Both the position numbers and the translations under genes were made by a program. From Gemmatimonadaceae bacterium (GTDB lineage Bacteria; Gemmatimonadota; Gemmatimonadetes; Gemmatimonadales; Gemmatimonadaceae), in assembly GCA_025362035.1 (NCBI GenBank), contig JANYIN010000064.1:1-55541 (forward strand): a stretch of 55,541 nucleotides of DNA. The letters run 5' to 3'. Below the pieces are notes generated by a model. It made no database searches. It was not told the DNA's origin and saw only the letters and a list, made by a program, of their open reading frames with translations. Shown here in pieces: positions 1 to 55,541 of the stretch (position 1 is the stretch's first letter; each line of letters begins with the position of its first letter).

Positions 1-2
1 GG

Positions 3-401
3 CATTTTCCGCTGATACTCCAGAACGTGCATCGCTACTTCCTCTACGTGGCGCTGGCATTCCTGCTCCTCCTCGCTTCGGACGCTTACCGCGGCTACTG
101 GTTCACCGACGGAGCGGATGTGAAACATTTCGGTGTCGGTATCGGGTCGCTCGTGCTCACGGTGAACGTCTTTCTGCTGAGCGGCTACACGCTCGGTTGC
201 CACTCGTTGCGCCATCTGGTGGGAGGATACCTCGATCGCCTGTCGGGTCGCCCTGTTCAACGAAAGGCGTACGACGGGGTGAGTTGCCTGAACCGGGGAC
301 ACATGAATTGGGCATGGGCGAGCCTGTTCTGGGTCGCCTTTTCGGATGTCTACGTCCGCCTGTGTTCGATGGGAATCTGGCACGACGTGAGACTCGTCTA
401 G
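3..401 (+). CDS. sdhC: Succinate dehydrogenase membrane anchor, C-terminal part (5' end outside window)
   Basis: The reading frame is open to the left window edge (frame begins at base 3), so the N-terminus is missing; a GTG at 27 lies inside the protein. The visible 132 residues begin HFPLILQNVHRYFLYVA and hold two clear hydrophobic helices and a third weaker one near the C-terminus (WAWASLFWVAF), with His residues that could serve as haem ligands. It lies 33 bases upstream of the flavoprotein gene sdhA. The order anchor-flavoprotein-iron-sulfur and a single anchor gene next to sdhA recall actinobacterial Sdh1-type complexes. The role as inner-membrane quinone-binding anchor is inferred from position and hydrophobicity. 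No other candidate family fits. Confidence 0.8.
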   Translation, partial: HFPLILQNVHRYFLYVALAFLLLLASDAYRGYWFTDGADVKHFGVGIGSLVLTVNVFLLSGYTLGCHSLRHLVGGYLDRLSGRPVQRKAYDGVSCLNRGHMNWAWASLFWVAFSDVYVRLCSMGIWHDVRLV

Positions 402-434
402 ATTCCTCGACCGGCCCTCCCTGCACCCCCAGCG

Positions 435-2252
435 ATGCCTGATTACCAGACAGTCGATCATGACGTACTGATCATTGGCGCCGGCGGCGCGGGCCTTCGC
501 GCGGCCATCGAGGCGGCGGCCACCGGACTCTCCGTCGGCGTCGTGTGCAAGTCGCTGCTCGGCAAGGCGCACACGGTGATGGCGGAAGGCGGGGTAGCAG
601 CCGCGATGGCCAACGTTGATGATCGCGACAGCTGGCGCGTGCATTTCGCCGACACGATGCGTGGAGGCCAGTACGTGAACAACTGGCGGATGGCGCAGCT
701 GCACGCGCAGGAAGCGCCCGCCCGCGTGCGCGAGCTCGAGGCCTGGGGTGCGCTGTTCGATCGGACGCCGGACGGGCGCATCCTCCAGCGCAATTTCGGC
801 GGACACCGATATCCGCGCCTTGCGCACGTGGGCGATCGCACCGGACTGGAAATGATTCGCACGCTCCAGGACCACGGCATCCATCAGGGCATGGACGTGC
901 ACATGGAATGCACGGTCCTCGCGCTTCTCCGCGACGGAGAGCGCATTGCCGGGGCCTTCGCCTACGATCGCGAGCGAGGACGATTCAGGATTTTTCGCGC
1001 CAAGGCGGTAGTCATGGCCACCGGTGGTATTGGCCGCGCCTACAACATCACGAGCAACAGCTGGGAATACACGGGCGACGGGCAGGCATTGGCCTATCTC
1101 GCTGGCGCGGACCTCCAGGATATGGAGTTCGTGCAGTTCCATCCCACGGGGATGATCTGGCCGCCGAGCGTGCGCGGGATTCTCGTTACGGAAGGCGTGC
1201 GCGGTGAAGGAGGTGTGCTCCGCAATCGCGACGGCAAGCGATTCATGTTCGACAACATACCGGACAACTACAAGCAGCAGACCGCGGACAACGAGGAGGA
1301 AGGCTGGCGCTACGTGCAGGGTGACAAGGATGCGCGCCGGCCACCTGAACTGCTGACGCGCGATCACGTGGCCCGCATGATCGTGCGGGAGGTGAAGGAA
1401 GGGCGCGGCTCGCCGCACGGCGGGGTCTACCTGGACATCTCATGGATCAAGGAACGGATCCCCAACGCCTCCGAACACATCCGGAAGAAGCTGCCCAGCA
1501 TGTATCACCAGTTCATGCAGCTCGCGGGCATCGATATCACGCGGGAAGCGATGGAGATCGGCCCCACCACGCACTACGTCATGGGCGGAATCCGCGTGAA
1601 CGGCGATACGCAGATGACGAATGTGCCCGGGTTGTTCGCATGCGGCGAATGCGCGGCCGGGCTGCATGGCGCCAACCGGCTTGGCGGTAACTCGCTGTCG
1701 GATCTGTTGGTCTTCGGCAAGCGGGCAGGGGAGTTCGCCGCCGCATACGCGCGGACGCAATCGCCGGTGAGCATCAACGCGGACGAAGTGGACGAGTCGG
1801 CGCGGCGTGCGCTGGCGCCGTTCGAACGAGGCACCTCCGCCGACGGTCCGTATCAAGTACAGGAATCACTGCAGACGACCATGCAAAACCACGTCGGGAT
1901 CGTCCGTGTGGCGCACGAAATGGAGCGCGCACTCGGCGAGCTGGAGGTGCTCACGCAACGCGCGGAGCGCGTCGGCGTGCCGGGCAACCGTGAGTACAAT
2001 CCGGGATGGCACACGGCCCTCGATCTGCGACACTTGCTCATCGTGTCGGAGGCGATCACCCGTTCGGCATTGGAGCGCCGGGAAAGCCGCGGCGGGCACT
2101 TTCGCGATGACTTTCCCGACAAGGACCCCGCATTCGGTACGTTCAATCACGTAGTCCGCCGCGGCCCTGACGGTGCCATGCAACTCGTGCGCGAGGAAAT
2201 CCCGCCGCGGCCCGCGGAACTCGACGCGATCATCAAGGAGATGCAGTCGTGA
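435..2252 (+). CDS. sdhA: Succinate dehydrogenase/fumarate reductase flavoprotein subunit
   Basis: Catalytic subunit of complex II, oxidising succinate to fumarate with covalently bound FAD on the cytoplasmic face. Visible signatures are the dinucleotide fold IIGAGGAGLRAA (residues about 13-24), the AHTVMAEGG segment with the His (residue 46) that carries FAD, the substrate loop QFHPTGM, the active-site stretch GVRGEGG and the C-terminal HGANRLGGNSLSDLLVFG. At 605 residues it has the usual family length. The start at 435 precedes the Rossmann strand by the expected dozen residues. The stop overlaps the sdhB start by four bases (GTGA), implying translational coupling. Whether the complex works mainly as dehydrogenase or fumarate reductase cannot be told from sequence. 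Confidence 0.97.
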   Translation: MPDYQTVDHDVLIIGAGGAGLRAAIEAAATGLSVGVVCKSLLGKAHTVMAEGGVAAAMANVDDRDSWRVHFADTMRGGQYVNNWRMAQLHAQEAPARVRELEAWGALFDRTPDGRILQRNFGGHRYPRLAHVGDRTGLEMIRTLQDHGIHQGMDVHMECTVLALLRDGERIAGAFAYDRERGRFRIFRAKAVVMATGGIGRAYNITSNSWEYTGDGQALAYLAGADLQDMEFVQFHPTGMIWPPSVRGILVTEGVRGEGGVLRNRDGKRFMFDNIPDNYKQQTADNEEEGWRYVQGDKDARRPPELLTRDHVARMIVREVKEGRGSPHGGVYLDISWIKERIPNASEHIRKKLPSMYHQFMQLAGIDITREAMEIGPTTHYVMGGIRVNGDTQMTNVPGLFACGECAAGLHGANRLGGNSLSDLLVFGKRAGEFAAAYARTQSPVSINADEVDESARRALAPFERGTSADGPYQVQESLQTTMQNHVGIVRVAHEMERALGELEVLTQRAERVGVPGNREYNPGWHTALDLRHLLIVSEAITRSALERRESRGGHFRDDFPDKDPAFGTFNHVVRRGPDGAMQLVREEIPPRPAELDAIIKEMQS

Positions 2253-3088
2253 CCGCTCCGCATGCTGACGAGGCGACCACTGGCGGGGTCGATGCCTATA
2301 CCGCCGCGCAGACCGCACAGGATGCGGCGGTAGGTCACCGGTCCCGCGACTTCAAAGTCTGGCGTGGCACCGATGGCGTGGGTGAATTCAGGAGCTATAC
2401 CACCGAGACGGACGACGGGATGGTCGTACTCGACGCCATCCATCAGATCCAGGCGGCACAGGCCAACGATCTGGCGGTGCGGTGGAACTGTAAAGCGGGC
2501 AAGTGTGGTTCGTGCTCGGCGGAGATCAACGGCAAGCCAAAGCTCATGTGCATGACGCGCCTCGATGAACTGCCGGCCGGCGAACCGGTGACCGTCGAAC
2601 CCATGCGCGCGTTCCCGCATGTGCGGGATCTCGTTACCGACGTCTCGTGGAATTTCCGGGTGAAGCCCCGGATCCAGAAGTTCACGCCGAGGCCGCCCGA
2701 CGACCCCGATGGCACGTGGCGCATTCAGCAACGCGATGTGGACCGCGTGCAGGAATTCCGGAAGTGCATCGAGTGCTTTCTGTGCCAGGACGTCTGCCAC
2801 GTGCTGCGCGACCATCACATGCACGAGCAATTCGTCGGTCCCCGCTTCCTGGTCTACGCCGCGGCGCTCGAGATGCATCCGCTCGACATCGCCGATCGCA
2901 CCACGGAGCTGAAGGAAGAATTCGGGATCGGCTACTGCAACATCACCAAGTGCTGTACGACCGTCTGTCCGGAGCACATCACGATCACTGACAACGCGAT
3001 CATTCCGCTCAAGGAGCGCGTCGTGGACAAGCACTACGATCCGCTGCGGGCGCTCGTGCGCCTCGTGCGCGGCAAACGTAAAGACTGA
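2249..3088 (+). CDS. sdhB: Succinate dehydrogenase/fumarate reductase iron-sulfur subunit
   Basis: Electron-transfer subunit linking SdhA to the membrane quinone site. The ferredoxin-like N-terminal domain holds a [2Fe-2S] set at C81, C86, C89 and C101. The C-terminal domain holds CIECFLCQDVC (C173, C176, C179, C183) and CNITKCCTTVCP (C230, C235/C236, C240) for the two further clusters. Length is 279 residues, with an N-terminal extension of about 30 residues before the ferredoxin fold. It starts with GTG overlapping the sdhA stop. The cysteine spacing resembles the actinobacterial Sdh1 iron-sulfur protein more than E. coli SdhB; this is from memory of the family, not a computed comparison. 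Confidence 0.96.
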   Translation: MTAPHADEATTGGVDAYTAAQTAQDAAVGHRSRDFKVWRGTDGVGEFRSYTTETDDGMVVLDAIHQIQAAQANDLAVRWNCKAGKCGSCSAEINGKPKLMCMTRLDELPAGEPVTVEPMRAFPHVRDLVTDVSWNFRVKPRIQKFTPRPPDDPDGTWRIQQRDVDRVQEFRKCIECFLCQDVCHVLRDHHMHEQFVGPRFLVYAAALEMHPLDIADRTTELKEEFGIGYCNITKCCTTVCPEHITITDNAIIPLKERVVDKHYDPLRALVRLVRGKRKD

Positions 3089-3114
3089 CCACCAGTCCCG
3101 TCCTGGAGCGTCTC

Positions 3115-3615
3115 ATGTCCGATCTCAAGCGGATTTCAATTGAAGCAGTCCCGCGCGCGACCCAGAAGGCGGAGCGCTATCGGCTCCTGAATCAGTCGTG
3201 GGCCACGGAGAGCATCTGTCTCGATATTCTCGAGGTGGATCCGGACAACCAGCAGGTCCTGGTGATGTTGCTGTTGTCGCTGACCGACCAGTTCGATGCG
3301 GAACCGCGCGAGCGCGTCCGCCGGGCGCGCGAAGTCCTGCAGCGCCTGTCCGATCCATACCAGAGGTCTTACTACGAGGGGATCATCCAGGAGCGCCTGG
3401 GTCATGCACAACTCGCGCATCGCGCCATGCACGCGGAGGCCATGGCGCACCAGTCCCTCCGCTCGGCGATGGCGGCGTTCGAGCGCGCAGAGTCGTTGCG
3501 TCAGGCCGGCAACGACGATTCGATCCTGCGCTGGAACACCTGCGCTCGAACGCTGGGGCGGCTGCGCGTCCACGACGAGACGGAGTCGCAATACGCGCCG
3601 AGTTTCGGAGAATAG
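3115..3615 (+). CDS. Helical-repeat (TPR-like) hypothetical protein
   Basis: A soluble 166-residue protein rich in Ala, Arg, Glu and Leu, with alternating helices typical of tetratricopeptide-like repeats. Segments such as WATESICLDILEVDPDNQQ and AFERAESLRQAGNDDS have the helix-turn-helix spacing and the small-residue pattern of TPR units. There is no signal peptide and no enzyme motif. It starts 26 bases after sdhB on the same strand and may be read through from the sdh operon. A DUF1801 gene follows 17 bases after its stop. I do not recognise a named family. A scaffolding role is only a guess from the fold. Confidence 0.75.
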   Translation: MSDLKRISIEAVPRATQKAERYRLLNQSWATESICLDILEVDPDNQQVLVMLLLSLTDQFDAEPRERVRRAREVLQRLSDPYQRSYYEGIIQERLGHAQLAHRAMHAEAMAHQSLRSAMAAFERAESLRQAGNDDSILRWNTCARTLGRLRVHDETESQYAPSFGE

Positions 3616-3632
3616 GTTTCGAGGAGTACGTC

Positions 3633-4187
3633 ATGGCCTCCAGTACAGCCACTACGGTCGCCGCATATCTCGATGAATTGCCGCTGGAACGGCGTGCGGT
3701 GCTTGCGCCGGTGCTCGAGGTGATGCGCGCGCATATGCCGAACGGGTATCGCGAGTCGATGTCGTACGGCATGATCAGCTACGACATTCCCCTGGAACGA
3801 TTTCCGGACACGTACAACAAGCACCCGTTGGTATACGCCGCCCTCGCGGCGCAGAAGAACTACTACGCCGTGTATCTCATGTGCGCGTACAGCGAGGCCC
3901 CGAAGGCCCGCGAGTTGAAGGATGCCTTTGCCCGGGCCGGCAAGAAGCTGGACATGGGAAAATCGTGCGTGCGCTTCAAGTCGCTCGATGATCTCCCGCT
4001 CGACGCGATTGGGGCCTTCGTGGCATCCACGTCGGTGGACGAGTTCATCGCGCTCTACAAGGCTGTTCGAGAGACGCCAACCAAGGCAGCACATTCGGCA
4101 CGGGCCGGTGGGAAATCAAAACGCGCCAAGCCCTCGGTATCCGCGACGTCGGCGTCAAAACGCGCCGGCTCGAGCGGCAAACGCTGA
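3633..4187 (+). CDS. DUF1801-family protein with basic C-terminal tail
   Basis: A 184-residue protein whose first ~145 residues match the DUF1801 pattern: an N-terminal helix pair (YLDELPLERRAVLAPVLEVM), then PNGYRESMSYGMISYDIP, KNYYAVYLMCAY and a C-terminal GKSCVRFKSLDDLPLDAIG. The family is small, cytosolic and of unknown biochemical role. The start is set by ATG 3633 with GAGGAG at 3621-3626 just upstream; a longer frame from 3198 overlaps the previous gene and lacks support. The last ~40 residues are rich in Lys, Arg, Ser and Ala with almost no acidic residues, like a nucleic-acid-binding tail. It may share a transcript with the preceding gene. Confidence 0.85.
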   Translation: MASSTATTVAAYLDELPLERRAVLAPVLEVMRAHMPNGYRESMSYGMISYDIPLERFPDTYNKHPLVYAALAAQKNYYAVYLMCAYSEAPKARELKDAFARAGKKLDMGKSCVRFKSLDDLPLDAIGAFVASTSVDEFIALYKAVRETPTKAAHSARAGGKSKRAKPSVSATSASKRAGSSGKR

Positions 4188-4198
4188 AGCACTGCCGT

Positions 4199-4867
4199 CT
4201 AGAACGAGAAACGCATGCCCGCGGTAAAGGCAAAGTTCTGCGCCGTGCTGGAATTGACGTCGATGGAAGTGGCATCATGGAAATTGAACTGCCCGATGTA
4301 GTCTTTGGCCATCAGGCGCAGCCCCACACCGCGCGCAATCGCGAGATCCGCGCCGACGCCCACGTTGGCAGCCAGGTTGGTGGCGGTCGCGTTCACGAAC
4401 GACTGCGTGATGTCGTAATGGAATGCGCCCACGCCCGCTTGAATGAACGGTGAGAGCGTCGTGCCGTAGGCCGTCGTCATCGGGATGTCGAGCTGCAATC
4501 CCGCGTCATAGAGCAGCACCGTACTATGCGCCACTGATACTCCGCCGAAAAACGGCACGCCTACCTGCACGTCACTGTTCGACGTGGCGAGATTGCCGAT
4601 CATCGAGAGATTCGGCGCGATCTTCATTCCGAGTTGCACACCCACCAGCGGCGCGGGCGCGTTATGGAGTGACGTGCCAAGCGGGCCACCGAGGTAGTCG
4701 CCGAACACCATGTAGCCCGCGTAAGGCGTCACGTCGAATAACGATGCAGCGCCGCCGGTTGACGAGGCTCCGCGCGAGCCGGGGCGTTGCGCCGATGCGC
4801 TGTGCGCAGCAAGCACGAGGGGAGCGGCGGCGATGAAGCCGGCGAAGGCGAACGAAGCAAGGCGCAT
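4199..4867 (-). CDS. Outer-membrane beta-barrel protein (OmpA/opacity-like)
   Basis: A 222-residue secreted protein. The N-terminus MRLASFAFAGFIAAAPLVLA followed by AHSASAQ is a clear Sec signal peptide with an A-x-A cleavage site. The mature part alternates hydrophobic and polar residues in strands separated by turns, contains repeated Gly-aromatic strands (PYAGYMVFGDYLGG, FIQAGVGAFHYD), and ends in MRFSF with a terminal Phe, the usual BamA recognition signal. Eight strands are likely. The start is supported by GGAG eight bases upstream on the minus strand. It lies 217 bases downstream of tamB, with a GC-rich hairpin between. Function is unknown; small barrels of this kind are often structural or adhesive. 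Confidence 0.85.
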   Translation of the reverse strand: MRLASFAFAGFIAAAPLVLAAHSASAQRPGSRGASSTGGAASLFDVTPYAGYMVFGDYLGGPLGTSLHNAPAPLVGVQLGMKIAPNLSMIGNLATSNSDVQVGVPFFGGVSVAHSTVLLYDAGLQLDIPMTTAYGTTLSPFIQAGVGAFHYDITQSFVNATATNLAANVGVGADLAIARGVGLRLMAKDYIGQFNFHDATSIDVNSSTAQNFAFTAGMRFSF

Positions 4868-5003
4868 GGGTGTCTCCGGAGTTGCGCCGCCACGTGGCGT
4901 GACGGCGTCTCCGCTAAACGCAGACGGGATACCACTTGTCAGGCCGATGTCTCCCCAGCCTCAAGCCCTTCTGAATCAATAGCTTGCCGTCTGGAGCCCC
5001 GGC

Positions 5004-5020
5004 GGCGGCCGCCGGCCGCC
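5004..5020 (-). terminator. GC hairpin between tamB and the beta-barrel gene
   Basis: Perfect 7-base arms GGCGGCC and GGCCGCC around a 3-base loop, placed about 65 bases after the tamB stop on the minus strand. There is no T tract, so it would act as a pause or as a Rho-assisted or processing hairpin rather than a classical terminator. The rest of the 217-base gap (4868-5084) shows nothing else clear apart from the GGAG ribosome site of the downstream gene. Confidence 0.45.
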
Positions 5021-5084
5021 TGTCCACGACGGAGGACGCCGGGCGTCCACTCGCGATGCAACGACGCGGCGTGTGAGCTCGCGG

Positions 5085-8000
5085 CTAAAAACGCCACTCC
5101 CGAATGATGAACGCGCCGAACTGGCGGTTGCTGTGGGCAGTCTGGCCCGCGAGAGTGGGCGGATCAAGAATGTAGCGCGGCGTGAAGCTGGCCTCGAAGC
5201 GGTATCCCTTTGACGTGCGGCGTGTGATCGTCGCGCCGGGTGTGGAACACGCACTGTTCACCGCCTGTCGCTGCGCGCAGGAGAAGACGCCGGGAGTGGC
5301 AACCGCACTCACGAAGATCTGCGGGGTCACGTATCGGCCGGCCTCCACCTCCGTATTGCGGAGGAAGTCGCTGAGCCCGTTGGAGGACGTTGACAGGGGC
5401 AGATCGCCCGGCGTGATGTTGAACACGTCCAGTCCAAGCGACCGCGCCGCATTGCCTTCGAGCTCGTCGAGCGCGACGCCCAGCGCGATGCCGGCTAAGC
5501 GCGTCCCCGCGAGATTCAGCAGGTTGCCCCCCTGCTGAGAGGTAAGCGATGTTTGACTCACCTGCAGGAGAGATCCGGAACTACCGCCGAACGCCAGGAA
5601 GCTGAGCAGGTCGCTTTGCGAGAGGGGCGGCTGCGCATCACTTTCCAGCGAGATGCGAGGAGAGAGGACCGTTCCCCCAATGAGCACGCGAATGTTGGTC
5701 ACGCCCGTCGCCTGCTTGACCTGGTATTCCGCGGTGATCTGCAACGTGGGGTTCAGATCCGGCGTTCCGATGAACAATGCGGACCCGCGCTTGATCTGGA
5801 AGCGCTTGCTCAAGAACGTATACTCGCCGCGATCCGCATCCACGGCGCCGGTCAAGGACAGTGCGTCACCCACGACCGTGACTTTCATGGGTCCATCGGT
5901 GAACACTTCAACGTTCGCGTCGCGCGACCGCACCCAGGTACCGCGCTCCACCAGGAAATCGACGTCCACGCGAAGCTTCTTGAAGATCGCCGCCTGCGCG
6001 GGGAAAAGATTGCGTTGCATGGCGATCGTGGTGTCGACGACGCTGAACAATGCCGGGTCGTCCGCTCCAATGACCCTCTTGCCGCTCGATTCCGGGATGT
6101 AGAGCACACCGTGAAGCACCGTCACCTGGCCCGTCACACTCGTGGCGGTGAGCGGGCCAGCGACGTGAATGTCCACGTCCGCGTGCAGTTCTCCCTGACC
6201 GTTCTTCAGGAACGTCGCATCCCGCGCTGTGTGGACCAGATTCAGCACGGGTTCGTGTCCACTGCCAACCGCGATGGTTCCCGCCAGCCTCACTGGGCCG
6301 CCACCGGTTCCGGCGATCGAATCGATGTAGACCGTGTCGCCGGTCATGCGGGCGGATCCGTTCAACCCCTCGAACAGCGCGCCGGTGGAGACGAGCTTGA
6401 ATTGGGCATTCGTAATGGCGGCCGTGCCCTGAAGAATCGGCCTGGTATATGTGCCGCGAATCGATACGTTGGCGGCCGCTTTTCCCCGCACATCGGAGAC
6501 CGCCTCCGTAAACTGCGCGACCAGTGTGAGGGGTAGGCTGTCCGATACCAGCGACAGATTCACCGGGAGATCGAGCAGGCGCGATCCTGTCACACCCGAA
6601 AGGGCGAGATCGACGGGCACCGTCCCGTTCACCCTCACGATGGTCTTGCCGGCGGAATCGACGGCGACGGCGTTTGTGGTCAGGGACTTGTTGGCGTACG
6701 ACATCGTGCCGTGTACTTCCGGCACGCGCACGGCGTTATACGTGCCGCGTACGAAGTCCAGCGTGCCGCGCACGCTTGGTGCGTCCGCGGTGCCTGTCAC
6801 GTGCGCGTCGAGATTCAACCGGCCGGTGAGCGGGAGGTCGCTTTGCAGCAACTGCGCGACATCTTCGACGGCGAAGTCGGTGACTTCGAAGTCGAAGTTT
6901 GCGGTCCCCTTGCTGGGCAGGAGTCCGTTCGCGTAGATGCGCCGCCCCGGGCCGCTGACGAGTTCCAGGTTGGTCACCTCCAGGCCGGACGCTCCGAACC
7001 GCAGGGACGACACGTGGGTCGATGCCCACGTGGTGGAGTCGAACCGAAGCTTCACCTGCGCGAGACGCAGTTCGTTTCGCGCCGTGTCGAGTGTGAACTC
7101 GCCGCTTAACGCGTAGTTGAGGTCGGCGCCCTGCCGAACTCGCACGGCTACAGTGCCATTCGGCGCGGCATACCCGAAGGAAGCCTCGAGGCTGTCGAAG
7201 GTGAAGCCGTACGCGCTGACGGCCTCGGCTTGAACGGCGGCACTCGACTTCGACTGCTTCGTCAGGGCGTCCGTCAGCAAGTACGTCGCGTCCAGGTGCC
7301 GCACGGAATTGCCGCGGACGACGAGGCTATCCGCCCGTCCGCTTCCAGTCAGAGAAAAGCGGTTGAACGAGCCCGTGATCGTTCCCTCTGCGTGGGCCGA
7401 GCCCGAGAGCAATCCCTTTGGAATTGCTCTCGGCGTATCGACAACGACACGAAGGCGAACGGGTGGGGCTCCGCTCACGGCGCGCTCCACCTCCGTCTCT
7501 TTCGCGATTCTCGCCGAATCGGCACGCGCCCCCCGAAGCGCAAGGGCTGCGCGAAGTGGCCTGGGCTTCACGAGAACGCTCTCGGGCGCGGTCGCGCCCG
7601 GAATGAACCGCGCGAACTTCGACAGGGTGTCCAGGGCGACCCTGTACGTCATGGTGCCCGTATAGTTCGAGTCGAGTCCGATTTGTCCGGCGAGATCCGC
7701 ACGCAGACCGGCGCCGCTCGCGAAGGCCGTATCCACGTTCGCGATCCCGTTCGCGAGCCGCGCCCGCAAGGAGATCGAATCCACCGCGATCGTATCCACG
7801 GACGACGGACCCAGGTCGATCGCGATTGTCGCGGTCTGCGTTTCCGGCTTGAACCCGCGGCCGGCAGCGCGAGCGACGCCGTTGAACGACGACACCGTTC
7901 CGTTGATCATCACCTTGCTGAGATCAAGCCTGGTCGCGTCAGCGACCACGTCGAATCCCAGGTCCTTCGAAAGGAAATCGACCGTGCCCCGGATACCGAG

Positions 8001-9683
8001 TACACCGCCGCCGGGCAGGGTGACCCGCGTGTCCACGGCGCTCGCATCAATCGGCCCGTGCGCGTGCACAGGCCCGTACGCAAGGCCTTTCAGCTTCAGC
8101 GACGGGGCAAACCTTGTCAGTTCTGCCAAGGCGACGGGGCGCGCATCGAGATCCAGATCCATCGTCTGTCGCACCAGCGTATGGAACGACGCGCGGCCCG
8201 TGGCGTGCGAGTCGTTCGCGCCATCGCGATGCACGACGTCGATTGCCGTCGCGACGAGTTGTCGCGCGCCACTGCCGTTGAGCGTGGCCACCCCCGTGAT
8301 CGTTCCCTCCACAGGCAGCGCGGGGAACAGGATCTTGACGATGTCGATCTGCAGCGGCGAGACGTTCACGTGCAGATTCCGCGCACTGAACACCACGGGC
8401 TTGCCGTTCACGCCAGCCTCGCCGCGGGCGACGACCCGACTGGTGCCACGACCCTTCGCCGCGAAGGTCACATCGGCGTCCAGCGTCATCCACTTCGATG
8501 TCCCGGCGAACGTCGCGCGGCCATTCACCACGCCGGAACGGGGCGAATGCACGGTCGGATCGAGGTGCTCGATCAGCGTGGTGGTGAGACCGGAGAAGCG
8601 AACGTTTGCATCGTGGAAGAAGACGGTGTCGGTCACCGTTGCGCCGATGTTTCCCTGTAGTCGTGCGTCGCCCGTTCGCAGGTCGGCGCCGCGCGCCACG
8701 TAGTCCTGCACCGGCCCTTTCCACTGCACGGCAAGCCGCGTATTGCCTCCACCTTCATCCGGCAGGCGTTGATAGAGCCAGTGAAAGTCAGCGAAGCTCG
8801 CTGGTGCGGCCACGGCGGAAAGACGAAGATCGCCCGTCGTCATCTCGTACGCGCCATCGCCGCGGATCGAAGACCGCGGCAGAGCTACGACGGCCCCCTT
8901 CCACCACAACGAGTCGTCGTTGAAATCGAAGGTGCCAGAGAGCGCAGTGATCCGCGCGGCCGGTGGCCGAAACGGATAGGCATCCATCCGTAACGCCGAT
9001 ATTTTGGCCTGCCGATGCTTGTACGCGGGATCGGCCCAGCGGAGAAACGGCACCGTCGCGTTGAGGTGATCGAGGATGACTTCCTTCTGGAACCCGCCAG
9101 GCACCGCGGCGATGACGAGGCGGGCGTCGGGTTGGAGCACGTCCTTGAGCACACTGTCGCGCGCGTGCGCACTGAGACCGTCGCGCGGTGACCACGGGGA
9201 CAGCACGGTCACCCGACCATCCACGACGGTCACGTTCTCGAGTCGAACCCACGATCCCCAACTCGGTAGGGTGTCGCCCGGCGCCCGCGGCGTATTCGGC
9301 CACAGGATGCGATAGTTCCATTCTCCGTTCGGCAAACGAGACACGACGACCACGGGGCGATAGACGACCACGTCGGTGAAGTCCAGGTGCCGTGAGACGA
9401 AACCGCTCAGGGCGTAGCGCAACGTGAGCGAGTCCGCCCTGAGGAAGGGATGTCCGGCGCTGTCCGTGATCGAGACGCCGACGAGGGTGGAGCCGTGCAA
9501 CAGGTCGCCGCTCATTGCCTGGATCTTCACGATGCCGTGCGTCTGGCCGCTCAACACGCCAAGGACAAACCCCTTCACACGCTCCCGTCCAACATCGGTG
9601 TTGGTCAACACGAACATCGCCACGATCCCCACGAGCGTCACCACCCCGAGTACGACAAGTAGTCGGAACAGACGACGGCGCAT
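5085..9683 (-). CDS. tamB: TamB-like translocation and assembly module / intermembrane lipid-transfer protein
   Basis: A 1532-residue AsmA/TamB-class protein. The N-terminus has one signal-anchor helix (LFRLLVVLGVVTLVGIVAMFVL). It is followed by a very long run of short beta strands with no cysteine clusters or enzyme motifs, as expected for the periplasm-spanning hydrophobic groove. The C-terminal ~350 residues carry the conserved DUF490 features, such as LTGAVDADRGEYTFLSKRF, GSALFIGTPDLNPTLQI and LLSFLAFGG. The start codon shares one base with the stop of the upstream Omp85 gene (TGATG), so the two are coupled as in tamA-tamB operons. In this family the pair moves phospholipid or aids outer-membrane protein insertion. 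The length is somewhat above that of E. coli TamB (about 1260). Confidence 0.93.
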   Translation of the reverse strand: MRRRLFRLLVVLGVVTLVGIVAMFVLTNTDVGRERVKGFVLGVLSGQTHGIVKIQAMSGDLLHGSTLVGVSITDSAGHPFLRADSLTLRYALSGFVSRHLDFTDVVVYRPVVVVSRLPNGEWNYRILWPNTPRAPGDTLPSWGSWVRLENVTVVDGRVTVLSPWSPRDGLSAHARDSVLKDVLQPDARLVIAAVPGGFQKEVILDHLNATVPFLRWADPAYKHRQAKISALRMDAYPFRPPAARITALSGTFDFNDDSLWWKGAVVALPRSSIRGDGAYEMTTGDLRLSAVAAPASFADFHWLYQRLPDEGGGNTRLAVQWKGPVQDYVARGADLRTGDARLQGNIGATVTDTVFFHDANVRFSGLTTTLIEHLDPTVHSPRSGVVNGRATFAGTSKWMTLDADVTFAAKGRGTSRVVARGEAGVNGKPVVFSARNLHVNVSPLQIDIVKILFPALPVEGTITGVATLNGSGARQLVATAIDVVHRDGANDSHATGRASFHTLVRQTMDLDLDARPVALAELTRFAPSLKLKGLAYGPVHAHGPIDASAVDTRVTLPGGGVLGIRGTVDFLSKDLGFDVVADATRLDLSKVMINGTVSSFNGVARAAGRGFKPETQTATIAIDLGPSSVDTIAVDSISLRARLANGIANVDTAFASGAGLRADLAGQIGLDSNYTGTMTYRVALDTLSKFARFIPGATAPESVLVKPRPLRAALALRGARADSARIAKETEVERAVSGAPPVRLRVVVDTPRAIPKGLLSGSAHAEGTITGSFNRFSLTGSGRADSLVVRGNSVRHLDATYLLTDALTKQSKSSAAVQAEAVSAYGFTFDSLEASFGYAAPNGTVAVRVRQGADLNYALSGEFTLDTARNELRLAQVKLRFDSTTWASTHVSSLRFGASGLEVTNLELVSGPGRRIYANGLLPSKGTANFDFEVTDFAVEDVAQLLQSDLPLTGRLNLDAHVTGTADAPSVRGTLDFVRGTYNAVRVPEVHGTMSYANKSLTTNAVAVDSAGKTIVRVNGTVPVDLALSGVTGSRLLDLPVNLSLVSDSLPLTLVAQFTEAVSDVRGKAAANVSIRGTYTRPILQGTAAITNAQFKLVSTGALFEGLNGSARMTGDTVYIDSIAGTGGGPVRLAGTIAVGSGHEPVLNLVHTARDATFLKNGQGELHADVDIHVAGPLTATSVTGQVTVLHGVLYIPESSGKRVIGADDPALFSVVDTTIAMQRNLFPAQAAIFKKLRVDVDFLVERGTWVRSRDANVEVFTDGPMKVTVVGDALSLTGAVDADRGEYTFLSKRFQIKRGSALFIGTPDLNPTLQITAEYQVKQATGVTNIRVLIGGTVLSPRISLESDAQPPLSQSDLLSFLAFGGSSGSLLQVSQTSLTSQQGGNLLNLAGTRLAGIALGVALDELEGNAARSLGLDVFNITPGDLPLSTSSNGLSDFLRNTEVEAGRYVTPQIFVSAVATPGVFSCAQRQAVNSACSTPGATITRRTSKGYRFEASFTPRYILDPPTLAGQTAHSNRQFGAFIIREWRF

Positions 9684-11968
9684 CAGTAGGCCTGACCGAT
9701 CGACAGGTGCACGGTGAAGCGATCGAGCGCGCTCCGGAATCCGTTGCTCGCCGTGATCGGGGAGTAGTGCCGCGCAATCTCGAGCGGGACCAACTCACGC
9801 GTGCCGTTCCTCACGATTTCGGTCACGACCGCGAGATCTTCCGCTCGAGACGGATTGAATCCGAAGTCCACGCGAATCGGGCCGACGGATGACAGATAGC
9901 GAAGCCCGAATCCCGGGGTGATCGCCCACGTGCCGTGTACGAGATTCGCCAGGGTTCGGACGTTGCCCAGCGGCTCGATGGCGCGCTCACCAACGGCCGC
10001 ACCGTCGAGGAAGACGGCCGCGGCGAGATTGGACAGAATCGGCAACGGGAACCGGTATTCGACGCTTCCCTCCAACAGCGACGTGCCACCGAGCGGGCGC
10101 GGCGTGAACTTGTCGTCACCCGCGGCAAGTTTCGGATTGAGCGTGTCAGTGATGAAGTTCGGGTCGCACAATTTGATCGCATCGGAGGTCACGTCACACG
10201 GCGCGCCGGAGGCCGTATGCGAGTGCGCCAGAAACGCCGGGGGGAGCGTGAGTATTCGGGGCCCGAGCTGGTTCTCGCTGTACCCGCGCACCGATTGCGA
10301 TCCACCGGCGTAGAAGCGTTTGCGCGGATGGAGGATGGCTTCGCCGAGCGTGCCGCCTCCCTGAAGGGCCTGGACGGCTCCCAGGCGGAGATGCGCGGCG
10401 AGGACCGCACCGCGCTGACCAAAGCGGGTGTACGCGGTCCCCTCGGTGTACGCGCGATTGTACCGATAGTCGGACACGGTCAACGAGGACGCGTGCTCCA
10501 GTGCGGCGCGGAACGTATACCCGGTGGTCGGAGCGAGCGGTTGATCGGTGCGGTCCACGTGGTACTGCAGCACGAGCGGCGAAAGCCGCTGATGCGATCG
10601 GAGTGCGCTGACGGTGGTCGTGTCACAGACGCCGAAGTTGACGCAGAAGTAGGGGCCTCCGGCCTCCACCCGTGTCACCTCGAAGTGATAAGAGAGACTC
10701 AACGGCGCGTGAAACCCGATCGAGCGGGAATACGTGAGGTCGCCGCCGTAGCCGCGGTCGATCACCACCGCCGGCACGGAGCGACGCTGCGCGAACGCCC
10801 CCACCGAGAGGGCATTGCGGGCTCGTTGCAGAAACGAGGGCTGCGTGAGAGAGATGCTCGTTTGCCACGTGGGCGCGAGGAAGTCAGCGGGATCCCCGGT
10901 GATCGAGGAATCCAAGGGCTGACGGATGAAGAGGGTGTTGCCGTTCAGCGAGCGGGCCAGCAGGTTGCCCACTGTTGCCGATACGTCGAGCCGCCGCGCG
11001 CCGCCGAGGAAATTGTAGTTCGTGAAGCGTCCCTCGGTCTGGACGAAGTCTACGGTGTTGAAGCCCAGACTCGTTCGTGCCTCGTGCAGGGGTGCTTCGC
11101 GCAACAACACACTTACGGTCTTGGCACTGTCGAACGTCTGCGGGACGTCGAGCACCGCCAACTTGAAGAGATTCGACTCGTAGAGATTGCGCTGGCTCTC
11201 GATGACGGCGCTGCGACGGTAGAGATCCCCGGGGCGAAAGCCGAGCGAGTTGAGCACCGTCTGCGTCGTGATCGCCTCGTTGCCGGCAATGACGATGTCG
11301 CCCACGGTGGTAACGTGGTTGGGTACGAGGCTGATCTGGACGCGTGCCGTGTGCGCCGCGTGATCGCTGATGGTGGACGTGTCGACCAGGGCGTCCGCAT
11401 AGCCCTTCTCCCACAGTTCGTTTTGGAACAGGATCCGGGTCGAGTCGAGTTCGAACAGGTCCAGCGGACTGCCCGGCTTGAGTAGCGTCAGCCTGCTGAC
11501 GCGCTTCGCCGAGAACATCGTCGTATCGTACGCCACGGAGACGTTCGTCACGATGGTGGGCGGGCCTTCCTTCACCACGAACGTGACGGCGACTTCGTCG
11601 TCGCTCAGCTTCGTGACGGTCGTGTCGACCTGCGCGTCGCGAAACCCCTCCCGGTAGTAGAACACTCGTACCCGAAGGACATCGCGCTGAAGTTCCTGAC
11701 GGTTGAGGTAGCGCTTTTGTACAAAGCTGCTGAAGCTGGTGAACTTGCAGACGAGCGTCAGAACCACGCTCTTGCACGTGGTGGGCTCGGTGTAGATGCT
11801 GCGGCGGAGCTCCGCCAGGTCCACGGCCTTCGACGTGCCGGCGAAGTCCACCCGCAAGACCTCGGGAGCGGACACGGTATGAGGCTTCTGGGCGGGAAGC
11901 CCGGACGTGGCAAAGGCGCTCGCCAGTACGACGAGCGCTAGTCGCCCGAGTCGGCGAATCGGGTGCAT
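9683..11968 (-). CDS. tamA: Omp85-family outer membrane assembly protein (TamA/BamA type)
   Basis: A 761-residue protein with a Sec signal peptide (RLALVVLASAFATSGLPAQ), about three POTRA domains (roughly residues 35-280, e.g. YYREGFRDAQVDTTV and GDIVIAGNEAITTQTVLNSLGF) and a C-terminal 16-strand barrel (residues ~290-761). The barrel region includes the expected RFYAGGSQSVRGY segment before the L6 loop and ends in a DRFTVHLSIGQAY strand with a terminal aromatic. Three POTRAs and tight coupling to tamB favour TamA over BamA. BamA normally has five POTRAs and lies near skp/lpxD. The first POTRA contains a CKSVVLTLVC cysteine pair that could form a periplasmic disulfide. It is 50 bases downstream of rho on the same strand. 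Confidence 0.9.
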   Translation of the reverse strand: MHPIRRLGRLALVVLASAFATSGLPAQKPHTVSAPEVLRVDFAGTSKAVDLAELRRSIYTEPTTCKSVVLTLVCKFTSFSSFVQKRYLNRQELQRDVLRVRVFYYREGFRDAQVDTTVTKLSDDEVAVTFVVKEGPPTIVTNVSVAYDTTMFSAKRVSRLTLLKPGSPLDLFELDSTRILFQNELWEKGYADALVDTSTISDHAAHTARVQISLVPNHVTTVGDIVIAGNEAITTQTVLNSLGFRPGDLYRRSAVIESQRNLYESNLFKLAVLDVPQTFDSAKTVSVLLREAPLHEARTSLGFNTVDFVQTEGRFTNYNFLGGARRLDVSATVGNLLARSLNGNTLFIRQPLDSSITGDPADFLAPTWQTSISLTQPSFLQRARNALSVGAFAQRRSVPAVVIDRGYGGDLTYSRSIGFHAPLSLSYHFEVTRVEAGGPYFCVNFGVCDTTTVSALRSHQRLSPLVLQYHVDRTDQPLAPTTGYTFRAALEHASSLTVSDYRYNRAYTEGTAYTRFGQRGAVLAAHLRLGAVQALQGGGTLGEAILHPRKRFYAGGSQSVRGYSENQLGPRILTLPPAFLAHSHTASGAPCDVTSDAIKLCDPNFITDTLNPKLAAGDDKFTPRPLGGTSLLEGSVEYRFPLPILSNLAAAVFLDGAAVGERAIEPLGNVRTLANLVHGTWAITPGFGLRYLSSVGPIRVDFGFNPSRAEDLAVVTEIVRNGTRELVPLEIARHYSPITASNGFRSALDRFTVHLSIGQAY

Positions 11969-12018
11969 GACGCTTTAGCTAGAGCAAGGGATGGGCCTCA
12001 CGGCAGATACCGCCCCGT

Positions 12019-13581
12019 TCACAGCCCTTCCAGCAAGGCGTCGTTGTTCGGCGTGTTGGCGATGCGCTTGATGAGCCACTCCATTCCGGACTGCGGCGGC
12101 ATCTGCCCCAGGCCGCGCCGCAGCGTGTAGACGTGCTCGAGTTGATCGGGGCGGAACAGCTTTTCCTCCCGACGCGTAGCGCTGGTCGCGATGTCGATGG
12201 CCGGATAAATCCGCTTTTCGGCGAGCGAGCGATCCAGCTTGATCTCGCAGTTGCCCGTGCCCTTGAACTCCTCGAAGATGATGTCGTCCATTCGCGAGCC
12301 GGTCTCGACCAACGCGGTGGCGATAATCGTGAGCGATCCCCCACCGGAGTTCGCGGCCACGGACCGCGCCGAGCCAAAGAACGCCTTCGGCTTGGCCATC
12401 GCCTGGGCATCGAGCCCCCCGGACATCGTTCGGCCCGTACCGCGCTCGGCTGTATTGTGCGCGCGAGCCATGCGAGTCAACGAGTCCAGGACAATGATCA
12501 CGTCCTTGCCCATCTCCACAAGGCGGCGCGAGCGCTCCAGCACCATCTCCGTTACTTCGACATGGCGCGCGGCAGGTTGATCGAAGCTGGACGCGATCAC
12601 CTCGCCGACCTCCCACGAAATCGCTTCGCTCACCTCCTCGGGCCGCTCGTCCACCAGGAGAATCAGCAGAGTCGCCGCTGAATGATTGGCGACGATGCCT
12701 TCCGTGATCGCGTGCAGAAGAGTGGTCTTGCCAGCGCGGGCCGGTGCGACGATGAGGGCACGCTGGCCATACCCGATCGGCGCGATCAGATCGATGGCCC
12801 GCCTGGTCAGCTCATTATTGCCGGGTTTTGCGGGCGCTCCGGTTTCCAGTGAGAGCTTCCGTTCCGGATACGTCGCGATGAGCGTGTTGAATTCGGGCCG
12901 GCGGGCGGCCACCGCCGGATCCTCGCCATTGATCGACGTGATTTCAATCAGCGCGAGGCGGCCGCGCGGATCGCGGCCCGTGGTCCCGCGTACTTCGTCG
13001 CTCTTCCGGAGCGCGAACTGTCGGGCAACATGGGGCGGCACATAGGCATCCCCGGCATCCGCGAGGTAACTGAACTGTGGTCGGCGAATGAAGCCGCCGT
13101 CGCGCGACGGATCGAACCAGCCGGTGGTCTCTCCTGTTGGAATCAGCACGACCGGACCCGGAGGAGCACCACCGCCAACCGGTCGGTCGCTGGGAGGCTG
13201 CGAGGCGTCCCGACGTCCACGACCGCGATTTCGACGACCGCGTCGGGAAACCTGCCCTGGTTCTCTGGGGTGGCCGGGTCCGCCGAACTCCGGCCGTAGC
13301 CGGTCCCCGCCCGTAGTTGGAGAGGAGGCGCCCACGCCGTTGCTCTCCGCCGACCCCGCATCGACTCTCGCGATCATGGTCTCGTCTGCTGGAGCGCTTT
13401 CCGAGGTAGCCGGCTGTCGCTCCACGGGCGACTCGGCCTCGGGACTTCGTTCGGGTGGCTCCGAGTTGTTCTCGGCGGAACTTTCGCGATATGGGTTGTC
13501 CTCACCACCGTTCTCGATTGGAGGACGATTGTTCGGACGGGGTCCGCGGCCTCGACGTGGGGGACGCCGGCGTTCGTTCAT
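12019..13581 (-). CDS. rho: Transcription termination factor Rho with long disordered N-terminal extension
   Basis: RNA-dependent hexameric ATPase that terminates transcription. The core is complete. A cold-shock-type RNA-binding domain spans ~residues 153-235 (TTGWFDPSRDGGFIRRP, then DAYVPPHVARQFALRKSDEVRG). The P-loop is PARAGKTT (280-287), and Walker B follows in LLILLVDERPEEVSE and VIIVLDSLTRMARA. The R-loop region is GSRMDDIIFEEFKGTGNCEI. The usual SAP-like Rho_N fold is not recognisable. Instead residues 1-~145 are Arg/Pro/Gly/Ser/Glu-rich and probably disordered, with RGRGPRP and RRGRRNRGRGRR patches. Such extensions are known in high-GC phyla. Total length is 520 residues against ~420 in E. 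coli. No strong ribosome site is seen upstream. Confidence 0.97.
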   Translation of the reverse strand: MNERRRPPRRGRGPRPNNRPPIENGGEDNPYRESSAENNSEPPERSPEAESPVERQPATSESAPADETMIARVDAGSAESNGVGASSPTTGGDRLRPEFGGPGHPREPGQVSRRGRRNRGRGRRDASQPPSDRPVGGGAPPGPVVLIPTGETTGWFDPSRDGGFIRRPQFSYLADAGDAYVPPHVARQFALRKSDEVRGTTGRDPRGRLALIEITSINGEDPAVAARRPEFNTLIATYPERKLSLETGAPAKPGNNELTRRAIDLIAPIGYGQRALIVAPARAGKTTLLHAITEGIVANHSAATLLILLVDERPEEVSEAISWEVGEVIASSFDQPAARHVEVTEMVLERSRRLVEMGKDVIIVLDSLTRMARAHNTAERGTGRTMSGGLDAQAMAKPKAFFGSARSVAANSGGGSLTIIATALVETGSRMDDIIFEEFKGTGNCEIKLDRSLAEKRIYPAIDIATSATRREEKLFRPDQLEHVYTLRRGLGQMPPQSGMEWLIKRIANTPNNDALLEGL

Positions 13582-14045
13582 GCAGCTATGTCGGTCAGGG
13601 TGAATTGCTCACGAAACACGCCTGGCGTGCCCGCGTCCTGCTTCAGCGATGGTACCGTCGCGTTTGTGCTGGCAATGCAAGCCACACGGGGGGCCGAGCG
13701 GCGCGAAGGCCACGCGGATCACACACTGTGACTGATTGTTACGACGCGACTCGGTGCTTTGCCTCGTACGTCTGCCGGCGCGGAACTTTCACGCGGGGCC
13801 AGACGGTGATCCTACCATGGCGCGACGCTTCACTTCGCCTCGTGTACCCGTCAAAGACGAGCCACTGACATTGCCGCGGGACATTGCTCTGACAGTCGGA
13901 CGCGAAACGCGATCGGACCACCGGACGGTACGAGTATCGCCACCGCGCCCGATTCGCGCAACCCTCAACTCAACTGTGCGAACTTCGTGCCCGCCTGGTT
14001 CCTCGAGAGACTGTACCGGAAAAAGCCTGGGCGCAGACTGCCGAG
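13582..14045. other. 464-base non-coding gap upstream of rho
   Basis: No frame in this stretch has a convincing start, a ribosome site or protein-like composition. It separates two minus-strand genes, so it presumably holds the rho promoter and a long leader. In E. coli the rho leader mediates autogenous attenuation; that this stretch does the same is inference. I found only a TAGGAT-like -10 (minus, 13809-13814) without a matching -35, too weak to call. Confidence 0.5.
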
Positions 14046-14519
14046 CTAGATGTTTGGCGTCGGCCCTTCGGTGACGCTGAGACGGCGCGACAAACTGACC
14101 AGGCGCCGAGCCAGCTCGAGGATCCGCCGAACCGCGGCACGCTGGTCTTCGCCCATGGGATCGAGTTCCAGTAGCTGTGCCTCAGCAAGCAACGCCGTGA
14201 GCGGGTTGTTGAATGCGTGCTGCAGCGTCCGGGCCGACTCGCCCAGCGCGATCTGCGCGCGCGCGCGCGCCAATTCCCGCGCGGCGACTTCGTCGCTGCT
14301 GTTATATCGCGATGTGGGCGCCGGCGCCGGCGCCTCGGTCTTGGCCTGCCGCCGCTCCGAAATCAGGGCACCGAGCAGCTGATCGGGGTCATAGCCGGGA
14401 AGCAGTTGCGCGAGGAGATCGCGCGCGAACACGCGTTCCGGCGACGACTCGGCGCCACGGGGCGCATTCGCCTCCGAGGCGGACCCATCATCGTCAGGGC
14501 GCGTGTAGCTTTCATCCAT
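14046..14519 (-). CDS. Stand-alone HisKA (phosphoacceptor/dimerisation) domain protein
   Basis: A 157-residue soluble protein. Residues ~75-150 look like a histidine-kinase dimerisation domain, with the H-box HAFNNPLTALLAEAQLLE and His101 as candidate phosphoacceptor, followed by a second helix (AAVRRILELARRLVSLSRRL). There is no ATP-binding HATPase domain after it: the protein ends 56 residues beyond the His, and no N or G box is coded nearby in frame. The N-terminal ~75 residues are polar and probably disordered. A response regulator lies 0.6 kb away on the same strand. It could be a phosphotransfer protein or an adaptor. The start overlaps the divergent gene at a shared CATG. On its own strand GGGAGAAGAG lies just upstream of ATG. 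Confidence 0.75.
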   Translation of the reverse strand: MDESYTRPDDDGSASEANAPRGAESSPERVFARDLLAQLLPGYDPDQLLGALISERRQAKTEAPAPAPTSRYNSSDEVAARELARARAQIALGESARTLQHAFNNPLTALLAEAQLLELDPMGEDQRAAVRRILELARRLVSLSRRLSVTEGPTPNI

Positions 14520-15111
14520 GGTCTCTTCTCCCGCAAATTTGAGCGCCGCCTTCGCGGCCGCCGTGCAAGATTATCGGCAACAGGGTGACATCGCTGCATT
14601 GCTTGAGTGCATGAAGGCGCTGTCCATCGCAGAGGATCCCGAGGCGCTCATTTCGGCATCCGCGCCATATCACGAACTTCCGGAAGTGGTCATCCCGGTC
14701 TACGAACGGGTAGTCAATGCGCGCCCAGACGACGCGCAGTCCATGGTAATTCTTGCGAACGCATACTGGCTGACGGGGCGCGGATCCGACGTCGTGGGAC
14801 GCCTTGCCGCGCGCGCGATGGCCGCCGACGCGGAGAATCGGGGTGCATGGCATCTGTGGGCACTGAGTGAGTCCGATCCGCGAGCGCGCACGGAACGCTG
14901 GCAACGAGTCGTCAGAAAATTTCCAGCGGACCAGCTGGCGCGGGCCGCGCTCGCGGACAACGCAGCCAGCCTCGCCGGTGCCGAACATGACCCCCTTGCG
15001 CTCGATCTGGCGGTACAGACCTACGAAAGTCTCTGGGCGGAGGCAAGTCGGGACGAGGAGCGTCGCGCCCTTGAGGAAACGATCGCCAAGCTGAAAGGGT
15101 GGTCACTGTGA
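14518..15111 (+). CDS. TPR-like soluble protein
   Basis: A 197-residue, all-helical, Ala-rich protein. The central part (PEVVIPVYERVVNARPDDAQSM through AILANAYWLTGRG-like repeats to ENRGAWHLWALSESDP) shows the W/L/G/Y/A/P periodicity of tetratricopeptide repeats. No signal peptide or catalytic motif is visible. Its ATG sits in the same CATG as the start of the divergent HisKA gene, so both upstream regions lie inside the opposite coding sequence. I see no Shine-Dalgarno for this start, and an ATG at 14610 is a possible shorter alternative. The context with HisKA and receiver proteins suggests a signalling or scaffolding role, but that is inference. Confidence 0.75.
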   Translation: MVSSPANLSAAFAAAVQDYRQQGDIAALLECMKALSIAEDPEALISASAPYHELPEVVIPVYERVVNARPDDAQSMVILANAYWLTGRGSDVVGRLAARAMAADAENRGAWHLWALSESDPRARTERWQRVVRKFPADQLARAALADNAASLAGAEHDPLALDLAVQTYESLWAEASRDEERRALEETIAKLKGWSL

Positions 15112-15142
15112 CGGCGTACCGCGTCGGCGCCACACCGACTGC

Positions 15143-15616
15143 TCAAGCGCTCTGACCCTGCGCACCCAACCCGTGATGCGGCGCGAGCCCTTCAACGGCG
15201 GAAATCAGCTCGCGCAGTTCGAACGGCTTCCGTATCGACGGGCATCTGCACGACACGATGAGCTTGTACGCGCGCTCCGAAATGTCGCCTGTCATGAACA
15301 GCGTCTGGCGGCGGAGATGCGGGTGAGTGGCTGCGGCCAGTTCAAAGACGATGTCGCCTCGCGTGTCAGGAATGCGCAGGTCGATGACGAGCACGTCCAC
15401 GTGCTCGCGAGCCATCAACGCCAGCGCGCTGTCGCCCGAATGCGCCGTGAGCGCGTCGAATCCGGCACGCGTCAGGGCAATCGACAGCGCACGGCATATC
15501 GCCGGCTCGTCATCTACGACCAGCACTCGTACCCGCGGTTGCAGCATCCCGTCCTCGGACTCGCTCATTTGCCCCTGGTCCCACGTTGCCGAGCGTCTTC
15601 GCTCCAGCCGCTTCAT
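15143..15616 (-). CDS. Single-domain response regulator
   Basis: A CheY-like receiver of about 125 residues with a short N-terminal lead. All phosphorylation residues are present: acidic pair D35-D36 (VVDDEP), phosphoacceptor D79 (VLVIDLRIPD), T109 (FMTGD) and K130 (RKPF). No output domain follows, so it must act by protein contact or as a phosphorelay intermediate. The first 16-23 residues may not be translated: ATG codons for MSESEDG and MLQPRV are alternative starts. The start given here makes an ATGA overlap with the stop of the upstream AraC-type gene and so implies coupling. The orphan HisKA protein at 14046-14519 is the nearest candidate partner. Confidence 0.92.
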   Translation of the reverse strand: MKRLERRRSATWDQGQMSESEDGMLQPRVRVLVVDDEPAICRALSIALTRAGFDALTAHSGDSALALMAREHVDVLVIDLRIPDTRGDIVFELAAATHPHLRRQTLFMTGDISERAYKLIVSCRCPSIRKPFELRELISAVEGLAPHHGLGAQGQSA

Positions 15617-16485
15617 TCAGGTTCTCCCACCACGTCTTCGTCCAGATCCCCCCGCCGCAAGTAGTCGGCAAGAAGCCGGACGAACAACTCCGGCGACACG
15701 TCCCGCCGAATTTCCTTCCCGGTTCTGCCGGTCCATTGGTGTAGCAGATCGCTCAAGGTGTCCGGGCTGGCATATCCGAGCTTGACCGCGATCTCCTTCA
15801 AGCGACTCTCTGGTGCCTTCAACAGCGTGAACGCCTTCAGCAATCGCGCGCACACGATCAGTGGCCGCGGCTGCAGCCCGAACGGCGCCATGTGCCGGTA
15901 CAGCGACCGCGGAGCCATTCCTGCCCGGCGCGCCAGTTCCTGACTGTTCTTCACCCGGGCGGGAGTGCGAAACAGCTGCTCGATTGCCCGGGACACCACG
16001 ACGGGCAACGCCCGCAAGGGTGTCGCCAATTCCAGCAACATCAACTCGGCCAACGGGTGAACCGGGATCCGCTCGATCAGGTCGAGAAACCGGCCCGGCT
16101 CGTCATCAAACCGATTCAACACCACGTGGTGCACCCCTAGACGAGCCAGCCGCAGCACAAGTCTCATCGAGGTCGGCGCCATGCTGGTATAGACGATGAC
16201 GGGCAGCGTCGGATGTCGGGCGATGATCTCCTCGATGGACTCGGCGAGCTCTCCATCGCGCACCGCCGGATCGACGATCAGCAGATCTGCAGGTAGCGAG
16301 CGAAGCAGGGATTGAAGATCGGCCGGCTCCGCCGCGGCGTGCAGGGAATGCGAATCCCCGAGCACGATGCGCAGGTGGGCGAGCAGGGGACGGGGAAGCA
16401 AGGCAACGACGAGCAAAGCGGGGCAGCGTGAGGATTTGGCACAAAAACCCGTGTTTTGGTCTGAAAATGCCGGTTTACGCAACAC
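15613..16485 (-). CDS. AraC-family regulator with atypical receiver-like N-terminal domain
   Basis: The C-terminal ~100 residues form an AraC/XylS double helix-turn-helix: NSQELARRAGMAPRSLYRHM, then RLKEIAVKLGYASPDTLSDL and the closing QWTGRTGKEIRR. Residues ~35-145 look like a receiver fold. The candidate phospho-Asp is kept (LLIVDPAVRDGE), and so is the Thr/Ser strand (VIVYTSMAP). The acidic pair is reduced to GD, and the expected K-P strand reads VVLNRFDDEP without Lys. It may therefore be phosphorylation-independent. The start is uncertain: the GTG at 16485 adds ~35 residues of odd composition before LRIVLGD. Its stop overlaps the start of the single-domain response regulator, so the two are probably co-transcribed. 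Targets are unknown. Confidence 0.85.
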   Translation of the reverse strand: MLRKPAFSDQNTGFCAKSSRCPALLVVALLPRPLLAHLRIVLGDSHSLHAAAEPADLQSLLRSLPADLLIVDPAVRDGELAESIEEIIARHPTLPVIVYTSMAPTSMRLVLRLARLGVHHVVLNRFDDEPGRFLDLIERIPVHPLAELMLLELATPLRALPVVVSRAIEQLFRTPARVKNSQELARRAGMAPRSLYRHMAPFGLQPRPLIVCARLLKAFTLLKAPESRLKEIAVKLGYASPDTLSDLLHQWTGRTGKEIRRDVSPELFVRLLADYLRRGDLDEDVVGEPE

Positions 16486-16508
16486 GCCGCGACCCTACGT
16501 TCGGCTCA

Positions 16509-16525
16509 GGGCTCGTGAAGAGCCC
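16509..16525 (+). promoter_or_regulatory. Leader hairpin upstream of the 42-residue lipoprotein gene
   Basis: Perfect arms GGGCTC and GAGCCC around the 5-base loop GTGAA. It ends 24 bases before the ATG at 16550 and just upstream of the ribosome site TCAGGAG. It could protect the short message or modulate translation. A TTGGCA box at 16436-16441 resembles a -35, but no acceptable -10 follows. Confidence 0.4.
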
Positions 16526-16549
16526 CCAACCTCACCTCAGGAGTCGTCC

Positions 16550-16678
16550 ATGTCCCGTCGCCAGATCTCACTCATTGTTGTTTCGGTCGCCTCCTTGGTT
16601 CTGACGGCTTGCGGTACTTCCACGACTGCGCCTCAGCATAACGACGCGCCGATCGTCACGGTCGGTTCTGGCGGCTGA
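16550..16678 (+). CDS. Very small lipoprotein (42 residues)
   Basis: A complete short gene with ATG, the ribosome site TCAGGAG nine bases upstream, and a TGA stop. The protein starts MSRRQISLIVVSVASLV and continues LTACG: a positively charged N-region, a hydrophobic core and a clear lipobox L-T-A-C. Cleavage at the Cys would leave a 22-residue lipidated peptide (CGTSTTAPQHNDAP, then IVTVGSGG). The Thr/Ala/Pro linker just after the Cys also occurs in other lipoproteins of this window. It is divergent from the AraC-type gene and convergent with the TPR gene at 16711-18036. A processed lipopeptide signal or a membrane-anchored tag are possible roles; nothing in sequence proves one. Confidence 0.75.
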   Translation: MSRRQISLIVVSVASLVLTACGTSTTAPQHNDAPIVTVGSGG

Positions 16679-16679
16679 T

Positions 16680-16710
16680 TCGGCAGGCCGATGGCGACTG
16701 GCCTGACCGA
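16680..16710. terminator. Bidirectional hairpin between convergent genes
   Basis: Arms TCGGCAGGCC and GGCCTG-A-CCGA pair over ten bases with one bulged A, around a 10-base loop. It fills exactly the space between the stop of the small lipoprotein and the stop of the TPR gene. There is no T run on either side, so efficiency is uncertain. Confidence 0.5.
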
Positions 16711-18036
16711 TCAGATTGCTCCGGTCAGCTGTCGCATTTCCTTCAAATCCCGCGCGATATTTTCGACGTCGCGCGGAATGTCGAATGGCCGCGTCGGCGG
16801 ACGATCCGCACGCGCCGGCACGTTGTTGCTGAGCGCTGCCTCAGCCTCGAATATCAGCTGATTGAACGCGTGCTTTGACGCGGTTTCGTGCGCCTGCTCC
16901 AGCCATCCGCGGGCCGCGTCGACGTTTCCGAACAACTGATACCCCCGGCCCGCGTGCAGCGCGAACTGGGTGCGGAGGATCGGTGGCAGCGACGCATTCG
17001 AGAGTTGCTGCCGGTACCGCTCGAATTGAATTTCTGCGCCATCTTCCGCTGACAGCTCCATCAAGTTGATGGTGGCCGCCCAGCGCTGGTACTGCTCACG
17101 GGCGGTGGCGGCCAATATCAGGAACGCATCGCGTGCGGCGGATTTGACGCCAAGCATGTAGAACGATGCCGCGAGGTCATTCAGGATACGATCGCGCTCG
17201 GACTCGACAACGCTGTCCCGCATTGCGTCGTACGCGAGCCGAACGGCGACGTCGTACTGACCGCGCATTTGAGCGATGTGCGCGCGATCGTGCGTCGCCA
17301 TGGATCGCACTTCATGGCAATTGTGCTTTGCCGCCAGTTCGATCGTTTCGTCGAGCATCGCGTCTGCACGCGGGAGGTTGCCGCGGAGGACAACGATCTT
17401 CGCCTCGCCGATCCGGGCGCGCAATGTGCCGATCATGTCACCCGTGCGGTGCGCCAGTTCCGCAGCGATGCTGAATGACGACGTGGCATCAGTGAATTCG
17501 CCGAGTTCGCGAAGGCAGTGACCGCGACGCAGGAGGGCATTGACGGCGATTTCGCTGTCTTCGTCCGGGTGCACGTGCGCAATGACAGTGTCGTACACAT
17601 CGGCAGCCAGCGACCATTTCGCGTCCAGATCGAGAGACCTGGCGTACGCCATCAGTCGCGGTGCCACGGCGTGCATGTCACCGCCGCGAGAGTGGAGGAG
17701 CGAGTCAAGCACGCTCATGAGAATGGTCCGTGCCGGCATGCCCGCTGGCATTTCCTCGATGGCCGCTTCGACCGACCGCACACCCCATCCATCGGCGGCC
17801 ACGACCGCCGCTCCCTCCTCGATCCACGCATCGACGAGACGAAGAAGCACCAAGCCGGCACTTACCGAACGCCAGCCGGCATCACGCTCTTCGAGCGACG
17901 CCAATTCGGTGAAGAACGGCAGGTGCCGCAATTGCTGAGATGAATCAAACACCAGGTCTCTCCAGGGCTGCCAGTCGACTCCAGGCCTTCGGCGATCAGA
18001 CTCGACTCTCAGAATCGGTATCGGCGTGGATTCCAT
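16711..18036 (-). CDS. TPR-repeat protein of unknown function
   Basis: A soluble protein of 441 residues from ATG 18036 (MESTPIPILRVESDRR). Most of it is helical repeats with TPR spacing, e.g. AVNALLRRGHCLRELGEFTD, AELAHRTGDMIGTLRARIGE and AARGWLEQAHETASKHA. No helix-turn-helix, kinase or membrane segment is recognisable, so it resembles only the sensor half of TPR regulators such as MalT or RRNPP proteins. Frame continues upstream to 18135, but a promoter predicted at 18077-18106 places transcription start near 18070 and favours 18036. No Shine-Dalgarno precedes that ATG; the leader instead forms a hairpin that abuts it. It converges on the 42-residue lipoprotein gene. Confidence 0.85.
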   Translation of the reverse strand: MESTPIPILRVESDRRRPGVDWQPWRDLVFDSSQQLRHLPFFTELASLEERDAGWRSVSAGLVLLRLVDAWIEEGAAVVAADGWGVRSVEAAIEEMPAGMPARTILMSVLDSLLHSRGGDMHAVAPRLMAYARSLDLDAKWSLAADVYDTVIAHVHPDEDSEIAVNALLRRGHCLRELGEFTDATSSFSIAAELAHRTGDMIGTLRARIGEAKIVVLRGNLPRADAMLDETIELAAKHNCHEVRSMATHDRAHIAQMRGQYDVAVRLAYDAMRDSVVESERDRILNDLAASFYMLGVKSAARDAFLILAATAREQYQRWAATINLMELSAEDGAEIQFERYRQQLSNASLPPILRTQFALHAGRGYQLFGNVDAARGWLEQAHETASKHAFNQLIFEAEAALSNNVPARADRPPTRPFDIPRDVENIARDLKEMRQLTGAI

Positions 18037-18037
18037 C

Positions 18038-18076
18038 AAGAGGGATTTTGTGACAGAAATACCCCTCTTTTGTGAC
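18038..18076 (-). repeat. Leader repeats: direct 9-mers and inverted 7-mers before the TPR gene
   Basis: On the minus strand GTCACAAAA occurs twice, 22 bases apart (plus-strand 46-54 and 68-76 of the 18000 block). Interleaved with these, AAGAGGG and CCCTCTT form an inverted pair whose second arm ends one base before the ATG at 18036. The two-helical-turn spacing fits a dimeric regulator, and the inverted pair fits an RNA hairpin at the start codon. Confidence 0.45.
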
Positions 18077-18106
18077 GTTATAAACATTCTGAGCGCTTTC
18101 TGTCGT
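18077..18106 (-). promoter_or_regulatory. Predicted sigma-70-type promoter of the TPR gene
   Basis: ACGACA (-35, 4 of 6 consensus) at 18106-18101, an 18-base spacer and TATAAC (-10, 5 of 6) at 18082-18077, in an AT-rich patch that stands out from the GC-rich surroundings. Transcription would begin near 18070 and give a ~34-base leader. Confidence 0.5.
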
Positions 18107-18160
18107 AAATCGGGCAAAAAGGCCGCACGCATCATGCGCGCGATTCAAAGAGGGCCGCCC

Positions 18161-19141
18161 CTACTTGGAATTGCTGGCGACGAACCGGGTTCGTGTGGAG
18201 TCCAGTCGCGCCAACTGCCGACGAATGTCGTCGCCGATGGCCTCGATCCGATTGATTTTCTTCGGATCGAACTTGGCATCGTACGGGCTGAGCGCGGGTC
18301 CGCCGGAGACTTCCAGTACCGCTTCGAAATTGTAACTGTGGGTCCGTCCGGTCTTGGGGTCGGTCCAACTGCCGTGCGACGCGAGCGGCCTGTTCTTCGG
18401 CCAGAGGCCATAGGGCAGCGCCATCGTGCGAATCTTGTAACCCGGAACTGCTGAATCGATGCCCATCGCATTTCGGGCGATCTGTTCCTGAACCACGGCG
18501 TCAGAGTACTTGTTCAACTTCGCATGCCAGAGCGTGTGGTCGCAGAGCTCGAAGCCTTGGTCCGACAGCCACTTCACCTTGAGGAAGCGCCACTCCTTCT
18601 TCTGGCCGCCAAATTTCGGATTGTCGCCGAAGAAATTGTGACCGGCGGCCCCGCCATTCAGCATGCAGAACACGGCTCGATTTTTCCACCCAGGATGCGA
18701 CTTCGTGAAGTCCATCCAGATTCCCACGGCGCTCGTGGGATCGATCACCAGCTTGCCGTTCTGCTCGACATACCGGAACTGTGAATCGGACGCGTCGTCG
18801 AAGACTGCGACCACCGGCGACATGCCCGCTGGGACGTCACGGAAATCCTTGTCCAGCATCTGGGCGATCGTAATCGGACGATAGCCGCGCTTGTACGCCT
18901 CTTCCAGATCAGCGCGAAAGCTCGCGGCGGTGCGCGTATACAAGGAATTCTTCTCTCCAGCGATCACGTGGTACTCGAGCACTGGTATGCGGCCGAGCAG
19001 ATTGGCCGCAGCGGACGGCTCGGCAGCGGCGACAGCGACATTGCCGCCGGCAGAGTCGTGCGTGATGCCAGCCGATTGCTTCGGGGAACCGGCGGAACAC
19101 GCGGCTGTCAGCAGAGACAAAACGACGACACGGCGATCCAT
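18161..19141 (-). CDS. Lipoprotein polysaccharide deacetylase-like protein
   Basis: A 326-residue lipoprotein: MDRRVVVLSLLTAACSAGSP gives a signal peptide and lipobox. The body fits a NodB-type carbohydrate esterase. The first metal/acid motif is VVAVFDDAS, the H-x-x-x-H metal pair is in CDHTLWHAKL, and a later strand reads TMALPYG. The start IPVLEYHVI is typical of the family. It probably removes acetyl groups from a cell-wall or exopolysaccharide amino sugar outside the inner membrane. The start at 19141 was chosen because it begins the signal peptide; frame extends upstream to 19252 without support. It is divergent from the class A PBP gene, which fits a cell-envelope role. Between it and the TPR gene are 124 bases that carry the TPR promoter. 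Confidence 0.85.
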   Translation of the reverse strand: MDRRVVVLSLLTAACSAGSPKQSAGITHDSAGGNVAVAAAEPSAAANLLGRIPVLEYHVIAGEKNSLYTRTAASFRADLEEAYKRGYRPITIAQMLDKDFRDVPAGMSPVVAVFDDASDSQFRYVEQNGKLVIDPTSAVGIWMDFTKSHPGWKNRAVFCMLNGGAAGHNFFGDNPKFGGQKKEWRFLKVKWLSDQGFELCDHTLWHAKLNKYSDAVVQEQIARNAMGIDSAVPGYKIRTMALPYGLWPKNRPLASHGSWTDPKTGRTHSYNFEAVLEVSGGPALSPYDAKFDPKKINRIEAIGDDIRRQLARLDSTRTRFVASNSK

Positions 19142-19288
19142 TTCTGACCTTCGGGGTGACAAGGAAGAGTGAGCAGCCTGCTGCATCGACTGAAAGAATA
19201 GCGAGACGCGGCTTCGTATTCGCATGGGCTGCACCATGAGCAGCTGCGCCAAAGAAACCTGCGAGCCCGCGAACCGTACCAGTAATCA

Positions 19289-21490
19289 ATGCCGCTCTCA
19301 ATACCAGCCGTGGTCAGGCAACGTTTCATCGAACGGGTCAGCCGCCTCCGCCAGCGCGTACGAGCGGACGAGCCCGCTCGAGTTTGGTTGCGACGGCAAT
19401 GGCGTTACTTGGCCGCGCTCGGCGCGCTCTGCGCGGGTGTGGTCGTCTTCGATGCATGGCTGGATACCTGCGGCTTCGAGGGATGCCCGACGCGAAGTGA
19501 AGTCCGCGGTTTTCGGCCCGGCGAAGGCGGACGCATCGTCGATCGGAACGACCGGTTCCTGGGACGGATCGCGCTCGTGCGGCGAGTCAATGTTCCGCTC
19601 GCCGACATCCCTCTGCATGTGCGACGCGCGTTCCTCGCCACGGAAGACCGCCGCTTCTATCAACACAATGGTCTCGATTGGCGCGGAGTGGCGCGCGCGG
19701 CGACGCGGAACCTTCGGTACCTGGGTGTGCGCGAAGGGTTCAGCACAATCACCATGCAGGTCGCGCGCAACTCGTTCCTGGTCAACAAGCGTTACGGCCG
19801 CACGCTCCGTCGCAAGCTGATCGAGTTGCGACTGACCCGCCTCATCGAGAGCGAGCTGACCAAGGATCAGATTCTCGAGCTCTATCTCAATCTCATCTAC
19901 CTCGGCAACGGGGTGAATGGCGTGGAGGCAGCGAGTCGCGACCTGTTTGGCAAGAGCGTGAAGGACATCTCGGTGAGCGAAGGCGCCATGCTGGCCGCCC
20001 TCCCCAAAGGGCCGAGCGCGTATACCCCGCGCGATCACTTCGACCGCGGCCTGAAGCGGCGAAACCTCGTGATCAGCCTCATGGAGGAAGCGGGCTACCT
20101 GTCCCCTGGGGATGCGAGTCAGTCGGCCAGCGAACCCTTGCAGATCGCCGATGATGAATGGCGACCCGACGCGGCCAATGAACCGCTCGCGCTGGATGCT
20201 GTACGGGCGCTGATCGATTCGATTCGCCCCGACGCGCTCAGGGAGGGGGACGTGACGGTGTACACGACGCTCGATCTCGGCGCGCAACGGGCCGCGGATC
20301 GAGCCGTGCTGAGACAAGCGACCGCCGTGACCCGTGAAACGCAGTACGCGGGATCTCGCGTACGGGAGCCGGCGCAGGGAGCGCTCGTGGCACTCGATCC
20401 CCGCACCGGCGATATTCGCGCACTGGTGGGAGGGCGCCGAAGCAAGCGCGGCTTCAATCGAGCGCTCAATGCGCGTCGGCAGCCGGGGTCCGCGTTCAAG
20501 CCGTTCGTCTACGCCGCCGCGATGCACGCGGGGATGACGCCGGCTACCCTCGTGGACGACGAGCCGGTCGAAGTAGCGCAAGGCCGCAACATCTGGCGGC
20601 CGTCCAACTACGACGACAACTACATCGGCACCATCACGCTGAGCAAGGCGCTGCAAGTGTCATCCAATGCCGCTGCGGTGCGCGTCAGCCAAACCGTTGG
20701 GATACCAAATGTGATTCTCGCCGCGCGTCGAAACGGCATCACGAGCCCGCTCACGACCTATCCCGCGATGGCGCTTGGCGCGGTAGAGGTCACACCGCTG
20801 GAGCTCGTCGCCGCATACGCGCCGTTCGGCAACGGAGGGTTGCGCGTACATCCACGACTGGTGCGCCGCATCGAGGCGGCCAATGGAAGCGTCTTGTGGA
20901 GCGCGGAAATCGCGACGGCGGACACCGTGATGGATGCACGCGAGGCATACCAAATCACCTCGATGCTGCGGGGCGTCGTGGACTTCGGCACGGGGAAGAC
21001 GATCCGCGACGCCGGGGTAACAGGGCCAGTGGCGGGAAAGACCGGTACCACCAACAATGCCGAAGACGTCTGGTTCGTGGGCTACACACCGACGCTGGTG
21101 GCCGGTGTCTGGTTTGGCTATGACACGCCGCGTTCGATTGCGCCCCATGCATCTGGAGGGCACCTCGCTGCTCCTGCGTGGGCCGACTTCTACCTGAACG
21201 GCTGGCGCGAGCCGCCAGCCATGACGGCGGACGGGTGGGCCCCGCCGCCAGGCATGACGATGCGCGTCATCGATGCTGAAACCGGCATGCTGGCCGGTGA
21301 GTGGTGCCCGACAAAGAAGCACGAGTACTTCAAGCCGGGTACGGAACCAACCGAAATCTGCACTGTCCACACGGAGCCGGTGCCAGATGAACCCATTCAG
21401 GATTTGCCCCGCGGTGTCCGGATCCCCGACCCTATCCGGCGAGGGATGGGGGGAATTGGCGGGATTCTGAAGCGCATTTTCAGGTTCTAA
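19289..21490 (+). CDS. Class A penicillin-binding protein (transglycosylase/transpeptidase)
   Basis: A bifunctional peptidoglycan synthase of 733 residues anchored by one N-terminal helix (YLAALGALCAGVVVF). The GT51 domain has catalytic E119 in ATEDRRFYQHNGLD, then GFSTITMQVARN, RRKLIELRL and YLNLIYLGNGVNGVEAASR. The transpeptidase domain has S401-x-x-K404 (SAFK), S458-S-N460 and K584-T-G. After it comes a ~120-residue Pro-rich tail ending in GGILKRIFRF. This is the PBP1A/PBP1b class; I cannot say which. The ATG at 19289 lacks a clear ribosome site. A 147-base divergent region (19142-19288) separates it from the deacetylase gene and must hold both promoters. Confidence 0.95.
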   Translation: MPLSIPAVVRQRFIERVSRLRQRVRADEPARVWLRRQWRYLAALGALCAGVVVFDAWLDTCGFEGCPTRSEVRGFRPGEGGRIVDRNDRFLGRIALVRRVNVPLADIPLHVRRAFLATEDRRFYQHNGLDWRGVARAATRNLRYLGVREGFSTITMQVARNSFLVNKRYGRTLRRKLIELRLTRLIESELTKDQILELYLNLIYLGNGVNGVEAASRDLFGKSVKDISVSEGAMLAALPKGPSAYTPRDHFDRGLKRRNLVISLMEEAGYLSPGDASQSASEPLQIADDEWRPDAANEPLALDAVRALIDSIRPDALREGDVTVYTTLDLGAQRAADRAVLRQATAVTRETQYAGSRVREPAQGALVALDPRTGDIRALVGGRRSKRGFNRALNARRQPGSAFKPFVYAAAMHAGMTPATLVDDEPVEVAQGRNIWRPSNYDDNYIGTITLSKALQVSSNAAAVRVSQTVGIPNVILAARRNGITSPLTTYPAMALGAVEVTPLELVAAYAPFGNGGLRVHPRLVRRIEAANGSVLWSAEIATADTVMDAREAYQITSMLRGVVDFGTGKTIRDAGVTGPVAGKTGTTNNAEDVWFVGYTPTLVAGVWFGYDTPRSIAPHASGGHLAAPAWADFYLNGWREPPAMTADGWAPPPGMTMRVIDAETGMLAGEWCPTKKHEYFKPGTEPTEICTVHTEPVPDEPIQDLPRGVRIPDPIRRGMGGIGGILKRIFRF

Positions 21491-21537
21491 ACGTCCGCGG
21501 CGCGACGAGCAGTCGAAACATGAACGCTGCGTGCAGG

Positions 21538-22830
21538 TCAGAGCAGTCCAAGCCAGTCCCCCGTGCCGGCGCTGTAGCCGGGGAAGACCGTGTTGAGCCT
21601 CGTCGCGCCGAGGTGCTTGGCGGCGACTTCGGAGAAGACCGAGCGGAAGTCGGTGGTCAGAGCGAGATCGCGCCCTTCATATAGCTGCTCGGGTTCGAGA
21701 CCAGGCCACCGACCGTACACCTTGCGACCCTTGACGTCGCCGCCGATCACGAACAGGGCGCTGGCGTGACCGTGATCAGTACCACCATTGCCGTTCTGGC
21801 GAACGGTACGCCCGAACTCCGACATGGTCATGATCGTCACGTCAGCCATCCGGTCCCCAAGATCGGTAACGAGTGAGGCGATCGACTTCGCCAGATCGTC
21901 GAGGCGTCCGGCAAGCTGTCCCGTCGAGGCGCCCTGATTCACGTGCGTGTCCCAACCACCAACATCGGCGAAGGCCACTTCCAGTCCCACGTCAGACTTG
22001 ATGAGCTGCGCGATCTGCTTCAGGCGCGTCCCGAACTGCGAATTCGGGTACACCGCATTGTTCTGCGGCAAATATTTCTGTGGATTCGCCGCCTTGAGAA
22101 TCTTGACCGCTTCGAACATCTCGCCGCCGGCGGCGTGCACGACGTCAGCCGAGCCCGTTCGATACAATGCCTCCAGGCGGTCGGCAGCGGGTCCGGCGGC
22201 GCGGACGCTGAACTCGTCCAGGGAATTCATCGCGATCGTTGGCGCCGGTCCTTCCAGCATGCGAGGCGTCTGCTGTGTCATCGCGACAGCGCGGAATGGC
22301 GATGGCTTGGTTCCGTCGGTGTGCGTGCAACCCGCCTCGCAGGTGCCCTGGACGGCGAGATACCGATTGAGCCAGCCGTCGCGCGTTCCTTTCTGGTCGG
22401 GCGTCCCCGTTTCCATGTAGTCCTGCGCATCGAAGTGAGAGCGCGTGGCACTGGGGCTTCCTACGGCGTGAACGGGCGCGAGGAGGCCGCGGTCCCACAG
22501 CGGCTTCAGTGGCGACAGCGACGGATGCAGTCCGAAGAATCCATCCAGGTCGATTGCGCCGGCCGGTCCGGCGGCCAGCGACGGGCGGGGAATCGCAATG
22601 TTGGGACGCAGCCGATAGTACGCCGCCTCGCCGTGGGGGACGACGACGTTCAGGGCGTCGGCCGCGCCACGCTGGAAAAGACAGATGAGTGTCTTGCCAC
22701 GCGACGCGCCTTTTAGCGCCGCACCGCTCAACAATTCGGCGCCAAATGCGGTGCGACGGAGAAAGCTTGGGCTCAAACCCATTGTGACCAGCGCGAGTGC
22801 GCCTGATTTCATGAAGACGCGACGATCCAT
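21538..22830 (-). CDS. DUF1501 family exported protein
   Basis: A 430-residue protein with a twin-arginine signal: MDRRVFMKSGALALVTMG matches RRxFxK followed by a hydrophobic stretch. The body has DUF1501 hallmarks: LICLFQRGAADALNVVVPHG near the start, SHFDAQDYMETGTP in the middle and IMTMSEFGRTVRQNG with GGTDHGHASALFVIGG near the end. These are related to alkaline-phosphatase/sulfatase folds. Tat export implies that it folds, possibly with a cofactor, before export. The gene follows the DUF1800 gene by 29 bases on the same strand; the two families co-occur widely and are presumed partners. The substrate is unknown. Start and signal peptide agree, so 22830 is secure. Confidence 0.92.
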   Translation of the reverse strand: MDRRVFMKSGALALVTMGLSPSFLRRTAFGAELLSGAALKGASRGKTLICLFQRGAADALNVVVPHGEAAYYRLRPNIAIPRPSLAAGPAGAIDLDGFFGLHPSLSPLKPLWDRGLLAPVHAVGSPSATRSHFDAQDYMETGTPDQKGTRDGWLNRYLAVQGTCEAGCTHTDGTKPSPFRAVAMTQQTPRMLEGPAPTIAMNSLDEFSVRAAGPAADRLEALYRTGSADVVHAAGGEMFEAVKILKAANPQKYLPQNNAVYPNSQFGTRLKQIAQLIKSDVGLEVAFADVGGWDTHVNQGASTGQLAGRLDDLAKSIASLVTDLGDRMADVTIMTMSEFGRTVRQNGNGGTDHGHASALFVIGGDVKGRKVYGRWPGLEPEQLYEGRDLALTTDFRSVFSEVAAKHLGATRLNTVFPGYSAGTGDWLGLL

Positions 22831-22859
22831 GACTCCCTCTGCGATGTAAGGCGTCCGTG

Positions 22860-24719
22860 CTAGCGATGTTGAAACTCGGGTGCTCCGATTGCCAACCCGA
22901 CCATCTGCGGCAATCCATTCAACTGCACTTGCTGACCGATCTGTCCTGCAACGCCAAAGCGTGGCCGACCGTCCATCCGTGCCGGCGCCCCCGAAACGAG
23001 CGGGCGTTGCGGCACCAGGCTTTCTGGCCCCACGTCTGACGAGGCGCTGTCCTTCATCGCAAGCGTCGCGAACTTCACGGCCAGCGGATTCTCACCGCGC
23101 AGCAGAATCTGTCGTGTGTCAGGCGAGGCTCTTCCTCCGAGGAACGCATTCACCACGGCGTCAACCTGCTGTTCTCTCGTCGCGCTCTTCAACTGCTCCG
23201 CCTCGCTCCATGCTGCTACACTCGCGCCGGGAAATCGACCCGCTGCCAAGCCGAGACCGAAGTTGATCCGGTTGAGGATGGCGCCACTGTTCATCCAGGC
23301 GTCGCCCGTTTCCGGCCAGCCGTTCGGCGCCTGATGACCGAAGATGGGCGCGCCCAGAAATGCCACCATCTGCGCCGAGCGCACGGAGGTATCGGCCTGC
23401 GCGCCGACCGCGCGAAGGGCCGATGCCACGAGCTCGAACGGGCTCTTTACCTTGCTTCGGTACGCGCTGCGACTGAAGAATTCCGGGCTCGTGACGATTG
23501 TGCGAACGACCTCACGGATATCTCCGCCCGTGCGTGTGAATGTCCTGGCGGCGCGCTCGACAATGGCCTCGGGTGGACTATCGCTGAGGAAGCGAACGGC
23601 GAGTTTGTGAGCGATGAACCGGGCGGTGTGGGGATCCCGCGCCAGGATGTCGAGCACGTCCTCGCCGTCCTCGATCCCGCGGCCGGCCGGCAACCTGTGT
23701 CCCAGAACGACCTTTGGTCCCGAGTCGTGGATGTCCGGACGAAAGACGAATTCGGCGTTCGCGCGGGGATTCATCGTCCAGCCTGTCAGCGCGCGTGCCA
23801 CCTCGACGACATCCTGTTGAGTGTATCCCCCGTCCACACCGAGCGTGTGCAACTCGAGAAGCTCCCGGGCATAATTCTCGTTCAGACCCTTGCGCGCCGC
23901 GGGCGCCCCCGCGCGGAACGCACGCGCTGACGCTGGCTGCTTGCGCGCCGAACCGAGTGTCGGATGCAACGAATCAGCGACGCTCTGCCACTGATCGAGA
24001 TAAAACAACATCGCGGGACTCTTGGCCACGGCGCCGAGCAACGTGCGGAAGCTGCCCAGCGCGTTGGGCCGAATCACATCCCGATCGTACGCGGGCAGGA
24101 AGACGCGATCCAGGCCCTTGCCGGCGAAGATCGTGAAATGGTTTTCCCAGAAGTCGGTCATTACTTCGTCAAGCTGGCGATCGCTGACGACGGCACGCGC
24201 GAGCCGCACCGATTGCAGTCCTCCCAGCATGCGTTGGTTCTGCCGCTGTATCTCGCGAAGGGCCGGATTGTTCCGCAGGATGTCGGCGCGGGACTTCTGC
24301 GCATTCGAGTCGGCCCCCTGCTGCACGCCCGAGTTCTGCAGTCGGCGAATGGCCGCGCGACCTTGCTCGAATGACTGCACCAGGTCGCGCGTGGGACGGT
24401 TCAGCATTTCGTATGAAGCAGCCAGGCGATCCGTCTCGGCATCATTCCCACGGTCGGACGCGAGTTGCAGAGCGATCCATCGATCCACGCCGAGCCCGCG
24501 CACTGTCGCCACGTCGCCTGGTCGAGGTCCGAACGCAAGCCGGTTCAGCACGTGCTGTATCTGTTCGTCGGCGGTCTGCTCGCGAGGCTCGCTGGTGGCA
24601 TCGACACCGAACGGCGCCGGTGCGTCGCCCGTGGAGCGGGCGCTCACGGTGCTCGAAGAACATGCGGCGTCGACAAGCAGCAGGAACATCAGCGCTGAGC
24701 GGTTGGTCAGTGGCGGCAT
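22860..24719 (-). CDS. DUF1800 family lipoprotein
   Basis: A 619-residue protein. The N-terminus MPPLTNRSALMFLLLVDAAC carries a lipobox (V-D-A-A-C is a weak match), so outer-membrane or inner-membrane lipidation is likely. DUF1800 features include IQHVLNRLAFGPRPGDV near the start, MTDFWENHFTIFAGKG, NENYARELLELHTLGVDGGYTQQDVVEVARALTGW, and TSPEFFSRSAYRSKVKSPFELV. The last ~80 residues are specific to this protein and end in a Gly/Val/Pro-rich stretch. The gene is the first of an operon with the DUF1501 gene. The DUF1800/DUF1501 pair is common in Planctomycetes, Bacteroidetes and Gemmatimonadetes, and its biochemistry is not settled. A weak ribosome site (AAGGGA) precedes the start. Confidence 0.92.
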   Translation of the reverse strand: MPPLTNRSALMFLLLVDAACSSSTVSARSTGDAPAPFGVDATSEPREQTADEQIQHVLNRLAFGPRPGDVATVRGLGVDRWIALQLASDRGNDAETDRLAASYEMLNRPTRDLVQSFEQGRAAIRRLQNSGVQQGADSNAQKSRADILRNNPALREIQRQNQRMLGGLQSVRLARAVVSDRQLDEVMTDFWENHFTIFAGKGLDRVFLPAYDRDVIRPNALGSFRTLLGAVAKSPAMLFYLDQWQSVADSLHPTLGSARKQPASARAFRAGAPAARKGLNENYARELLELHTLGVDGGYTQQDVVEVARALTGWTMNPRANAEFVFRPDIHDSGPKVVLGHRLPAGRGIEDGEDVLDILARDPHTARFIAHKLAVRFLSDSPPEAIVERAARTFTRTGGDIREVVRTIVTSPEFFSRSAYRSKVKSPFELVASALRAVGAQADTSVRSAQMVAFLGAPIFGHQAPNGWPETGDAWMNSGAILNRINFGLGLAAGRFPGASVAAWSEAEQLKSATREQQVDAVVNAFLGGRASPDTRQILLRGENPLAVKFATLAMKDSASSDVGPESLVPQRPLVSGAPARMDGRPRFGVAGQIGQQVQLNGLPQMVGLAIGAPEFQHR

Positions 24720-24856
24720 CGATCATCCCTTCGGAAGAAAACTTCCTGAGGGTGACGTCCACGCCGCTGAATGGTTAATCACCGAATCTTCGCTGATGGC
24801 TTGCGGAGAGGCCGTCACGACACCTACGGTAGTGTGCGCGCTGTGGCGCCGCGTCG

Positions 24857-27800
24857 ATGGCTGACGCGTGGCGAAGATGCCAATCCTCCTTGCCGTTGAT
24901 CAGCCCGCTCATTCCTGCCGACGATTTCGCGCGCCAGCTCTCATTCGATGAACTGGCCGCGCAAGCTGGCATTGCCGCGTCAACCGGGCGCGTCGTGGTG
25001 TGCTCCGTGCTCGCTGAGACCGCCGACGCGGTGCGTCGCGACCTCGGCGATACACGCGTGGCGGCTCTGCTTCGTGAACTCACGCTTTTCATTCGCCGGA
25101 ATCTCCGCGGCGCCGACGCGGTCGCGACGCTGGATGACGAACTCCTGTTGCTGCTCCACGGATCGGCGATGCCCGCGACCGCTGTTGCGGAGCGGTTGCT
25201 CGCCGCGGTACGCGCCCACGCGTTCTCGGCAGGCGGTGCCGATGGGACGTATCGGCTTACGCTGTCGCTGGGCATCGCATCGGCGCCAGAGCATGGCACG
25301 TCGTTTTCCGCCCTCGTGGCCGCGGCCCGGACAGCGCGCGCAGCGGCAGGAAGCGACTCCTCCGCCCGCGCGTTCACGGAGAGAACCCCGTTACTCGACC
25401 TGTCACGCTTCGTGGGCCGCGCCGAACCACTCGCGCAGCTGACCGACTACCTCGATGACATCGTCCGCGGTGTCGGTCGCGTCGCCGCCATCATTGGAGC
25501 TCGCGGCGTGGGAACAAGTGCGCTGATCCGGATGCTCGTGCCCGAAATTCGGCTTCGAGGTGGTTCGATCGTCACGGGTAGCTGCCGCGAGCAGCGATTC
25601 GTATCTCCGTACTCGCTCTGGCGTGATGTCCTTCGCGGCGTGCGCCGCCTCCCGGTCAAGAGCACCCGTCTCTGGCGCGAACTCCCGTCGCTCGATTCGA
25701 CGCTCGATCGCGCCCAGGGCGATGAGGCGCGAGGCGGCGGCAAGACGCAGATGCTCGAGGAGCTCGCCGATTTCCTGCGACTGGCGGCGCAGCAACGCCC
25801 GCTCTTGCTGTTGTTGGAGAACGTGCAATGGGCCGACGCGGCGTCATGGGATGCGCTCGAGTACCTCATCACGCAGCTCGAGAGTGAACGCATCTTCATC
25901 GCGTTGACGTTTCAGAGTGAAGCGGAGGATGACGAGCTCGAACGGTGGAGCAGACTCGCCACCCGACCGCGCCATTCGGAGCTCCTGCTCACGCACCTGA
26001 CGCGCGATGACGTGAAGCGGTGGCTGGAGGCGGCCATGCGCACGGGAGATCTCGCGCGCGACGTGTTGGCGTACGTCTACCGCTACTCCGAGGGAAATCC
26101 CCTCGTGCTGACGCATCTCATCCGCGACCTCGAAGAGGGCGGCTTCGTGGCACCGCATGGCGGGGGTTGGCAGTGGAGTCCAGTCAGCGAGTTGCCCGCG
26201 CTGGCGACCCTGCAGGATCTGCTGGCCCGCCGCATCTCGCGCCTGCCCGAGTGCGCTCGGACGCTGCTGGAGACCGCGGCGGTACTGGGAAGAGAATCGG
26301 ACGAAGCCCTGTTGTTCGAAAGTCTGCCGGACGCTGTGGAGGCCCTTCGCGGAATGGAAATTGTGCTCCATCGCGGGCTGATTGTCCCCACGTACGATCG
26401 TGGCTCCGCCGCGTATATCGTGTCGCACGACGAGGTGGCGCGGGTAGCACGCAACCTGTTGACCGCTGACAGGCGGAAGGAGCTCCACGGGCGCGTGGCG
26501 CGAGCCCTCGCGGCGCAGGACCGGCAGTCATCCGCCGAGATCGCAGGGCACTACGAACTCGCCGGGAATCGAACCGAGGCCCATCGATTCGCATTGCTGG
26601 CGGCGGACGAAGCGCTCCGAGTGCACGAGAACATCGCCGCCGCCGAGTTGCTCGCTGCCGCCGAACGCAATGCGCCATCCGAGCACGCTCGCGCCAACGT
26701 TCGCGTACGGATGGCCGCGCAGGCGGAGGTCGCCGGTCAGTACGAGGAAGCGGAAATGCTGTGCGAACAGGCGCTCGCCTGGTTCGAGGCGCAAGGCGAC
26801 TCCGTGCAGGCGCTGCGGCTGAAGCGGACACGCGTGCGCGTGCGCATGCAGCGCGGCCACGCCGCCCGGGACACATTGGACGCGCTGTTCGAGCTCGAAC
26901 GCGAGGCCCGCGCGGTGGATGCCGACGCTGAGCGGGCGGCGATTCTTCTGCTCATTTCGCAGACGCACTGGCGGCTCGGCGACCTGCATTCGGCGCAACG
27001 GGTGGCCGCGGAGTGCGTGGAAATCGCGGAACAGGGTGAGGATGCGATGTTGATTGCCGATTCATGCAATCGGCTCGCCGTGACCATTCAACTCGAGAAT
27101 GCGACCCGCGCGCGCGAGTTGTTCACGAAATCCCTCGACATCGCCACAGCGGCCGGCGACGCGTTCCGTCGCGTGCGTGTTCTCAACAACATCGGTGTGC
27201 TGGAGTTGATCTCGAACAACTGGGAAGAAGCCCGACGCATGCTCACGCTCGCCGCGGAGCAGGCCCGGACGGCTCGGCTGCTCGATCACTGGGGTCGCGC
27301 CGAACTCAACCTGGGCGTCCTGGCGGGACGCATGGGCGATCACGACGGGGCGGCCCGGTCGCTCGCGGAAGCGCTCCGGCTCACGTCGATGGTGCAGAAC
27401 AGCGAGGAGCAGTTGTACGCCACCTACAACCTCGCACACCTGGAGCGGGAACGGGACAGGTTGCGGGAGGCATCGGACACGTACGAACTCGTGACGGATC
27501 TTGCCGAACGCATAGGGCAGGTGGAAGTCCAGGCTGGCGCGATCGCGGGGATCGGGTTGTGCCGATTTCTCATGGGTGACGTTCTCGGCGCTCGGGAGTC
27601 CTTTCTGAGAGCGACGCCGCTTATCGAACGCCTCGTCGACTGGTTTCAGGGGCGTGAGTTGATGGAGGCGCTGAGGATCCACCTGCTCCTGACCGGTGGC
27701 CAAACATCGGAGGCGGCCGAGTATTTTGTGCGCGCCGTCACAGCAGCGGGCCCGAGCGACGTGTACGGTGCTGCGTGGATGACTGCCGAGTTCGGCGCTG

Positions 27801-27922
27801 CGTTCGCCTCGCTCGCGTCGCCGGAACTTGAAGCCGTGGTGAGCGAGTACGCGCAGCGCCCGGAGGTGCTTGGCAACAAGCGGATGCGGGAGCGGTTAAA
27901 TGCCCTGAGAGGCAATACTTAA
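24857..27922 (+). CDS. GGDEF-like / P-loop NTPase / TPR signalling protein
   Basis: A soluble 1021-residue protein in three parts. Residues ~25-165 resemble a diguanylate-cyclase fold, but the signature reads TLDDELLLLL (91-100) instead of GGDEF, and the later strand RLTLSLGIASAP fits; it is probably catalytically inactive. Residues ~185-470 form an AAA_16/STAND-like ATPase (FVGRAEPLAQL). Its Walker A is GARGVGTS (214-221), with Thr in place of the invariant Lys, and its Walker B is RPLLLLLENVQWADA. Residues ~500-1010 are TPR-type helical repeats. No DNA-binding domain is evident. The layout parallels adenylate cyclase-AAA-TPR sensors. A lipoprotein gene follows 164 bases downstream. The upstream 137 bases, divergent from DUF1800, show no clear promoter or ribosome site. 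Confidence 0.88.
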   Translation: MADAWRRCQSSLPLISPLIPADDFARQLSFDELAAQAGIAASTGRVVVCSVLAETADAVRRDLGDTRVAALLRELTLFIRRNLRGADAVATLDDELLLLLHGSAMPATAVAERLLAAVRAHAFSAGGADGTYRLTLSLGIASAPEHGTSFSALVAAARTARAAAGSDSSARAFTERTPLLDLSRFVGRAEPLAQLTDYLDDIVRGVGRVAAIIGARGVGTSALIRMLVPEIRLRGGSIVTGSCREQRFVSPYSLWRDVLRGVRRLPVKSTRLWRELPSLDSTLDRAQGDEARGGGKTQMLEELADFLRLAAQQRPLLLLLENVQWADAASWDALEYLITQLESERIFIALTFQSEAEDDELERWSRLATRPRHSELLLTHLTRDDVKRWLEAAMRTGDLARDVLAYVYRYSEGNPLVLTHLIRDLEEGGFVAPHGGGWQWSPVSELPALATLQDLLARRISRLPECARTLLETAAVLGRESDEALLFESLPDAVEALRGMEIVLHRGLIVPTYDRGSAAYIVSHDEVARVARNLLTADRRKELHGRVARALAAQDRQSSAEIAGHYELAGNRTEAHRFALLAADEALRVHENIAAAELLAAAERNAPSEHARANVRVRMAAQAEVAGQYEEAEMLCEQALAWFEAQGDSVQALRLKRTRVRVRMQRGHAARDTLDALFELEREARAVDADAERAAILLLISQTHWRLGDLHSAQRVAAECVEIAEQGEDAMLIADSCNRLAVTIQLENATRARELFTKSLDIATAAGDAFRRVRVLNNIGVLELISNNWEEARRMLTLAAEQARTARLLDHWGRAELNLGVLAGRMGDHDGAARSLAEALRLTSMVQNSEEQLYATYNLAHLERERDRLREASDTYELVTDLAERIGQVEVQAGAIAGIGLCRFLMGDVLGARESFLRATPLIERLVDWFQGRELMEALRIHLLLTGGQTSEAAEYFVRAVTAAGPSDVYGAAWMTAEFGAAFASLASPELEAVVSEYAQRPEVLGNKRMRERLNALRGNT

Positions 27923-27926
27923 GCTA

Positions 27927-27945
27927 TTGCCGAACGGGACGGCAA
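27927..27945 (+). terminator. Small hairpin just after the TPR signalling gene
   Basis: TTGCCG and CGGCAA pair over six bases with a 7-base loop, four bases after the TAA stop. No T tract follows, so it may be a weak terminator or an mRNA end stabiliser. Confidence 0.35.
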
Positions 27946-28025
27946 GGCGTACGTTGTTTCGGCAGTCGGGAAGGAAGTGCGGAGGCGGGGACGCTCTCGT
28001 CTTGCATCATTGTGCGGCATCCTAA

Positions 28026-28056
28026 GGAAGGTTACCCGAACATCGAGGGTCCTTCC
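28026..28056 (+). promoter_or_regulatory. Leader hairpin upstream of the 225-residue lipoprotein gene
   Basis: GGAAGG-TT-ACCC pairs with GGGT-CCTTCC (ten base pairs, two-base bulge, 9-base loop), ending 30 bases before the ATG at 28087. No good -10/-35 pair was found in the 164-base gap (27923-28086). Confidence 0.4.
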
Positions 28057-28086
28057 GCACATCTCCGCGTAGAGCGGCAAGTTCGT

Positions 28087-28764
28087 ATGCGTCGTACTCA
28101 TTGGAAGACTGTCAGTACCCTGGTCACGTCCACACTGCTTTTGGCGGGTTGCCAGGATCGTTCGATGGTAGCGCCGGAGCGCGCTTCGGTGGCTCCCGCG
28201 CCAGCCATAATGGCACCGGTGGGTGGACCGCAGTTGGATCTGTCTGGCGGTGAGTCGGAGAATACGTCGTCCGAGTTCGTCGTCGGGCCGGCAGGTGGGG
28301 TGTTCTTCACGGGCAACCATGCCGTGGTGTTCCCGGCGGGAAGCATTTGCGACCCCGCCAAGAGCAGCTACGGCGCGGGCACGTGGGATCAGCCGTGCGC
28401 TGCCCTCCGGACGTCAATTCGCGTTCACGCCGTCGTCCGCACCGAGCGGGGACGGGCTTGGGTGGATTTCAGCCCCGCCCTTCGGTTCGTGCCGTCCACG
28501 CATGCCTCACGGTGGGTGTGGATGTACATGTACGCGCCCGCCGCGGTTGGCGCTCGCGATCTGGATCGTTTCAACATCCTGTATGCAACGAGCATTGGTG
28601 GTGAGGTCATCGACGAAACGACGACCGATCCCTCGTTGCGGACATACGTCGATACGCGGGCTGGCATCGTGCATCGCCGGATCAAGCATTTCAGCGGGTA
28701 CACCAGCTCTTCGGGATACGCCTGCGATCCGAGTGTCGCGGCGGATTGCCACGCGACGCCGTAA
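28087..28764 (+). CDS. Lipoprotein with ZU5-like beta domain
   Basis: A 225-residue lipoprotein: MRRTHWKTVSTLVTSTLLLA then G-C gives a signal peptide and lipobox, followed by a Ser/Ala/Pro/Val linker to about residue 60. The folded part opens VGPAGGVFFTGNHAVVFPAG, which resembles the ZU5 pattern of a Gly-Gly turn followed by a strand ending in P-x-G/A. It continues with strands up to a C-terminal Ser/Cys-rich tail. Four Cys residues (two flanking a DPAKSSYGAGTWDQP insert, two at the C-terminus) could make disulfides. A frame from 28012 exists but lacks a signal sequence, so 28087 is preferred. It follows the GGDEF-like/TPR protein and ends before a strong terminator. The function is unknown; surface display is inferred. 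Confidence 0.8.
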   Translation: MRRTHWKTVSTLVTSTLLLAGCQDRSMVAPERASVAPAPAIMAPVGGPQLDLSGGESENTSSEFVVGPAGGVFFTGNHAVVFPAGSICDPAKSSYGAGTWDQPCAALRTSIRVHAVVRTERGRAWVDFSPALRFVPSTHASRWVWMYMYAPAAVGARDLDRFNILYATSIGGEVIDETTTDPSLRTYVDTRAGIVHRRIKHFSGYTSSSGYACDPSVAADCHATP

Positions 28765-28815
28765 CCTGACCCACGCCATCGGGTGCCGCGTTCGCTGAAC
28801 GCTGCACCCCGCAGG

Positions 28816-28856
28816 TGTGCGAACGCGCCCGCAAGTATTGCGGGCGCGTTCGTGCA
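28816..28856 (+). terminator. Strong hairpin terminator
   Basis: Fourteen perfect base pairs (CGAACGCGCCCGCA with TGCGGGCGCGTTCG) around AGTAT, extended by four more pairs including two G-T. It lies 52 bases after the lipoprotein stop. The T content afterwards is low, so it is a stable hairpin rather than a textbook U-tract terminator. Confidence 0.7.
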
Positions 28857-28897
28857 TACGCCTACCCGCGTGCCGCGCGAAATGATTTCTTTCCGCG

Positions 28898-29416
28898 ATG
28901 ACGAACCCTCGCCCTGCGTCCATGCCCCCAGTGCCGGCGGAACGACCCTCGGGATCAGCTGACCGGCTGGTGACCGTGGCCATCGCCGCGGGCTCAGTCT
29001 GTACTGCGGCCACGCTCGGCGTGCTGCTCGGCCTTGGCCGGCGATCTGGCGCTCCCTGGCGAGTCATCAACGCGGCAGCCAGCACCGTGCTTGGCGTGCG
29101 CGCGGATGGCGTGTGGGGATTCGACGCGAATGTGACGCTCATGGGGGTTGCGGTGGTTCTAGTCATGAGCGGCGCGGCAGCAGTCGTTGCCGCTTGGCTC
29201 GCATCGTCACGCCGCACGCTGGATGGCGCGTTCGCGGCATTCGGGGTGGCCTTTGCGAGCTACCTGGTTCACCTCCACGTTGTCGCCGGCACGGCCGGCG
29301 GGCTCGCCAAACTTCTCACCGTTGGCGAGTTGCGCGCCCTCTATTGCACAGCGGCAATCGCGCTCACCGTTGGAATGCGATATGCCTACGTCTCCGAGGC
29401 GGGAGCGTCGCGGTAG
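28898..29416 (+). CDS. Small integral membrane protein
   Basis: A 172-residue protein with a polar, Pro-rich first 20 residues and four predicted transmembrane helices: VTVAIAAGSVCTAATLGVLL, TLMGVAVVLVMSGAAAVVAA, GAFAAFGVAFASYLVHLHVV and ALYCTAAIALTVGMRYAYV. No known motif is seen. Two His residues lie in the third helix (VHLHVV). The start is chosen at the first ATG in frame; no ribosome site is visible. It sits alone between a strong terminator upstream and an inverted repeat downstream. I do not recognise the family. Confidence 0.65.
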   Translation: MTNPRPASMPPVPAERPSGSADRLVTVAIAAGSVCTAATLGVLLGLGRRSGAPWRVINAAASTVLGVRADGVWGFDANVTLMGVAVVLVMSGAAAVVAAWLASSRRTLDGAFAAFGVAFASYLVHLHVVAGTAGGLAKLLTVGELRALYCTAAIALTVGMRYAYVSEAGASR

Positions 29417-29458
29417 CAAGAACGACGCGAGTCCGTCGTTCCCTGCCCGGAACACATG

Positions 29459-29476
29459 CGTCACGCGTGCGTGACG
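29459..29476. promoter_or_regulatory. Inverted repeat, candidate operator
   Basis: CGTCACGC-GT-GCGTGACG: two perfect 8-base arms around a 2-base centre, 43 bases after the membrane-protein stop and 140 bases before the next ATG (29616). Size and symmetry suit a dimeric repressor. The rest of 29417-29615 shows only the ribosome site of the next gene. Confidence 0.4.
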
Positions 29477-29615
29477 TACGGCCAGGAATTTCAGGAAGTC
29501 GAGTGTGTTCTATCGTTCGGGGCTACGGATCTGGCCGGGGCTGCCGAAACTTTACCATGAACCGAGCCGTCGTCGCAGTGTCACTGGTTGTACAGGTCAA
29601 TTCTCAGGAGGGGGT

Positions 29616-30161
29616 ATGGACGTCCTCGTAATGCTCGAGGAAAGCCCCGATCACTCGCCCGTGGTCGCGCACGTGAACTCTGTCCCATCGCCGCTCGCGT
29701 CCGAGCGTCCGGCGCGGGATATCGTAACGCTTTACGGCGTTCCGAGCGCAGAGTCGCTGGCGCTGGCACTGGCAGCCGCGGTCGAGTCACACCGCACCGG
29801 GCAGGGGCATGACAATCTGGATGCCATTCGCCATCTCGGCGTATGGGCGGAACGTGGTGCCTTCGGCGATGCTGCATGGCGCGACGTTGGAACGGGGAAG
29901 CTCGTGACGCACGATCTCGAGATTCCGCTGGAAATTCTCAACAGCACCGCGAGTCAGCTGCTTGGCGAGTGCGGTCAGCTTATCCGTCGCCTGGTGGCCG
30001 GGCTCTCAATGCCCGACTGGCCAGAAGGCGCACGTCGTGCGATCACGGTGTCGCTCAGCCCAGTCGTGGTCATGGCGGCCCCGGTGTTCGCGCCCCTCGA
30101 GTCGCTCCTCGATCGCCTTCGGGAAGCGGATGCACTTGCCTTCGACTACGAGGGAGACTGA
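29616..30161 (+). CDS. Hypothetical soluble protein
   Basis: A 181-residue acidic protein starting MDVLVMLEESPDHSP at ATG 29616, which has the very good ribosome site CAGGAGGGGG immediately upstream. Frame extends to 29505, but the ribosome site decides the start. The protein looks mostly helical with a conserved-looking core (NSTASQLLGECGQLIRRLVAGL) and a Pro-rich segment. No signal peptide, membrane helix or catalytic motif is seen. It is followed by a strong terminator and preceded by an inverted repeat, so it appears to be a single-gene regulated unit. I do not recognise it. Confidence 0.75.
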   Translation: MDVLVMLEESPDHSPVVAHVNSVPSPLASERPARDIVTLYGVPSAESLALALAAAVESHRTGQGHDNLDAIRHLGVWAERGAFGDAAWRDVGTGKLVTHDLEIPLEILNSTASQLLGECGQLIRRLVAGLSMPDWPEGARRAITVSLSPVVVMAAPVFAPLESLLDRLREADALAFDYEGD

Positions 30162-30194
30162 ACGAATCCTGCCAAGTCAGAGCGTTGCGTAGCA

Positions 30195-30226
30195 CAAGGC
30201 GGCCCGCAGAATTGCGGGCCGCCTTG
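30195..30226 (+). terminator. Strong intrinsic-type terminator
   Basis: A perfect 14-base-pair stem (CAAGGCGGCCCGCA with TGCGGGCCGCCTTG) around GAAT, followed by CTTTC. It is 33 bases after the stop of the preceding gene and shares the inner GCCCGCA/TGCGGGC arms with the hairpin at 28816-28856. Confidence 0.8.
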
Positions 30227-30342
30227 CTTTCATCCCGCGGAATTCGAGCCGGCAGGGACCGAGGGACCATGTGGCTTGCCCGCTTGACACCTACACCCCC
30301 GGCAGCCATGTCTAGGATGCACATACGAAGATGCGGGGCTCG

Positions 30343-30603
30343 ATGCCAAAGCTCACGACTCGTGATCAGGCGAACAGGCCGTCCAGTGACGAGCGGGTAT
30401 TCCCGGATGACAAAGGGCGCCTCTGGAGCGCTGCGCCGGAACGGCGCGACGGTCCGGCCAGTGCCCTTGTGTTTCGCTGCATCAGCGACGAGCGGCAGTC
30501 GGTGCGCGCCCTGGCTGTCGAGCCGCTCGTCCTCCGTGATGCCAAGGGTGACGAGCTGCGAGTCTCGCGTGCCGACGCCCCACGCATCGGCATCCTCTCA
30601 TAG
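30343..30603 (+). CDS. Small hypothetical protein upstream of EF-G paralogue
   Basis: An 86-residue soluble protein from MPKLTTRDQ (an in-frame ATG at 30331 would add four residues). The core, VFPDDKGRLWSAAPERRDG then ALVFRCISDERQSVRAL, looks like a compact alpha/beta fold. Composition and length suggest a real gene, and it ends 17 bases before the EF-G-like gene on the same strand, so the two are likely co-transcribed. I do not recognise a named family and cannot assign a role. Confidence 0.6.
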   Translation: MPKLTTRDQANRPSSDERVFPDDKGRLWSAAPERRDGPASALVFRCISDERQSVRALAVEPLVLRDAKGDELRVSRADAPRIGILS

Positions 30604-30620
30604 CACGACGAGGTTCACGC

Positions 30621-32723
30621 ATGCGAGCGTACCACGGATCGGAAATCCGCAACATCGCGGTGGTTGGACACGGGGCGAGCGGCAAGACCAGTCTGGTCGA
30701 TGCGCTCGCTTTCGTGTCCGGCACGAGTAGACGCCACGGAAGCATCGCCGAAGGCACCACCCTCACCGACACCGCTCCCGAAGAGATCGAACGCGGGTAC
30801 TCGATCAATCTCGGCTGCGCCCACGCGGAGTGGATGGACAGCAAGATCAACATGCTGGACACGCCGGGCTTTCTGGACTTCCAGGGAGACGCGATTGCCG
30901 GTCTCGCCGCCGCGGACGGAGCGCTGTGTGTGGTCGGAGCCACCAGCGGGGTGGAAGTCGGGACCGAACGAATGTTCCGCGAGGCGGTGCAGCGGGGCGA
31001 TCCCGTGCTCTTCGTCGTCACGATGATGGATAAGGAGCACGCCGACTTCGACGCCATCTATCGACAGATCAAGTCCAAGCTCACCAACAAGGTCATTCCG
31101 ATCGAAGTGCCGGTCGGGGAAGGCGCCGACTTCCACGGCATCGTCAACTTGTTCGACAAGAAGGCGCATGTCTACGCACGCGGCGCCCGTAGCGGCGCCT
31201 ACGAAGAAACCGACGTTCCCGCCGAGGTGCAGCCGCAATTCGATCGATACCATGCGGAACTGATCGAAACGATTGCGGCCACCGACGACACGCTGCTGGA
31301 ACGCTACCTCAATGGTGAGGAGATCAGCCGCGACGAAGCCATCGTCGCCATGAAGTCCGCCATGAAGCGCATGGAGCTGTTTCCCCTGTTCTGTGTGTCA
31401 TCCACGCTCAACTACGGCACGCGGGCGGTGCTGTCCACGATCGTCGAACTGATGCCGAGCGCCTACGAGATGGAAGAACTGCACGCGTTCGTAGGCTCGG
31501 AAGGCGACCACAAAGTGGAAATCCACGCCAAGGACGACGCGCCCTTCGCAGCGGTGGTGTTCAAGACGATGAGCGAACCGCACGTGGGAGACGTGAGCCT
31601 CTTCCGGATTCTTTCAGGCAGCGTGACCAGCGGAGACGAGTTGTTCAATGCAACTCGAGACGGCGTGGAGAAGCTGAATCATCTGGCGGTGTCGAACGGC
31701 CGCGACCGGATCGAGGTGCCGCGCTTGCACGCCGGCGACATCGGCTGCGTAGCGAAACTGCGCAACACCCATACGAACGACACCCTGTCCACACGCGCCC
31801 ATCCGGTACGCCTGCCACAGATCGTGTTTCCGGAAGCACTCGTGCAGATGGCGATTCATCCGACGAATCGGATCGACGAAGAGAAGCTGCAGCAGGGATT
31901 GCATCGACTCCACGACGAGGACCCGACGTTTCAGACGCACTGGAACGCGGAAACACACGAAACCATCGTGTCGGGGATGGGTGAGCGTCACCTCGAGGTG
32001 GCGCTCTCGAAGCTCAAGCGCAAATTCGGCGTGGGAGCGGAACTGTCGAAACCGAAGATCGCGTACCGTGAGACGATTCGGACGCGAGCGGAAGGACAGG
32101 GCAGGCACAAGAAGCAATCGGGTGGCCGAGGTCAATTCGGCGATTGCTGGGTGCGTATCCTCCCCGCCCAGCGCGGTGACGGAATCCGCTTCGAAGATCA
32201 TATCGTGGGCGGATCGATTCCGAGCAAGTTCATCCCGGCCGTTGAGAAGGGAATCCACGAAGCGGCCGAGCGGGGCATCCTGGCAGGTTTCCCGCTCGTG
32301 GACTTCCAGGTCGAGCTGTTCGACGGCTCCTACCACACGGTCGACTCGAACGAGATGTCGTTCAAGATGGCCGGCATCCAGGCATTCAAGTCCGTGGCCC
32401 CCAAGTGCAAGCCGGTGTTGCTCGAGCCCCTCGACGAAGTCGAGATCGTCGTGCCCGAGGAATCCCTCGGCGACGTACTCGGTGATCTGTCCTCCCGGCG
32501 GGGCCATATCCTCGGCACGGAGACGCCCGACGATGCGACCGGCACGCGAGTTCGGGCCGTTGTGCCGCAGTCGGAAATGCATCTGTATGCCAGTGCACTG
32601 CAGTCCATGTCGCACGGCCGCGCGAGCTTCCGTCGTCAGTTTCGCGGGTATGAGGAGATGCCAAACGAGGCCGCGCAGCGCGTGGTCGACGAAGCGGCGA
32701 AGACATTGGAATCGGCGCACTGA
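30621..32723 (+). CDS. Elongation factor G paralogue (EF-G2/FusA2-like GTPase)
   Basis: A 700-residue translational GTPase with EF-G architecture: G domain (1-~270), domain II, domain III (VSGMGERHLEVALSKL), domain IV (KIAYRETI, then HKKQSGGRGQFGDCWVRI) and domain V (LLEPLDEVEIVVPEESLGDV). The P-loop is intact (GHGASGKTS, 16-24). Two nucleotide-site motifs are altered. DTPGH is DTPGF (80-84), losing the His linked to GTP hydrolysis. NKxD reads TMMD (134-137). No rpsL-rpsG-tufA neighbours are present, so this is not the housekeeping fusA. Related EF-G2 proteins, e.g. in Thermus, also vary at the His. It may work in a specialised step such as ribosome rescue or recycling; this is inference. Confidence 0.9.
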   Translation: MRAYHGSEIRNIAVVGHGASGKTSLVDALAFVSGTSRRHGSIAEGTTLTDTAPEEIERGYSINLGCAHAEWMDSKINMLDTPGFLDFQGDAIAGLAAADGALCVVGATSGVEVGTERMFREAVQRGDPVLFVVTMMDKEHADFDAIYRQIKSKLTNKVIPIEVPVGEGADFHGIVNLFDKKAHVYARGARSGAYEETDVPAEVQPQFDRYHAELIETIAATDDTLLERYLNGEEISRDEAIVAMKSAMKRMELFPLFCVSSTLNYGTRAVLSTIVELMPSAYEMEELHAFVGSEGDHKVEIHAKDDAPFAAVVFKTMSEPHVGDVSLFRILSGSVTSGDELFNATRDGVEKLNHLAVSNGRDRIEVPRLHAGDIGCVAKLRNTHTNDTLSTRAHPVRLPQIVFPEALVQMAIHPTNRIDEEKLQQGLHRLHDEDPTFQTHWNAETHETIVSGMGERHLEVALSKLKRKFGVGAELSKPKIAYRETIRTRAEGQGRHKKQSGGRGQFGDCWVRILPAQRGDGIRFEDHIVGGSIPSKFIPAVEKGIHEAAERGILAGFPLVDFQVELFDGSYHTVDSNEMSFKMAGIQAFKSVAPKCKPVLLEPLDEVEIVVPEESLGDVLGDLSSRRGHILGTETPDDATGTRVRAVVPQSEMHLYASALQSMSHGRASFRRQFRGYEEMPNEAAQRVVDEAAKTLESAH

Positions 32724-32931
32724 TTCAACTCTCCGCTCGCCATGATGCGGTGACGAGAACGTTGAGGCGTGTGTCGGCCAAGCGGACCGCGCACGCCTCT
32801 CTCCTGCCAGCAACGCCGCTTGGGGCAAGAGCCCGTGCCCGCCGCCAGTTCGCGTGCCCGTCCATCCGGCTCACGCCGCTATATTTGCATGGAGCGAAGA
32901 CGCGCGAACTGCCCTCCGAGTGTGCGACGTG

Positions 32932-33699
32932 ATGAATTCGGTATCGGAAGGCGTGGGAGCGCCGGCCATGGATCTGCCCGGCGGATGGTACGACGTCGTC
33001 GGCCGGGGGCGAATGGGTCAGGGGCTCGCCGCCGCGCTGAGTGAATCCGGGCTGGCCGTGCGCGGACCGCTGGGCCGCGACGCGGATGGAGAAGGCGCAA
33101 GCATCGTGATTCTCTGCGTCCCGGACCGCGAAATCGCGGCCGCGAGCGCGGCACTGTGCGCCGGCGCCGTGGTCGGGCACGTCAGCGCGTCATGCGACCT
33201 GTCAGTGCTGGAGCCGCACGAGCGTTTCGCATTGCATCCGCTCATGAGTGTCGTCGGGGCAGGCGCACGCTTCGCGGGAGCAACCTGCGCCGTGGACGGG
33301 AATACCGACAGAGCCACCGGCGTGGCGCGCGCCCTCGCGACCCGCCTTGGCATGCATGCGCAGGTCATCCGGTCCGATCAACGCCGTCTTTACCACGCCG
33401 CGGCATCGGCCGCGTCGAACTACCTGGTGACGCTCGAAAGCATGGCGGAACGCCTGGTCAGCGGCGTCGGGCTGGATCGTGCGGCGCTCGTTCCATTGGT
33501 GCGGGCGACGGTGGAGCACTGGGCGATGTTCGGCGCAGAAGGTGCCCTGACCGGTCCGATCGCGCGCGGAGACGATGACACGGTTCGTGGCCAGCGTGAG
33601 GCCGTCGCGGACGCAGCGCCGGATATGCTCCCGCTCTGGGACGCGCTCGTCGATGCCACGCAGCGTCTGGCCGGCAACATGGGCACGCTGCCTCGATGA
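32932..33699 (+). CDS. Rossmann/DUF2520 oxidoreductase, candidate ketopantoate reductase
   Basis: A protein of 255 residues from ATG 32932; ATG 32968 (MDLPGGWYDVVG) has a better ribosome site (GGGAG) and may be the true start. The N-terminal Rossmann part contains VVGRGRMGQGLAAAL and a strand ending CVPDREI. The C-terminal helical domain has the DUF2520 pattern (FALHPLMSV, LYHAAASAASNYLVTLES, ALTGPIARGDDDTV). The fold belongs to the 6-phosphogluconate dehydrogenase-like/ketopantoate reductase group. Its stop overlaps the panC start (ATGA), and panB follows, so it is the first gene of a pan operon that has no separate panE. Reduction of ketopantoate to pantoate is therefore a reasonable inference. 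In some actinobacteria the same family also precedes panC. Confidence 0.85.
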   Translation: MNSVSEGVGAPAMDLPGGWYDVVGRGRMGQGLAAALSESGLAVRGPLGRDADGEGASIVILCVPDREIAAASAALCAGAVVGHVSASCDLSVLEPHERFALHPLMSVVGAGARFAGATCAVDGNTDRATGVARALATRLGMHAQVIRSDQRRLYHAAASAASNYLVTLESMAERLVSGVGLDRAALVPLVRATVEHWAMFGAEGALTGPIARGDDDTVRGQREAVADAAPDMLPLWDALVDATQRLAGNMGTLPR

Positions 33700-34556
33700 T
33701 CGTTCTTCGCACAGTGGCTGAACTCCGGGTAGCGGTGCGCGCGGCAAGATCGCGCGGGGAGCGCATAGGCCTCGCACCAACGATGGGCGCATTTCACGAC
33801 GGACATCTCGCGTTGATGCGTCGAGCGAAAGACGAATGCGGCTTCGCGATCGTCTCGCTCTTCGTGAATCCCGCGCAGTTTAGTGAAGCGGCAGACCTCG
33901 CGCGGTATCCACGCGACGAAGGCCGCGACACGGTCCTCGCCACGGCAACTGGCGTGGACGCGCTGTTCGCGCCGCCGGACAGCGAGGTGTATCCGCGCGG
34001 CTTTACGACCACCGTGGACGTCGGCGCGCTGGCGCTTCCACTGGAAGGCGTGGTCCGTGGCCCCGAACACTTTCGAGGGGTGGCGACGGTCGTGACGAAG
34101 CTGCTTTCCATGGCGCAGCCGGACGTCGCATTCTTCGGCCAAAAAGACGCCCAACAGACGCTGATCATTCGCCGGCTGGTGCGTGACCTCGATCTTCCCG
34201 TGCGCGTGGAGACATGTCCCACGGTCCGCGAGCCGGACGGACTGGCGATGTCGAGCCGAAACGCGCTGTTGGACGCGGAGTCGCGTCGTCGTGCGCCGAC
34301 GCTATGGCGCGCCCTCAGCGCCGTCCGACGCGTCGTCGATGGCGGCGAGACGAATCCGTCCCGTGCCCTCGACGCGGGCCACGCGATCCTCGCGACTGAG
34401 CGCATCGTGCCGGAGTATTTCGCCGCCGTTTCGGCGGAGACGCTCGCCCCGCTGGGTGTCCTGGAGGGAGAAGTGCTGATCGCGATCGCCGCCCGCTTCG
34501 GCGCCGTCCGTCTCATCGACAACGTGCTCGTGGACGCGCGGAGCGCCCGCACGTGA
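33696..34556 (+). CDS. panC: Pantothenate synthetase
   Basis: Joins pantoate and beta-alanine with ATP to give pantothenate. Of 286 residues, the HIGH-like motif PTMGAFHDGHL is at 28-38. The family core follows: FVNPAQFSEAADLARYPR, VVRGPEHFRGVATVVTKLL, DVAFFGQKDAQQ and TVREPDGLAMSSRNALL, with the KMSKS-equivalent serine loop SSRN. All substrate-binding positions I can recognise are present. It overlaps the DUF2520 gene by ATGA at its start and panB by GTGA at its end, giving a three-gene coupled operon. The enzyme is cytosolic and normally dimeric. panD, for beta-alanine, is not in this window. Confidence 0.97.
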   Translation: MIVLRTVAELRVAVRAARSRGERIGLAPTMGAFHDGHLALMRRAKDECGFAIVSLFVNPAQFSEAADLARYPRDEGRDTVLATATGVDALFAPPDSEVYPRGFTTTVDVGALALPLEGVVRGPEHFRGVATVVTKLLSMAQPDVAFFGQKDAQQTLIIRRLVRDLDLPVRVETCPTVREPDGLAMSSRNALLDAESRRRAPTLWRALSAVRRVVDGGETNPSRALDAGHAILATERIVPEYFAAVSAETLAPLGVLEGEVLIAIAARFGAVRLIDNVLVDARSART

Positions 34557-35419
34557 CGCCTCTCGGAAATGCGTCAGGCGTCGCGTCGATTCCGCAGCTC
34601 GCGGCGCTCCATGAGCGGGGCGAGCCGATCGTGATGCTTACCGCGTACGACTACCCGTCGGCTCGCATCGCCGAGGCCGGCGGTGTGGACGTGCTGCTCG
34701 TGGGCGATTCCGCAGCGATGACGGTGCTCGGCTACGCGTCCACGCGCGAGATATCGATCGACGAACTGTTGATGCTGACGCGCGCGGTGCGACGAGCAGT
34801 CCGGAAGGTGCCGGTGATCGGGGATCTCTCGTACGGGACGTACGAGTCCAGTGACGAACTCGCGGTGGCGACGGCGCGCCGGTTCGTCACGGAAGCAGGA
34901 TGCGCGGCCGTCAAACTCGAAGGTGCGGGCGAAATGCTGCCGCGGATTCGCGCCATCGTCGCCGCCGGCATTCCGGTCATCGGCCACGTCGGGCTGCTGC
35001 CGCAGTCGGTGCTGACGCCCGACGGCTATCGTGCGCGCGGCCGGGATGTCGAACAGGCGCTGTCCATCATCACGGATGCCCAGGCACTTGAAGCGGCCGG
35101 ATGCGCCGCACTCGTTGTGGAAGCGGTGCCGGCAGATGTGACGGCGGTCATCACCGAGCGGGCGCGAATTCCGGTCATCGGCATCGGAGCCGGTTCGGCG
35201 ACCGGAGGCCAGGTCCTCGTCTTCAATGACCTCCTGGGATTCACCGAAGGCCATGTGCCGCGGTTCGTGAAGCGGTACGCGAGCGCACACACTGATCTCG
35301 TGGCGGCGGTCCGAGCGTGGGCAACGGATGTCCGCGCCCGCCGATTCCCGGCGGGCGAGCAGGCTTATGGAATACCCGTGGACGTACTGGCCGGGCTGCG
35401 CGAGGCGTTGAAGAAGTAG
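34553..35419 (+). CDS. panB: 3-methyl-2-oxobutanoate hydroxymethyltransferase
   Basis: Transfers a hydroxymethyl group from methylene-tetrahydrofolate to ketoisovalerate, making ketopantoate. At 288 residues it has family length, with MLTAYDYPSARIAEAGG, LLVGDSAAMTVLGY (metal-binding Asp), PVIGDLSYGTYE, AVKLEGAG (substrate Lys/Glu), VIGHVGLLPQSV and the loop IGIGAGSATGGQVLVFNDLLG. The start is GTG, overlapping the panC stop. It is the last gene of the pan operon; the convergent kamA gene ends 31 bases beyond its stop, with no terminator hairpin that I can recognise in between. Confidence 0.97.
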   Translation: MTPLGNASGVASIPQLAALHERGEPIVMLTAYDYPSARIAEAGGVDVLLVGDSAAMTVLGYASTREISIDELLMLTRAVRRAVRKVPVIGDLSYGTYESSDELAVATARRFVTEAGCAAVKLEGAGEMLPRIRAIVAAGIPVIGHVGLLPQSVLTPDGYRARGRDVEQALSIITDAQALEAAGCAALVVEAVPADVTAVITERARIPVIGIGAGSATGGQVLVFNDLLGFTEGHVPRFVKRYASAHTDLVAAVRAWATDVRARRFPAGEQAYGIPVDVLAGLREALKK

Positions 35420-35450
35420 CCAGTCGGCGCGCCACCAATGGCCATCGCCC

Positions 35451-36644
35451 TCAACCGCTTGCGGACTTCCGGCTTCTCGCGACCCGCTTTTTCTTCGCCG
35501 CTTTCCCGGCTTCGATTGGAACGACGTCGTGCTCAGCGGCGATGCCAGGCAGCGTCGCGGGTACCGGCTGCCTCGGTTGCTTGTACGTGAACCGTTTGCC
35601 CTCGTAGTTGCGGAAGATCACCTCATCGTCAGTGATCTCTTCGACGTATTCGGGGAGCAGCGGCACCTTCCCGCCGCCGCCCGGTGCGTCGATCACGAAT
35701 TGGGGGACCGCCAGTCCCGACGTCCAACCGCGAAGCGCCTGGATGATCTCCAGCCCCTTCTGCACGGTGGTGCGGAAGTGTTCGCCCCCCGCGACCTGGT
35801 CCGCCATATAGATGTAGTACGGACGCACGCGCGCCTTCAACAACTCGTGCATCAACTTCATCATGATGACCGGGTCGTCGTTGACCCCCTTGAGCAGCAC
35901 GGTCTGGCAACCGAGCGATATACCTGCCTTGCTCAGCCGATCCAGCGCCGCGACGGCCGCCGGCGTCAGTTCGCTCGGATGGTTGAAGTGGGTGTTCATG
36001 AAGATCGGATGGTATTTCTGCACCATCTCGCAGAATTCCGGCGTGACACGTTCCGGCAGGTGCGATGTGATGCGGCTGCCGATCCGAATGATCTCGATAT
36101 GAGAAATGGCTCGCAGGCGCTGGAATATGTACTCCAGTCGGCGATCGCTCAGCATCATCGGATCGCCGCCCGACAGGATCACGTCGCGAATTTCCGTGTG
36201 TCTCGCGAGATACGCGAAGGCTGACTCGTACTCGTTGAGCGAAATCTTTTCCGGATCGCCCACCTTGCGCCGCCGCGTGCAAAACCGGCAGTAACTCGCG
36301 CAGACTGGGCTCACCAGAAAGAGCGCTCGATCGGGGTACCGGTGCGTGATGTTCGGTACCGGCGAATCGCCGTCCTCGTCGAGCGAGTCGATGACGCCGT
36401 CCACCACCTCGAGCTCCTGCACCGTAGGGATGAACTGCTGCCAGTTCGCGTCACCGACTTCCTTGATCTGCGACAGCGATTCCCGTGTAATGCGCATCTG
36501 GAAGTTGTCGAACGCCGGACGCAGCGCCGCGACGTCGATCTCCCGCTCGGCGACCTCGTCGCCCCACCGCTCCGCGACATACGACCGAAGCTGCTCGAGC
36601 GTGCTGATGCTGTCGTTGCGAAGTGTCTTCTGCCAGTCGCTCAT
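35451..36644 (-). CDS. kamA: Lysine 2,3-aminomutase (KamA-family radical SAM enzyme)
   Basis: Radical SAM, PLP-dependent isomerase predicted to make L-beta-lysine from L-lysine. It has 397 residues from ATG 36644 (GGAG ten bases upstream). The cluster motif is C115-x3-C119-x2-C122 in CASYCRFCTRRR. The glycine motif is LSGGDPMML. The two lysine-amine-binding acids of clostridial enzyme (D293, D330) match D282 (YYIYMADQ) and D319 (FVIDAPGGGGK), and K326 is the PLP lysine. Retention of both Asp residues favours lysine over glutamate as substrate. It is longer than EpmB, and no EpmA or efp is nearby. The last ~20 residues are Lys/Arg-rich. The gene lies downstream of two ATP-grasp ligases; no AblB acetyltransferase is seen. 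Confidence 0.93.
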   Translation of the reverse strand: MSDWQKTLRNDSISTLEQLRSYVAERWGDEVAEREIDVAALRPAFDNFQMRITRESLSQIKEVGDANWQQFIPTVQELEVVDGVIDSLDEDGDSPVPNITHRYPDRALFLVSPVCASYCRFCTRRRKVGDPEKISLNEYESAFAYLARHTEIRDVILSGGDPMMLSDRRLEYIFQRLRAISHIEIIRIGSRITSHLPERVTPEFCEMVQKYHPIFMNTHFNHPSELTPAAVAALDRLSKAGISLGCQTVLLKGVNDDPVIMMKLMHELLKARVRPYYIYMADQVAGGEHFRTTVQKGLEIIQALRGWTSGLAVPQFVIDAPGGGGKVPLLPEYVEEITDDEVIFRNYEGKRFTYKQPRQPVPATLPGIAAEHDVVPIEAGKAAKKKRVARSRKSASG

Positions 36645-36826
36645 CGCCTGAGTGCTCCGCCTTCTCGTGTGGTGAGGCGTGTGGTGAGTCTGATGCGCTC
36701 GTCGGCTGGAGCGTAGAAATCGCGCCCGCGCGCCGCTTCGGAGCATCCGCGTGCGCAAAACGCCTGCCTTGGCGCATATGCACCGCGGGACGAGGTCTCG
36801 ACGACGAGGCCAAGTCGCATGTCCGT
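36645..36826 (-). other. 182-base gap between ATP-grasp ligase and kamA
   Basis: No gene here. It contains two tandem copies of the 11-mer CTCACCACACG (minus strand) with period 12 at 36666-36688, starting 22 bases upstream of the kamA ATG. kamA could have its own promoter in this gap or be read from the ligase operon. I see no convincing -10/-35 pair. Confidence 0.45.
36666..36688 (-). repeat. Tandem 11-mer in the kamA leader
   Basis: CTCACCACACG-C-CTCACCACACG on the minus strand, identical copies one helical turn apart (12 bases), between the kamA ribosome site and the upstream ligase gene. It could be a tandem protein-binding site. Confidence 0.5.
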
Positions 36827-37882
36827 CTATGCCTCCCCGGCGGCGAACAGGTCCAACTCGGTGTCGGGCGTCACAATGCCTGACAGTTTCTGTGCCAATT
36901 CCCAGCGGTCTGCGGGCGACGCACCATCCCGAGCACGCTGCAGCCCGAGTTCGCAGATTCGACGCACCAGCGAGCCGTACTCGATGCCCGTCACCCGCGC
37001 CATGCGCGCAAGTCCGGCGTCCGGCGCGATGTCCGGATTGGCGTTCACTTCCAGGATCCATGGCCGGCCGCGCTCATCGATGCGCATGTCCACACGACCG
37101 TACCCGGAGCCGCCCACGATGCGCCACGCCGCGACGGCGATCCGGCGAAGCTGCGACGCCACACTGGCCGGTAGACGTGCAGGACACCGCGGCGCCGAAC
37201 CGAGATCCTCAACGCCACCCTCCTCCCACTTGGAACGGTACGTCACAATGCGCCACATGCCCTTCGGCATGCGCGCGAAGTCGATTTCGGAAATGGGCAG
37301 TACCGCGTCGCCAAGTATGCCGACGTTCACCTCCCTTCCGTCAACGTACCGTTGTACGAGTACCTCGTCCCACCGTTCCAGCATGGCGCCGACCCGCTCC
37401 GTCAGCGCGCGGGTGGACCGGACCACCGACCGCTGCTCCACCCCAATCGACGCATCTTCCGCGGCGGGTTTGCAGATGGTGGGAAAACCAACGCTGGGAA
37501 TGGCGCCACCGCGGCGCACCACGGCGAACTTGGGCACGGGCAGGCCCGAGCGCTCCAGTGCGGCGTTGACCACATGCTTGCGCAGGCAGATCGACGTCGT
37601 CCAGCTCGAACTCCCCGTGAACGGGATCCCGAGCAGCTCCAGAACGGAAATCACCGGCGGTTCCAGTGTAGCGACGCCGTCGATCGCCTCGCAGAGATTG
37701 AACACGAGATCCACGCGAGCGCGACGGACCTTCTCGATCCACCGGGCGTCCGGCAGCACGGGAAGCCGCACGATCTCGTTGCCCTCGCTCGCCAGCGACG
37801 CTTCGATCGCCGCAACGGTGCCGATGATGAGCTGATCAGGCGCGGCCGCGCCCAGACCGTCGAAGAGAATCGCGATCTTCAT
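36827..37882 (-). CDS. ATP-grasp ligase, D-Ala-D-Ala-ligase-like (second of pair)
   Basis: A 351-residue ATP-grasp enzyme expected to form an amide or peptide bond via an acyl-phosphate. The N-terminal domain starts MKIAILFDGLGAAAP, and the Ddl-type HGxxGE loop is replaced by VFNLCEAIDGVATLEPPV. ATP-grasp elements are GFPTICKPAAEDASIGV (ATP lysine), VLVQRYVDGREVNVGILG and the metal site GYGRVDMRIDERGRPWILEVNANPDI. The residue set differs from true Ddl, and there are no mur or fts neighbours, so cell-wall D-Ala-D-Ala synthesis is unlikely. The start at 37882 overlaps the stop of the first ligase (ATGA); frame further upstream lies inside that gene. It is probably co-expressed with kamA. Confidence 0.88.
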   Translation of the reverse strand: MKIAILFDGLGAAAPDQLIIGTVAAIEASLASEGNEIVRLPVLPDARWIEKVRRARVDLVFNLCEAIDGVATLEPPVISVLELLGIPFTGSSSWTTSICLRKHVVNAALERSGLPVPKFAVVRRGGAIPSVGFPTICKPAAEDASIGVEQRSVVRSTRALTERVGAMLERWDEVLVQRYVDGREVNVGILGDAVLPISEIDFARMPKGMWRIVTYRSKWEEGGVEDLGSAPRCPARLPASVASQLRRIAVAAWRIVGGSGYGRVDMRIDERGRPWILEVNANPDIAPDAGLARMARVTGIEYGSLVRRICELGLQRARDGASPADRWELAQKLSGIVTPDTELDLFAAGEA

Positions 37883-39000
37883 GCGGCGCTCGTGCCGAGC
37901 CGGACCTGCTGGCGGAGAGCCGCTGACTGCAGGCACGCTCCGATGAGTTCGTCGTACGACACGCCCGCCGCGCGCGCGGCCTTCGGCAGACACGAATTAT
38001 CCGCGGGATCGGGCAGGATGCCGGGGAGCGGGTTCACTTCCACGATGTACGCGCGCCCGTCTGCGCCAAGTCGGACGTCCACGCGGGACCAATCGCGGCA
38101 CCCGAGCACCTGATACGCCCGCAGCACGACATCCTCGATCTCGGCGCGGAGCGCAGGACTGAGGTCGGCGGGACACTCGAAGATGTCGAGTGGCGCGTCG
38201 TGCGTGTCCCACAGCCACTTGGCCTCGTAGCCATAAATCGGCAGGGCGCCGGTTGGCAGGGCGGAGAAGTTCATGCCGACGATTGGCAGCACTTGGGCCG
38301 ACGTGCCGTTGCCGAGCACGCCGCACGTGAATTCCGCGCCGGACAGGTAGGCTTCGACCAGCACCGGCTGCGCATATCGCTCGAGCAGCTCACTCACCAC
38401 CGGCTCGAGTGCGTCCGGCGAGGTGATGACGTTGCGCTCCGTGATGCCCTTGGACGATCCCTCGTGCACCGGCTTCGCGAACAACGGCACGCGTGGATGA
38501 CGGAGGATCAACGAGCGGAGTTCCTCGTGCGAGCGGACGAGCCACCAGTCGGCCGTCGGCACGCCTCGCGCTCTCAGGACCTCCTTGGTACGCGCTTTGT
38601 CGAGACACAGCGCCAGCGTGAACGGGTCGCTGCCGGAGTAGGGCACGCCGAAGAACTCACAGATGGCTGGCACGTGCGCTTCGCGATTGGGTCCGCGGAG
38701 GCCCTCGGCGATGTTGAAGACGATGTCGGGCCGCTCAGCGCGAAGGCGCTCCGGGAACTCGTCGGTCGCTTCCAGCGGGATGACGGAGCCGAAGCGCGCG
38801 AGGGCTTTGGCCACTGCGGAAATCGTGGCCGGTGCGTCCCATTCCGCGTACTCGTCGTTCGCCGATGGTGCCGGCGCCACGAGGGTCGCGAGACCGGAGC
38901 CGCTACTGGGCGGCTCCTCGTCGGCGCGCGCCAGCTCGGCAGCCTCTTGGGCGGCGATGGGTTCGGGCTTCTGATTGTACGCGAAACCGATGCGCGTCAT
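37879..39000 (-). CDS. ATP-grasp ligase, D-Ala-D-Ala-ligase-like (first of pair)
   Basis: A 373-residue ATP-grasp enzyme. From ATG 39000 (GGGATGGA just upstream) it reads MTRIGFAYNQKPEP, then an acidic stretch of ~50 residues. Next comes an N-terminal domain with IVFNIAEGLRGPNREAHVP in the place of the Ddl signature. The ATP-grasp core has PLFAKPVHEGSSKGI, VLVEAYLSGAEFTCGVLG and SRVDVRLGADGRAYIVEVNPLPGILP (metal-binding Asp, Glu, Asn). It is only distantly like the following ligase, so the pair probably uses different substrates in sequence. It is the first gene of the minus-strand set that ends in kamA. A 236-base non-coding region with a palindrome lies upstream. Bacterial Ddl-like proteins outside mur clusters often join other small acids or peptides. 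Confidence 0.88.
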   Translation of the reverse strand: MTRIGFAYNQKPEPIAAQEAAELARADEEPPSSGSGLATLVAPAPSANDEYAEWDAPATISAVAKALARFGSVIPLEATDEFPERLRAERPDIVFNIAEGLRGPNREAHVPAICEFFGVPYSGSDPFTLALCLDKARTKEVLRARGVPTADWWLVRSHEELRSLILRHPRVPLFAKPVHEGSSKGITERNVITSPDALEPVVSELLERYAQPVLVEAYLSGAEFTCGVLGNGTSAQVLPIVGMNFSALPTGALPIYGYEAKWLWDTHDAPLDIFECPADLSPALRAEIEDVVLRAYQVLGCRDWSRVDVRLGADGRAYIVEVNPLPGILPDPADNSCLPKAARAAGVSYDELIGACLQSAALRQQVRLGTSAA

Positions 39001-39112
39001 TCCATCCCGGATATGGTCTGCTGCCATGCGGCGCGGGGCCGCTCTTCGCGTAGCGAGTTCACCCAGGCGCCGGTCACCGCGCAACCACGTCCCTTACGCG
39101 GCAATCACAGGC

Positions 39113-39128
39113 CGAGCGCATGCGCTCG
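39113..39128. promoter_or_regulatory. Perfect 16-base palindrome upstream of the ligase operon
   Basis: CGAGCGCATGCGCTCG, fully self-complementary, 113 bases upstream of the first ATP-grasp start inside the only non-coding stretch of the cluster (39001-39236). It fits a dimeric regulator site. A TTGCA/TGCAA inverted pair lies at 39164-39180. No clear promoter boxes were found. Confidence 0.45.
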
Positions 39129-39198
39129 TTCATCGATCAGGAACAGTGCTCGCTGTGGGCAAATTGCACACCACATGCAAACGCCGCCGAAGATAGGT

Positions 39199-39218
39199 TC
39201 GCGCGATTTCTCGCGCAA
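39199..39218 (-). terminator. Small hairpin after thyX
   Basis: On the minus strand TTGCGCGA-GAAA-TCGCGCGAA forms eight pairs (one G-U) with a GNRA-type loop, 18 bases after the thyX stop. No T tract follows. Confidence 0.45.
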
Positions 39219-39236
39219 TGAAAAATTTCGCAACGA

Positions 39237-40013
39237 TCAAACTTTGTGGTAGCTGATGCGCGCCGCTTCGTGCCGATCGTCGGCTTGATAGATCTCGAAG
39301 TCGGAAAAGAAGCCCGGCGCCTCCTCGCGCAGCACGCGCAACACCATGACCGCCAGGCGGCGAATCTCGAGCTCGGCGCCCTCGCTCGAGCGGAGTTCGA
39401 GCATCGTGCGCCACGCGCGCGCGTTGCCGGTCACGACGATCTTGGTCTCCGTGGAGTTCGGGAGAACTCCGCGCGCCGCTTCGCGGGCCATCTTCCGGCG
39501 ATGAACCTTGTCCGCCACCCAACCGTAGCGCTCCATGAGCTGGCCGACCAGGGCGACATACGCAGCCTGCGCTCCCTCGATCTGGGAACGCCACGTGCTT
39601 TCCAACGCCTCGTCCCCCGCGATGGCCGGCGGGACCACGAAGCACGCGACGCTCTCGTCCACGTACCGCTGGGACAGCTGGGAATACGCGAATCCCGCCC
39701 GATGGCGCACGAGTTCGTGGGTGAGCGACCGGCTCACTCCCTCCAGGAGCAGGGAATAGCTGGCGTGTTCGAGAACGCTGCCGTGCCCCTGCTTCTTTAT
39801 GTTCTCGAGGTATTCGCGCGTGGCCCGGCCCGCCGGATTGTGCTGGCTCATGTAGCATAGCCGGCCGGCAAACTCGGCGAGGCGCTCGCCGTCGGTGCTC
39901 TCGCCCTGCCACTGCACGCGAAGATGGTCCGGCGAGCTGAAGGCGGGGCGGGCGAGCACGGTGACCTTCGGCTCGTAGTAGAGACGCGGTGCGGAGGGTG
40001 CGGCTGCGGTCAT
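39237..40013 (-). CDS. thyX: Flavin-dependent thymidylate synthase
   Basis: Methylates dUMP to dTMP using methylene-tetrahydrofolate and FAD/NADPH. It has 258 residues. The ThyX signature is at 103-117, RHRAGFAYSQLSQRY, one residue longer than the classical RHRxxSxxxxSxRY spacing. Other family segments are RLCYMSQHNPAGR, QGHGSVLEHASYSLL, SRSLTHELVRHRAG and NARAWRTMLELRSSEGAELEIR, with the FAD/dUMP-binding Arg residues. No thyA or folA lies nearby. The start at 40013 has no clear ribosome site. The gene stands between the FAD-oxidase gene (71 bases upstream, same strand) and the ligase-kamA set. Confidence 0.95.
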   Translation of the reverse strand: MTAAAPSAPRLYYEPKVTVLARPAFSSPDHLRVQWQGESTDGERLAEFAGRLCYMSQHNPAGRATREYLENIKKQGHGSVLEHASYSLLLEGVSRSLTHELVRHRAGFAYSQLSQRYVDESVACFVVPPAIAGDEALESTWRSQIEGAQAAYVALVGQLMERYGWVADKVHRRKMAREAARGVLPNSTETKIVVTGNARAWRTMLELRSSEGAELEIRRLAVMVLRVLREEAPGFFSDFEIYQADDRHEAARISYHKV

Positions 40014-40084
40014 GACGGTGGCGTGTGGCGGCAGAAGGGAGGGTGCGCAACAAATCTATCGGCTTCGCGCCACGTGCGTAGTCG

Positions 40085-41734
40085 TCAGGACAATGCCGCG
40101 GCAGATGCCTCCGCGAGAAGCTCGAGCCGTGGTCGGGAATAAGCGCGCTCGCGCTCGATCTTCGACAACGCGGCGCGCGCCGCAGCGGGAAGGGGAGGCA
40201 GCGACGGGTCGTACTTGACTCGCTCGATCGATCGCGCCCCGGGGACGGCGATCTTCGAACCTGCGTTGAGAATCCCGTGCTGGTCGAACGCGTGCTTCAC
40301 CGTGGCGAACCGCGCGAGCGCCTCGGCCGTCCATAACTGATGCAACAGTGGAGCGCGCAGCCGCCCGTCGCCGTGCTCACCGGCGATAGTGCCGCCGAGT
40401 GCAGCCGCCAGCGTGGTTACCTCGGCCAACAGCGCGTTCACGCGGTCCGGCCAGTCCGCGAGACGGAGGTCAACCAGCGGGTTTACGTGAACGTGTGCGT
40501 CGCCGGCGTGGCCGAAAATCACGCCACGGATTCCCTGCCGGGCCAGCGCAGCACGCACGCCCCGCACGTATTCCGCGAGCCGGTCCGGCGGAACGCAACC
40601 GTCTTCGATGAACTGCATCGACTTCAGCGACGGGTCGAGTCGGCTGAGAATGGGGCTGGCCGCATGCCTCAGTTCCCACATCGTGTGTTCATTCGATTTG
40701 TCGAGCGCCAGCGACACAGCACTCGCCCCGGCGGCGCGGAAGCTCCGTTCCAGCAAGCGCGCGAGCCGGCTGCACTCCTCTTCAGTCTCGCCCTCTACCT
40801 CGGCAAGCAACACGGCCTCCGCTCCCTCCGACACGGGGACCTTCGCGCCGCCTGCGCGGGCGACATCCAGAAAGGTCCGATCGAGCAACTCGCACGCACT
40901 TGCGCCAGCGTCCGTCGCGGAGCCGGCTGCGACGACGGCGTCCTCCAGCGTGTCGAACGCTCCGAGAACGCTGGCGGTGGCGAGAGCAAGCGGGGTGAGC
41001 TTGAGTTCAATGCCTACGATAACCGCCAGCGTCCCTTCGCTTCCGACCAACAGATCGACGAGGTCGCCACTCTCGGCGAACGCGGCTAGTCCGTAGCCTG
41101 ACGATTCCTTGCGCACGCCTACGTGTCGCGATGGTGCGACTCGCTCGGCGGCGACGAGCCGGGTCGACTCGGCGAGGAAGCGCAAAACCGGCGTGACACT
41201 GGGCGCTGGCGAACCTCGTCTCACCTCGCCGCGAGAGCCGTCGGCGAAGACGCAGTCGAGCGCCTCCACCCAGGGGCGCATCGCGCCATACCGCAACGTG
41301 TGCGCACCCGCCGCGTTGGTGGACGCCATCCCCCCGATAGTACAGTACGCACCGCTCGACGGATCCACCGGAAAGGAAAGCCCGACACGACGGACGTGGC
41401 TCTCCAGGGCGTTCCGAACCGCGCCAGGGCCGCAACGCACCGTTCGACGCGCAACGTCCACGGGCGCAATCGCGTTCAGTCTGCTCACGTCCACGATGAG
41501 GCCGTCTCCGATCGCACCACCGGCCATGCTGCTCCCGGAACCGCGCGGGATGAGCGGAATGCCTTCCTGGCTCGCCCACCGAACAAGGCTGACGACGTCG
41601 TCCGCGTCAGCGGGAACCGCGACGGCACGCGGGATCATCTGTGCGATGCCAGCCGCCTCGCTGTATACGGCGCACGCCGCCGCATCTTCGCGGAAAAGCC
41701 CTCGATAATGACGCGGAGGAGCGTGGATTGTCAT
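40085..41734 (-). CDS. FAD-binding 2-hydroxyacid oxidase/dehydrogenase (GlcD/D-lactate dehydrogenase type)
   Basis: A 549-residue member of the vanillyl-alcohol-oxidase flavoprotein class. The FAD domain has GIPLIPRGSGSSMAGGAIGDG, CTIGGMASTNAAGAHTLRYG and LLVGSEGTLAVIVGIELKL. The C-terminal domain has FGHAGDAHVHVNPL and AGEHGDGRLR, whose His/Gly/Asp form the usual substrate and metal site, then NPGSK-like ILNAGSKI. No [4Fe-4S] CCG domain is attached, so it is the short form (glycolate oxidase GlcD, D-lactate or D-2-hydroxyglutarate dehydrogenase); the exact substrate is not decidable. The start at 41734 (MTIHAPPRHYRG) begins the conserved region; frame further upstream has no support. It is divergent from the squalene synthase gene. 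Confidence 0.9.
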   Translation of the reverse strand: MTIHAPPRHYRGLFREDAAACAVYSEAAGIAQMIPRAVAVPADADDVVSLVRWASQEGIPLIPRGSGSSMAGGAIGDGLIVDVSRLNAIAPVDVARRTVRCGPGAVRNALESHVRRVGLSFPVDPSSGAYCTIGGMASTNAAGAHTLRYGAMRPWVEALDCVFADGSRGEVRRGSPAPSVTPVLRFLAESTRLVAAERVAPSRHVGVRKESSGYGLAAFAESGDLVDLLVGSEGTLAVIVGIELKLTPLALATASVLGAFDTLEDAVVAAGSATDAGASACELLDRTFLDVARAGGAKVPVSEGAEAVLLAEVEGETEEECSRLARLLERSFRAAGASAVSLALDKSNEHTMWELRHAASPILSRLDPSLKSMQFIEDGCVPPDRLAEYVRGVRAALARQGIRGVIFGHAGDAHVHVNPLVDLRLADWPDRVNALLAEVTTLAAALGGTIAGEHGDGRLRAPLLHQLWTAEALARFATVKHAFDQHGILNAGSKIAVPGARSIERVKYDPSLPPLPAAARAALSKIERERAYSRPRLELLAEASAAALS

Positions 41735-41837
41735 TCGGCGAACCGATCGTGCTTGGGAGGTGTAGGTGACCCCTCTGCGATCAACGCGTATCTTTCCTGG
41801 GGTGACGACAAGTCTAATGACGGACGACCGAGGGCGA

Positions 41838-42896
41838 ATGGAATCGCAACAGGCCAAAGACACCGCTCGTTTCGAGCACGCCGAGCGATTCAGCCGCGCT
41901 ATTTTGCCGGAGGTGTCGAGAACCTTCGCCCTCAGCATTCGCATGCTGCCAGGCGGGTTGGGACGCGCCGTTCGCACGGCTTATCTTCTGTGCCGGATCG
42001 CGGATACGCTGGAAGATGAGCCGGAGCTCCCCGCGTCCGAAAAGGCGGCGCTGCTTGACTCCCTCACACTGTGCTTCGACGACGCGGCAATCGCCGACCT
42101 ATTGCCTCAGCGGCTGGTCAGCATCGCGGGCGAGCGGGCGCACGTCCGTCTCGCGCAGCACACCGATCTGGTCTTTGTCCTGTATCGCTCACTTCCGGCG
42201 GGAACGCGCGTGCACGTGCGACGCTGGGTCATCGAGATGATCGGCGGCATGCGCAAGTTCGTGCTCCTCTATCCCCACGGCATCCGGATCCAGAGTCTGG
42301 AGGAGTACAAGGAATACTGCTATTACGTCGCGGGCACCGTGGGCTACCTGCTCACCGATCTGTGGCACGAGCATGCGCCAAGCATCGGCGAACGCCAGTA
42401 CCGCGTCCTGCGGGAGAAGTGCCGCGCCTTTGCCGAAGCCTTGCAGACGGTAAACATCCTCAAGGACGTCGCGACGGATGCCGAGCAGGAGAATTCCATC
42501 TACATCCCGGAAGATCTGCTGAAGGCGCATGGCAGCAGTCACGCACTGATTCTCTCTCCGGAGCGTTTGGGCGGCACGCGCGATGCACTCGCCACTCTGG
42601 TCAAGTTGGCGTGGCACGATCTGGAGGGCGCGCGCAGCTACCTGCTGTTGATCCCGCGGCGCGCCGTGCCCATACGGCTCTTCTGTGTGCTCCCGCTGCT
42701 GTTCGCGTATGCGACACTCCGGGATTTGACGCGGACGCCGCAGGCGCTGGCTCGACGCGACGTGATCAAGATCTCCCGTCGGGAAGTGAAGTCCCTTACG
42801 ATCTTCGGCTTCCTGGTGATTCTGAGTAACAGCGGACTTGGCTGGCTCGCGGACCGCGCGATGCGTCGGCCCTTTGTGGTCGCCGGAGTTCGCTGA
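41838..42896 (+). CDS. Squalene/phytoene synthase family protein (eukaryotic-like squalene synthase features)
   Basis: Condenses two prenyl diphosphates. From ATG 41838 (GAGG four bases upstream; ATG 41817 is the alternative) it has 352 residues. The first Asp-rich motif is DTLED (56-60) in LCRIADTLEDEP, the central motif is EYCYYVAGTVGYLLTDLW (159-176), and the second Asp motif is NILKDVATD (206-214). The YVAG segment and a hydrophobic C-terminal helix (SLTIFGFLVILSNSGLGWLA) resemble eukaryotic farnesyl-diphosphate farnesyltransferase rather than bacterial HpnC/HpnD or CrtB. Squalene from two FPP is thus the best guess, with phytoene as alternative. No crt or hpn neighbours are present. It is divergent from the FAD oxidase gene, with ~100 bases between, and ends at a palindromic hairpin. 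Confidence 0.88.
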   Translation: MESQQAKDTARFEHAERFSRAILPEVSRTFALSIRMLPGGLGRAVRTAYLLCRIADTLEDEPELPASEKAALLDSLTLCFDDAAIADLLPQRLVSIAGERAHVRLAQHTDLVFVLYRSLPAGTRVHVRRWVIEMIGGMRKFVLLYPHGIRIQSLEEYKEYCYYVAGTVGYLLTDLWHEHAPSIGERQYRVLREKCRAFAEALQTVNILKDVATDAEQENSIYIPEDLLKAHGSSHALILSPERLGGTRDALATLVKLAWHDLEGARSYLLLIPRRAVPIRLFCVLPLLFAYATLRDLTRTPQALARRDVIKISRREVKSLTIFGFLVILSNSGLGWLADRAMRRPFVVAGVR

Positions 42897-42911
42897 GTCG
42901 AGAGGGCACTG

Positions 42912-42929
42912 ACCCGCTGATCAGCGGGT
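42912..42929. terminator. Palindromic terminator between convergent genes
   Basis: ACCCGCTGATCAGCGGGT, a perfect 18-base palindrome that folds as a 7-pair stem with GATC loop, in the 47-base gap between two convergent genes. It can serve both strands. No U tract is present. Confidence 0.6.
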
Positions 42930-42943
42930 GGCTCGGTACGCCC

Positions 42944-43759
42944 TCAGCGCTTCCGCCCTCCCACCGCCGACGCGAGCATGCTGATTAGCGAAGGCGGGCG
43001 CCCAGTGTCACCGCGTTCCAGTCGGTCGAGCACCTGTTCCAGTGCCAGTTGCGCGCGAGTGCGCACGTTGCCGTGCGACGAGCGAGTCACGGCCACTCCA
43101 CCGCCCGCAAACAGGCCGGCGACTCCCAAGCCAAGAACGATCGGAAAGTGGAGTACCGCAAGGACGCCGCAGGCGGTCGCCCCAGCTAGTGTAAGACCGA
43201 CGTTCTGTTGCGCCATCAGCCACCGATGGCCGCTCAGATCCGCGTCGAGCCGCACCAACACCCGCGTCGGATCGAGGGCGATCACCGTTGCGCCCACCGA
43301 ACTCGCGCGGCCCAACTCGTGACCTCGCCCACTCACGGCCCGGCGTACCGTGCCGACAAGATCCCGCCGGCTCTGCCATACGATGCGTTCGCCAAGATAG
43401 CGTTGAACGACGAGACCCTCCTGCCGCTGCATCCAGTCGTCGAGCGCCTGAAGCACCTGCGGGGGAGAGCCACGGACGGTCCGCTGCGCGCTCGCCGCCG
43501 CGCCGCCGTAGAGTCTCGCGAGCAGGCCATGCTCCACCGGCACAGCCACTCGCGTTCGCTCCTCGGCCAATGCCTGCCGCAGATTGATCGGGTCGAGGCC
43601 GACCTCCTTGGCCAATGCAAGCAATTGTGCCTCGTCGAGCTGTCCGTCAGGATCTATCGTGGTGGACGACTGGAGTTCGAGCGCGCGCGCAAGCACTCGA
43701 TCCACGGAGGCGCGGTCGATCGATGGCGGAACCTCGGGTGGGAGCGGCGCATCTGCCAT
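42944..43759 (-). CDS. Hypothetical membrane protein
   Basis: A 271-residue protein. Residues ~15-68 form a soluble helical domain (DRVLARALELQ, then GQLDEAQLLALAKEVGLDPINLRQAL) that resembles short SHOCT/EF-type helical hairpins. A middle alpha/beta part follows, and then two adjacent transmembrane helices near residues 188-228 (VGLTLAGATACGVLAVL and IVLGLGVAGLFAGGGVAV). The tail is basic. No catalytic motif is visible, and I do not recognise the family beyond the general look of conserved Gemmatimonadota proteins. It diverges from the threonine dehydratase gene across 62 bases. Confidence 0.75.
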   Translation of the reverse strand: MADAPLPPEVPPSIDRASVDRVLARALELQSSTTIDPDGQLDEAQLLALAKEVGLDPINLRQALAEERTRVAVPVEHGLLARLYGGAAASAQRTVRGSPPQVLQALDDWMQRQEGLVVQRYLGERIVWQSRRDLVGTVRRAVSGRGHELGRASSVGATVIALDPTRVLVRLDADLSGHRWLMAQQNVGLTLAGATACGVLAVLHFPIVLGLGVAGLFAGGGVAVTRSSHGNVRTRAQLALEQVLDRLERGDTGRPPSLISMLASAVGGRKR

Positions 43760-43821
43760 GGGAGATAAGGTAGCGCCGGAGGGCTATTGTGTCCTCCTCT
43801 GCGCCGCAATAGGGTCAAGCC

Positions 43822-44775
43822 ATGGTCACCGTTCAAGATATTCACAACGCCCGCGCGCGAATTGCTGGCCGCGTGCACCTGACGCCAATGATCGGTTCCT
43901 CGACGATCGCCAGAAGAATTGGAGCGGCGAGCTTCGAGCTCAAGTGCGAAAGCGTCCAGAAGACCGGGTCCTTCAAGGTGCGCGGTGTGCTGAACAAGCT
44001 GAGTCAACTGACGGACGCGGACCGCGCACGGGGCGTCGTAACCGTATCCGCGGGCAATCACGCGCAAGCGATGGCCTGGGGCGCCAGGGCGGCCGGCGTG
44101 AGATGCACCGTGGTCATGCCGGCGAACGCGTCCCGAACGAAGGTCGCCGCCAGTATCGGATACGGGGCAACCGTCATTCAGCACGGCACCGGCGCGGACG
44201 CATTTCGCATGGCGCTCGAACTCGCGGACTCCGAGGGCTTCACCTTCGTCCATCCGTTCGACGATGAACAGATCATCGCCGGCGCCGGGACCGCAGGGCT
44301 CGAGGTGCTCGAGCAGTCGCCGTCGCCCGACGTGGTGGTGGTCCCCGTGGGTGGTGGTGGTTTGATCGCTGGCATCGCCGTCGCCGTCAAGGAGACGAGC
44401 CCGAACACCAGGGTGATCGGAGTAGAGCCGGCGGGGGCAGCGGTCATGCGGCAGAGTCTCGATGCCGGCCGCGCGCTGAACATGGTGTCCATGCACACCA
44501 TTGCGGATGGTCTCGCCGCACCGATGGCGGGTGCGCGCAACTTCGACATCGTCAAACGCTACGTGGACGACGTGGTGCTCGTAAGCGACGATGAGATTGT
44601 GGAGGCGATGAAGGAGCTGCTTTCCAGGTGCAAATTGCTCGCGGAGCCTGCCGGCGCCGCCGCTACGGCCGCCGTGCTTGCTGGCAAGATTCCGCTTCAG
44701 GGAACCGAGCGGGTGGTGGCATTGCTGAGCGGCGGCAATGTCGACCTGGAACAGCTCGCGACCCTCGTCGCGTAG
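43822..44775 (+). CDS. Threonine ammonia-lyase (catabolic type, no ACT domain)
   Basis: PLP enzyme (fold type II) that deaminates threonine, and usually serine, to the 2-oxoacid. It has 317 residues with the Schiff-base Lys in KTGSFKVRG, substrate-contacting VSAGNHAQAMAW, the phosphate-binding VPVGGGGLIAG, and a C-terminal VALLSGGNVDL. It lacks the regulatory ACT domain of biosynthetic IlvA, as in TdcB or in serine/threonine racemases. The metal site of eukaryotic-type serine racemase (E/D triad) cannot be excluded as present. The ATG at 43822 starts the family N-terminus (VTVQDIHNARARI). It is convergent with a lipoprotein gene 33 bases beyond. Confidence 0.93.
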   Translation: MVTVQDIHNARARIAGRVHLTPMIGSSTIARRIGAASFELKCESVQKTGSFKVRGVLNKLSQLTDADRARGVVTVSAGNHAQAMAWGARAAGVRCTVVMPANASRTKVAASIGYGATVIQHGTGADAFRMALELADSEGFTFVHPFDDEQIIAGAGTAGLEVLEQSPSPDVVVVPVGGGGLIAGIAVAVKETSPNTRVIGVEPAGAAVMRQSLDAGRALNMVSMHTIADGLAAPMAGARNFDIVKRYVDDVVLVSDDEIVEAMKELLSRCKLLAEPAGAAATAAVLAGKIPLQGTERVVALLSGGNVDLEQLATLVA

Positions 44776-44808
44776 CGAGGAGCGTGGTATGGGCGCGCGC
44801 CGCGACTC

Positions 44809-45951
44809 CTAGATCCCGCCGAGTATCACGTCCAACTGTCGCCCTATACCGTCACGAATCGCATCCGGGATCGCGAAGGTAGCCGTGAACGCTGCACGAG
44901 GATCGGTCGGAGCCGGCCTTCCTGCCTGTTGCAGGTAATAGCGCATGTAGCCCATGACCACGGCCGGAATCGTACGCTCGAGCAGCATTGCGCCGGCGCG
45001 GACGGCGGCGGCTTGCTCGTACCGCGACGTGGCTCCGGCGCGACGGTCGGCAGGCGTCGTATTGTCATTGATCGTGGCACTCGCGACTGCACCGGCGATC
45101 TCGTGGGCAACGACGTACGCAACAACCTCCGATTCACCGATCGCGTCCGGCATCGGTCCGGCTACCGCGTTCTCCTGCTTCCCGTAGTGGATCGTGCGGC
45201 CCTCGCCCCCGAGCGGGTGCGAGAGATACAACTCGCCATTCTGCTGTTGGGAGTTGTTGAGGAAGCGCTGGAGCGCCGGTCGCCATTGACGCTGCCAGAG
45301 AGAGTCGGTGTGTGCCTGCACCGCAGCGTGCGTACGCGCCTCGGTCGTCCAGTATTCGTGATAGAAGCGGCGACTCTCATCGTCCACCGACTCGGCGAAC
45401 AGGCGCAGCCACTCGCGGTCCGGGGCGGACGGCGCCACGCTCGTCAGCACGCTGAACAGCATTTGGGTCGTCTCGTTGCTGGCCGAGCCGGGATTCCCGT
45501 TACTGCGCGTGAACAGATCGATCGTCTGGCGCATTTGCTCCCACGACGAGAAGTACAGAGGGAGAAACTGACCGTTCGTCAACAGCGATGGCTGCACGGC
45601 GAGTCGGGCGTTCAGCCTGACGCGGTTTGCGTCGATCAGCGTGGAGAGGCCGCGTTGCGAACGCAGGGCGGTGATGCGCTCTCGGTATCCCCTGCGGAAG
45701 TAGGGCACGAGCGTCGTGTCAACCGTAATGAGCGCCGCAGCGTGCAACCACAAGTCCACGTGCTCGCGCGTGCGGACCGGCCAGGCCGCCTGCACCAACG
45801 GTGGGATCGGCGCCGGAGCGGTATTCGAACCCACGCGGGGATTCTGAACGGGTGCGGGATCGTTCGAAATACCAGCGCTGCATGCCGCGAGCATGACGAC
45901 AGTTGCAGAGGCGAGACTTCGTGCTGCGAAACCGCGAGAATTCTGGCGCAT
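44809..45951 (-). CDS. Lipoprotein of unknown function
   Basis: A 380-residue protein with a signal peptide and lipobox (SLASATVVMLAACS), then a Pro/Ala/Asn linker. The rest is mainly helical with many Arg and Gln residues. A segment VVAYVVAHEIAGAVASA looks like the zinc helix of a metallopeptidase in which the second His of HExxH is missing (HEIAG), so it is probably not catalytic, or the likeness is chance. It is the last gene of a minus-strand run from GHMP kinase through the zinc-ribbon protein, 76 bases after its neighbour. No family is recognised. Confidence 0.8.
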   Translation of the reverse strand: MRQNSRGFAARSLASATVVMLAACSAGISNDPAPVQNPRVGSNTAPAPIPPLVQAAWPVRTREHVDLWLHAAALITVDTTLVPYFRRGYRERITALRSQRGLSTLIDANRVRLNARLAVQPSLLTNGQFLPLYFSSWEQMRQTIDLFTRSNGNPGSASNETTQMLFSVLTSVAPSAPDREWLRLFAESVDDESRRFYHEYWTTEARTHAAVQAHTDSLWQRQWRPALQRFLNNSQQQNGELYLSHPLGGEGRTIHYGKQENAVAGPMPDAIGESEVVAYVVAHEIAGAVASATINDNTTPADRRAGATSRYEQAAAVRAGAMLLERTIPAVVMGYMRYYLQQAGRPAPTDPRAAFTATFAIPDAIRDGIGRQLDVILGGI

Positions 45952-46027
45952 GGCGTACGAGCGAAGGGGGGCAGGACGAGAACCACTCTCTCTTCAGGCA
46001 AGGCACGCGCCCGCGCCGCCGTTCGCG

Positions 46028-46714
46028 TCAACCCATGGGCTCGGCGCCGCGGCCGCACGTGACACAGTATTTCCAGCCCCGTTCCAGCTCGGTTCCGCAG
46101 GCCGGACAGTGAACGATAGTGAGATCGTGGCCACAGTGCGGACAGAAACTGATCGTGCGCCCAGGCGGCAGGGCGCCTTTGCAAAATGCGCACGGCTCGC
46201 CGGCTTCCGCGATCGTGACGGGGCGCGGCATGTGCCGTCCGGCTTCGCCTGAGGCACTCGTCGCACTGCCGGAACTGGGCGTGGAGGTCTCGCCTACGTT
46301 GGCGGAGGACATTCGCACCGCGGCGCGCGAAACGGTCGAGCTCGAGGAGGCGCGGGGGTCCGGAGCCCGATACCCGCCCTCCAGTCGCTGAAGCGCTTCG
46401 GGTGCCAACGCCACGTGGGACGACGCAAACTCCCGCAGACGCGCCGTATCGGGACTCGCGGCAACGTGCTCGCTTCCGAGTACGTCCCGCATCTTTTCGT
46501 CCACGATCAGGTAGCCCTGCGCTCCCGAGAGCATCTCCATCAGGGTTATCTCATAGTCCTGATTGGTTTCGAGCCCCAACTCGCGCCGGTGCAGGCGATA
46601 CGGAAGAATCGTCGAATAGAGCTCCCCAACCTCGAACGGCTGGGCGAGATACTGGGGGAAATTCGCGCGGATGGTCCGCACGAGTTGACGGTACATCCGC
46701 TCAAGGTCGTTCAT
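46028..46714 (-). CDS. Double zinc-ribbon protein
   Basis: A 228-residue cytosolic protein in three parts. Residues 1-~115 are a helical domain (MNDLERMYRQLVRTIRANFP, ILPYRLHRRELGLETNQDYE). A Ser/Thr/Ala-rich linker spans ~115-165. The C-terminus has two zinc ribbons (CAFCKGALPPG with FCPHCG, and CPACGTELERGW with YCVTCG). The paired CxxC ribbons suggest nucleic-acid or protein binding. It sits 72 bases downstream of the RNase HI-like gene on the same strand. The upstream domain is not known to me by name. The function is unknown. Confidence 0.8.
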   Translation of the reverse strand: MNDLERMYRQLVRTIRANFPQYLAQPFEVGELYSTILPYRLHRRELGLETNQDYEITLMEMLSGAQGYLIVDEKMRDVLGSEHVAASPDTARLREFASSHVALAPEALQRLEGGYRAPDPRASSSSTVSRAAVRMSSANVGETSTPSSGSATSASGEAGRHMPRPVTIAEAGEPCAFCKGALPPGRTISFCPHCGHDLTIVHCPACGTELERGWKYCVTCGRGAEPMG

Positions 46715-46786
46715 CGCGGCGTTTCTCCACAGGTCCGAGCAGCAATGATCTGACGGGCACGTGCTGCTGCCCGCAGTACGTGAAGT

Positions 46787-47422
46787 CTAGCCGGTACGTG
46801 GCAAAGGCCGGGAGGCGATGAACGGGCGGCCGGCGGGAAACGCCGCGGGGGCGACTGACACGCGCTTTTTTCCTCGTTGCTCCTCGAGCCACGACTCGAA
46901 TTCAGAGGTTCGTGCGCCCTCGGAATCGGACAACTCCCTGGCTGCACGGACCGCAAGGTCGTTGGCGTATTCGTTTTGCGGATGACCATTGTGGCCACGT
47001 ACCCATTGCCACTGGGTCTGATGGGGTGTCGCGACCCGAACCAACTCCTGCCAGAGCTCGAGATTTCCGATCGGCCCGCCGCTGCGACGCCACCCTCGTG
47101 CGGCCCAACCATGAATCCAATCGGTCATGCCCTTCACGAGATACTGCGAATCGCTGGTGAACAACACGCGAAAGCGGCCGCCCTTCTTCCCGATCACACG
47201 GAATGCCTCGCTGGCGCTGCGTAGCGCCATCCGGTTGTTGGTGGTGGACGACTCGGAAATCCAGTAGTCCCACCGCGCAAGACGCTCCGTCGCGGCATTC
47301 ACATATTCGATCACTCCGGCGGCGCCGCCCGGATTGTCGCCTTCACGACCGTTCCCCAGGCACGACTCGTCGGCATAGATGGCCACGAGCGGGAGGACCG
47401 CTGACTCCACGACTGCTGTCAT
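46787..47422 (-). CDS. RNase HI homologue with altered catalytic residues
   Basis: A 211-residue protein with a full RNase HI fold: IYADESCLGNG (strand 1, D18), TTNNRMALRSASEA (helix A), VLFTSDSQYLVKGM (D91), WVRGHNGHPQNEYANDLA (H144, C-terminal helix), and a ~50-residue basic tail. Against E. coli RNase HI (D10, E48, D70, D134), D10 and D70 are kept, but E48 aligns with A66 and D134 with N154. I checked the codons GCG and AAC. It may be inactive, use a shifted metal ligand, or belong to a distinct clade. Its start overlaps the stop of the 78-residue gene (ATGA). Cleavage of RNA in RNA-DNA hybrids is the family role. Confidence 0.88.
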   Translation of the reverse strand: MTAVVESAVLPLVAIYADESCLGNGREGDNPGGAAGVIEYVNAATERLARWDYWISESSTTNNRMALRSASEAFRVIGKKGGRFRVLFTSDSQYLVKGMTDWIHGWAARGWRRSGGPIGNLELWQELVRVATPHQTQWQWVRGHNGHPQNEYANDLAVRAARELSDSEGARTSEFESWLEEQRGKKRVSVAPAAFPAGRPFIASRPLPRTG

Positions 47423-47655
47423 CCAACCACCTCGATGGCTTCGAGCTCATCGATGTAAAGCGTGAGCTTGTCCCCGGTGGTCGGATGGTGCGTCTCCAGC
47501 GCCTCGCGGCCGCCGGTCACCCGCAGTCGGTCAACGACCACCATGAACTCCGTTCCGCGGCGCCACACCGCGAGTCGACGGCCGTCCGCGATCGCGCGCT
47601 CGAGCGCGTCGTACTGTGCGGCATTCAGTTGCGTGACCATTGGGCGGCGCGGCAT
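47419..47655 (-). CDS. Small conserved-type hypothetical protein
   Basis: A 78-residue protein (MPRRPMVTQLNAAQYDALER) with a beta-rich look: RLAVWRRGTEFMVVVDRLRV and DKLTLYIDELEAIEVV. It is coupled to the RNase HI-like gene by an ATGA overlap, so the two are likely made together and may interact. ATG 47640 (MVTQLNAAQ) is an alternative start. There is no known family. Its charge pattern suggests a small binding domain. Confidence 0.75.
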   Translation of the reverse strand: MPRRPMVTQLNAAQYDALERAIADGRRLAVWRRGTEFMVVVDRLRVTGGREALETHHPTTGDKLTLYIDELEAIEVVG

Positions 47656-47685
47656 CGATTCTGGCGGCGGAACTCGGTGGAAGAC

Positions 47686-48843
47686 TCAGGAGCACCAGCG
47701 TTGCGCGAACGACGTGAGCACCTCCGTGGCCTGGTCGATCTCGCTCAGCGGAATGTACTCCTCGGCCGCGTGGGCCAGGGAGATGTCACCCGGCCCGAAG
47801 CATACCGCAGGTATGCCGGCGGCGTTCAGCAGCGCGGCATCGGTCCAGGCCGACATGCCCCCGATCCGCGAAGTCGTCCCAGTAGACTCGCAGGCACTCG
47901 CCAACTCCCGGACCACGGGGGCGTCAACTGCAACATCACTCGGGTTCTGCGTCAGGAGCAGGCGAACCGAGGCATCGAAACTTGGCCGGCGCATCCGGAT
48001 AGTGGAGCAGGCGCGCTCAACCTCGTTCACCGCGTCCAGCGACACGTCCCCCGGGATGCTGCGCCGCTCGAGCTTCAGGACGCACCGGTCGGGGTAGGTG
48101 GACATTCCTATTCCACCCGAAATGAGTGACGCGTGCAACGATCCGCGTCCCAGAAGCGGATGCGTCCTGAGCGGCAACTCCTCGGAATCAAGCCGGTCCA
48201 GCTCGGCGAGTAGCAGCCCCGCGTGACGAATGGCATCCACGCCGATTTCCCACCGGCTTCCATGCGCCGCACGTCCCACGACCTCGACTTCGATCCACGT
48301 GAACCCTCGGTGAGCCGGCATGATCGCGAGGCCCGTTGGCTCGGTAACGATGGCGGCGTCCGCGCGGATCCCGGCAGCAACCAGGGCTCGCGTGCCAAGG
48401 CTTTCATACTCCTCATCCGCAACAGCCGCGACAATGATCTCGCCATTCACGCCGGCGCGCGCCGCGCGCCATGCAGCTGCGCACATCGAGGCAATCCCGC
48501 CCTTCATGTCCGCAGAACCCCTTCCATACATGCGACCCTCACGCTCCTCGGCGGAAAACGGCGCATGCACCATTCCTTCCACCCCCACGACGTCGAGGTG
48601 CCCGTTGAACATCAGGGAGCGACCGCCCGCGGCGTCGCCAATACGCGCCACGAGGTTCGGCCGACCAGGTGACGCGTCCCTCAGTTCCGTGCGAAACCCC
48701 CACGCACGAAGAACGTCACGCAGAAAATGGGCGCACGCGCGTTCGCCCGGTCCGTCCGCGGCCAACGCGGGATTCCGCGTGTCCATGCGAACCAGCGCGC
48801 GCGTGAGCGCTCTGGCGTCGCCCGGAACCACGGCTTCCATCAT
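47686..48843 (-). CDS. M20-family deacylase (ArgE/DapE type)
   Basis: Dinuclear zinc amidohydrolase of 385 residues. Metal and catalytic positions are seen in order: FNGHLDVVG (His, Asp), GRGSADMKGGIA (bridging Asp), AVADEEYESLGT (catalytic Glu pair), VTEPTG (Glu) and CFGPGDISLAHAAEEYI (His). A dimerisation domain lies between (HRGFTWIEVEVVGRAAHG). Substrate class is N-acyl amino acid (acetylornithine, succinyl-DAP or similar), and no arg or dap genes lie nearby. The start ATGATG overlaps the GHMP kinase stop (ATGA), so the two are coupled. This pairing suggests a shared salvage or modification pathway rather than arginine synthesis, which is inference. Confidence 0.92.
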   Translation of the reverse strand: MMEAVVPGDARALTRALVRMDTRNPALAADGPGERACAHFLRDVLRAWGFRTELRDASPGRPNLVARIGDAAGGRSLMFNGHLDVVGVEGMVHAPFSAEEREGRMYGRGSADMKGGIASMCAAAWRAARAGVNGEIIVAAVADEEYESLGTRALVAAGIRADAAIVTEPTGLAIMPAHRGFTWIEVEVVGRAAHGSRWEIGVDAIRHAGLLLAELDRLDSEELPLRTHPLLGRGSLHASLISGGIGMSTYPDRCVLKLERRSIPGDVSLDAVNEVERACSTIRMRRPSFDASVRLLLTQNPSDVAVDAPVVRELASACESTGTTSRIGGMSAWTDAALLNAAGIPAVCFGPGDISLAHAAEEYIPLSEIDQATEVLTSFAQRWCS

Positions 48844-49835
48844 CGTGTCTCTCCTTCCATCGATGCCTCGGTGCTCTCGACAGCGTCCACGACGTCGAAG
48901 CCCCTGGTATCGACCGCATACGAGAGTCGCTCTCCAAATGGCGACAAGGCGCGCGCGAGCTCGTCCTCACGACCACGCGCGGCGATGGCGAGAACGCACC
49001 CACCGCCTGAGGCGCCGAGTGCTTTGGCGCCGAGCGCACCCGCTCGCGATGCAGCAACCATGATAGCGTCGATCCGCGCCGTGGTGATCGAGGGATGGAG
49101 CGCGCGCTGGTGTATCCAGTGTTCACCCGTGAGTGCGCCAAGCGCATCCAGGTCACCCGTGACGAGCGCGTCGGCCATTTCAACCGCGAGTGCCTTCATG
49201 CGCGTAAGCGCATCGACGACCACTCGATCCCCTGCGCGGTATGCGTCACTTACCGCAGTGATGGTGGCGCCTGACAAGCGTGACTCGCCGGAGTAGACGA
49301 GGACGCCCCTTTGTGCGAGTTCCGCGAATGTCTGGTCCCGGCATCCGAGTCGGCGCACCTGCACGAGGTTGGCGAACGTGATCAGCAGCGCTCCGCCGAA
49401 CGAAGCCGCGTAGTGGTCCTGAAACCCGCCCGGCACCCCGAGTTCGGCGACTTCCGTGTCTCGGCTGAGAGCAGCGAGTGCGTGCGGTTGGAGCGGCGAG
49501 CCAGACAAGATGGCGAGCGCGCCGGCCAAGGCGACACCCGCTGCAGCTGAGCCGCCCAACCCGGCGGCCACCGGAAAGTCGCTCGAGAGCCTCACGTCCG
49601 CGTGCTCGGAACCAGAGCGTCTCAACGCGGCCCGAATGAGGTCATCCTCGCCCGAGCGACGGGTGCAGCCGCTTCCAGCTCCCGGCTCTCCCGTCGCGGC
49701 CGTGACCGTCGCATACCGAGTGATGGCGACGTTGCACACGGCGCCGCCCTCTCGCTCCGGATAGGGGGGCACATCCGTCCACCCGCCCCCGAAATCCAAG
49801 CGAGTTGGTGCACGAGCAATTACGGCGCGATTCAC
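48840..49835 (-). CDS. GHMP-superfamily small-molecule kinase
   Basis: A 331-residue ATP-dependent kinase. Motif 1 is ARAPTRLDFGGGWTDVPPY, which resembles heptose-7-phosphate kinase HddA and fucokinase ends. Motif 2, the phosphate loop, is PVAAGLGGSAAAGVAL, and motif 3 is LGAKALGASGGGCVLA near the C-terminus. Sugar or sugar-phosphate C1 kinases fit the first motif best (HddA, galactokinase or fucokinase-like), but no heptose or fucose genes are next to it. It is the first gene of a minus-strand run and is coupled to the M20 deacylase. The upstream gap to the phasin-like gene is only 48 bases, so it may be read from that gene's promoter. Confidence 0.9.
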   Translation of the reverse strand: MNRAVIARAPTRLDFGGGWTDVPPYPEREGGAVCNVAITRYATVTAATGEPGAGSGCTRRSGEDDLIRAALRRSGSEHADVRLSSDFPVAAGLGGSAAAGVALAGALAILSGSPLQPHALAALSRDTEVAELGVPGGFQDHYAASFGGALLITFANLVQVRRLGCRDQTFAELAQRGVLVYSGESRLSGATITAVSDAYRAGDRVVVDALTRMKALAVEMADALVTGDLDALGALTGEHWIHQRALHPSITTARIDAIMVAASRAGALGAKALGASGGGCVLAIAARGREDELARALSPFGERLSYAVDTRGFDVVDAVESTEASMEGETR

Positions 49836-49883
49836 GGCCGAGCGCTCCCTTCAATGAGTCGCGCGGCTAGGGGCCGCACGAGT

Positions 49884-50684
49884 CTACTTCTTCTTGGCGG
49901 GCGGTTTCGCGCTCTTGGCAGTCGGCTTCTTTGGCGGAGTCTTGCTCGCTTTTGCAGCCGGCTTGGACGTTGAGCCCTTATTCGCCTTCGCTGGGGCCTT
50001 GCCTGCGGGCTTCGCCGGTGCCCGCGCCGGCGCTTTGGCAGGCGCCTTCAAAGGCGACTTGGCAGGCGCCTTGGCAGGCGACTTGGCAGGCGACTTGGCA
50101 GTTGCTTTGACGACCGCTTTTCCGGGTGCCGTGGCCGTCGGCTTCGCCGTCTCTGCTGGCGCGGCCGGCTTGTTCGAAGCAGGTGCCGCAGGAGTCATGG
50201 GCTTGACCACGGGTCGAGGCCCGCCGGTGCGCAGCGAAAAGGCGCCGGGACGCTGCGGAGGAGCGATGAGCGCCGCGGCAGCGTTCGCTGCGTCACGTGC
50301 CGCCTTGTCCACGACAGCCTTGTCCGCGGCGATCTTGGATGCCGTGGGGCGTCCTTTTTCGCTTGCCGGCTTCTTACCGTGTGCGTCTTCGGCTTCGCGG
50401 ATCAACTTGTCTGCTTCTTCTTGCGTCATCTGTCCGCGACGGACCATGTACTGCACGAGGTCGCGCGCACTCTCGATCGCGAAGCCGGCGAGACCAGCCG
50501 CGGCGCTGATGACGTCCTTCATCGCCGAGGACACCTTGCTCCCCGCCTCCTGGCTGATCAATTGCGCCCGCTCGGCCATTTCGGCGACGGTATCCCGCAT
50601 GTCGGCGCCACGATGGCCAGGACCGCGTCGTGGGGCTACCGGAGGTGCTGGGGCCTTTTCCTCGTCCGCGTCTATATCCGCCAT
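49884..50684 (-). CDS. PhaF-like protein: phasin-type helix domain plus Lys/Ala/Pro histone-like tail
   Basis: A 266-residue protein from ATG 50684 (GGGAC just upstream; an upstream TTG at 50810 is rejected). Residues ~28-100 form long amphipathic helices (MRDTVAEMAERAQLISQE, ESARDLVQYMVRRGQMTQEE, ADKLIREAED) that resemble the phasin/PhaI-PhaF helix. Residues ~105-175 are an Ala-rich linker. Residues ~175-266 are almost only K, A, P, S and T in AKSPAKAPAK-type repeats, like the DNA-binding tails of PhaF and bacterial histone-H1-like proteins. Together these suggest a granule- or nucleoid-associated protein. The repeat DNA (50030-50100) has near-identical tandem units, so length may vary between strains. 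A predicted promoter lies at 50794-50821. Confidence 0.8.
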   Translation of the reverse strand: MADIDADEEKAPAPPVAPRRGPGHRGADMRDTVAEMAERAQLISQEAGSKVSSAMKDVISAAAGLAGFAIESARDLVQYMVRRGQMTQEEADKLIREAEDAHGKKPASEKGRPTASKIAADKAVVDKAARDAANAAAALIAPPQRPGAFSLRTGGPRPVVKPMTPAAPASNKPAAPAETAKPTATAPGKAVVKATAKSPAKSPAKAPAKSPLKAPAKAPARAPAKPAGKAPAKANKGSTSKPAAKASKTPPKKPTAKSAKPPAKKK

Positions 50685-50793
50685 GTCCCGTCCGTTCCGG
50701 TGCGATGGGGAGCGACTCCCCGTTTCATTGAAGGCGACGCTCCTGCGCGCTAACTTCGCCGCGCCAAGCCGTGACGCCCGATTTGTCGCGGCA

Positions 50794-50821
50794 AGTATAT
50801 GATTTTTCAACAGCTACGCAA
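50794..50821 (-). promoter_or_regulatory. Predicted promoter of the phasin-like gene
   Basis: TTGCGT (-35, 50821-50816), a 16-base spacer and TATACT (-10, 50799-50794; 5 of 6 consensus) on the minus strand in an AT-rich patch. This would give a leader of ~100 bases. On the plus side of the same 254-base gap, TATAGA at 50925-50930 sits so close to ATG 50939 that a leaderless message is possible for the CoA-transferase gene. Confidence 0.45.
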
Positions 50822-50938
50822 GGTTTCATGACAAGCAGCGCGAACCTTCCGTCCTGCACGCTCCCTGATCTCCCAGTTCGGGCTCGGTTCAAAATGACCG
50901 GTCAAACGCTATTCATCGACTCATTATAGAGACAGCAT

Positions 50939-52030
50939 ATGCTCAACGGGACCAAAGTACTTGATATGAGCAGGGTATTGGCCGGCCCGCTCTGCACGAT
51001 GCACCTGGGTGATATGGGCGCGCACGTAATGAAGGTCGAGCGGCCGGGAGCGGGCGATGAGACGAGACGTTGGGGGCCGCCGTTCGATTCCACCGGCCAG
51101 AGTGCCTACTATCTGAGCGTCAACCGCAACAAGCTCAGTATTACCATCGACCTCGAAAATCCGGCCGATGTCGTGGTACTGAAGGGGCTCATGTCGGAGG
51201 CAGACGTCGTGGTCGAGAACTTTCGACCGGGCGCGCTGGCTCGGCGAGGGCTCGACGCGGCGACCATGCGCAAGAAACATCCGTGGCTCGTCTGGTGCAC
51301 CATCGGCGGGTTCGCGAAGGAGCCGTCGCGCCCCGGGTACGATTTTGTCGTGCAGGCGGAGAGCGGCTGGATGTCCGTCACCGGAGAGCCCGACGGCTCC
51401 CCGATGAAGCATGGCATCGCGCTCGCCGATGTGGTCGCGGGCAAGGACGCAGCGATCGCCATTCTGGGAGCGTTGGTCGCGCGCGCGCGCACCCGGCAAG
51501 GGGAGACGTTGGAAATCGCCCTCTCTACGAGCGCCGAAGCGGCTCTCGTTAATGTGGCGCAGAACGCCCTGGTGTCGGGGCAACCCTCCAGGCGCTGGGG
51601 CAACGCGCACGCGAATCTGGTTCCGTACGAGTTGTTCCAGGCCGCCGACCGCGCGATCGTGATCGCGGTGGGAAGCGACGCCCAGTGGCTGGCCTGCGCA
51701 CGTGCGCTCGACGTGCCGTCGCTGGCGGAGGACGTGGCCCTCAGCACGAATGCGGGACGACTGGCACAACGCGACCGAATCACGACCGTGCTCGGTGAGC
51801 GTGTCCGAGAGCGCCCCGCAGCGGAGTGGCGGTCACGTCTGGACGACGCGGGCGTCCCATGCGGCCTCGTTCGTAGCGTCATGGAGGTACTCGCCCAGCG
51901 GGACGCGTCTCCGGCCACGGGAATGCCGCTGAGCATGCCAGGCCGTATTGTCAGAGTGCCCCCTAGGCTGGGAGAGCACGACGCCGCGGTGCGCACGCGC
52001 GGCTGGGGAGCCTTCACCGAGCGAATTTGA
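50939..52030 (+). CDS. CaiB/BaiF-family CoA-transferase
   Basis: A class III CoA-transferase or racemase-type enzyme of 363 residues. The N-terminus GTKVLDMSRVLAGPLCTMHLGDMGAHVMKVERPGAGD is typical. It is followed by YYLSVNRNKLSITIDLENP, VVENFRPGALARRGL, and the region IALADVVAGKDAAIAILGAL that holds the catalytic Asp. It could transfer CoA between carboxylic acids or racemise an alpha-methylacyl-CoA; the subtype is not decidable. There is no acyl-CoA dehydrogenase partner nearby. No Shine-Dalgarno precedes the ATG; an AT-rich -10-like box lies 8 bases upstream, consistent with leaderless start. The sigma factor gene follows after ~125 bases. Confidence 0.92.
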   Translation: MLNGTKVLDMSRVLAGPLCTMHLGDMGAHVMKVERPGAGDETRRWGPPFDSTGQSAYYLSVNRNKLSITIDLENPADVVVLKGLMSEADVVVENFRPGALARRGLDAATMRKKHPWLVWCTIGGFAKEPSRPGYDFVVQAESGWMSVTGEPDGSPMKHGIALADVVAGKDAAIAILGALVARARTRQGETLEIALSTSAEAALVNVAQNALVSGQPSRRWGNAHANLVPYELFQAADRAIVIAVGSDAQWLACARALDVPSLAEDVALSTNAGRLAQRDRITTVLGERVRERPAAEWRSRLDDAGVPCGLVRSVMEVLAQRDASPATGMPLSMPGRIVRVPPRLGEHDAAVRTRGWGAFTERI

Positions 52031-52156
52031 CCGCCCCTTTCGATCGTGTTACGACGTCCGCCGACGGCTCGTCCTCCACACGTGGCGACGCGATTGACGG
52101 AAAACGGCAAATCGGCTCCCCTGTCCCGAGCGCGGCTTCTGCGTTACTCTATCGTC

Positions 52157-52723
52157 GTGAGGACGACGGAGCCAGAACTGCTCGTTGATCAGGACGACTC
52201 CGATCAACGCATCATCCAGCGTGTGCTCGCGGGAGACCGCGACGACTTTACCATGCTGATCACTCGGTACAGTGATCCGCTCTATCGTCATGCGCTGTGT
52301 ATGACCGGCAGCCCCGATGTTGCCGAAGACATCCTGCAGCTCTCGTTCATCAAGGCATACCAGCATCTCGCGGAAGTGCGCGGCCGCTTCGATGCCTGGG
52401 TGTTTCGGATTGTGGCCAATGGCTGCAAGGACTGGCTCAAGAACATTCGCCGGTCCCATCTCAGCTACGACGAGGACGACCAGCCATCGGGCTACGCGAC
52501 GCCGGAGGAGGAGCTCGACCGCACCGAACTGCGATCGGATCTGGACGTTGCGCTCTCGTCCCTTCCGGCGTCTCTTCGCGAGGCTTTCGTGATGAAGCAC
52601 GTCGAAGGGCGATCGTACGAAGAAATGGCGGATCTGCTTGGAACCACCGTCGGCGCACTGAAGATGCGCGTGCATCGGGCACGTGAAGCGCTGCAGGCCC
52701 TACTCGAGGAAAAATACGCATAA
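52157..52723 (+). CDS. ECF-type RNA polymerase sigma factor
   Basis: A 188-residue sigma-70 family factor containing only regions 2 and 4. Region 2 starts at DSDQRIIQRVLAGDRDDF and includes DVAEDILQLSFIKAYQHL and RFDAWVFRIVANGCKDWL. Region 4 is DVALSSLPASLREAFVMKHVEGRSYEEMADLLGTTVGALKMRVHRARE. Spacing is normal for ECF. The start is set at GTG 52157; frame extends to 52046 but the extra residues are not sigma-like. No ribosome site is seen. The next gene starts two bases after its stop and encodes a membrane-anchored protein of anti-sigma type, the standard layout for envelope-stress sensing. Confidence 0.93.
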   Translation: MRTTEPELLVDQDDSDQRIIQRVLAGDRDDFTMLITRYSDPLYRHALCMTGSPDVAEDILQLSFIKAYQHLAEVRGRFDAWVFRIVANGCKDWLKNIRRSHLSYDEDDQPSGYATPEEELDRTELRSDLDVALSSLPASLREAFVMKHVEGRSYEEMADLLGTTVGALKMRVHRAREALQALLEEKYA

Positions 52724-52724
52724 C

Positions 52725-53144
52725 ATGTTCGACGATCTTCACTCAGATGCGCTCGGCGAAGGGCGCAAGCGGGACAGCGGACGGCATCGCGAGCGCCCGC
52801 TTGCGGACCGTGAGGTACCGCTCGGTCCCCCGAGTAGGACTATCTCCGAGGCGGTGCACGCATGGCTCGATGGCACCACGCCCGAGCGCGATGCGCGCCG
52901 AGGGGAGTGGTCTCGTGACGTCGACTTCTGGAAGCGCCTGGACGAGGATCTCGCCAAGCGCAGGCACATGCGGACGCCGGCGCACCTCAGTGCGCGCATC
53001 ATGGATGCGATTCCCCAGCACGCGCCGCAGTTGATCACACCGTGGTGGCGTCGCGAATTCGTGGTGACGCCGTCGAGTGCCATCGTCGCCGCGGCGGCGC
53101 TGATGGCGGTCGCAGTGGCGGGGACCGCGTTGGTGATGCGCTGA
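52725..53144 (+). CDS. Putative membrane-anchored anti-sigma factor
   Basis: A 139-residue protein starting MFDDLHSDALGEG at ATG 52725, with GAGGAAAA upstream inside the sigma gene. The N-terminal ~105 residues are polar and helical (ISEAVHAWLDGTTPERDARRGEW, FWKRLDEDLAKRRHM), and one C-terminal transmembrane helix follows (SSAIVAAAALMAVAVAGTALVM). It has no zinc-binding HxxxCxxC motif, unlike ZAS anti-sigmas, and only a short extracytoplasmic tail, so sensing must be within the membrane or by another protein. Position directly after the ECF gene is the main evidence. A terminator follows at 53199. Confidence 0.8.
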   Translation: MFDDLHSDALGEGRKRDSGRHRERPLADREVPLGPPSRTISEAVHAWLDGTTPERDARRGEWSRDVDFWKRLDEDLAKRRHMRTPAHLSARIMDAIPQHAPQLITPWWRREFVVTPSSAIVAAAALMAVAVAGTALVMR

Positions 53145-53198
53145 CGGGCTCCCACTACGACACGACGCTGGCGGCTTCAGCGGTAAAGGGATAAACGC

Positions 53199-53227
53199 GG
53201 CGGCCAAGATCGGCCGCCATTTCCTTT
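53199..53227 (+). terminator. Intrinsic terminator after sigma/anti-sigma genes
   Basis: GGCGGCC-AAGATC-GGCCGCC stem (7 pairs) followed by ATTTCCTTTT, the best T-rich tail in the window. It lies between convergent genes (53145-53283). Confidence 0.75.
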
Positions 53228-53283
53228 TCGGGCCTCCTTCATCCGCGCGCAACGGGCGGTGCCCGCCATGCTCCACGAATTCC

Positions 53284-53832
53284 TTACCTGGACGACGGCG
53301 CTGAAGCGGATGCGGGATGCGTAGTGGTTCGTTCGAACCTGAGTTCGAGCGCCCCGCCCGCGGTGGTGGCGTACCAGCGAGCCAGCGCGTCATCCCGCAC
53401 GGCACGGACGCGCGCGATCTGGTCATCGGTGAAGACGGGCGGCGCAAGGGCTGAGGCGACCTTGCTCGCGGCGACGTACGTCGCGGCATGCTCGCTGAAT
53501 TGCTCCGCACTCCACCGCTCGCCACTACGCCGCTCGGCGTCGAATAGACCGACGATGAGCTCGACGTTCCTGGCTTCGAGAGGAATGGGACCGCGCGGCC
53601 ACGGCGCGGCGAAGTCGGCCATCTCCCACCCATCCGCGACGAGACCATAGAAGCCGTGCTCGTAGCCCAGCGCTGTTTCGACGGCGTAGTGGGTAATATC
53701 GTGGGACGGGAAGACGTTGCCGGTCTGTCCGCGCTGTCGTTGCCACGTGACCGAACCGTCGGCCCGCGTCAAGGTGAGTGACGCGGAGCCATCCGGGTGG
53801 CGTTTGAGACGGATGGCCAGAGCGTGCATCAC
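53284..53832 (-). CDS. Hypothetical soluble protein coupled to the BNR/VPS10 gene
   Basis: A 182-residue protein with no signal peptide. It starts GTG-ATG (MHALAIRLKRHPDGSAS); the GTG gives a GTGA overlap with the upstream stop and the ATG shares one base with it. Strands LTLTRADGSVTWQRQRG are followed by helices (FPSHDITHYAVETALG, GFYGLVADGWEMADF). A D-I-T-H-Y element could bind metal. Coupled translation suggests that it is linked to the exported beta-propeller protein, though it appears cytosolic. The family is not recognised. Confidence 0.7.
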   Translation of the reverse strand: MMHALAIRLKRHPDGSASLTLTRADGSVTWQRQRGQTGNVFPSHDITHYAVETALGYEHGFYGLVADGWEMADFAAPWPRGPIPLEARNVELIVGLFDAERRSGERWSAEQFSEHAATYVAASKVASALAPPVFTDDQIARVRAVRDDALARWYATTAGGALELRFERTTTHPASASAPSSR

Positions 53833-55541
53833 AGAGTCTTCGCGCGGGCATTCACGGAGTCGAGCGCCTTTCGCAGTTCCTCGTAGCGCTCGATCGCGTC
53901 CTGGCTGACACGTTGGTCGGCGCCGACGCTCATCGAATAGAGGTAGGTAATGTGTGTCTGCAGGCCGGGACGGCTGTAACGAACCGTGGGCGTGAAGAAC
54001 TCCGCCTCGAGCGTGGCGAGTGTCGTCAGCGATGCAGGAGTCAACACCGACGCCCGGCTGCGGGCAGCCCGCAATTCCTCAGACGTGTGATTCGCGGCGG
54101 TCACAAGATCGCGCACGCGCAGGTTGTACGCGAGTTGCGCGTCGAGAACTGATGGGGTGACCCCGTCGAGCGTGACGCGCGGATCGGGTGCGATGACCAG
54201 CGGCTGCGTACCGCTCGTGCCAGCGGCGGACAACCGGACAGTGTACATGCCCGGAGCGGCCATGGGCCCGCCCCGGCCGCGCTGGCCCGCGTTCTCCGAC
54301 CACGGTCCCGGATACGTCATGTCCCACACAAAACGATTCAGGCCCGCACGCCCTTGCGGAAGTCCCCCGGCAGACATGGGACGCGATGCGTCTGACCCGT
54401 GCGCGGTATCACTCGCATAGCTCGCCACTACCGCTCCCTTGGCGTCCAGGATGTCGAGCGACACCGGCGCCGACGATGAAAGCCAGTAGTCCACTACCGC
54501 GCCGGGCGCGATGTACTGCGGCGTGTCGTCCGTGGCGGCGCGATCGCCCTCGATGCCGCCGAACCCGGCGCGATATCGATAGCGAGTGGCCGCACGCGGT
54601 GCGAACAGGTGCATGGCTTCGGCCACGGTCTTGTCGCTCAATTGCTGCAGCGGCGTGAGATCGTCGAGAATCCAGAACGAACGGCCCTGTGTGGACAGCA
54701 CCAGGTCCTGACGGTGAACCTTGATGTCGGTCACCGGCGTGACCGGCATGTTCAATTGCATCGAGTGCCAGTGTCCACCGTCGTCGAAGGACACGAACAC
54801 GCCGAACTCGGTACCTGCGTACAACAATCCGGCGCGGCTGGGGTCTTCACGAACGACGCGGGTAGGGCAGTCGGCAGGAATGCCATTGGTGCCGCTGGTG
54901 AGGCGCGTCCAGTTCTTCCCGTAGTCTTCGGTCTTGTAGATGTACGGCTGAAAGTCGCCGAGGAGATAGCGATAGACCGCGACATACGCCGCGCCGGGTC
55001 TTAGGGGCGACGGATCGATATTCTGCACGCGACCTCCGGTGGGGAGGTCCTTCGGTGTCACGTTCGTCCAGGTCTTGCCGCCGTCGCGCGTGACCTGCAC
55101 GAGTCCGTCGTCCGTGCCCACGTAAATGGTATTCGCATCGTGCCGCGACTCGGCGATGTTGACGATGGCGCCGTACACCTCGCCGCCCGCGCCTTCGTTG
55201 GTGATGGGCGTGCCACCGAAGCCCTGCGTCGCCTTGTCATTGCGTGTGAGGTCGGGCGAGATGGGGGTCCATGAGCGTCCGCGATCCGCCGTGCGGAACA
55301 GCACGTTGCCGCCGTGGTACACGACGTTCGGATTGTGCTGAGACACCACTGCGGGCGACGTCCAGTTGAAGCGATAGCGGGTCTTGTCGGTTGGCTCGGT
55401 GAGGTTGAGTTCCGGCCACGGCATCACGGACCGCTTGAGGTCCGTCTGCATGTCTTGCTCCTCGAGGATGCCGACGTAGCATCCGCCATACACGTAGCGC
55501 GGGTTGCGACGATCGACGCCGACGTTGGCGCTCTCGCAGCC
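53829..55541 (-). CDS. BNR/VPS10-type beta-propeller 'glycosyl hydrolase', C-terminal part
   Basis: The frame is open through the right window edge (first visible codons read GCESANVGVDRRNPRYVYGG), so the N-terminal half is missing; 570 residues are visible. BNR/Asp-box repeats occur at RTADRGRSWTPIS, VTRDGGKTWTNVT, KTEDYGKNWTRLT and VSFDDGGHWHSMQ, ending with LSTQGRSFWILDDLTPLQQL. After the propeller (to ~residue 300) comes a Gly-rich beta-sandwich region (LNRFVWDMTYPGPW) and a helical C-terminus. Large proteins of this type (~1000 residues, secreted) are abundant in Gemmatimonadota and are annotated as sortilin/VPS10-like or sialidase-like. A true glycosidase activity is not evident, since no catalytic site is visible. 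Its stop overlaps the next gene. Confidence 0.88.
   Translation of the reverse strand, partial: GCESANVGVDRRNPRYVYGGCYVGILEEQDMQTDLKRSVMPWPELNLTEPTDKTRYRFNWTSPAVVSQHNPNVVYHGGNVLFRTADRGRSWTPISPDLTRNDKATQGFGGTPITNEGAGGEVYGAIVNIAESRHDANTIYVGTDDGLVQVTRDGGKTWTNVTPKDLPTGGRVQNIDPSPLRPGAAYVAVYRYLLGDFQPYIYKTEDYGKNWTRLTSGTNGIPADCPTRVVREDPSRAGLLYAGTEFGVFVSFDDGGHWHSMQLNMPVTPVTDIKVHRQDLVLSTQGRSFWILDDLTPLQQLSDKTVAEAMHLFAPRAATRYRYRAGFGGIEGDRAATDDTPQYIAPGAVVDYWLSSSAPVSLDILDAKGAVVASYASDTAHGSDASRPMSAGGLPQGRAGLNRFVWDMTYPGPWSENAGQRGRGGPMAAPGMYTVRLSAAGTSGTQPLVIAPDPRVTLDGVTPSVLDAQLAYNLRVRDLVTAANHTSEELRAARSRASVLTPASLTTLATLEAEFFTPTVRYSRPGLQTHITYLYSMSVGADQRVSQDAIERYEELRKALDSVNARAKTL

Follow-up and report, generated by a model that had tools for sequence, protein, structure and literature searches.

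A conserved ligA–ligB–GNAT–kamA gene unit and its possible beta-lysine product in Gemmatimonadota and Ignavibacteria-like bacteria

Introduction

A KamA-type aminomutase and an acetyltransferase encoded in a single operon form a known osmolyte system, as described in two papers (PMC1224877, PMC3543383), and the first of these presents N-acetylglutaminylglutamine amide as an acetylated dipeptide solute (PMC1224877).

Here we analyse a window of 55,541 nucleotides from a Gemmatimonadaceae bacterium (GenBank assembly GCA_025362035.1, contig JANYIN010000064.1), in which two ATP-grasp ligase genes, the remains of an acetyltransferase gene and a kamA-like gene stand in a row. In the literature searched, which left most subscription papers and all preprints outside, we found neither a description of the ligA–ligB–GNAT–kamA set nor “KamA” together with “ATP-grasp”, in keeping with the original prediction that no function of this gene set had been described before.

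Results

A four-gene unit with a decayed acetyltransferase gene

The genes considered here are as follows.

37879-39000, minus strand: ligA, ATP-grasp ligase with the Ddl fold
36827-37882, minus strand: ligB, second ATP-grasp ligase with the Ddl fold
36641-36820, minus strand: GNAT acetyltransferase remnant of 59 codons
35451-36644, minus strand: kamA, radical-SAM, PLP lysine 2,3-aminomutase-like, 397 aa

The tandem ligase pair, with an ATGA common to the ligA stop and the ligB start, and kamA on the same minus strand lie where they had been predicted. The linked unit that had been read as a three-gene set is real, but relatives have a fourth gene, a GNAT, between ligB and kamA. Likewise, the predicted 182-base gap between ligB and kamA exists but holds a truncated GNAT gene (36641-36820), whose stop shares a second ATGA with the kamA start. 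In the related locus L039 the gap is 366 bases longer; because the window retains only the 59-codon remnant, we read its short gap as a deletion scar. In fact, the first codons and the C-terminal third of the acetyltransferase are retained, while the middle, including the acetyl-CoA loop, is gone; the remnant matches positions 155-205 of 210 of the GNAT profile (E 1.1e-12). All four intact cluster GNATs of relatives that were scanned match Pfam Acetyltransf_1 or _7 above the gathering score, and the window remnant gives no match in the same scan. The window thus carries a ligA–ligB–GNAT–kamA unit with a decayed acetyltransferase gene.

The closest solved relative of the cluster GNAT is PDB 2r7h (“Putative D-alanine N-acetyltransferase of GNAT family”), presumably from a Desulfovibrio, at E 1.7e-51 with profile A6 and 3.9e-31 with a single cluster GNAT protein. 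The absence of an acetyltransferase partner had also been claimed. No AblB was indeed found: TIGR03827 is unmatched at E 0.01 in 5/5 cluster GNATs scanned (NCBIfam) and at E 1e-5 in all 60 genomes, with 4/14 control genomes positive. However, a GNAT is usual in relatives and has merely been deleted in the window.

Gene order is conserved across phyla

Among the 80 best genome_contigs loci, 59 contain ligA and ligB with at least 2.5 kb past ligB; 20 others are cut by contig ends and one has no visible ligB. The complete ligA–ligB–GNAT–kamA order is present in 48 of these 59, including one with a divergent KamA (L139), while seven lack the GNAT only, three lack kamA only and one has an N run. 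At L121, L128 and L136 kamA is absent from its site, where there is no N run. Two further apparent losses of kamA were not accepted, namely L150, where an N run follows ligB, and L214, where a kamA-like start, MANWQQALKKGV, runs into an N run. The GNAT is the one missing gene in 7/59 loci and is broken in the window. Its recurrent absence suggests an acetylation that is accessory to the pathway or that a different enzyme can carry out.

All four genes occur in 8/8 loci titled Bacteroidetes, Ignavibacteria or Chlorobiaceae and in 14 of 19 further ligA loci of the Bacteroidetes/Ignavibacteria phylum, the other five (L208, L209, L229-L231) belonging to genomes in which the genes are dispersed; at L211 and L213 ligA and ligB alone are visible. 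Proteins of the relatives are ~35-92% identical to those of the window, and, over 73 loci, the four proteins show correlated pairwise identities (r 0.76-0.93). Since the order recurs across dozens of genomes, the arrangement is beyond chance. The neighbourhood search across phyla that had been put forward as a check therefore finds the unit conserved in Gemmatimonadota and in genomes titled Ignavibacteria or Bacteroidetes. In sum, numerous bacteria from two or more phyla keep these genes together; within the sampled phylum ligA is present in 95/298 genomes and absent from about two thirds.

Proposed pathway

We favour, as moderately probable, a pathway in which the four-gene unit combines beta-lysine, two amide ligations and an acetylation to give a peptide-like metabolite. 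In such a pathway, (I) KamA would convert L-lysine to beta-lysine, (II) LigA and LigB would each use ATP to activate a carboxylate as an acyl-phosphate and join it to an amine, (III) beta-lysine would thereby become part of an amide resembling a di- or tripeptide, and (IV) the GNAT would use acetate to cap an amine, either on beta-lysine itself or on the product.

Ddl-fold ligases with altered acceptor-site residues

Each ligase gives a match to the C-terminal domain of Ddl (ligA E 1.6e-35; ligB E 7.7e-28) and Ddl structures top the fold searches for both; LigA has an additional low-confidence N-terminal stretch (residues 16-47). Among the matches listed (25 of 36 per ligase), all NCBIfam Ddl-type models stay under their cut-offs, with best scores of 178 bits for ligA and 154 bits for ligB versus a cut-off of 243; TIGR01205 (D-Ala-D-Ala ligase) reaches 159 and 121 bits, respectively, under its cut-off of 245.65 bits.

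Window LigA retains the ATP/Mg residues of Ddl along with the S150 and S281 counterparts, and differs at H63 (E99), Y216 (W262) and L282 (C337). Window LigB retains most of the ATP/Mg residues and has a rebuilt acceptor site, with changes at G149 (D143), S150 (A144), Y216 (W219), G276 (D284) and S281 (A289). These replacements recur in 45-50 of 50 rows for H63, Y216 and L282 in ligA and for G149, S150, Y216, G276 and S281 in ligB. At the H63 position, LigA has the glutamate in 50/50 aligned rows and LigB is varied, with aspartate commonest (25/50 rows; D68 in the window). Because of these changes the HGxxGE signature is replaced in both ligases while the ATP-grasp core is kept, as had been predicted. 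Four residues, H63, S150, Y216 and S281, we take to be diagnostic of Ddl; window ligA retains S150 and S281 only and window ligB none.

A separate Ddl scores above cut-off in 55/60 genomes (own included) and is present in 31/33 ligA-bearing genomes, the exceptions being G000 and G010; a search at E 1e-60 finds none in the window's own MAG. We rejected the idea that one ligase is the cell's own Ddl on the 55/60 count. With Ddl models under cut-off, acceptor-site residues changed and a separate Ddl in the hosts, the ligases are not ordinary Ddl, which agrees with the original prediction.

The Ddl-topped fold searches and the S150 and S281 counterparts of ligA would also suit a role in the cell wall, with the ligases making a beta-lysine-containing variant of the peptidoglycan dipeptide or bridge. 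The separate Ddl of most genomes makes this unlikely; moreover, no mur-type gene appears in the clusters recurring in at least 3 of 32 neighbourhoods (by eye, one representative each), and the GNAT would be expected to block the cross-linking amine. Natural-product pathways include both ATP-grasp ligases and KamA, and the cells could in principle secrete a beta-lysine peptide, assembled independently of an NRPS, as an antibiotic or signal. We give this a low probability, since no export, resistance or regulatory gene regularly accompanies the cluster (32 loci, by eye), the four proteins diverge in step over two phyla and the neighbours resemble housekeeping genes such as thyX and recG. The nearest cases, by eye, are a response-regulator-like gene (c27; 4/32 loci) and one resembling a peptide-binding-protein gene (c35; 3/32), each kilobases from the cluster.

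ligA and kamA occur together

Presence of ligA and kamA agrees in 57/60 genomes (own included), with both in 31 and neither in 26; two genomes have ligA only and one has kamA only, at a contig edge. In nine genomes ligA lies apart from the rest, and KamA is present in 9/9, a persistence that covers ligA and KamA only. In the tree ligA forms a single group (100/100), and the nine rows of the second ligase from the dispersed genomes cluster by themselves (99/99), outside both the cluster ligB and a third paralogue. Of five ligA-bearing genomes without the usual kamA that could be judged, four have a divergent KamA (155-176 bits) that keeps both Asp residues in 4/4, and one of these sits in the kamA slot. 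The same search of ligA-lacking genomes gave a family match in 2/20, namely G011 (usual kamA, at a contig start) and G050 (126 bits). The complete-looking genome G020 has ligA, ligB and the GNAT and no KamA-family gene at E 1e-15; the ligases may therefore not need beta-lysine, or may obtain it from elsewhere. We did not count one ligA-like gene with a KamA (L227), as this is a different KamA whose first lysine-binding Asp is replaced by Gln, by eye.

These patterns bear on a simpler possibility, that KamA makes beta-lysine, the GNAT stands in for AblB to yield plain N-epsilon-acetyl-beta-lysine as an osmolyte, and the ligases serve an unrelated reaction. KamA with an acetyltransferase is a known osmolyte pair according to one paper (PMC1224877), and the GNAT directly precedes kamA, whose start the window remnant overlaps. 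Nevertheless, we regard this as improbable, given the shared presence of kamA and ligA even in the dispersed genomes, the seven loci with kamA and both ligases without a GNAT, and the failure of all five scanned cluster GNATs against the AblB model.

KamA resembles lysine 2,3-aminomutase

Aligned with the clostridial enzyme (2a5h), KamA has its CxxxCxxC cluster at C115, C119 and C122, together with K326, D282 and D319, so that the predicted cluster, PLP lysine and both Asp residues are confirmed. D282 and D319 are present in 68/68 rows and K326 in 67/67 (rows with a letter); we take D282 and D319 to correspond to the two Asp residues that hold the lysine side chain. Among matched models KamA scores best with AblA (TIGR03820) at 417.5 bits, under the cut-off of 525.4, versus 219.5 bits with EpmB (TIGR03821), under the cut-off of 369.3; as anticipated, it is closer to AblA than to EpmB. 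Of the three outcomes named beforehand as counter-evidence (a neighbourhood not conserved in relatives, both ligases aligning as ordinary Ddl, KamA grouping with EpmB), none was observed. The predicted lack of an EpmA partner also holds, with 0/60 genomes above cut-off; weaker matches to the EpmA model, one each in 59/60 genomes and mostly in frames of ~460 aa or more, are probably lysyl-tRNA synthetase, which fits the frame length. Although the KamA family includes EpmB, the low EpmB score and the missing EpmA make beta-lysylation of EF-P very improbable.

We note that kamA is split in two pieces in 3 of the best 80 loci (L086, L087, L096). Second KamA-family genes occur in G042 and G058 (192-198 bits).

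Discussion

Returning to the proposed beta-lysine pathway, its product might be a compatible solute, a tentative assignment that we put at somewhat under even and that rests on analogy, because no osmotic-stress genes were noticed next to the clusters (by eye). No salt-linked riboswitch was detected: Rfam gave no match in window positions 30000-44000, and tRNA and SRP RNA only in 18 loci. We put at about even the chance that the unit makes beta-lysine peptides of a new, NRPS-free class, in which a radical-SAM aminomutase supplies the beta-amino acid, Ddl-derived ATP-grasp enzymes ligate it twice and an acetyl group is added, and that this metabolite is vertically kept in Gemmatimonadota and Ignavibacteria-like bacteria.

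The cluster suggests that bacteria which are for the most part uncultured make a beta-amino-acid metabolite, with enzymes that annotation would tend to label as D-Ala-D-Ala ligase and lysine aminomutase. Given a compact, conserved cluster and the patchy presence of ligA in the phylum, the product should be directly findable by expression of the four genes and by comparison of hosts with and without them.

LigA and LigB share with Ddl the fold and most ATP/Mg residues, whereas their acceptor-site residues are replaced and the hosts carry their own Ddl. Similarly to the KamA/acetyltransferase osmolyte system, the cluster pairs a KamA-type aminomutase with an acetyltransferase in an operon; in contrast, it adds two Ddl-type ligases, its GNAT does not match AblB and its KamA remains under the AblA cut-off. 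The N-acetylglutaminylglutamine amide pathway has a GNAT and an ATP-grasp gene but, to our knowledge, no KamA, and its ligase is of a type different from those of the cluster. Its acetylated dipeptide solute resembles the product that we propose for the cluster, a di- or tripeptide-type amide that would carry an acetyl cap, and the combination of a GNAT with an ATP-grasp gene is likewise shared.

A conserved gene set with an aminomutase, two ligases and an acetyltransferase

The cluster belongs to a conserved, co-occurring set that consists of a lysine-aminomutase-like enzyme (KamA), two ligases of the D-alanine–D-alanine ligase (Ddl) type with changed acceptor sites (LigA and LigB), and a GNAT acetyltransferase that is a usual yet dispensable member. 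Three of the genes are intact in the window:

37879-39000, minus strand: ligA, Ddl-fold ATP-grasp ligase
36827-37882, minus strand: ligB, Ddl-fold ATP-grasp ligase
35451-36644, minus strand: kamA, lysine 2,3-aminomutase-like

All three agree with the original prediction, including the ATGA shared by the end of ligA and the start of ligB. Upstream, at 39237-41977, lie a thyX-like and a FAD-linked-oxidase-like gene, which hold position in many relatives (recurrent neighbour clusters c3 in 25/32 and c2 in 28/32 loci); some relatives carry thyA-like and DHFR-like genes in place of this pair.

Scanning with the ligA alignment gave at least 555 places encoding a relative, the best 80 of which were analysed as loci: 59 contain both ligase genes with at least 2.5 kb beyond ligB, 20 are too short, and one shows no ligB. 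Among these best 80 of at least 555, all four genes are present in 48 of the 59 loci with room (counting L139, with its divergent KamA), while 7 lack the GNAT gene, 3 lack kamA, and 1 is interrupted there by a stretch of N. The neighbourhood is conserved in relatives, as the original prediction required. In three of the 80 (L086, L087, L096) kamA is split in two pieces. The four genes also occur in all eight of the best 80 loci titled Bacteroidetes, Ignavibacteria or Chlorobiaceae; GC content in the four-gene loci retrieved for that phylum spans 0.31 to 0.63. Overall, ligA was found in 95/298 genomes of the window's phylum (E 1e-119 or better) and in 53/296 genomes of the other (E 1e-100 or better).

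A truncated acetyltransferase gene in the window

The set had been described as three genes with a 182-base gap between ligB and kamA; the gap length stands, and the gene count does not. A profile match to a GNAT gene follows ligB in 29 of the 31 fetched relatives L039-L069 (none in L048 and L055), preceding kamA wherever kamA is present. Since the profile derives from 19 of these relatives' GNATs, those 19 necessarily match it; the remaining relatives and the window did not contribute to it. Most relatives have a ligB–kamA gap of about 490-750 bases. The window's gap, 366 bases shorter than that of L039, contains an uninterrupted 59-codon reading frame; its C-terminal portion aligns to positions 155-205 of the 210-position profile (E 1.1e-12), and its stop codon still overlaps the start of kamA. 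Compared with L039, this remnant retains the initial codons and the final third of the gene and has lost the middle, including the acetyl-CoA loop. Pfam scans detect the GNAT domain in 4/4 intact relatives and return no match for the window's remnant. From these sequence comparisons, we conclude that the acetyltransferase gene was deleted in the window's lineage, or in its assembly.

Co-occurrence of ligA and kamA

Across 60 genomes, including the window's own and counting related genomes that are not independent, ligA occurs in 33 and kamA in 32 (each at E 1e-100): 31 have both and 26 neither. Two have ligA without kamA (G020, G055); in one, G011, kamA occurs without ligA and sits at a contig edge. 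In nine genomes ligA stands apart from the other cluster genes (five seen in fetched loci, four by coordinates), and all nine still encode a cluster-type KamA (370-531 bits); we are unsure of the descent of their second ligase. Four ligA-containing genomes without the usual kamA (G055, G616, G617, G619) carry a divergent KamA of 155-176 bits with the cysteine motif and the two Asp residues conserved, and in G619 (locus L139) it occupies the kamA slot. The same KamA-family search (E 1e-15) found no such gene in the ligA-containing G020 (also G618). G069 was set aside, since it has no KamA hit and the site contains a stretch of N. Among 20 genomes lacking ligA, 18 have no KamA-family match at E 1e-15; the two with one are G011 and G050 (126 bits). 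Pairwise identities of the four proteins correlate (r 0.76 to 0.93) across the 73 of 100 loci that passed the score limits for all four, 27 being dropped.

KamA retains the active-site residues of lysine 2,3-aminomutase

The window KamA scores 418 bits against AblA (cut-off 525), 379 against glutamate 2,3-aminomutase, 320 against arginine 2,3-aminomutase and 219 against EpmB, which places it nearer AblA than EpmB. All 24 members of the KamA protein set match all four models, the scores being those of the window protein only. The catalytic residues noted from the window alone prove invariant across the aligned relatives: C115, C119 and C122 of the CxxxCxxC motif in 73/73 rows, and, among rows with a letter, K326 in 67/67 and D282 and D319 in 68/68. 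We take these two Asp residues to be the pair binding the lysine side chain. Two of the known partners were not found genome-wide either: EpmA is over cut-off in 0/60 genomes and AblB is found in 0/60. In a GC-rich genome (L227:8960-11226), a KamA-like gene of a different sort comes immediately after a single ligA-like ligase gene; ATP-grasp plus KamA may therefore be a wider theme.

Both ligases keep ATP use and alter the acceptor side

Predicted models of LigA (pLDDT 88.6) and LigB (pLDDT 90.9) both retrieve Ddl entries at the head of PDB searches. Residues were compared with E. coli DdlB, whose numbering is used here, over 50 rows for each ligase. As predicted, the ATP-grasp core is kept: K97, K144, E187, K215, R255, D257 and N272 are invariant (50/50) in both. 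LigA also keeps G149, S150, E180, E270, G276 and S281 in 50/50, and LigB keeps E270 in 45/50. LigA replaces H63 by E (50/50), in line with the earlier observation that HGxxGE is replaced; it also has W for Y216 (48/50) and C for L282 (50/50). LigB shows E180 to Q (42/50), G149 to D (49/50), S150 to A (49/50), Y216 to W (50/50), G276 to D (50/50) and S281 to A (45/50). The position of Ddl E15 is uncertain in LigA, where the alignment gives LigA's own D49 and the helix start in the predicted model also permits its E53 or D55, and falls in a gap in the window LigB. By this comparison, ATP use is retained and the acceptor side altered, in LigB more than in LigA; neither is an ordinary Ddl.

A separate Ddl is over cut-off in 55/60 genomes. 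None is found at E 1e-60 in G000 (the window's genome), G010, G019 and G035, and that of G017, at a contig edge, is below cut-off. G000 (4.64 Mb, 212 contigs) is 93% complete, and its Ddl is probably unassembled. Elsewhere in G000 (C160:20180-21738; L003, L005) are two adjacent Ddl-like ATP-grasp matches, one with a VFNLCDG motif; no kamA was seen by eye beside them in these short loci. A third ligB-like ATP-grasp gene adjoins a divergent QCGPFAL-motif gene, presumably resembling a C39-type cysteine peptidase, in 5/16 loci tested (L216, L218, L219, L220, L224), and a similar neighbour was seen by eye in L217. In L208, L209, L229 and L230, ligA stands alone, next to what we take to be an rsmB-like gene, and ahead of ligA lies the gene of a small protein containing a KWLWGLIG-like segment that probably spans the membrane.

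Proposed pathway and relation to known systems

We propose that KamA would convert lysine to beta-lysine, that LigA and LigB would form two ATP-dependent amide bonds, and that the GNAT would add an acetyl cap, giving an intracellular, peptide-like product. G020, with ligA and no KamA-family gene, weighs against a strict need for beta-lysine, as do the 7/59 loci without GNAT and the window's broken copy against one for acetylation. By analogy, the product might act as a compatible solute, a tentative assignment that we rate somewhat less likely than not. As the original prediction had it, no paper on this set was found in the literature searched, which mostly left out subscription journals and preprints.

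The closest solved structure to the cluster GNAT is PDB 2r7h (E 1.7e-51, or 3.9e-31 with one protein as query), deposited under the name of a putative D-alanine N-acetyltransferase. Ddl has its fold and most of its ATP/Mg residues in common with LigA and LigB, whereas the acceptor-side residues differ. Beta-lysine metabolites are a known kind, of which this set would be a variant, with a fair chance that its product forms a new class.
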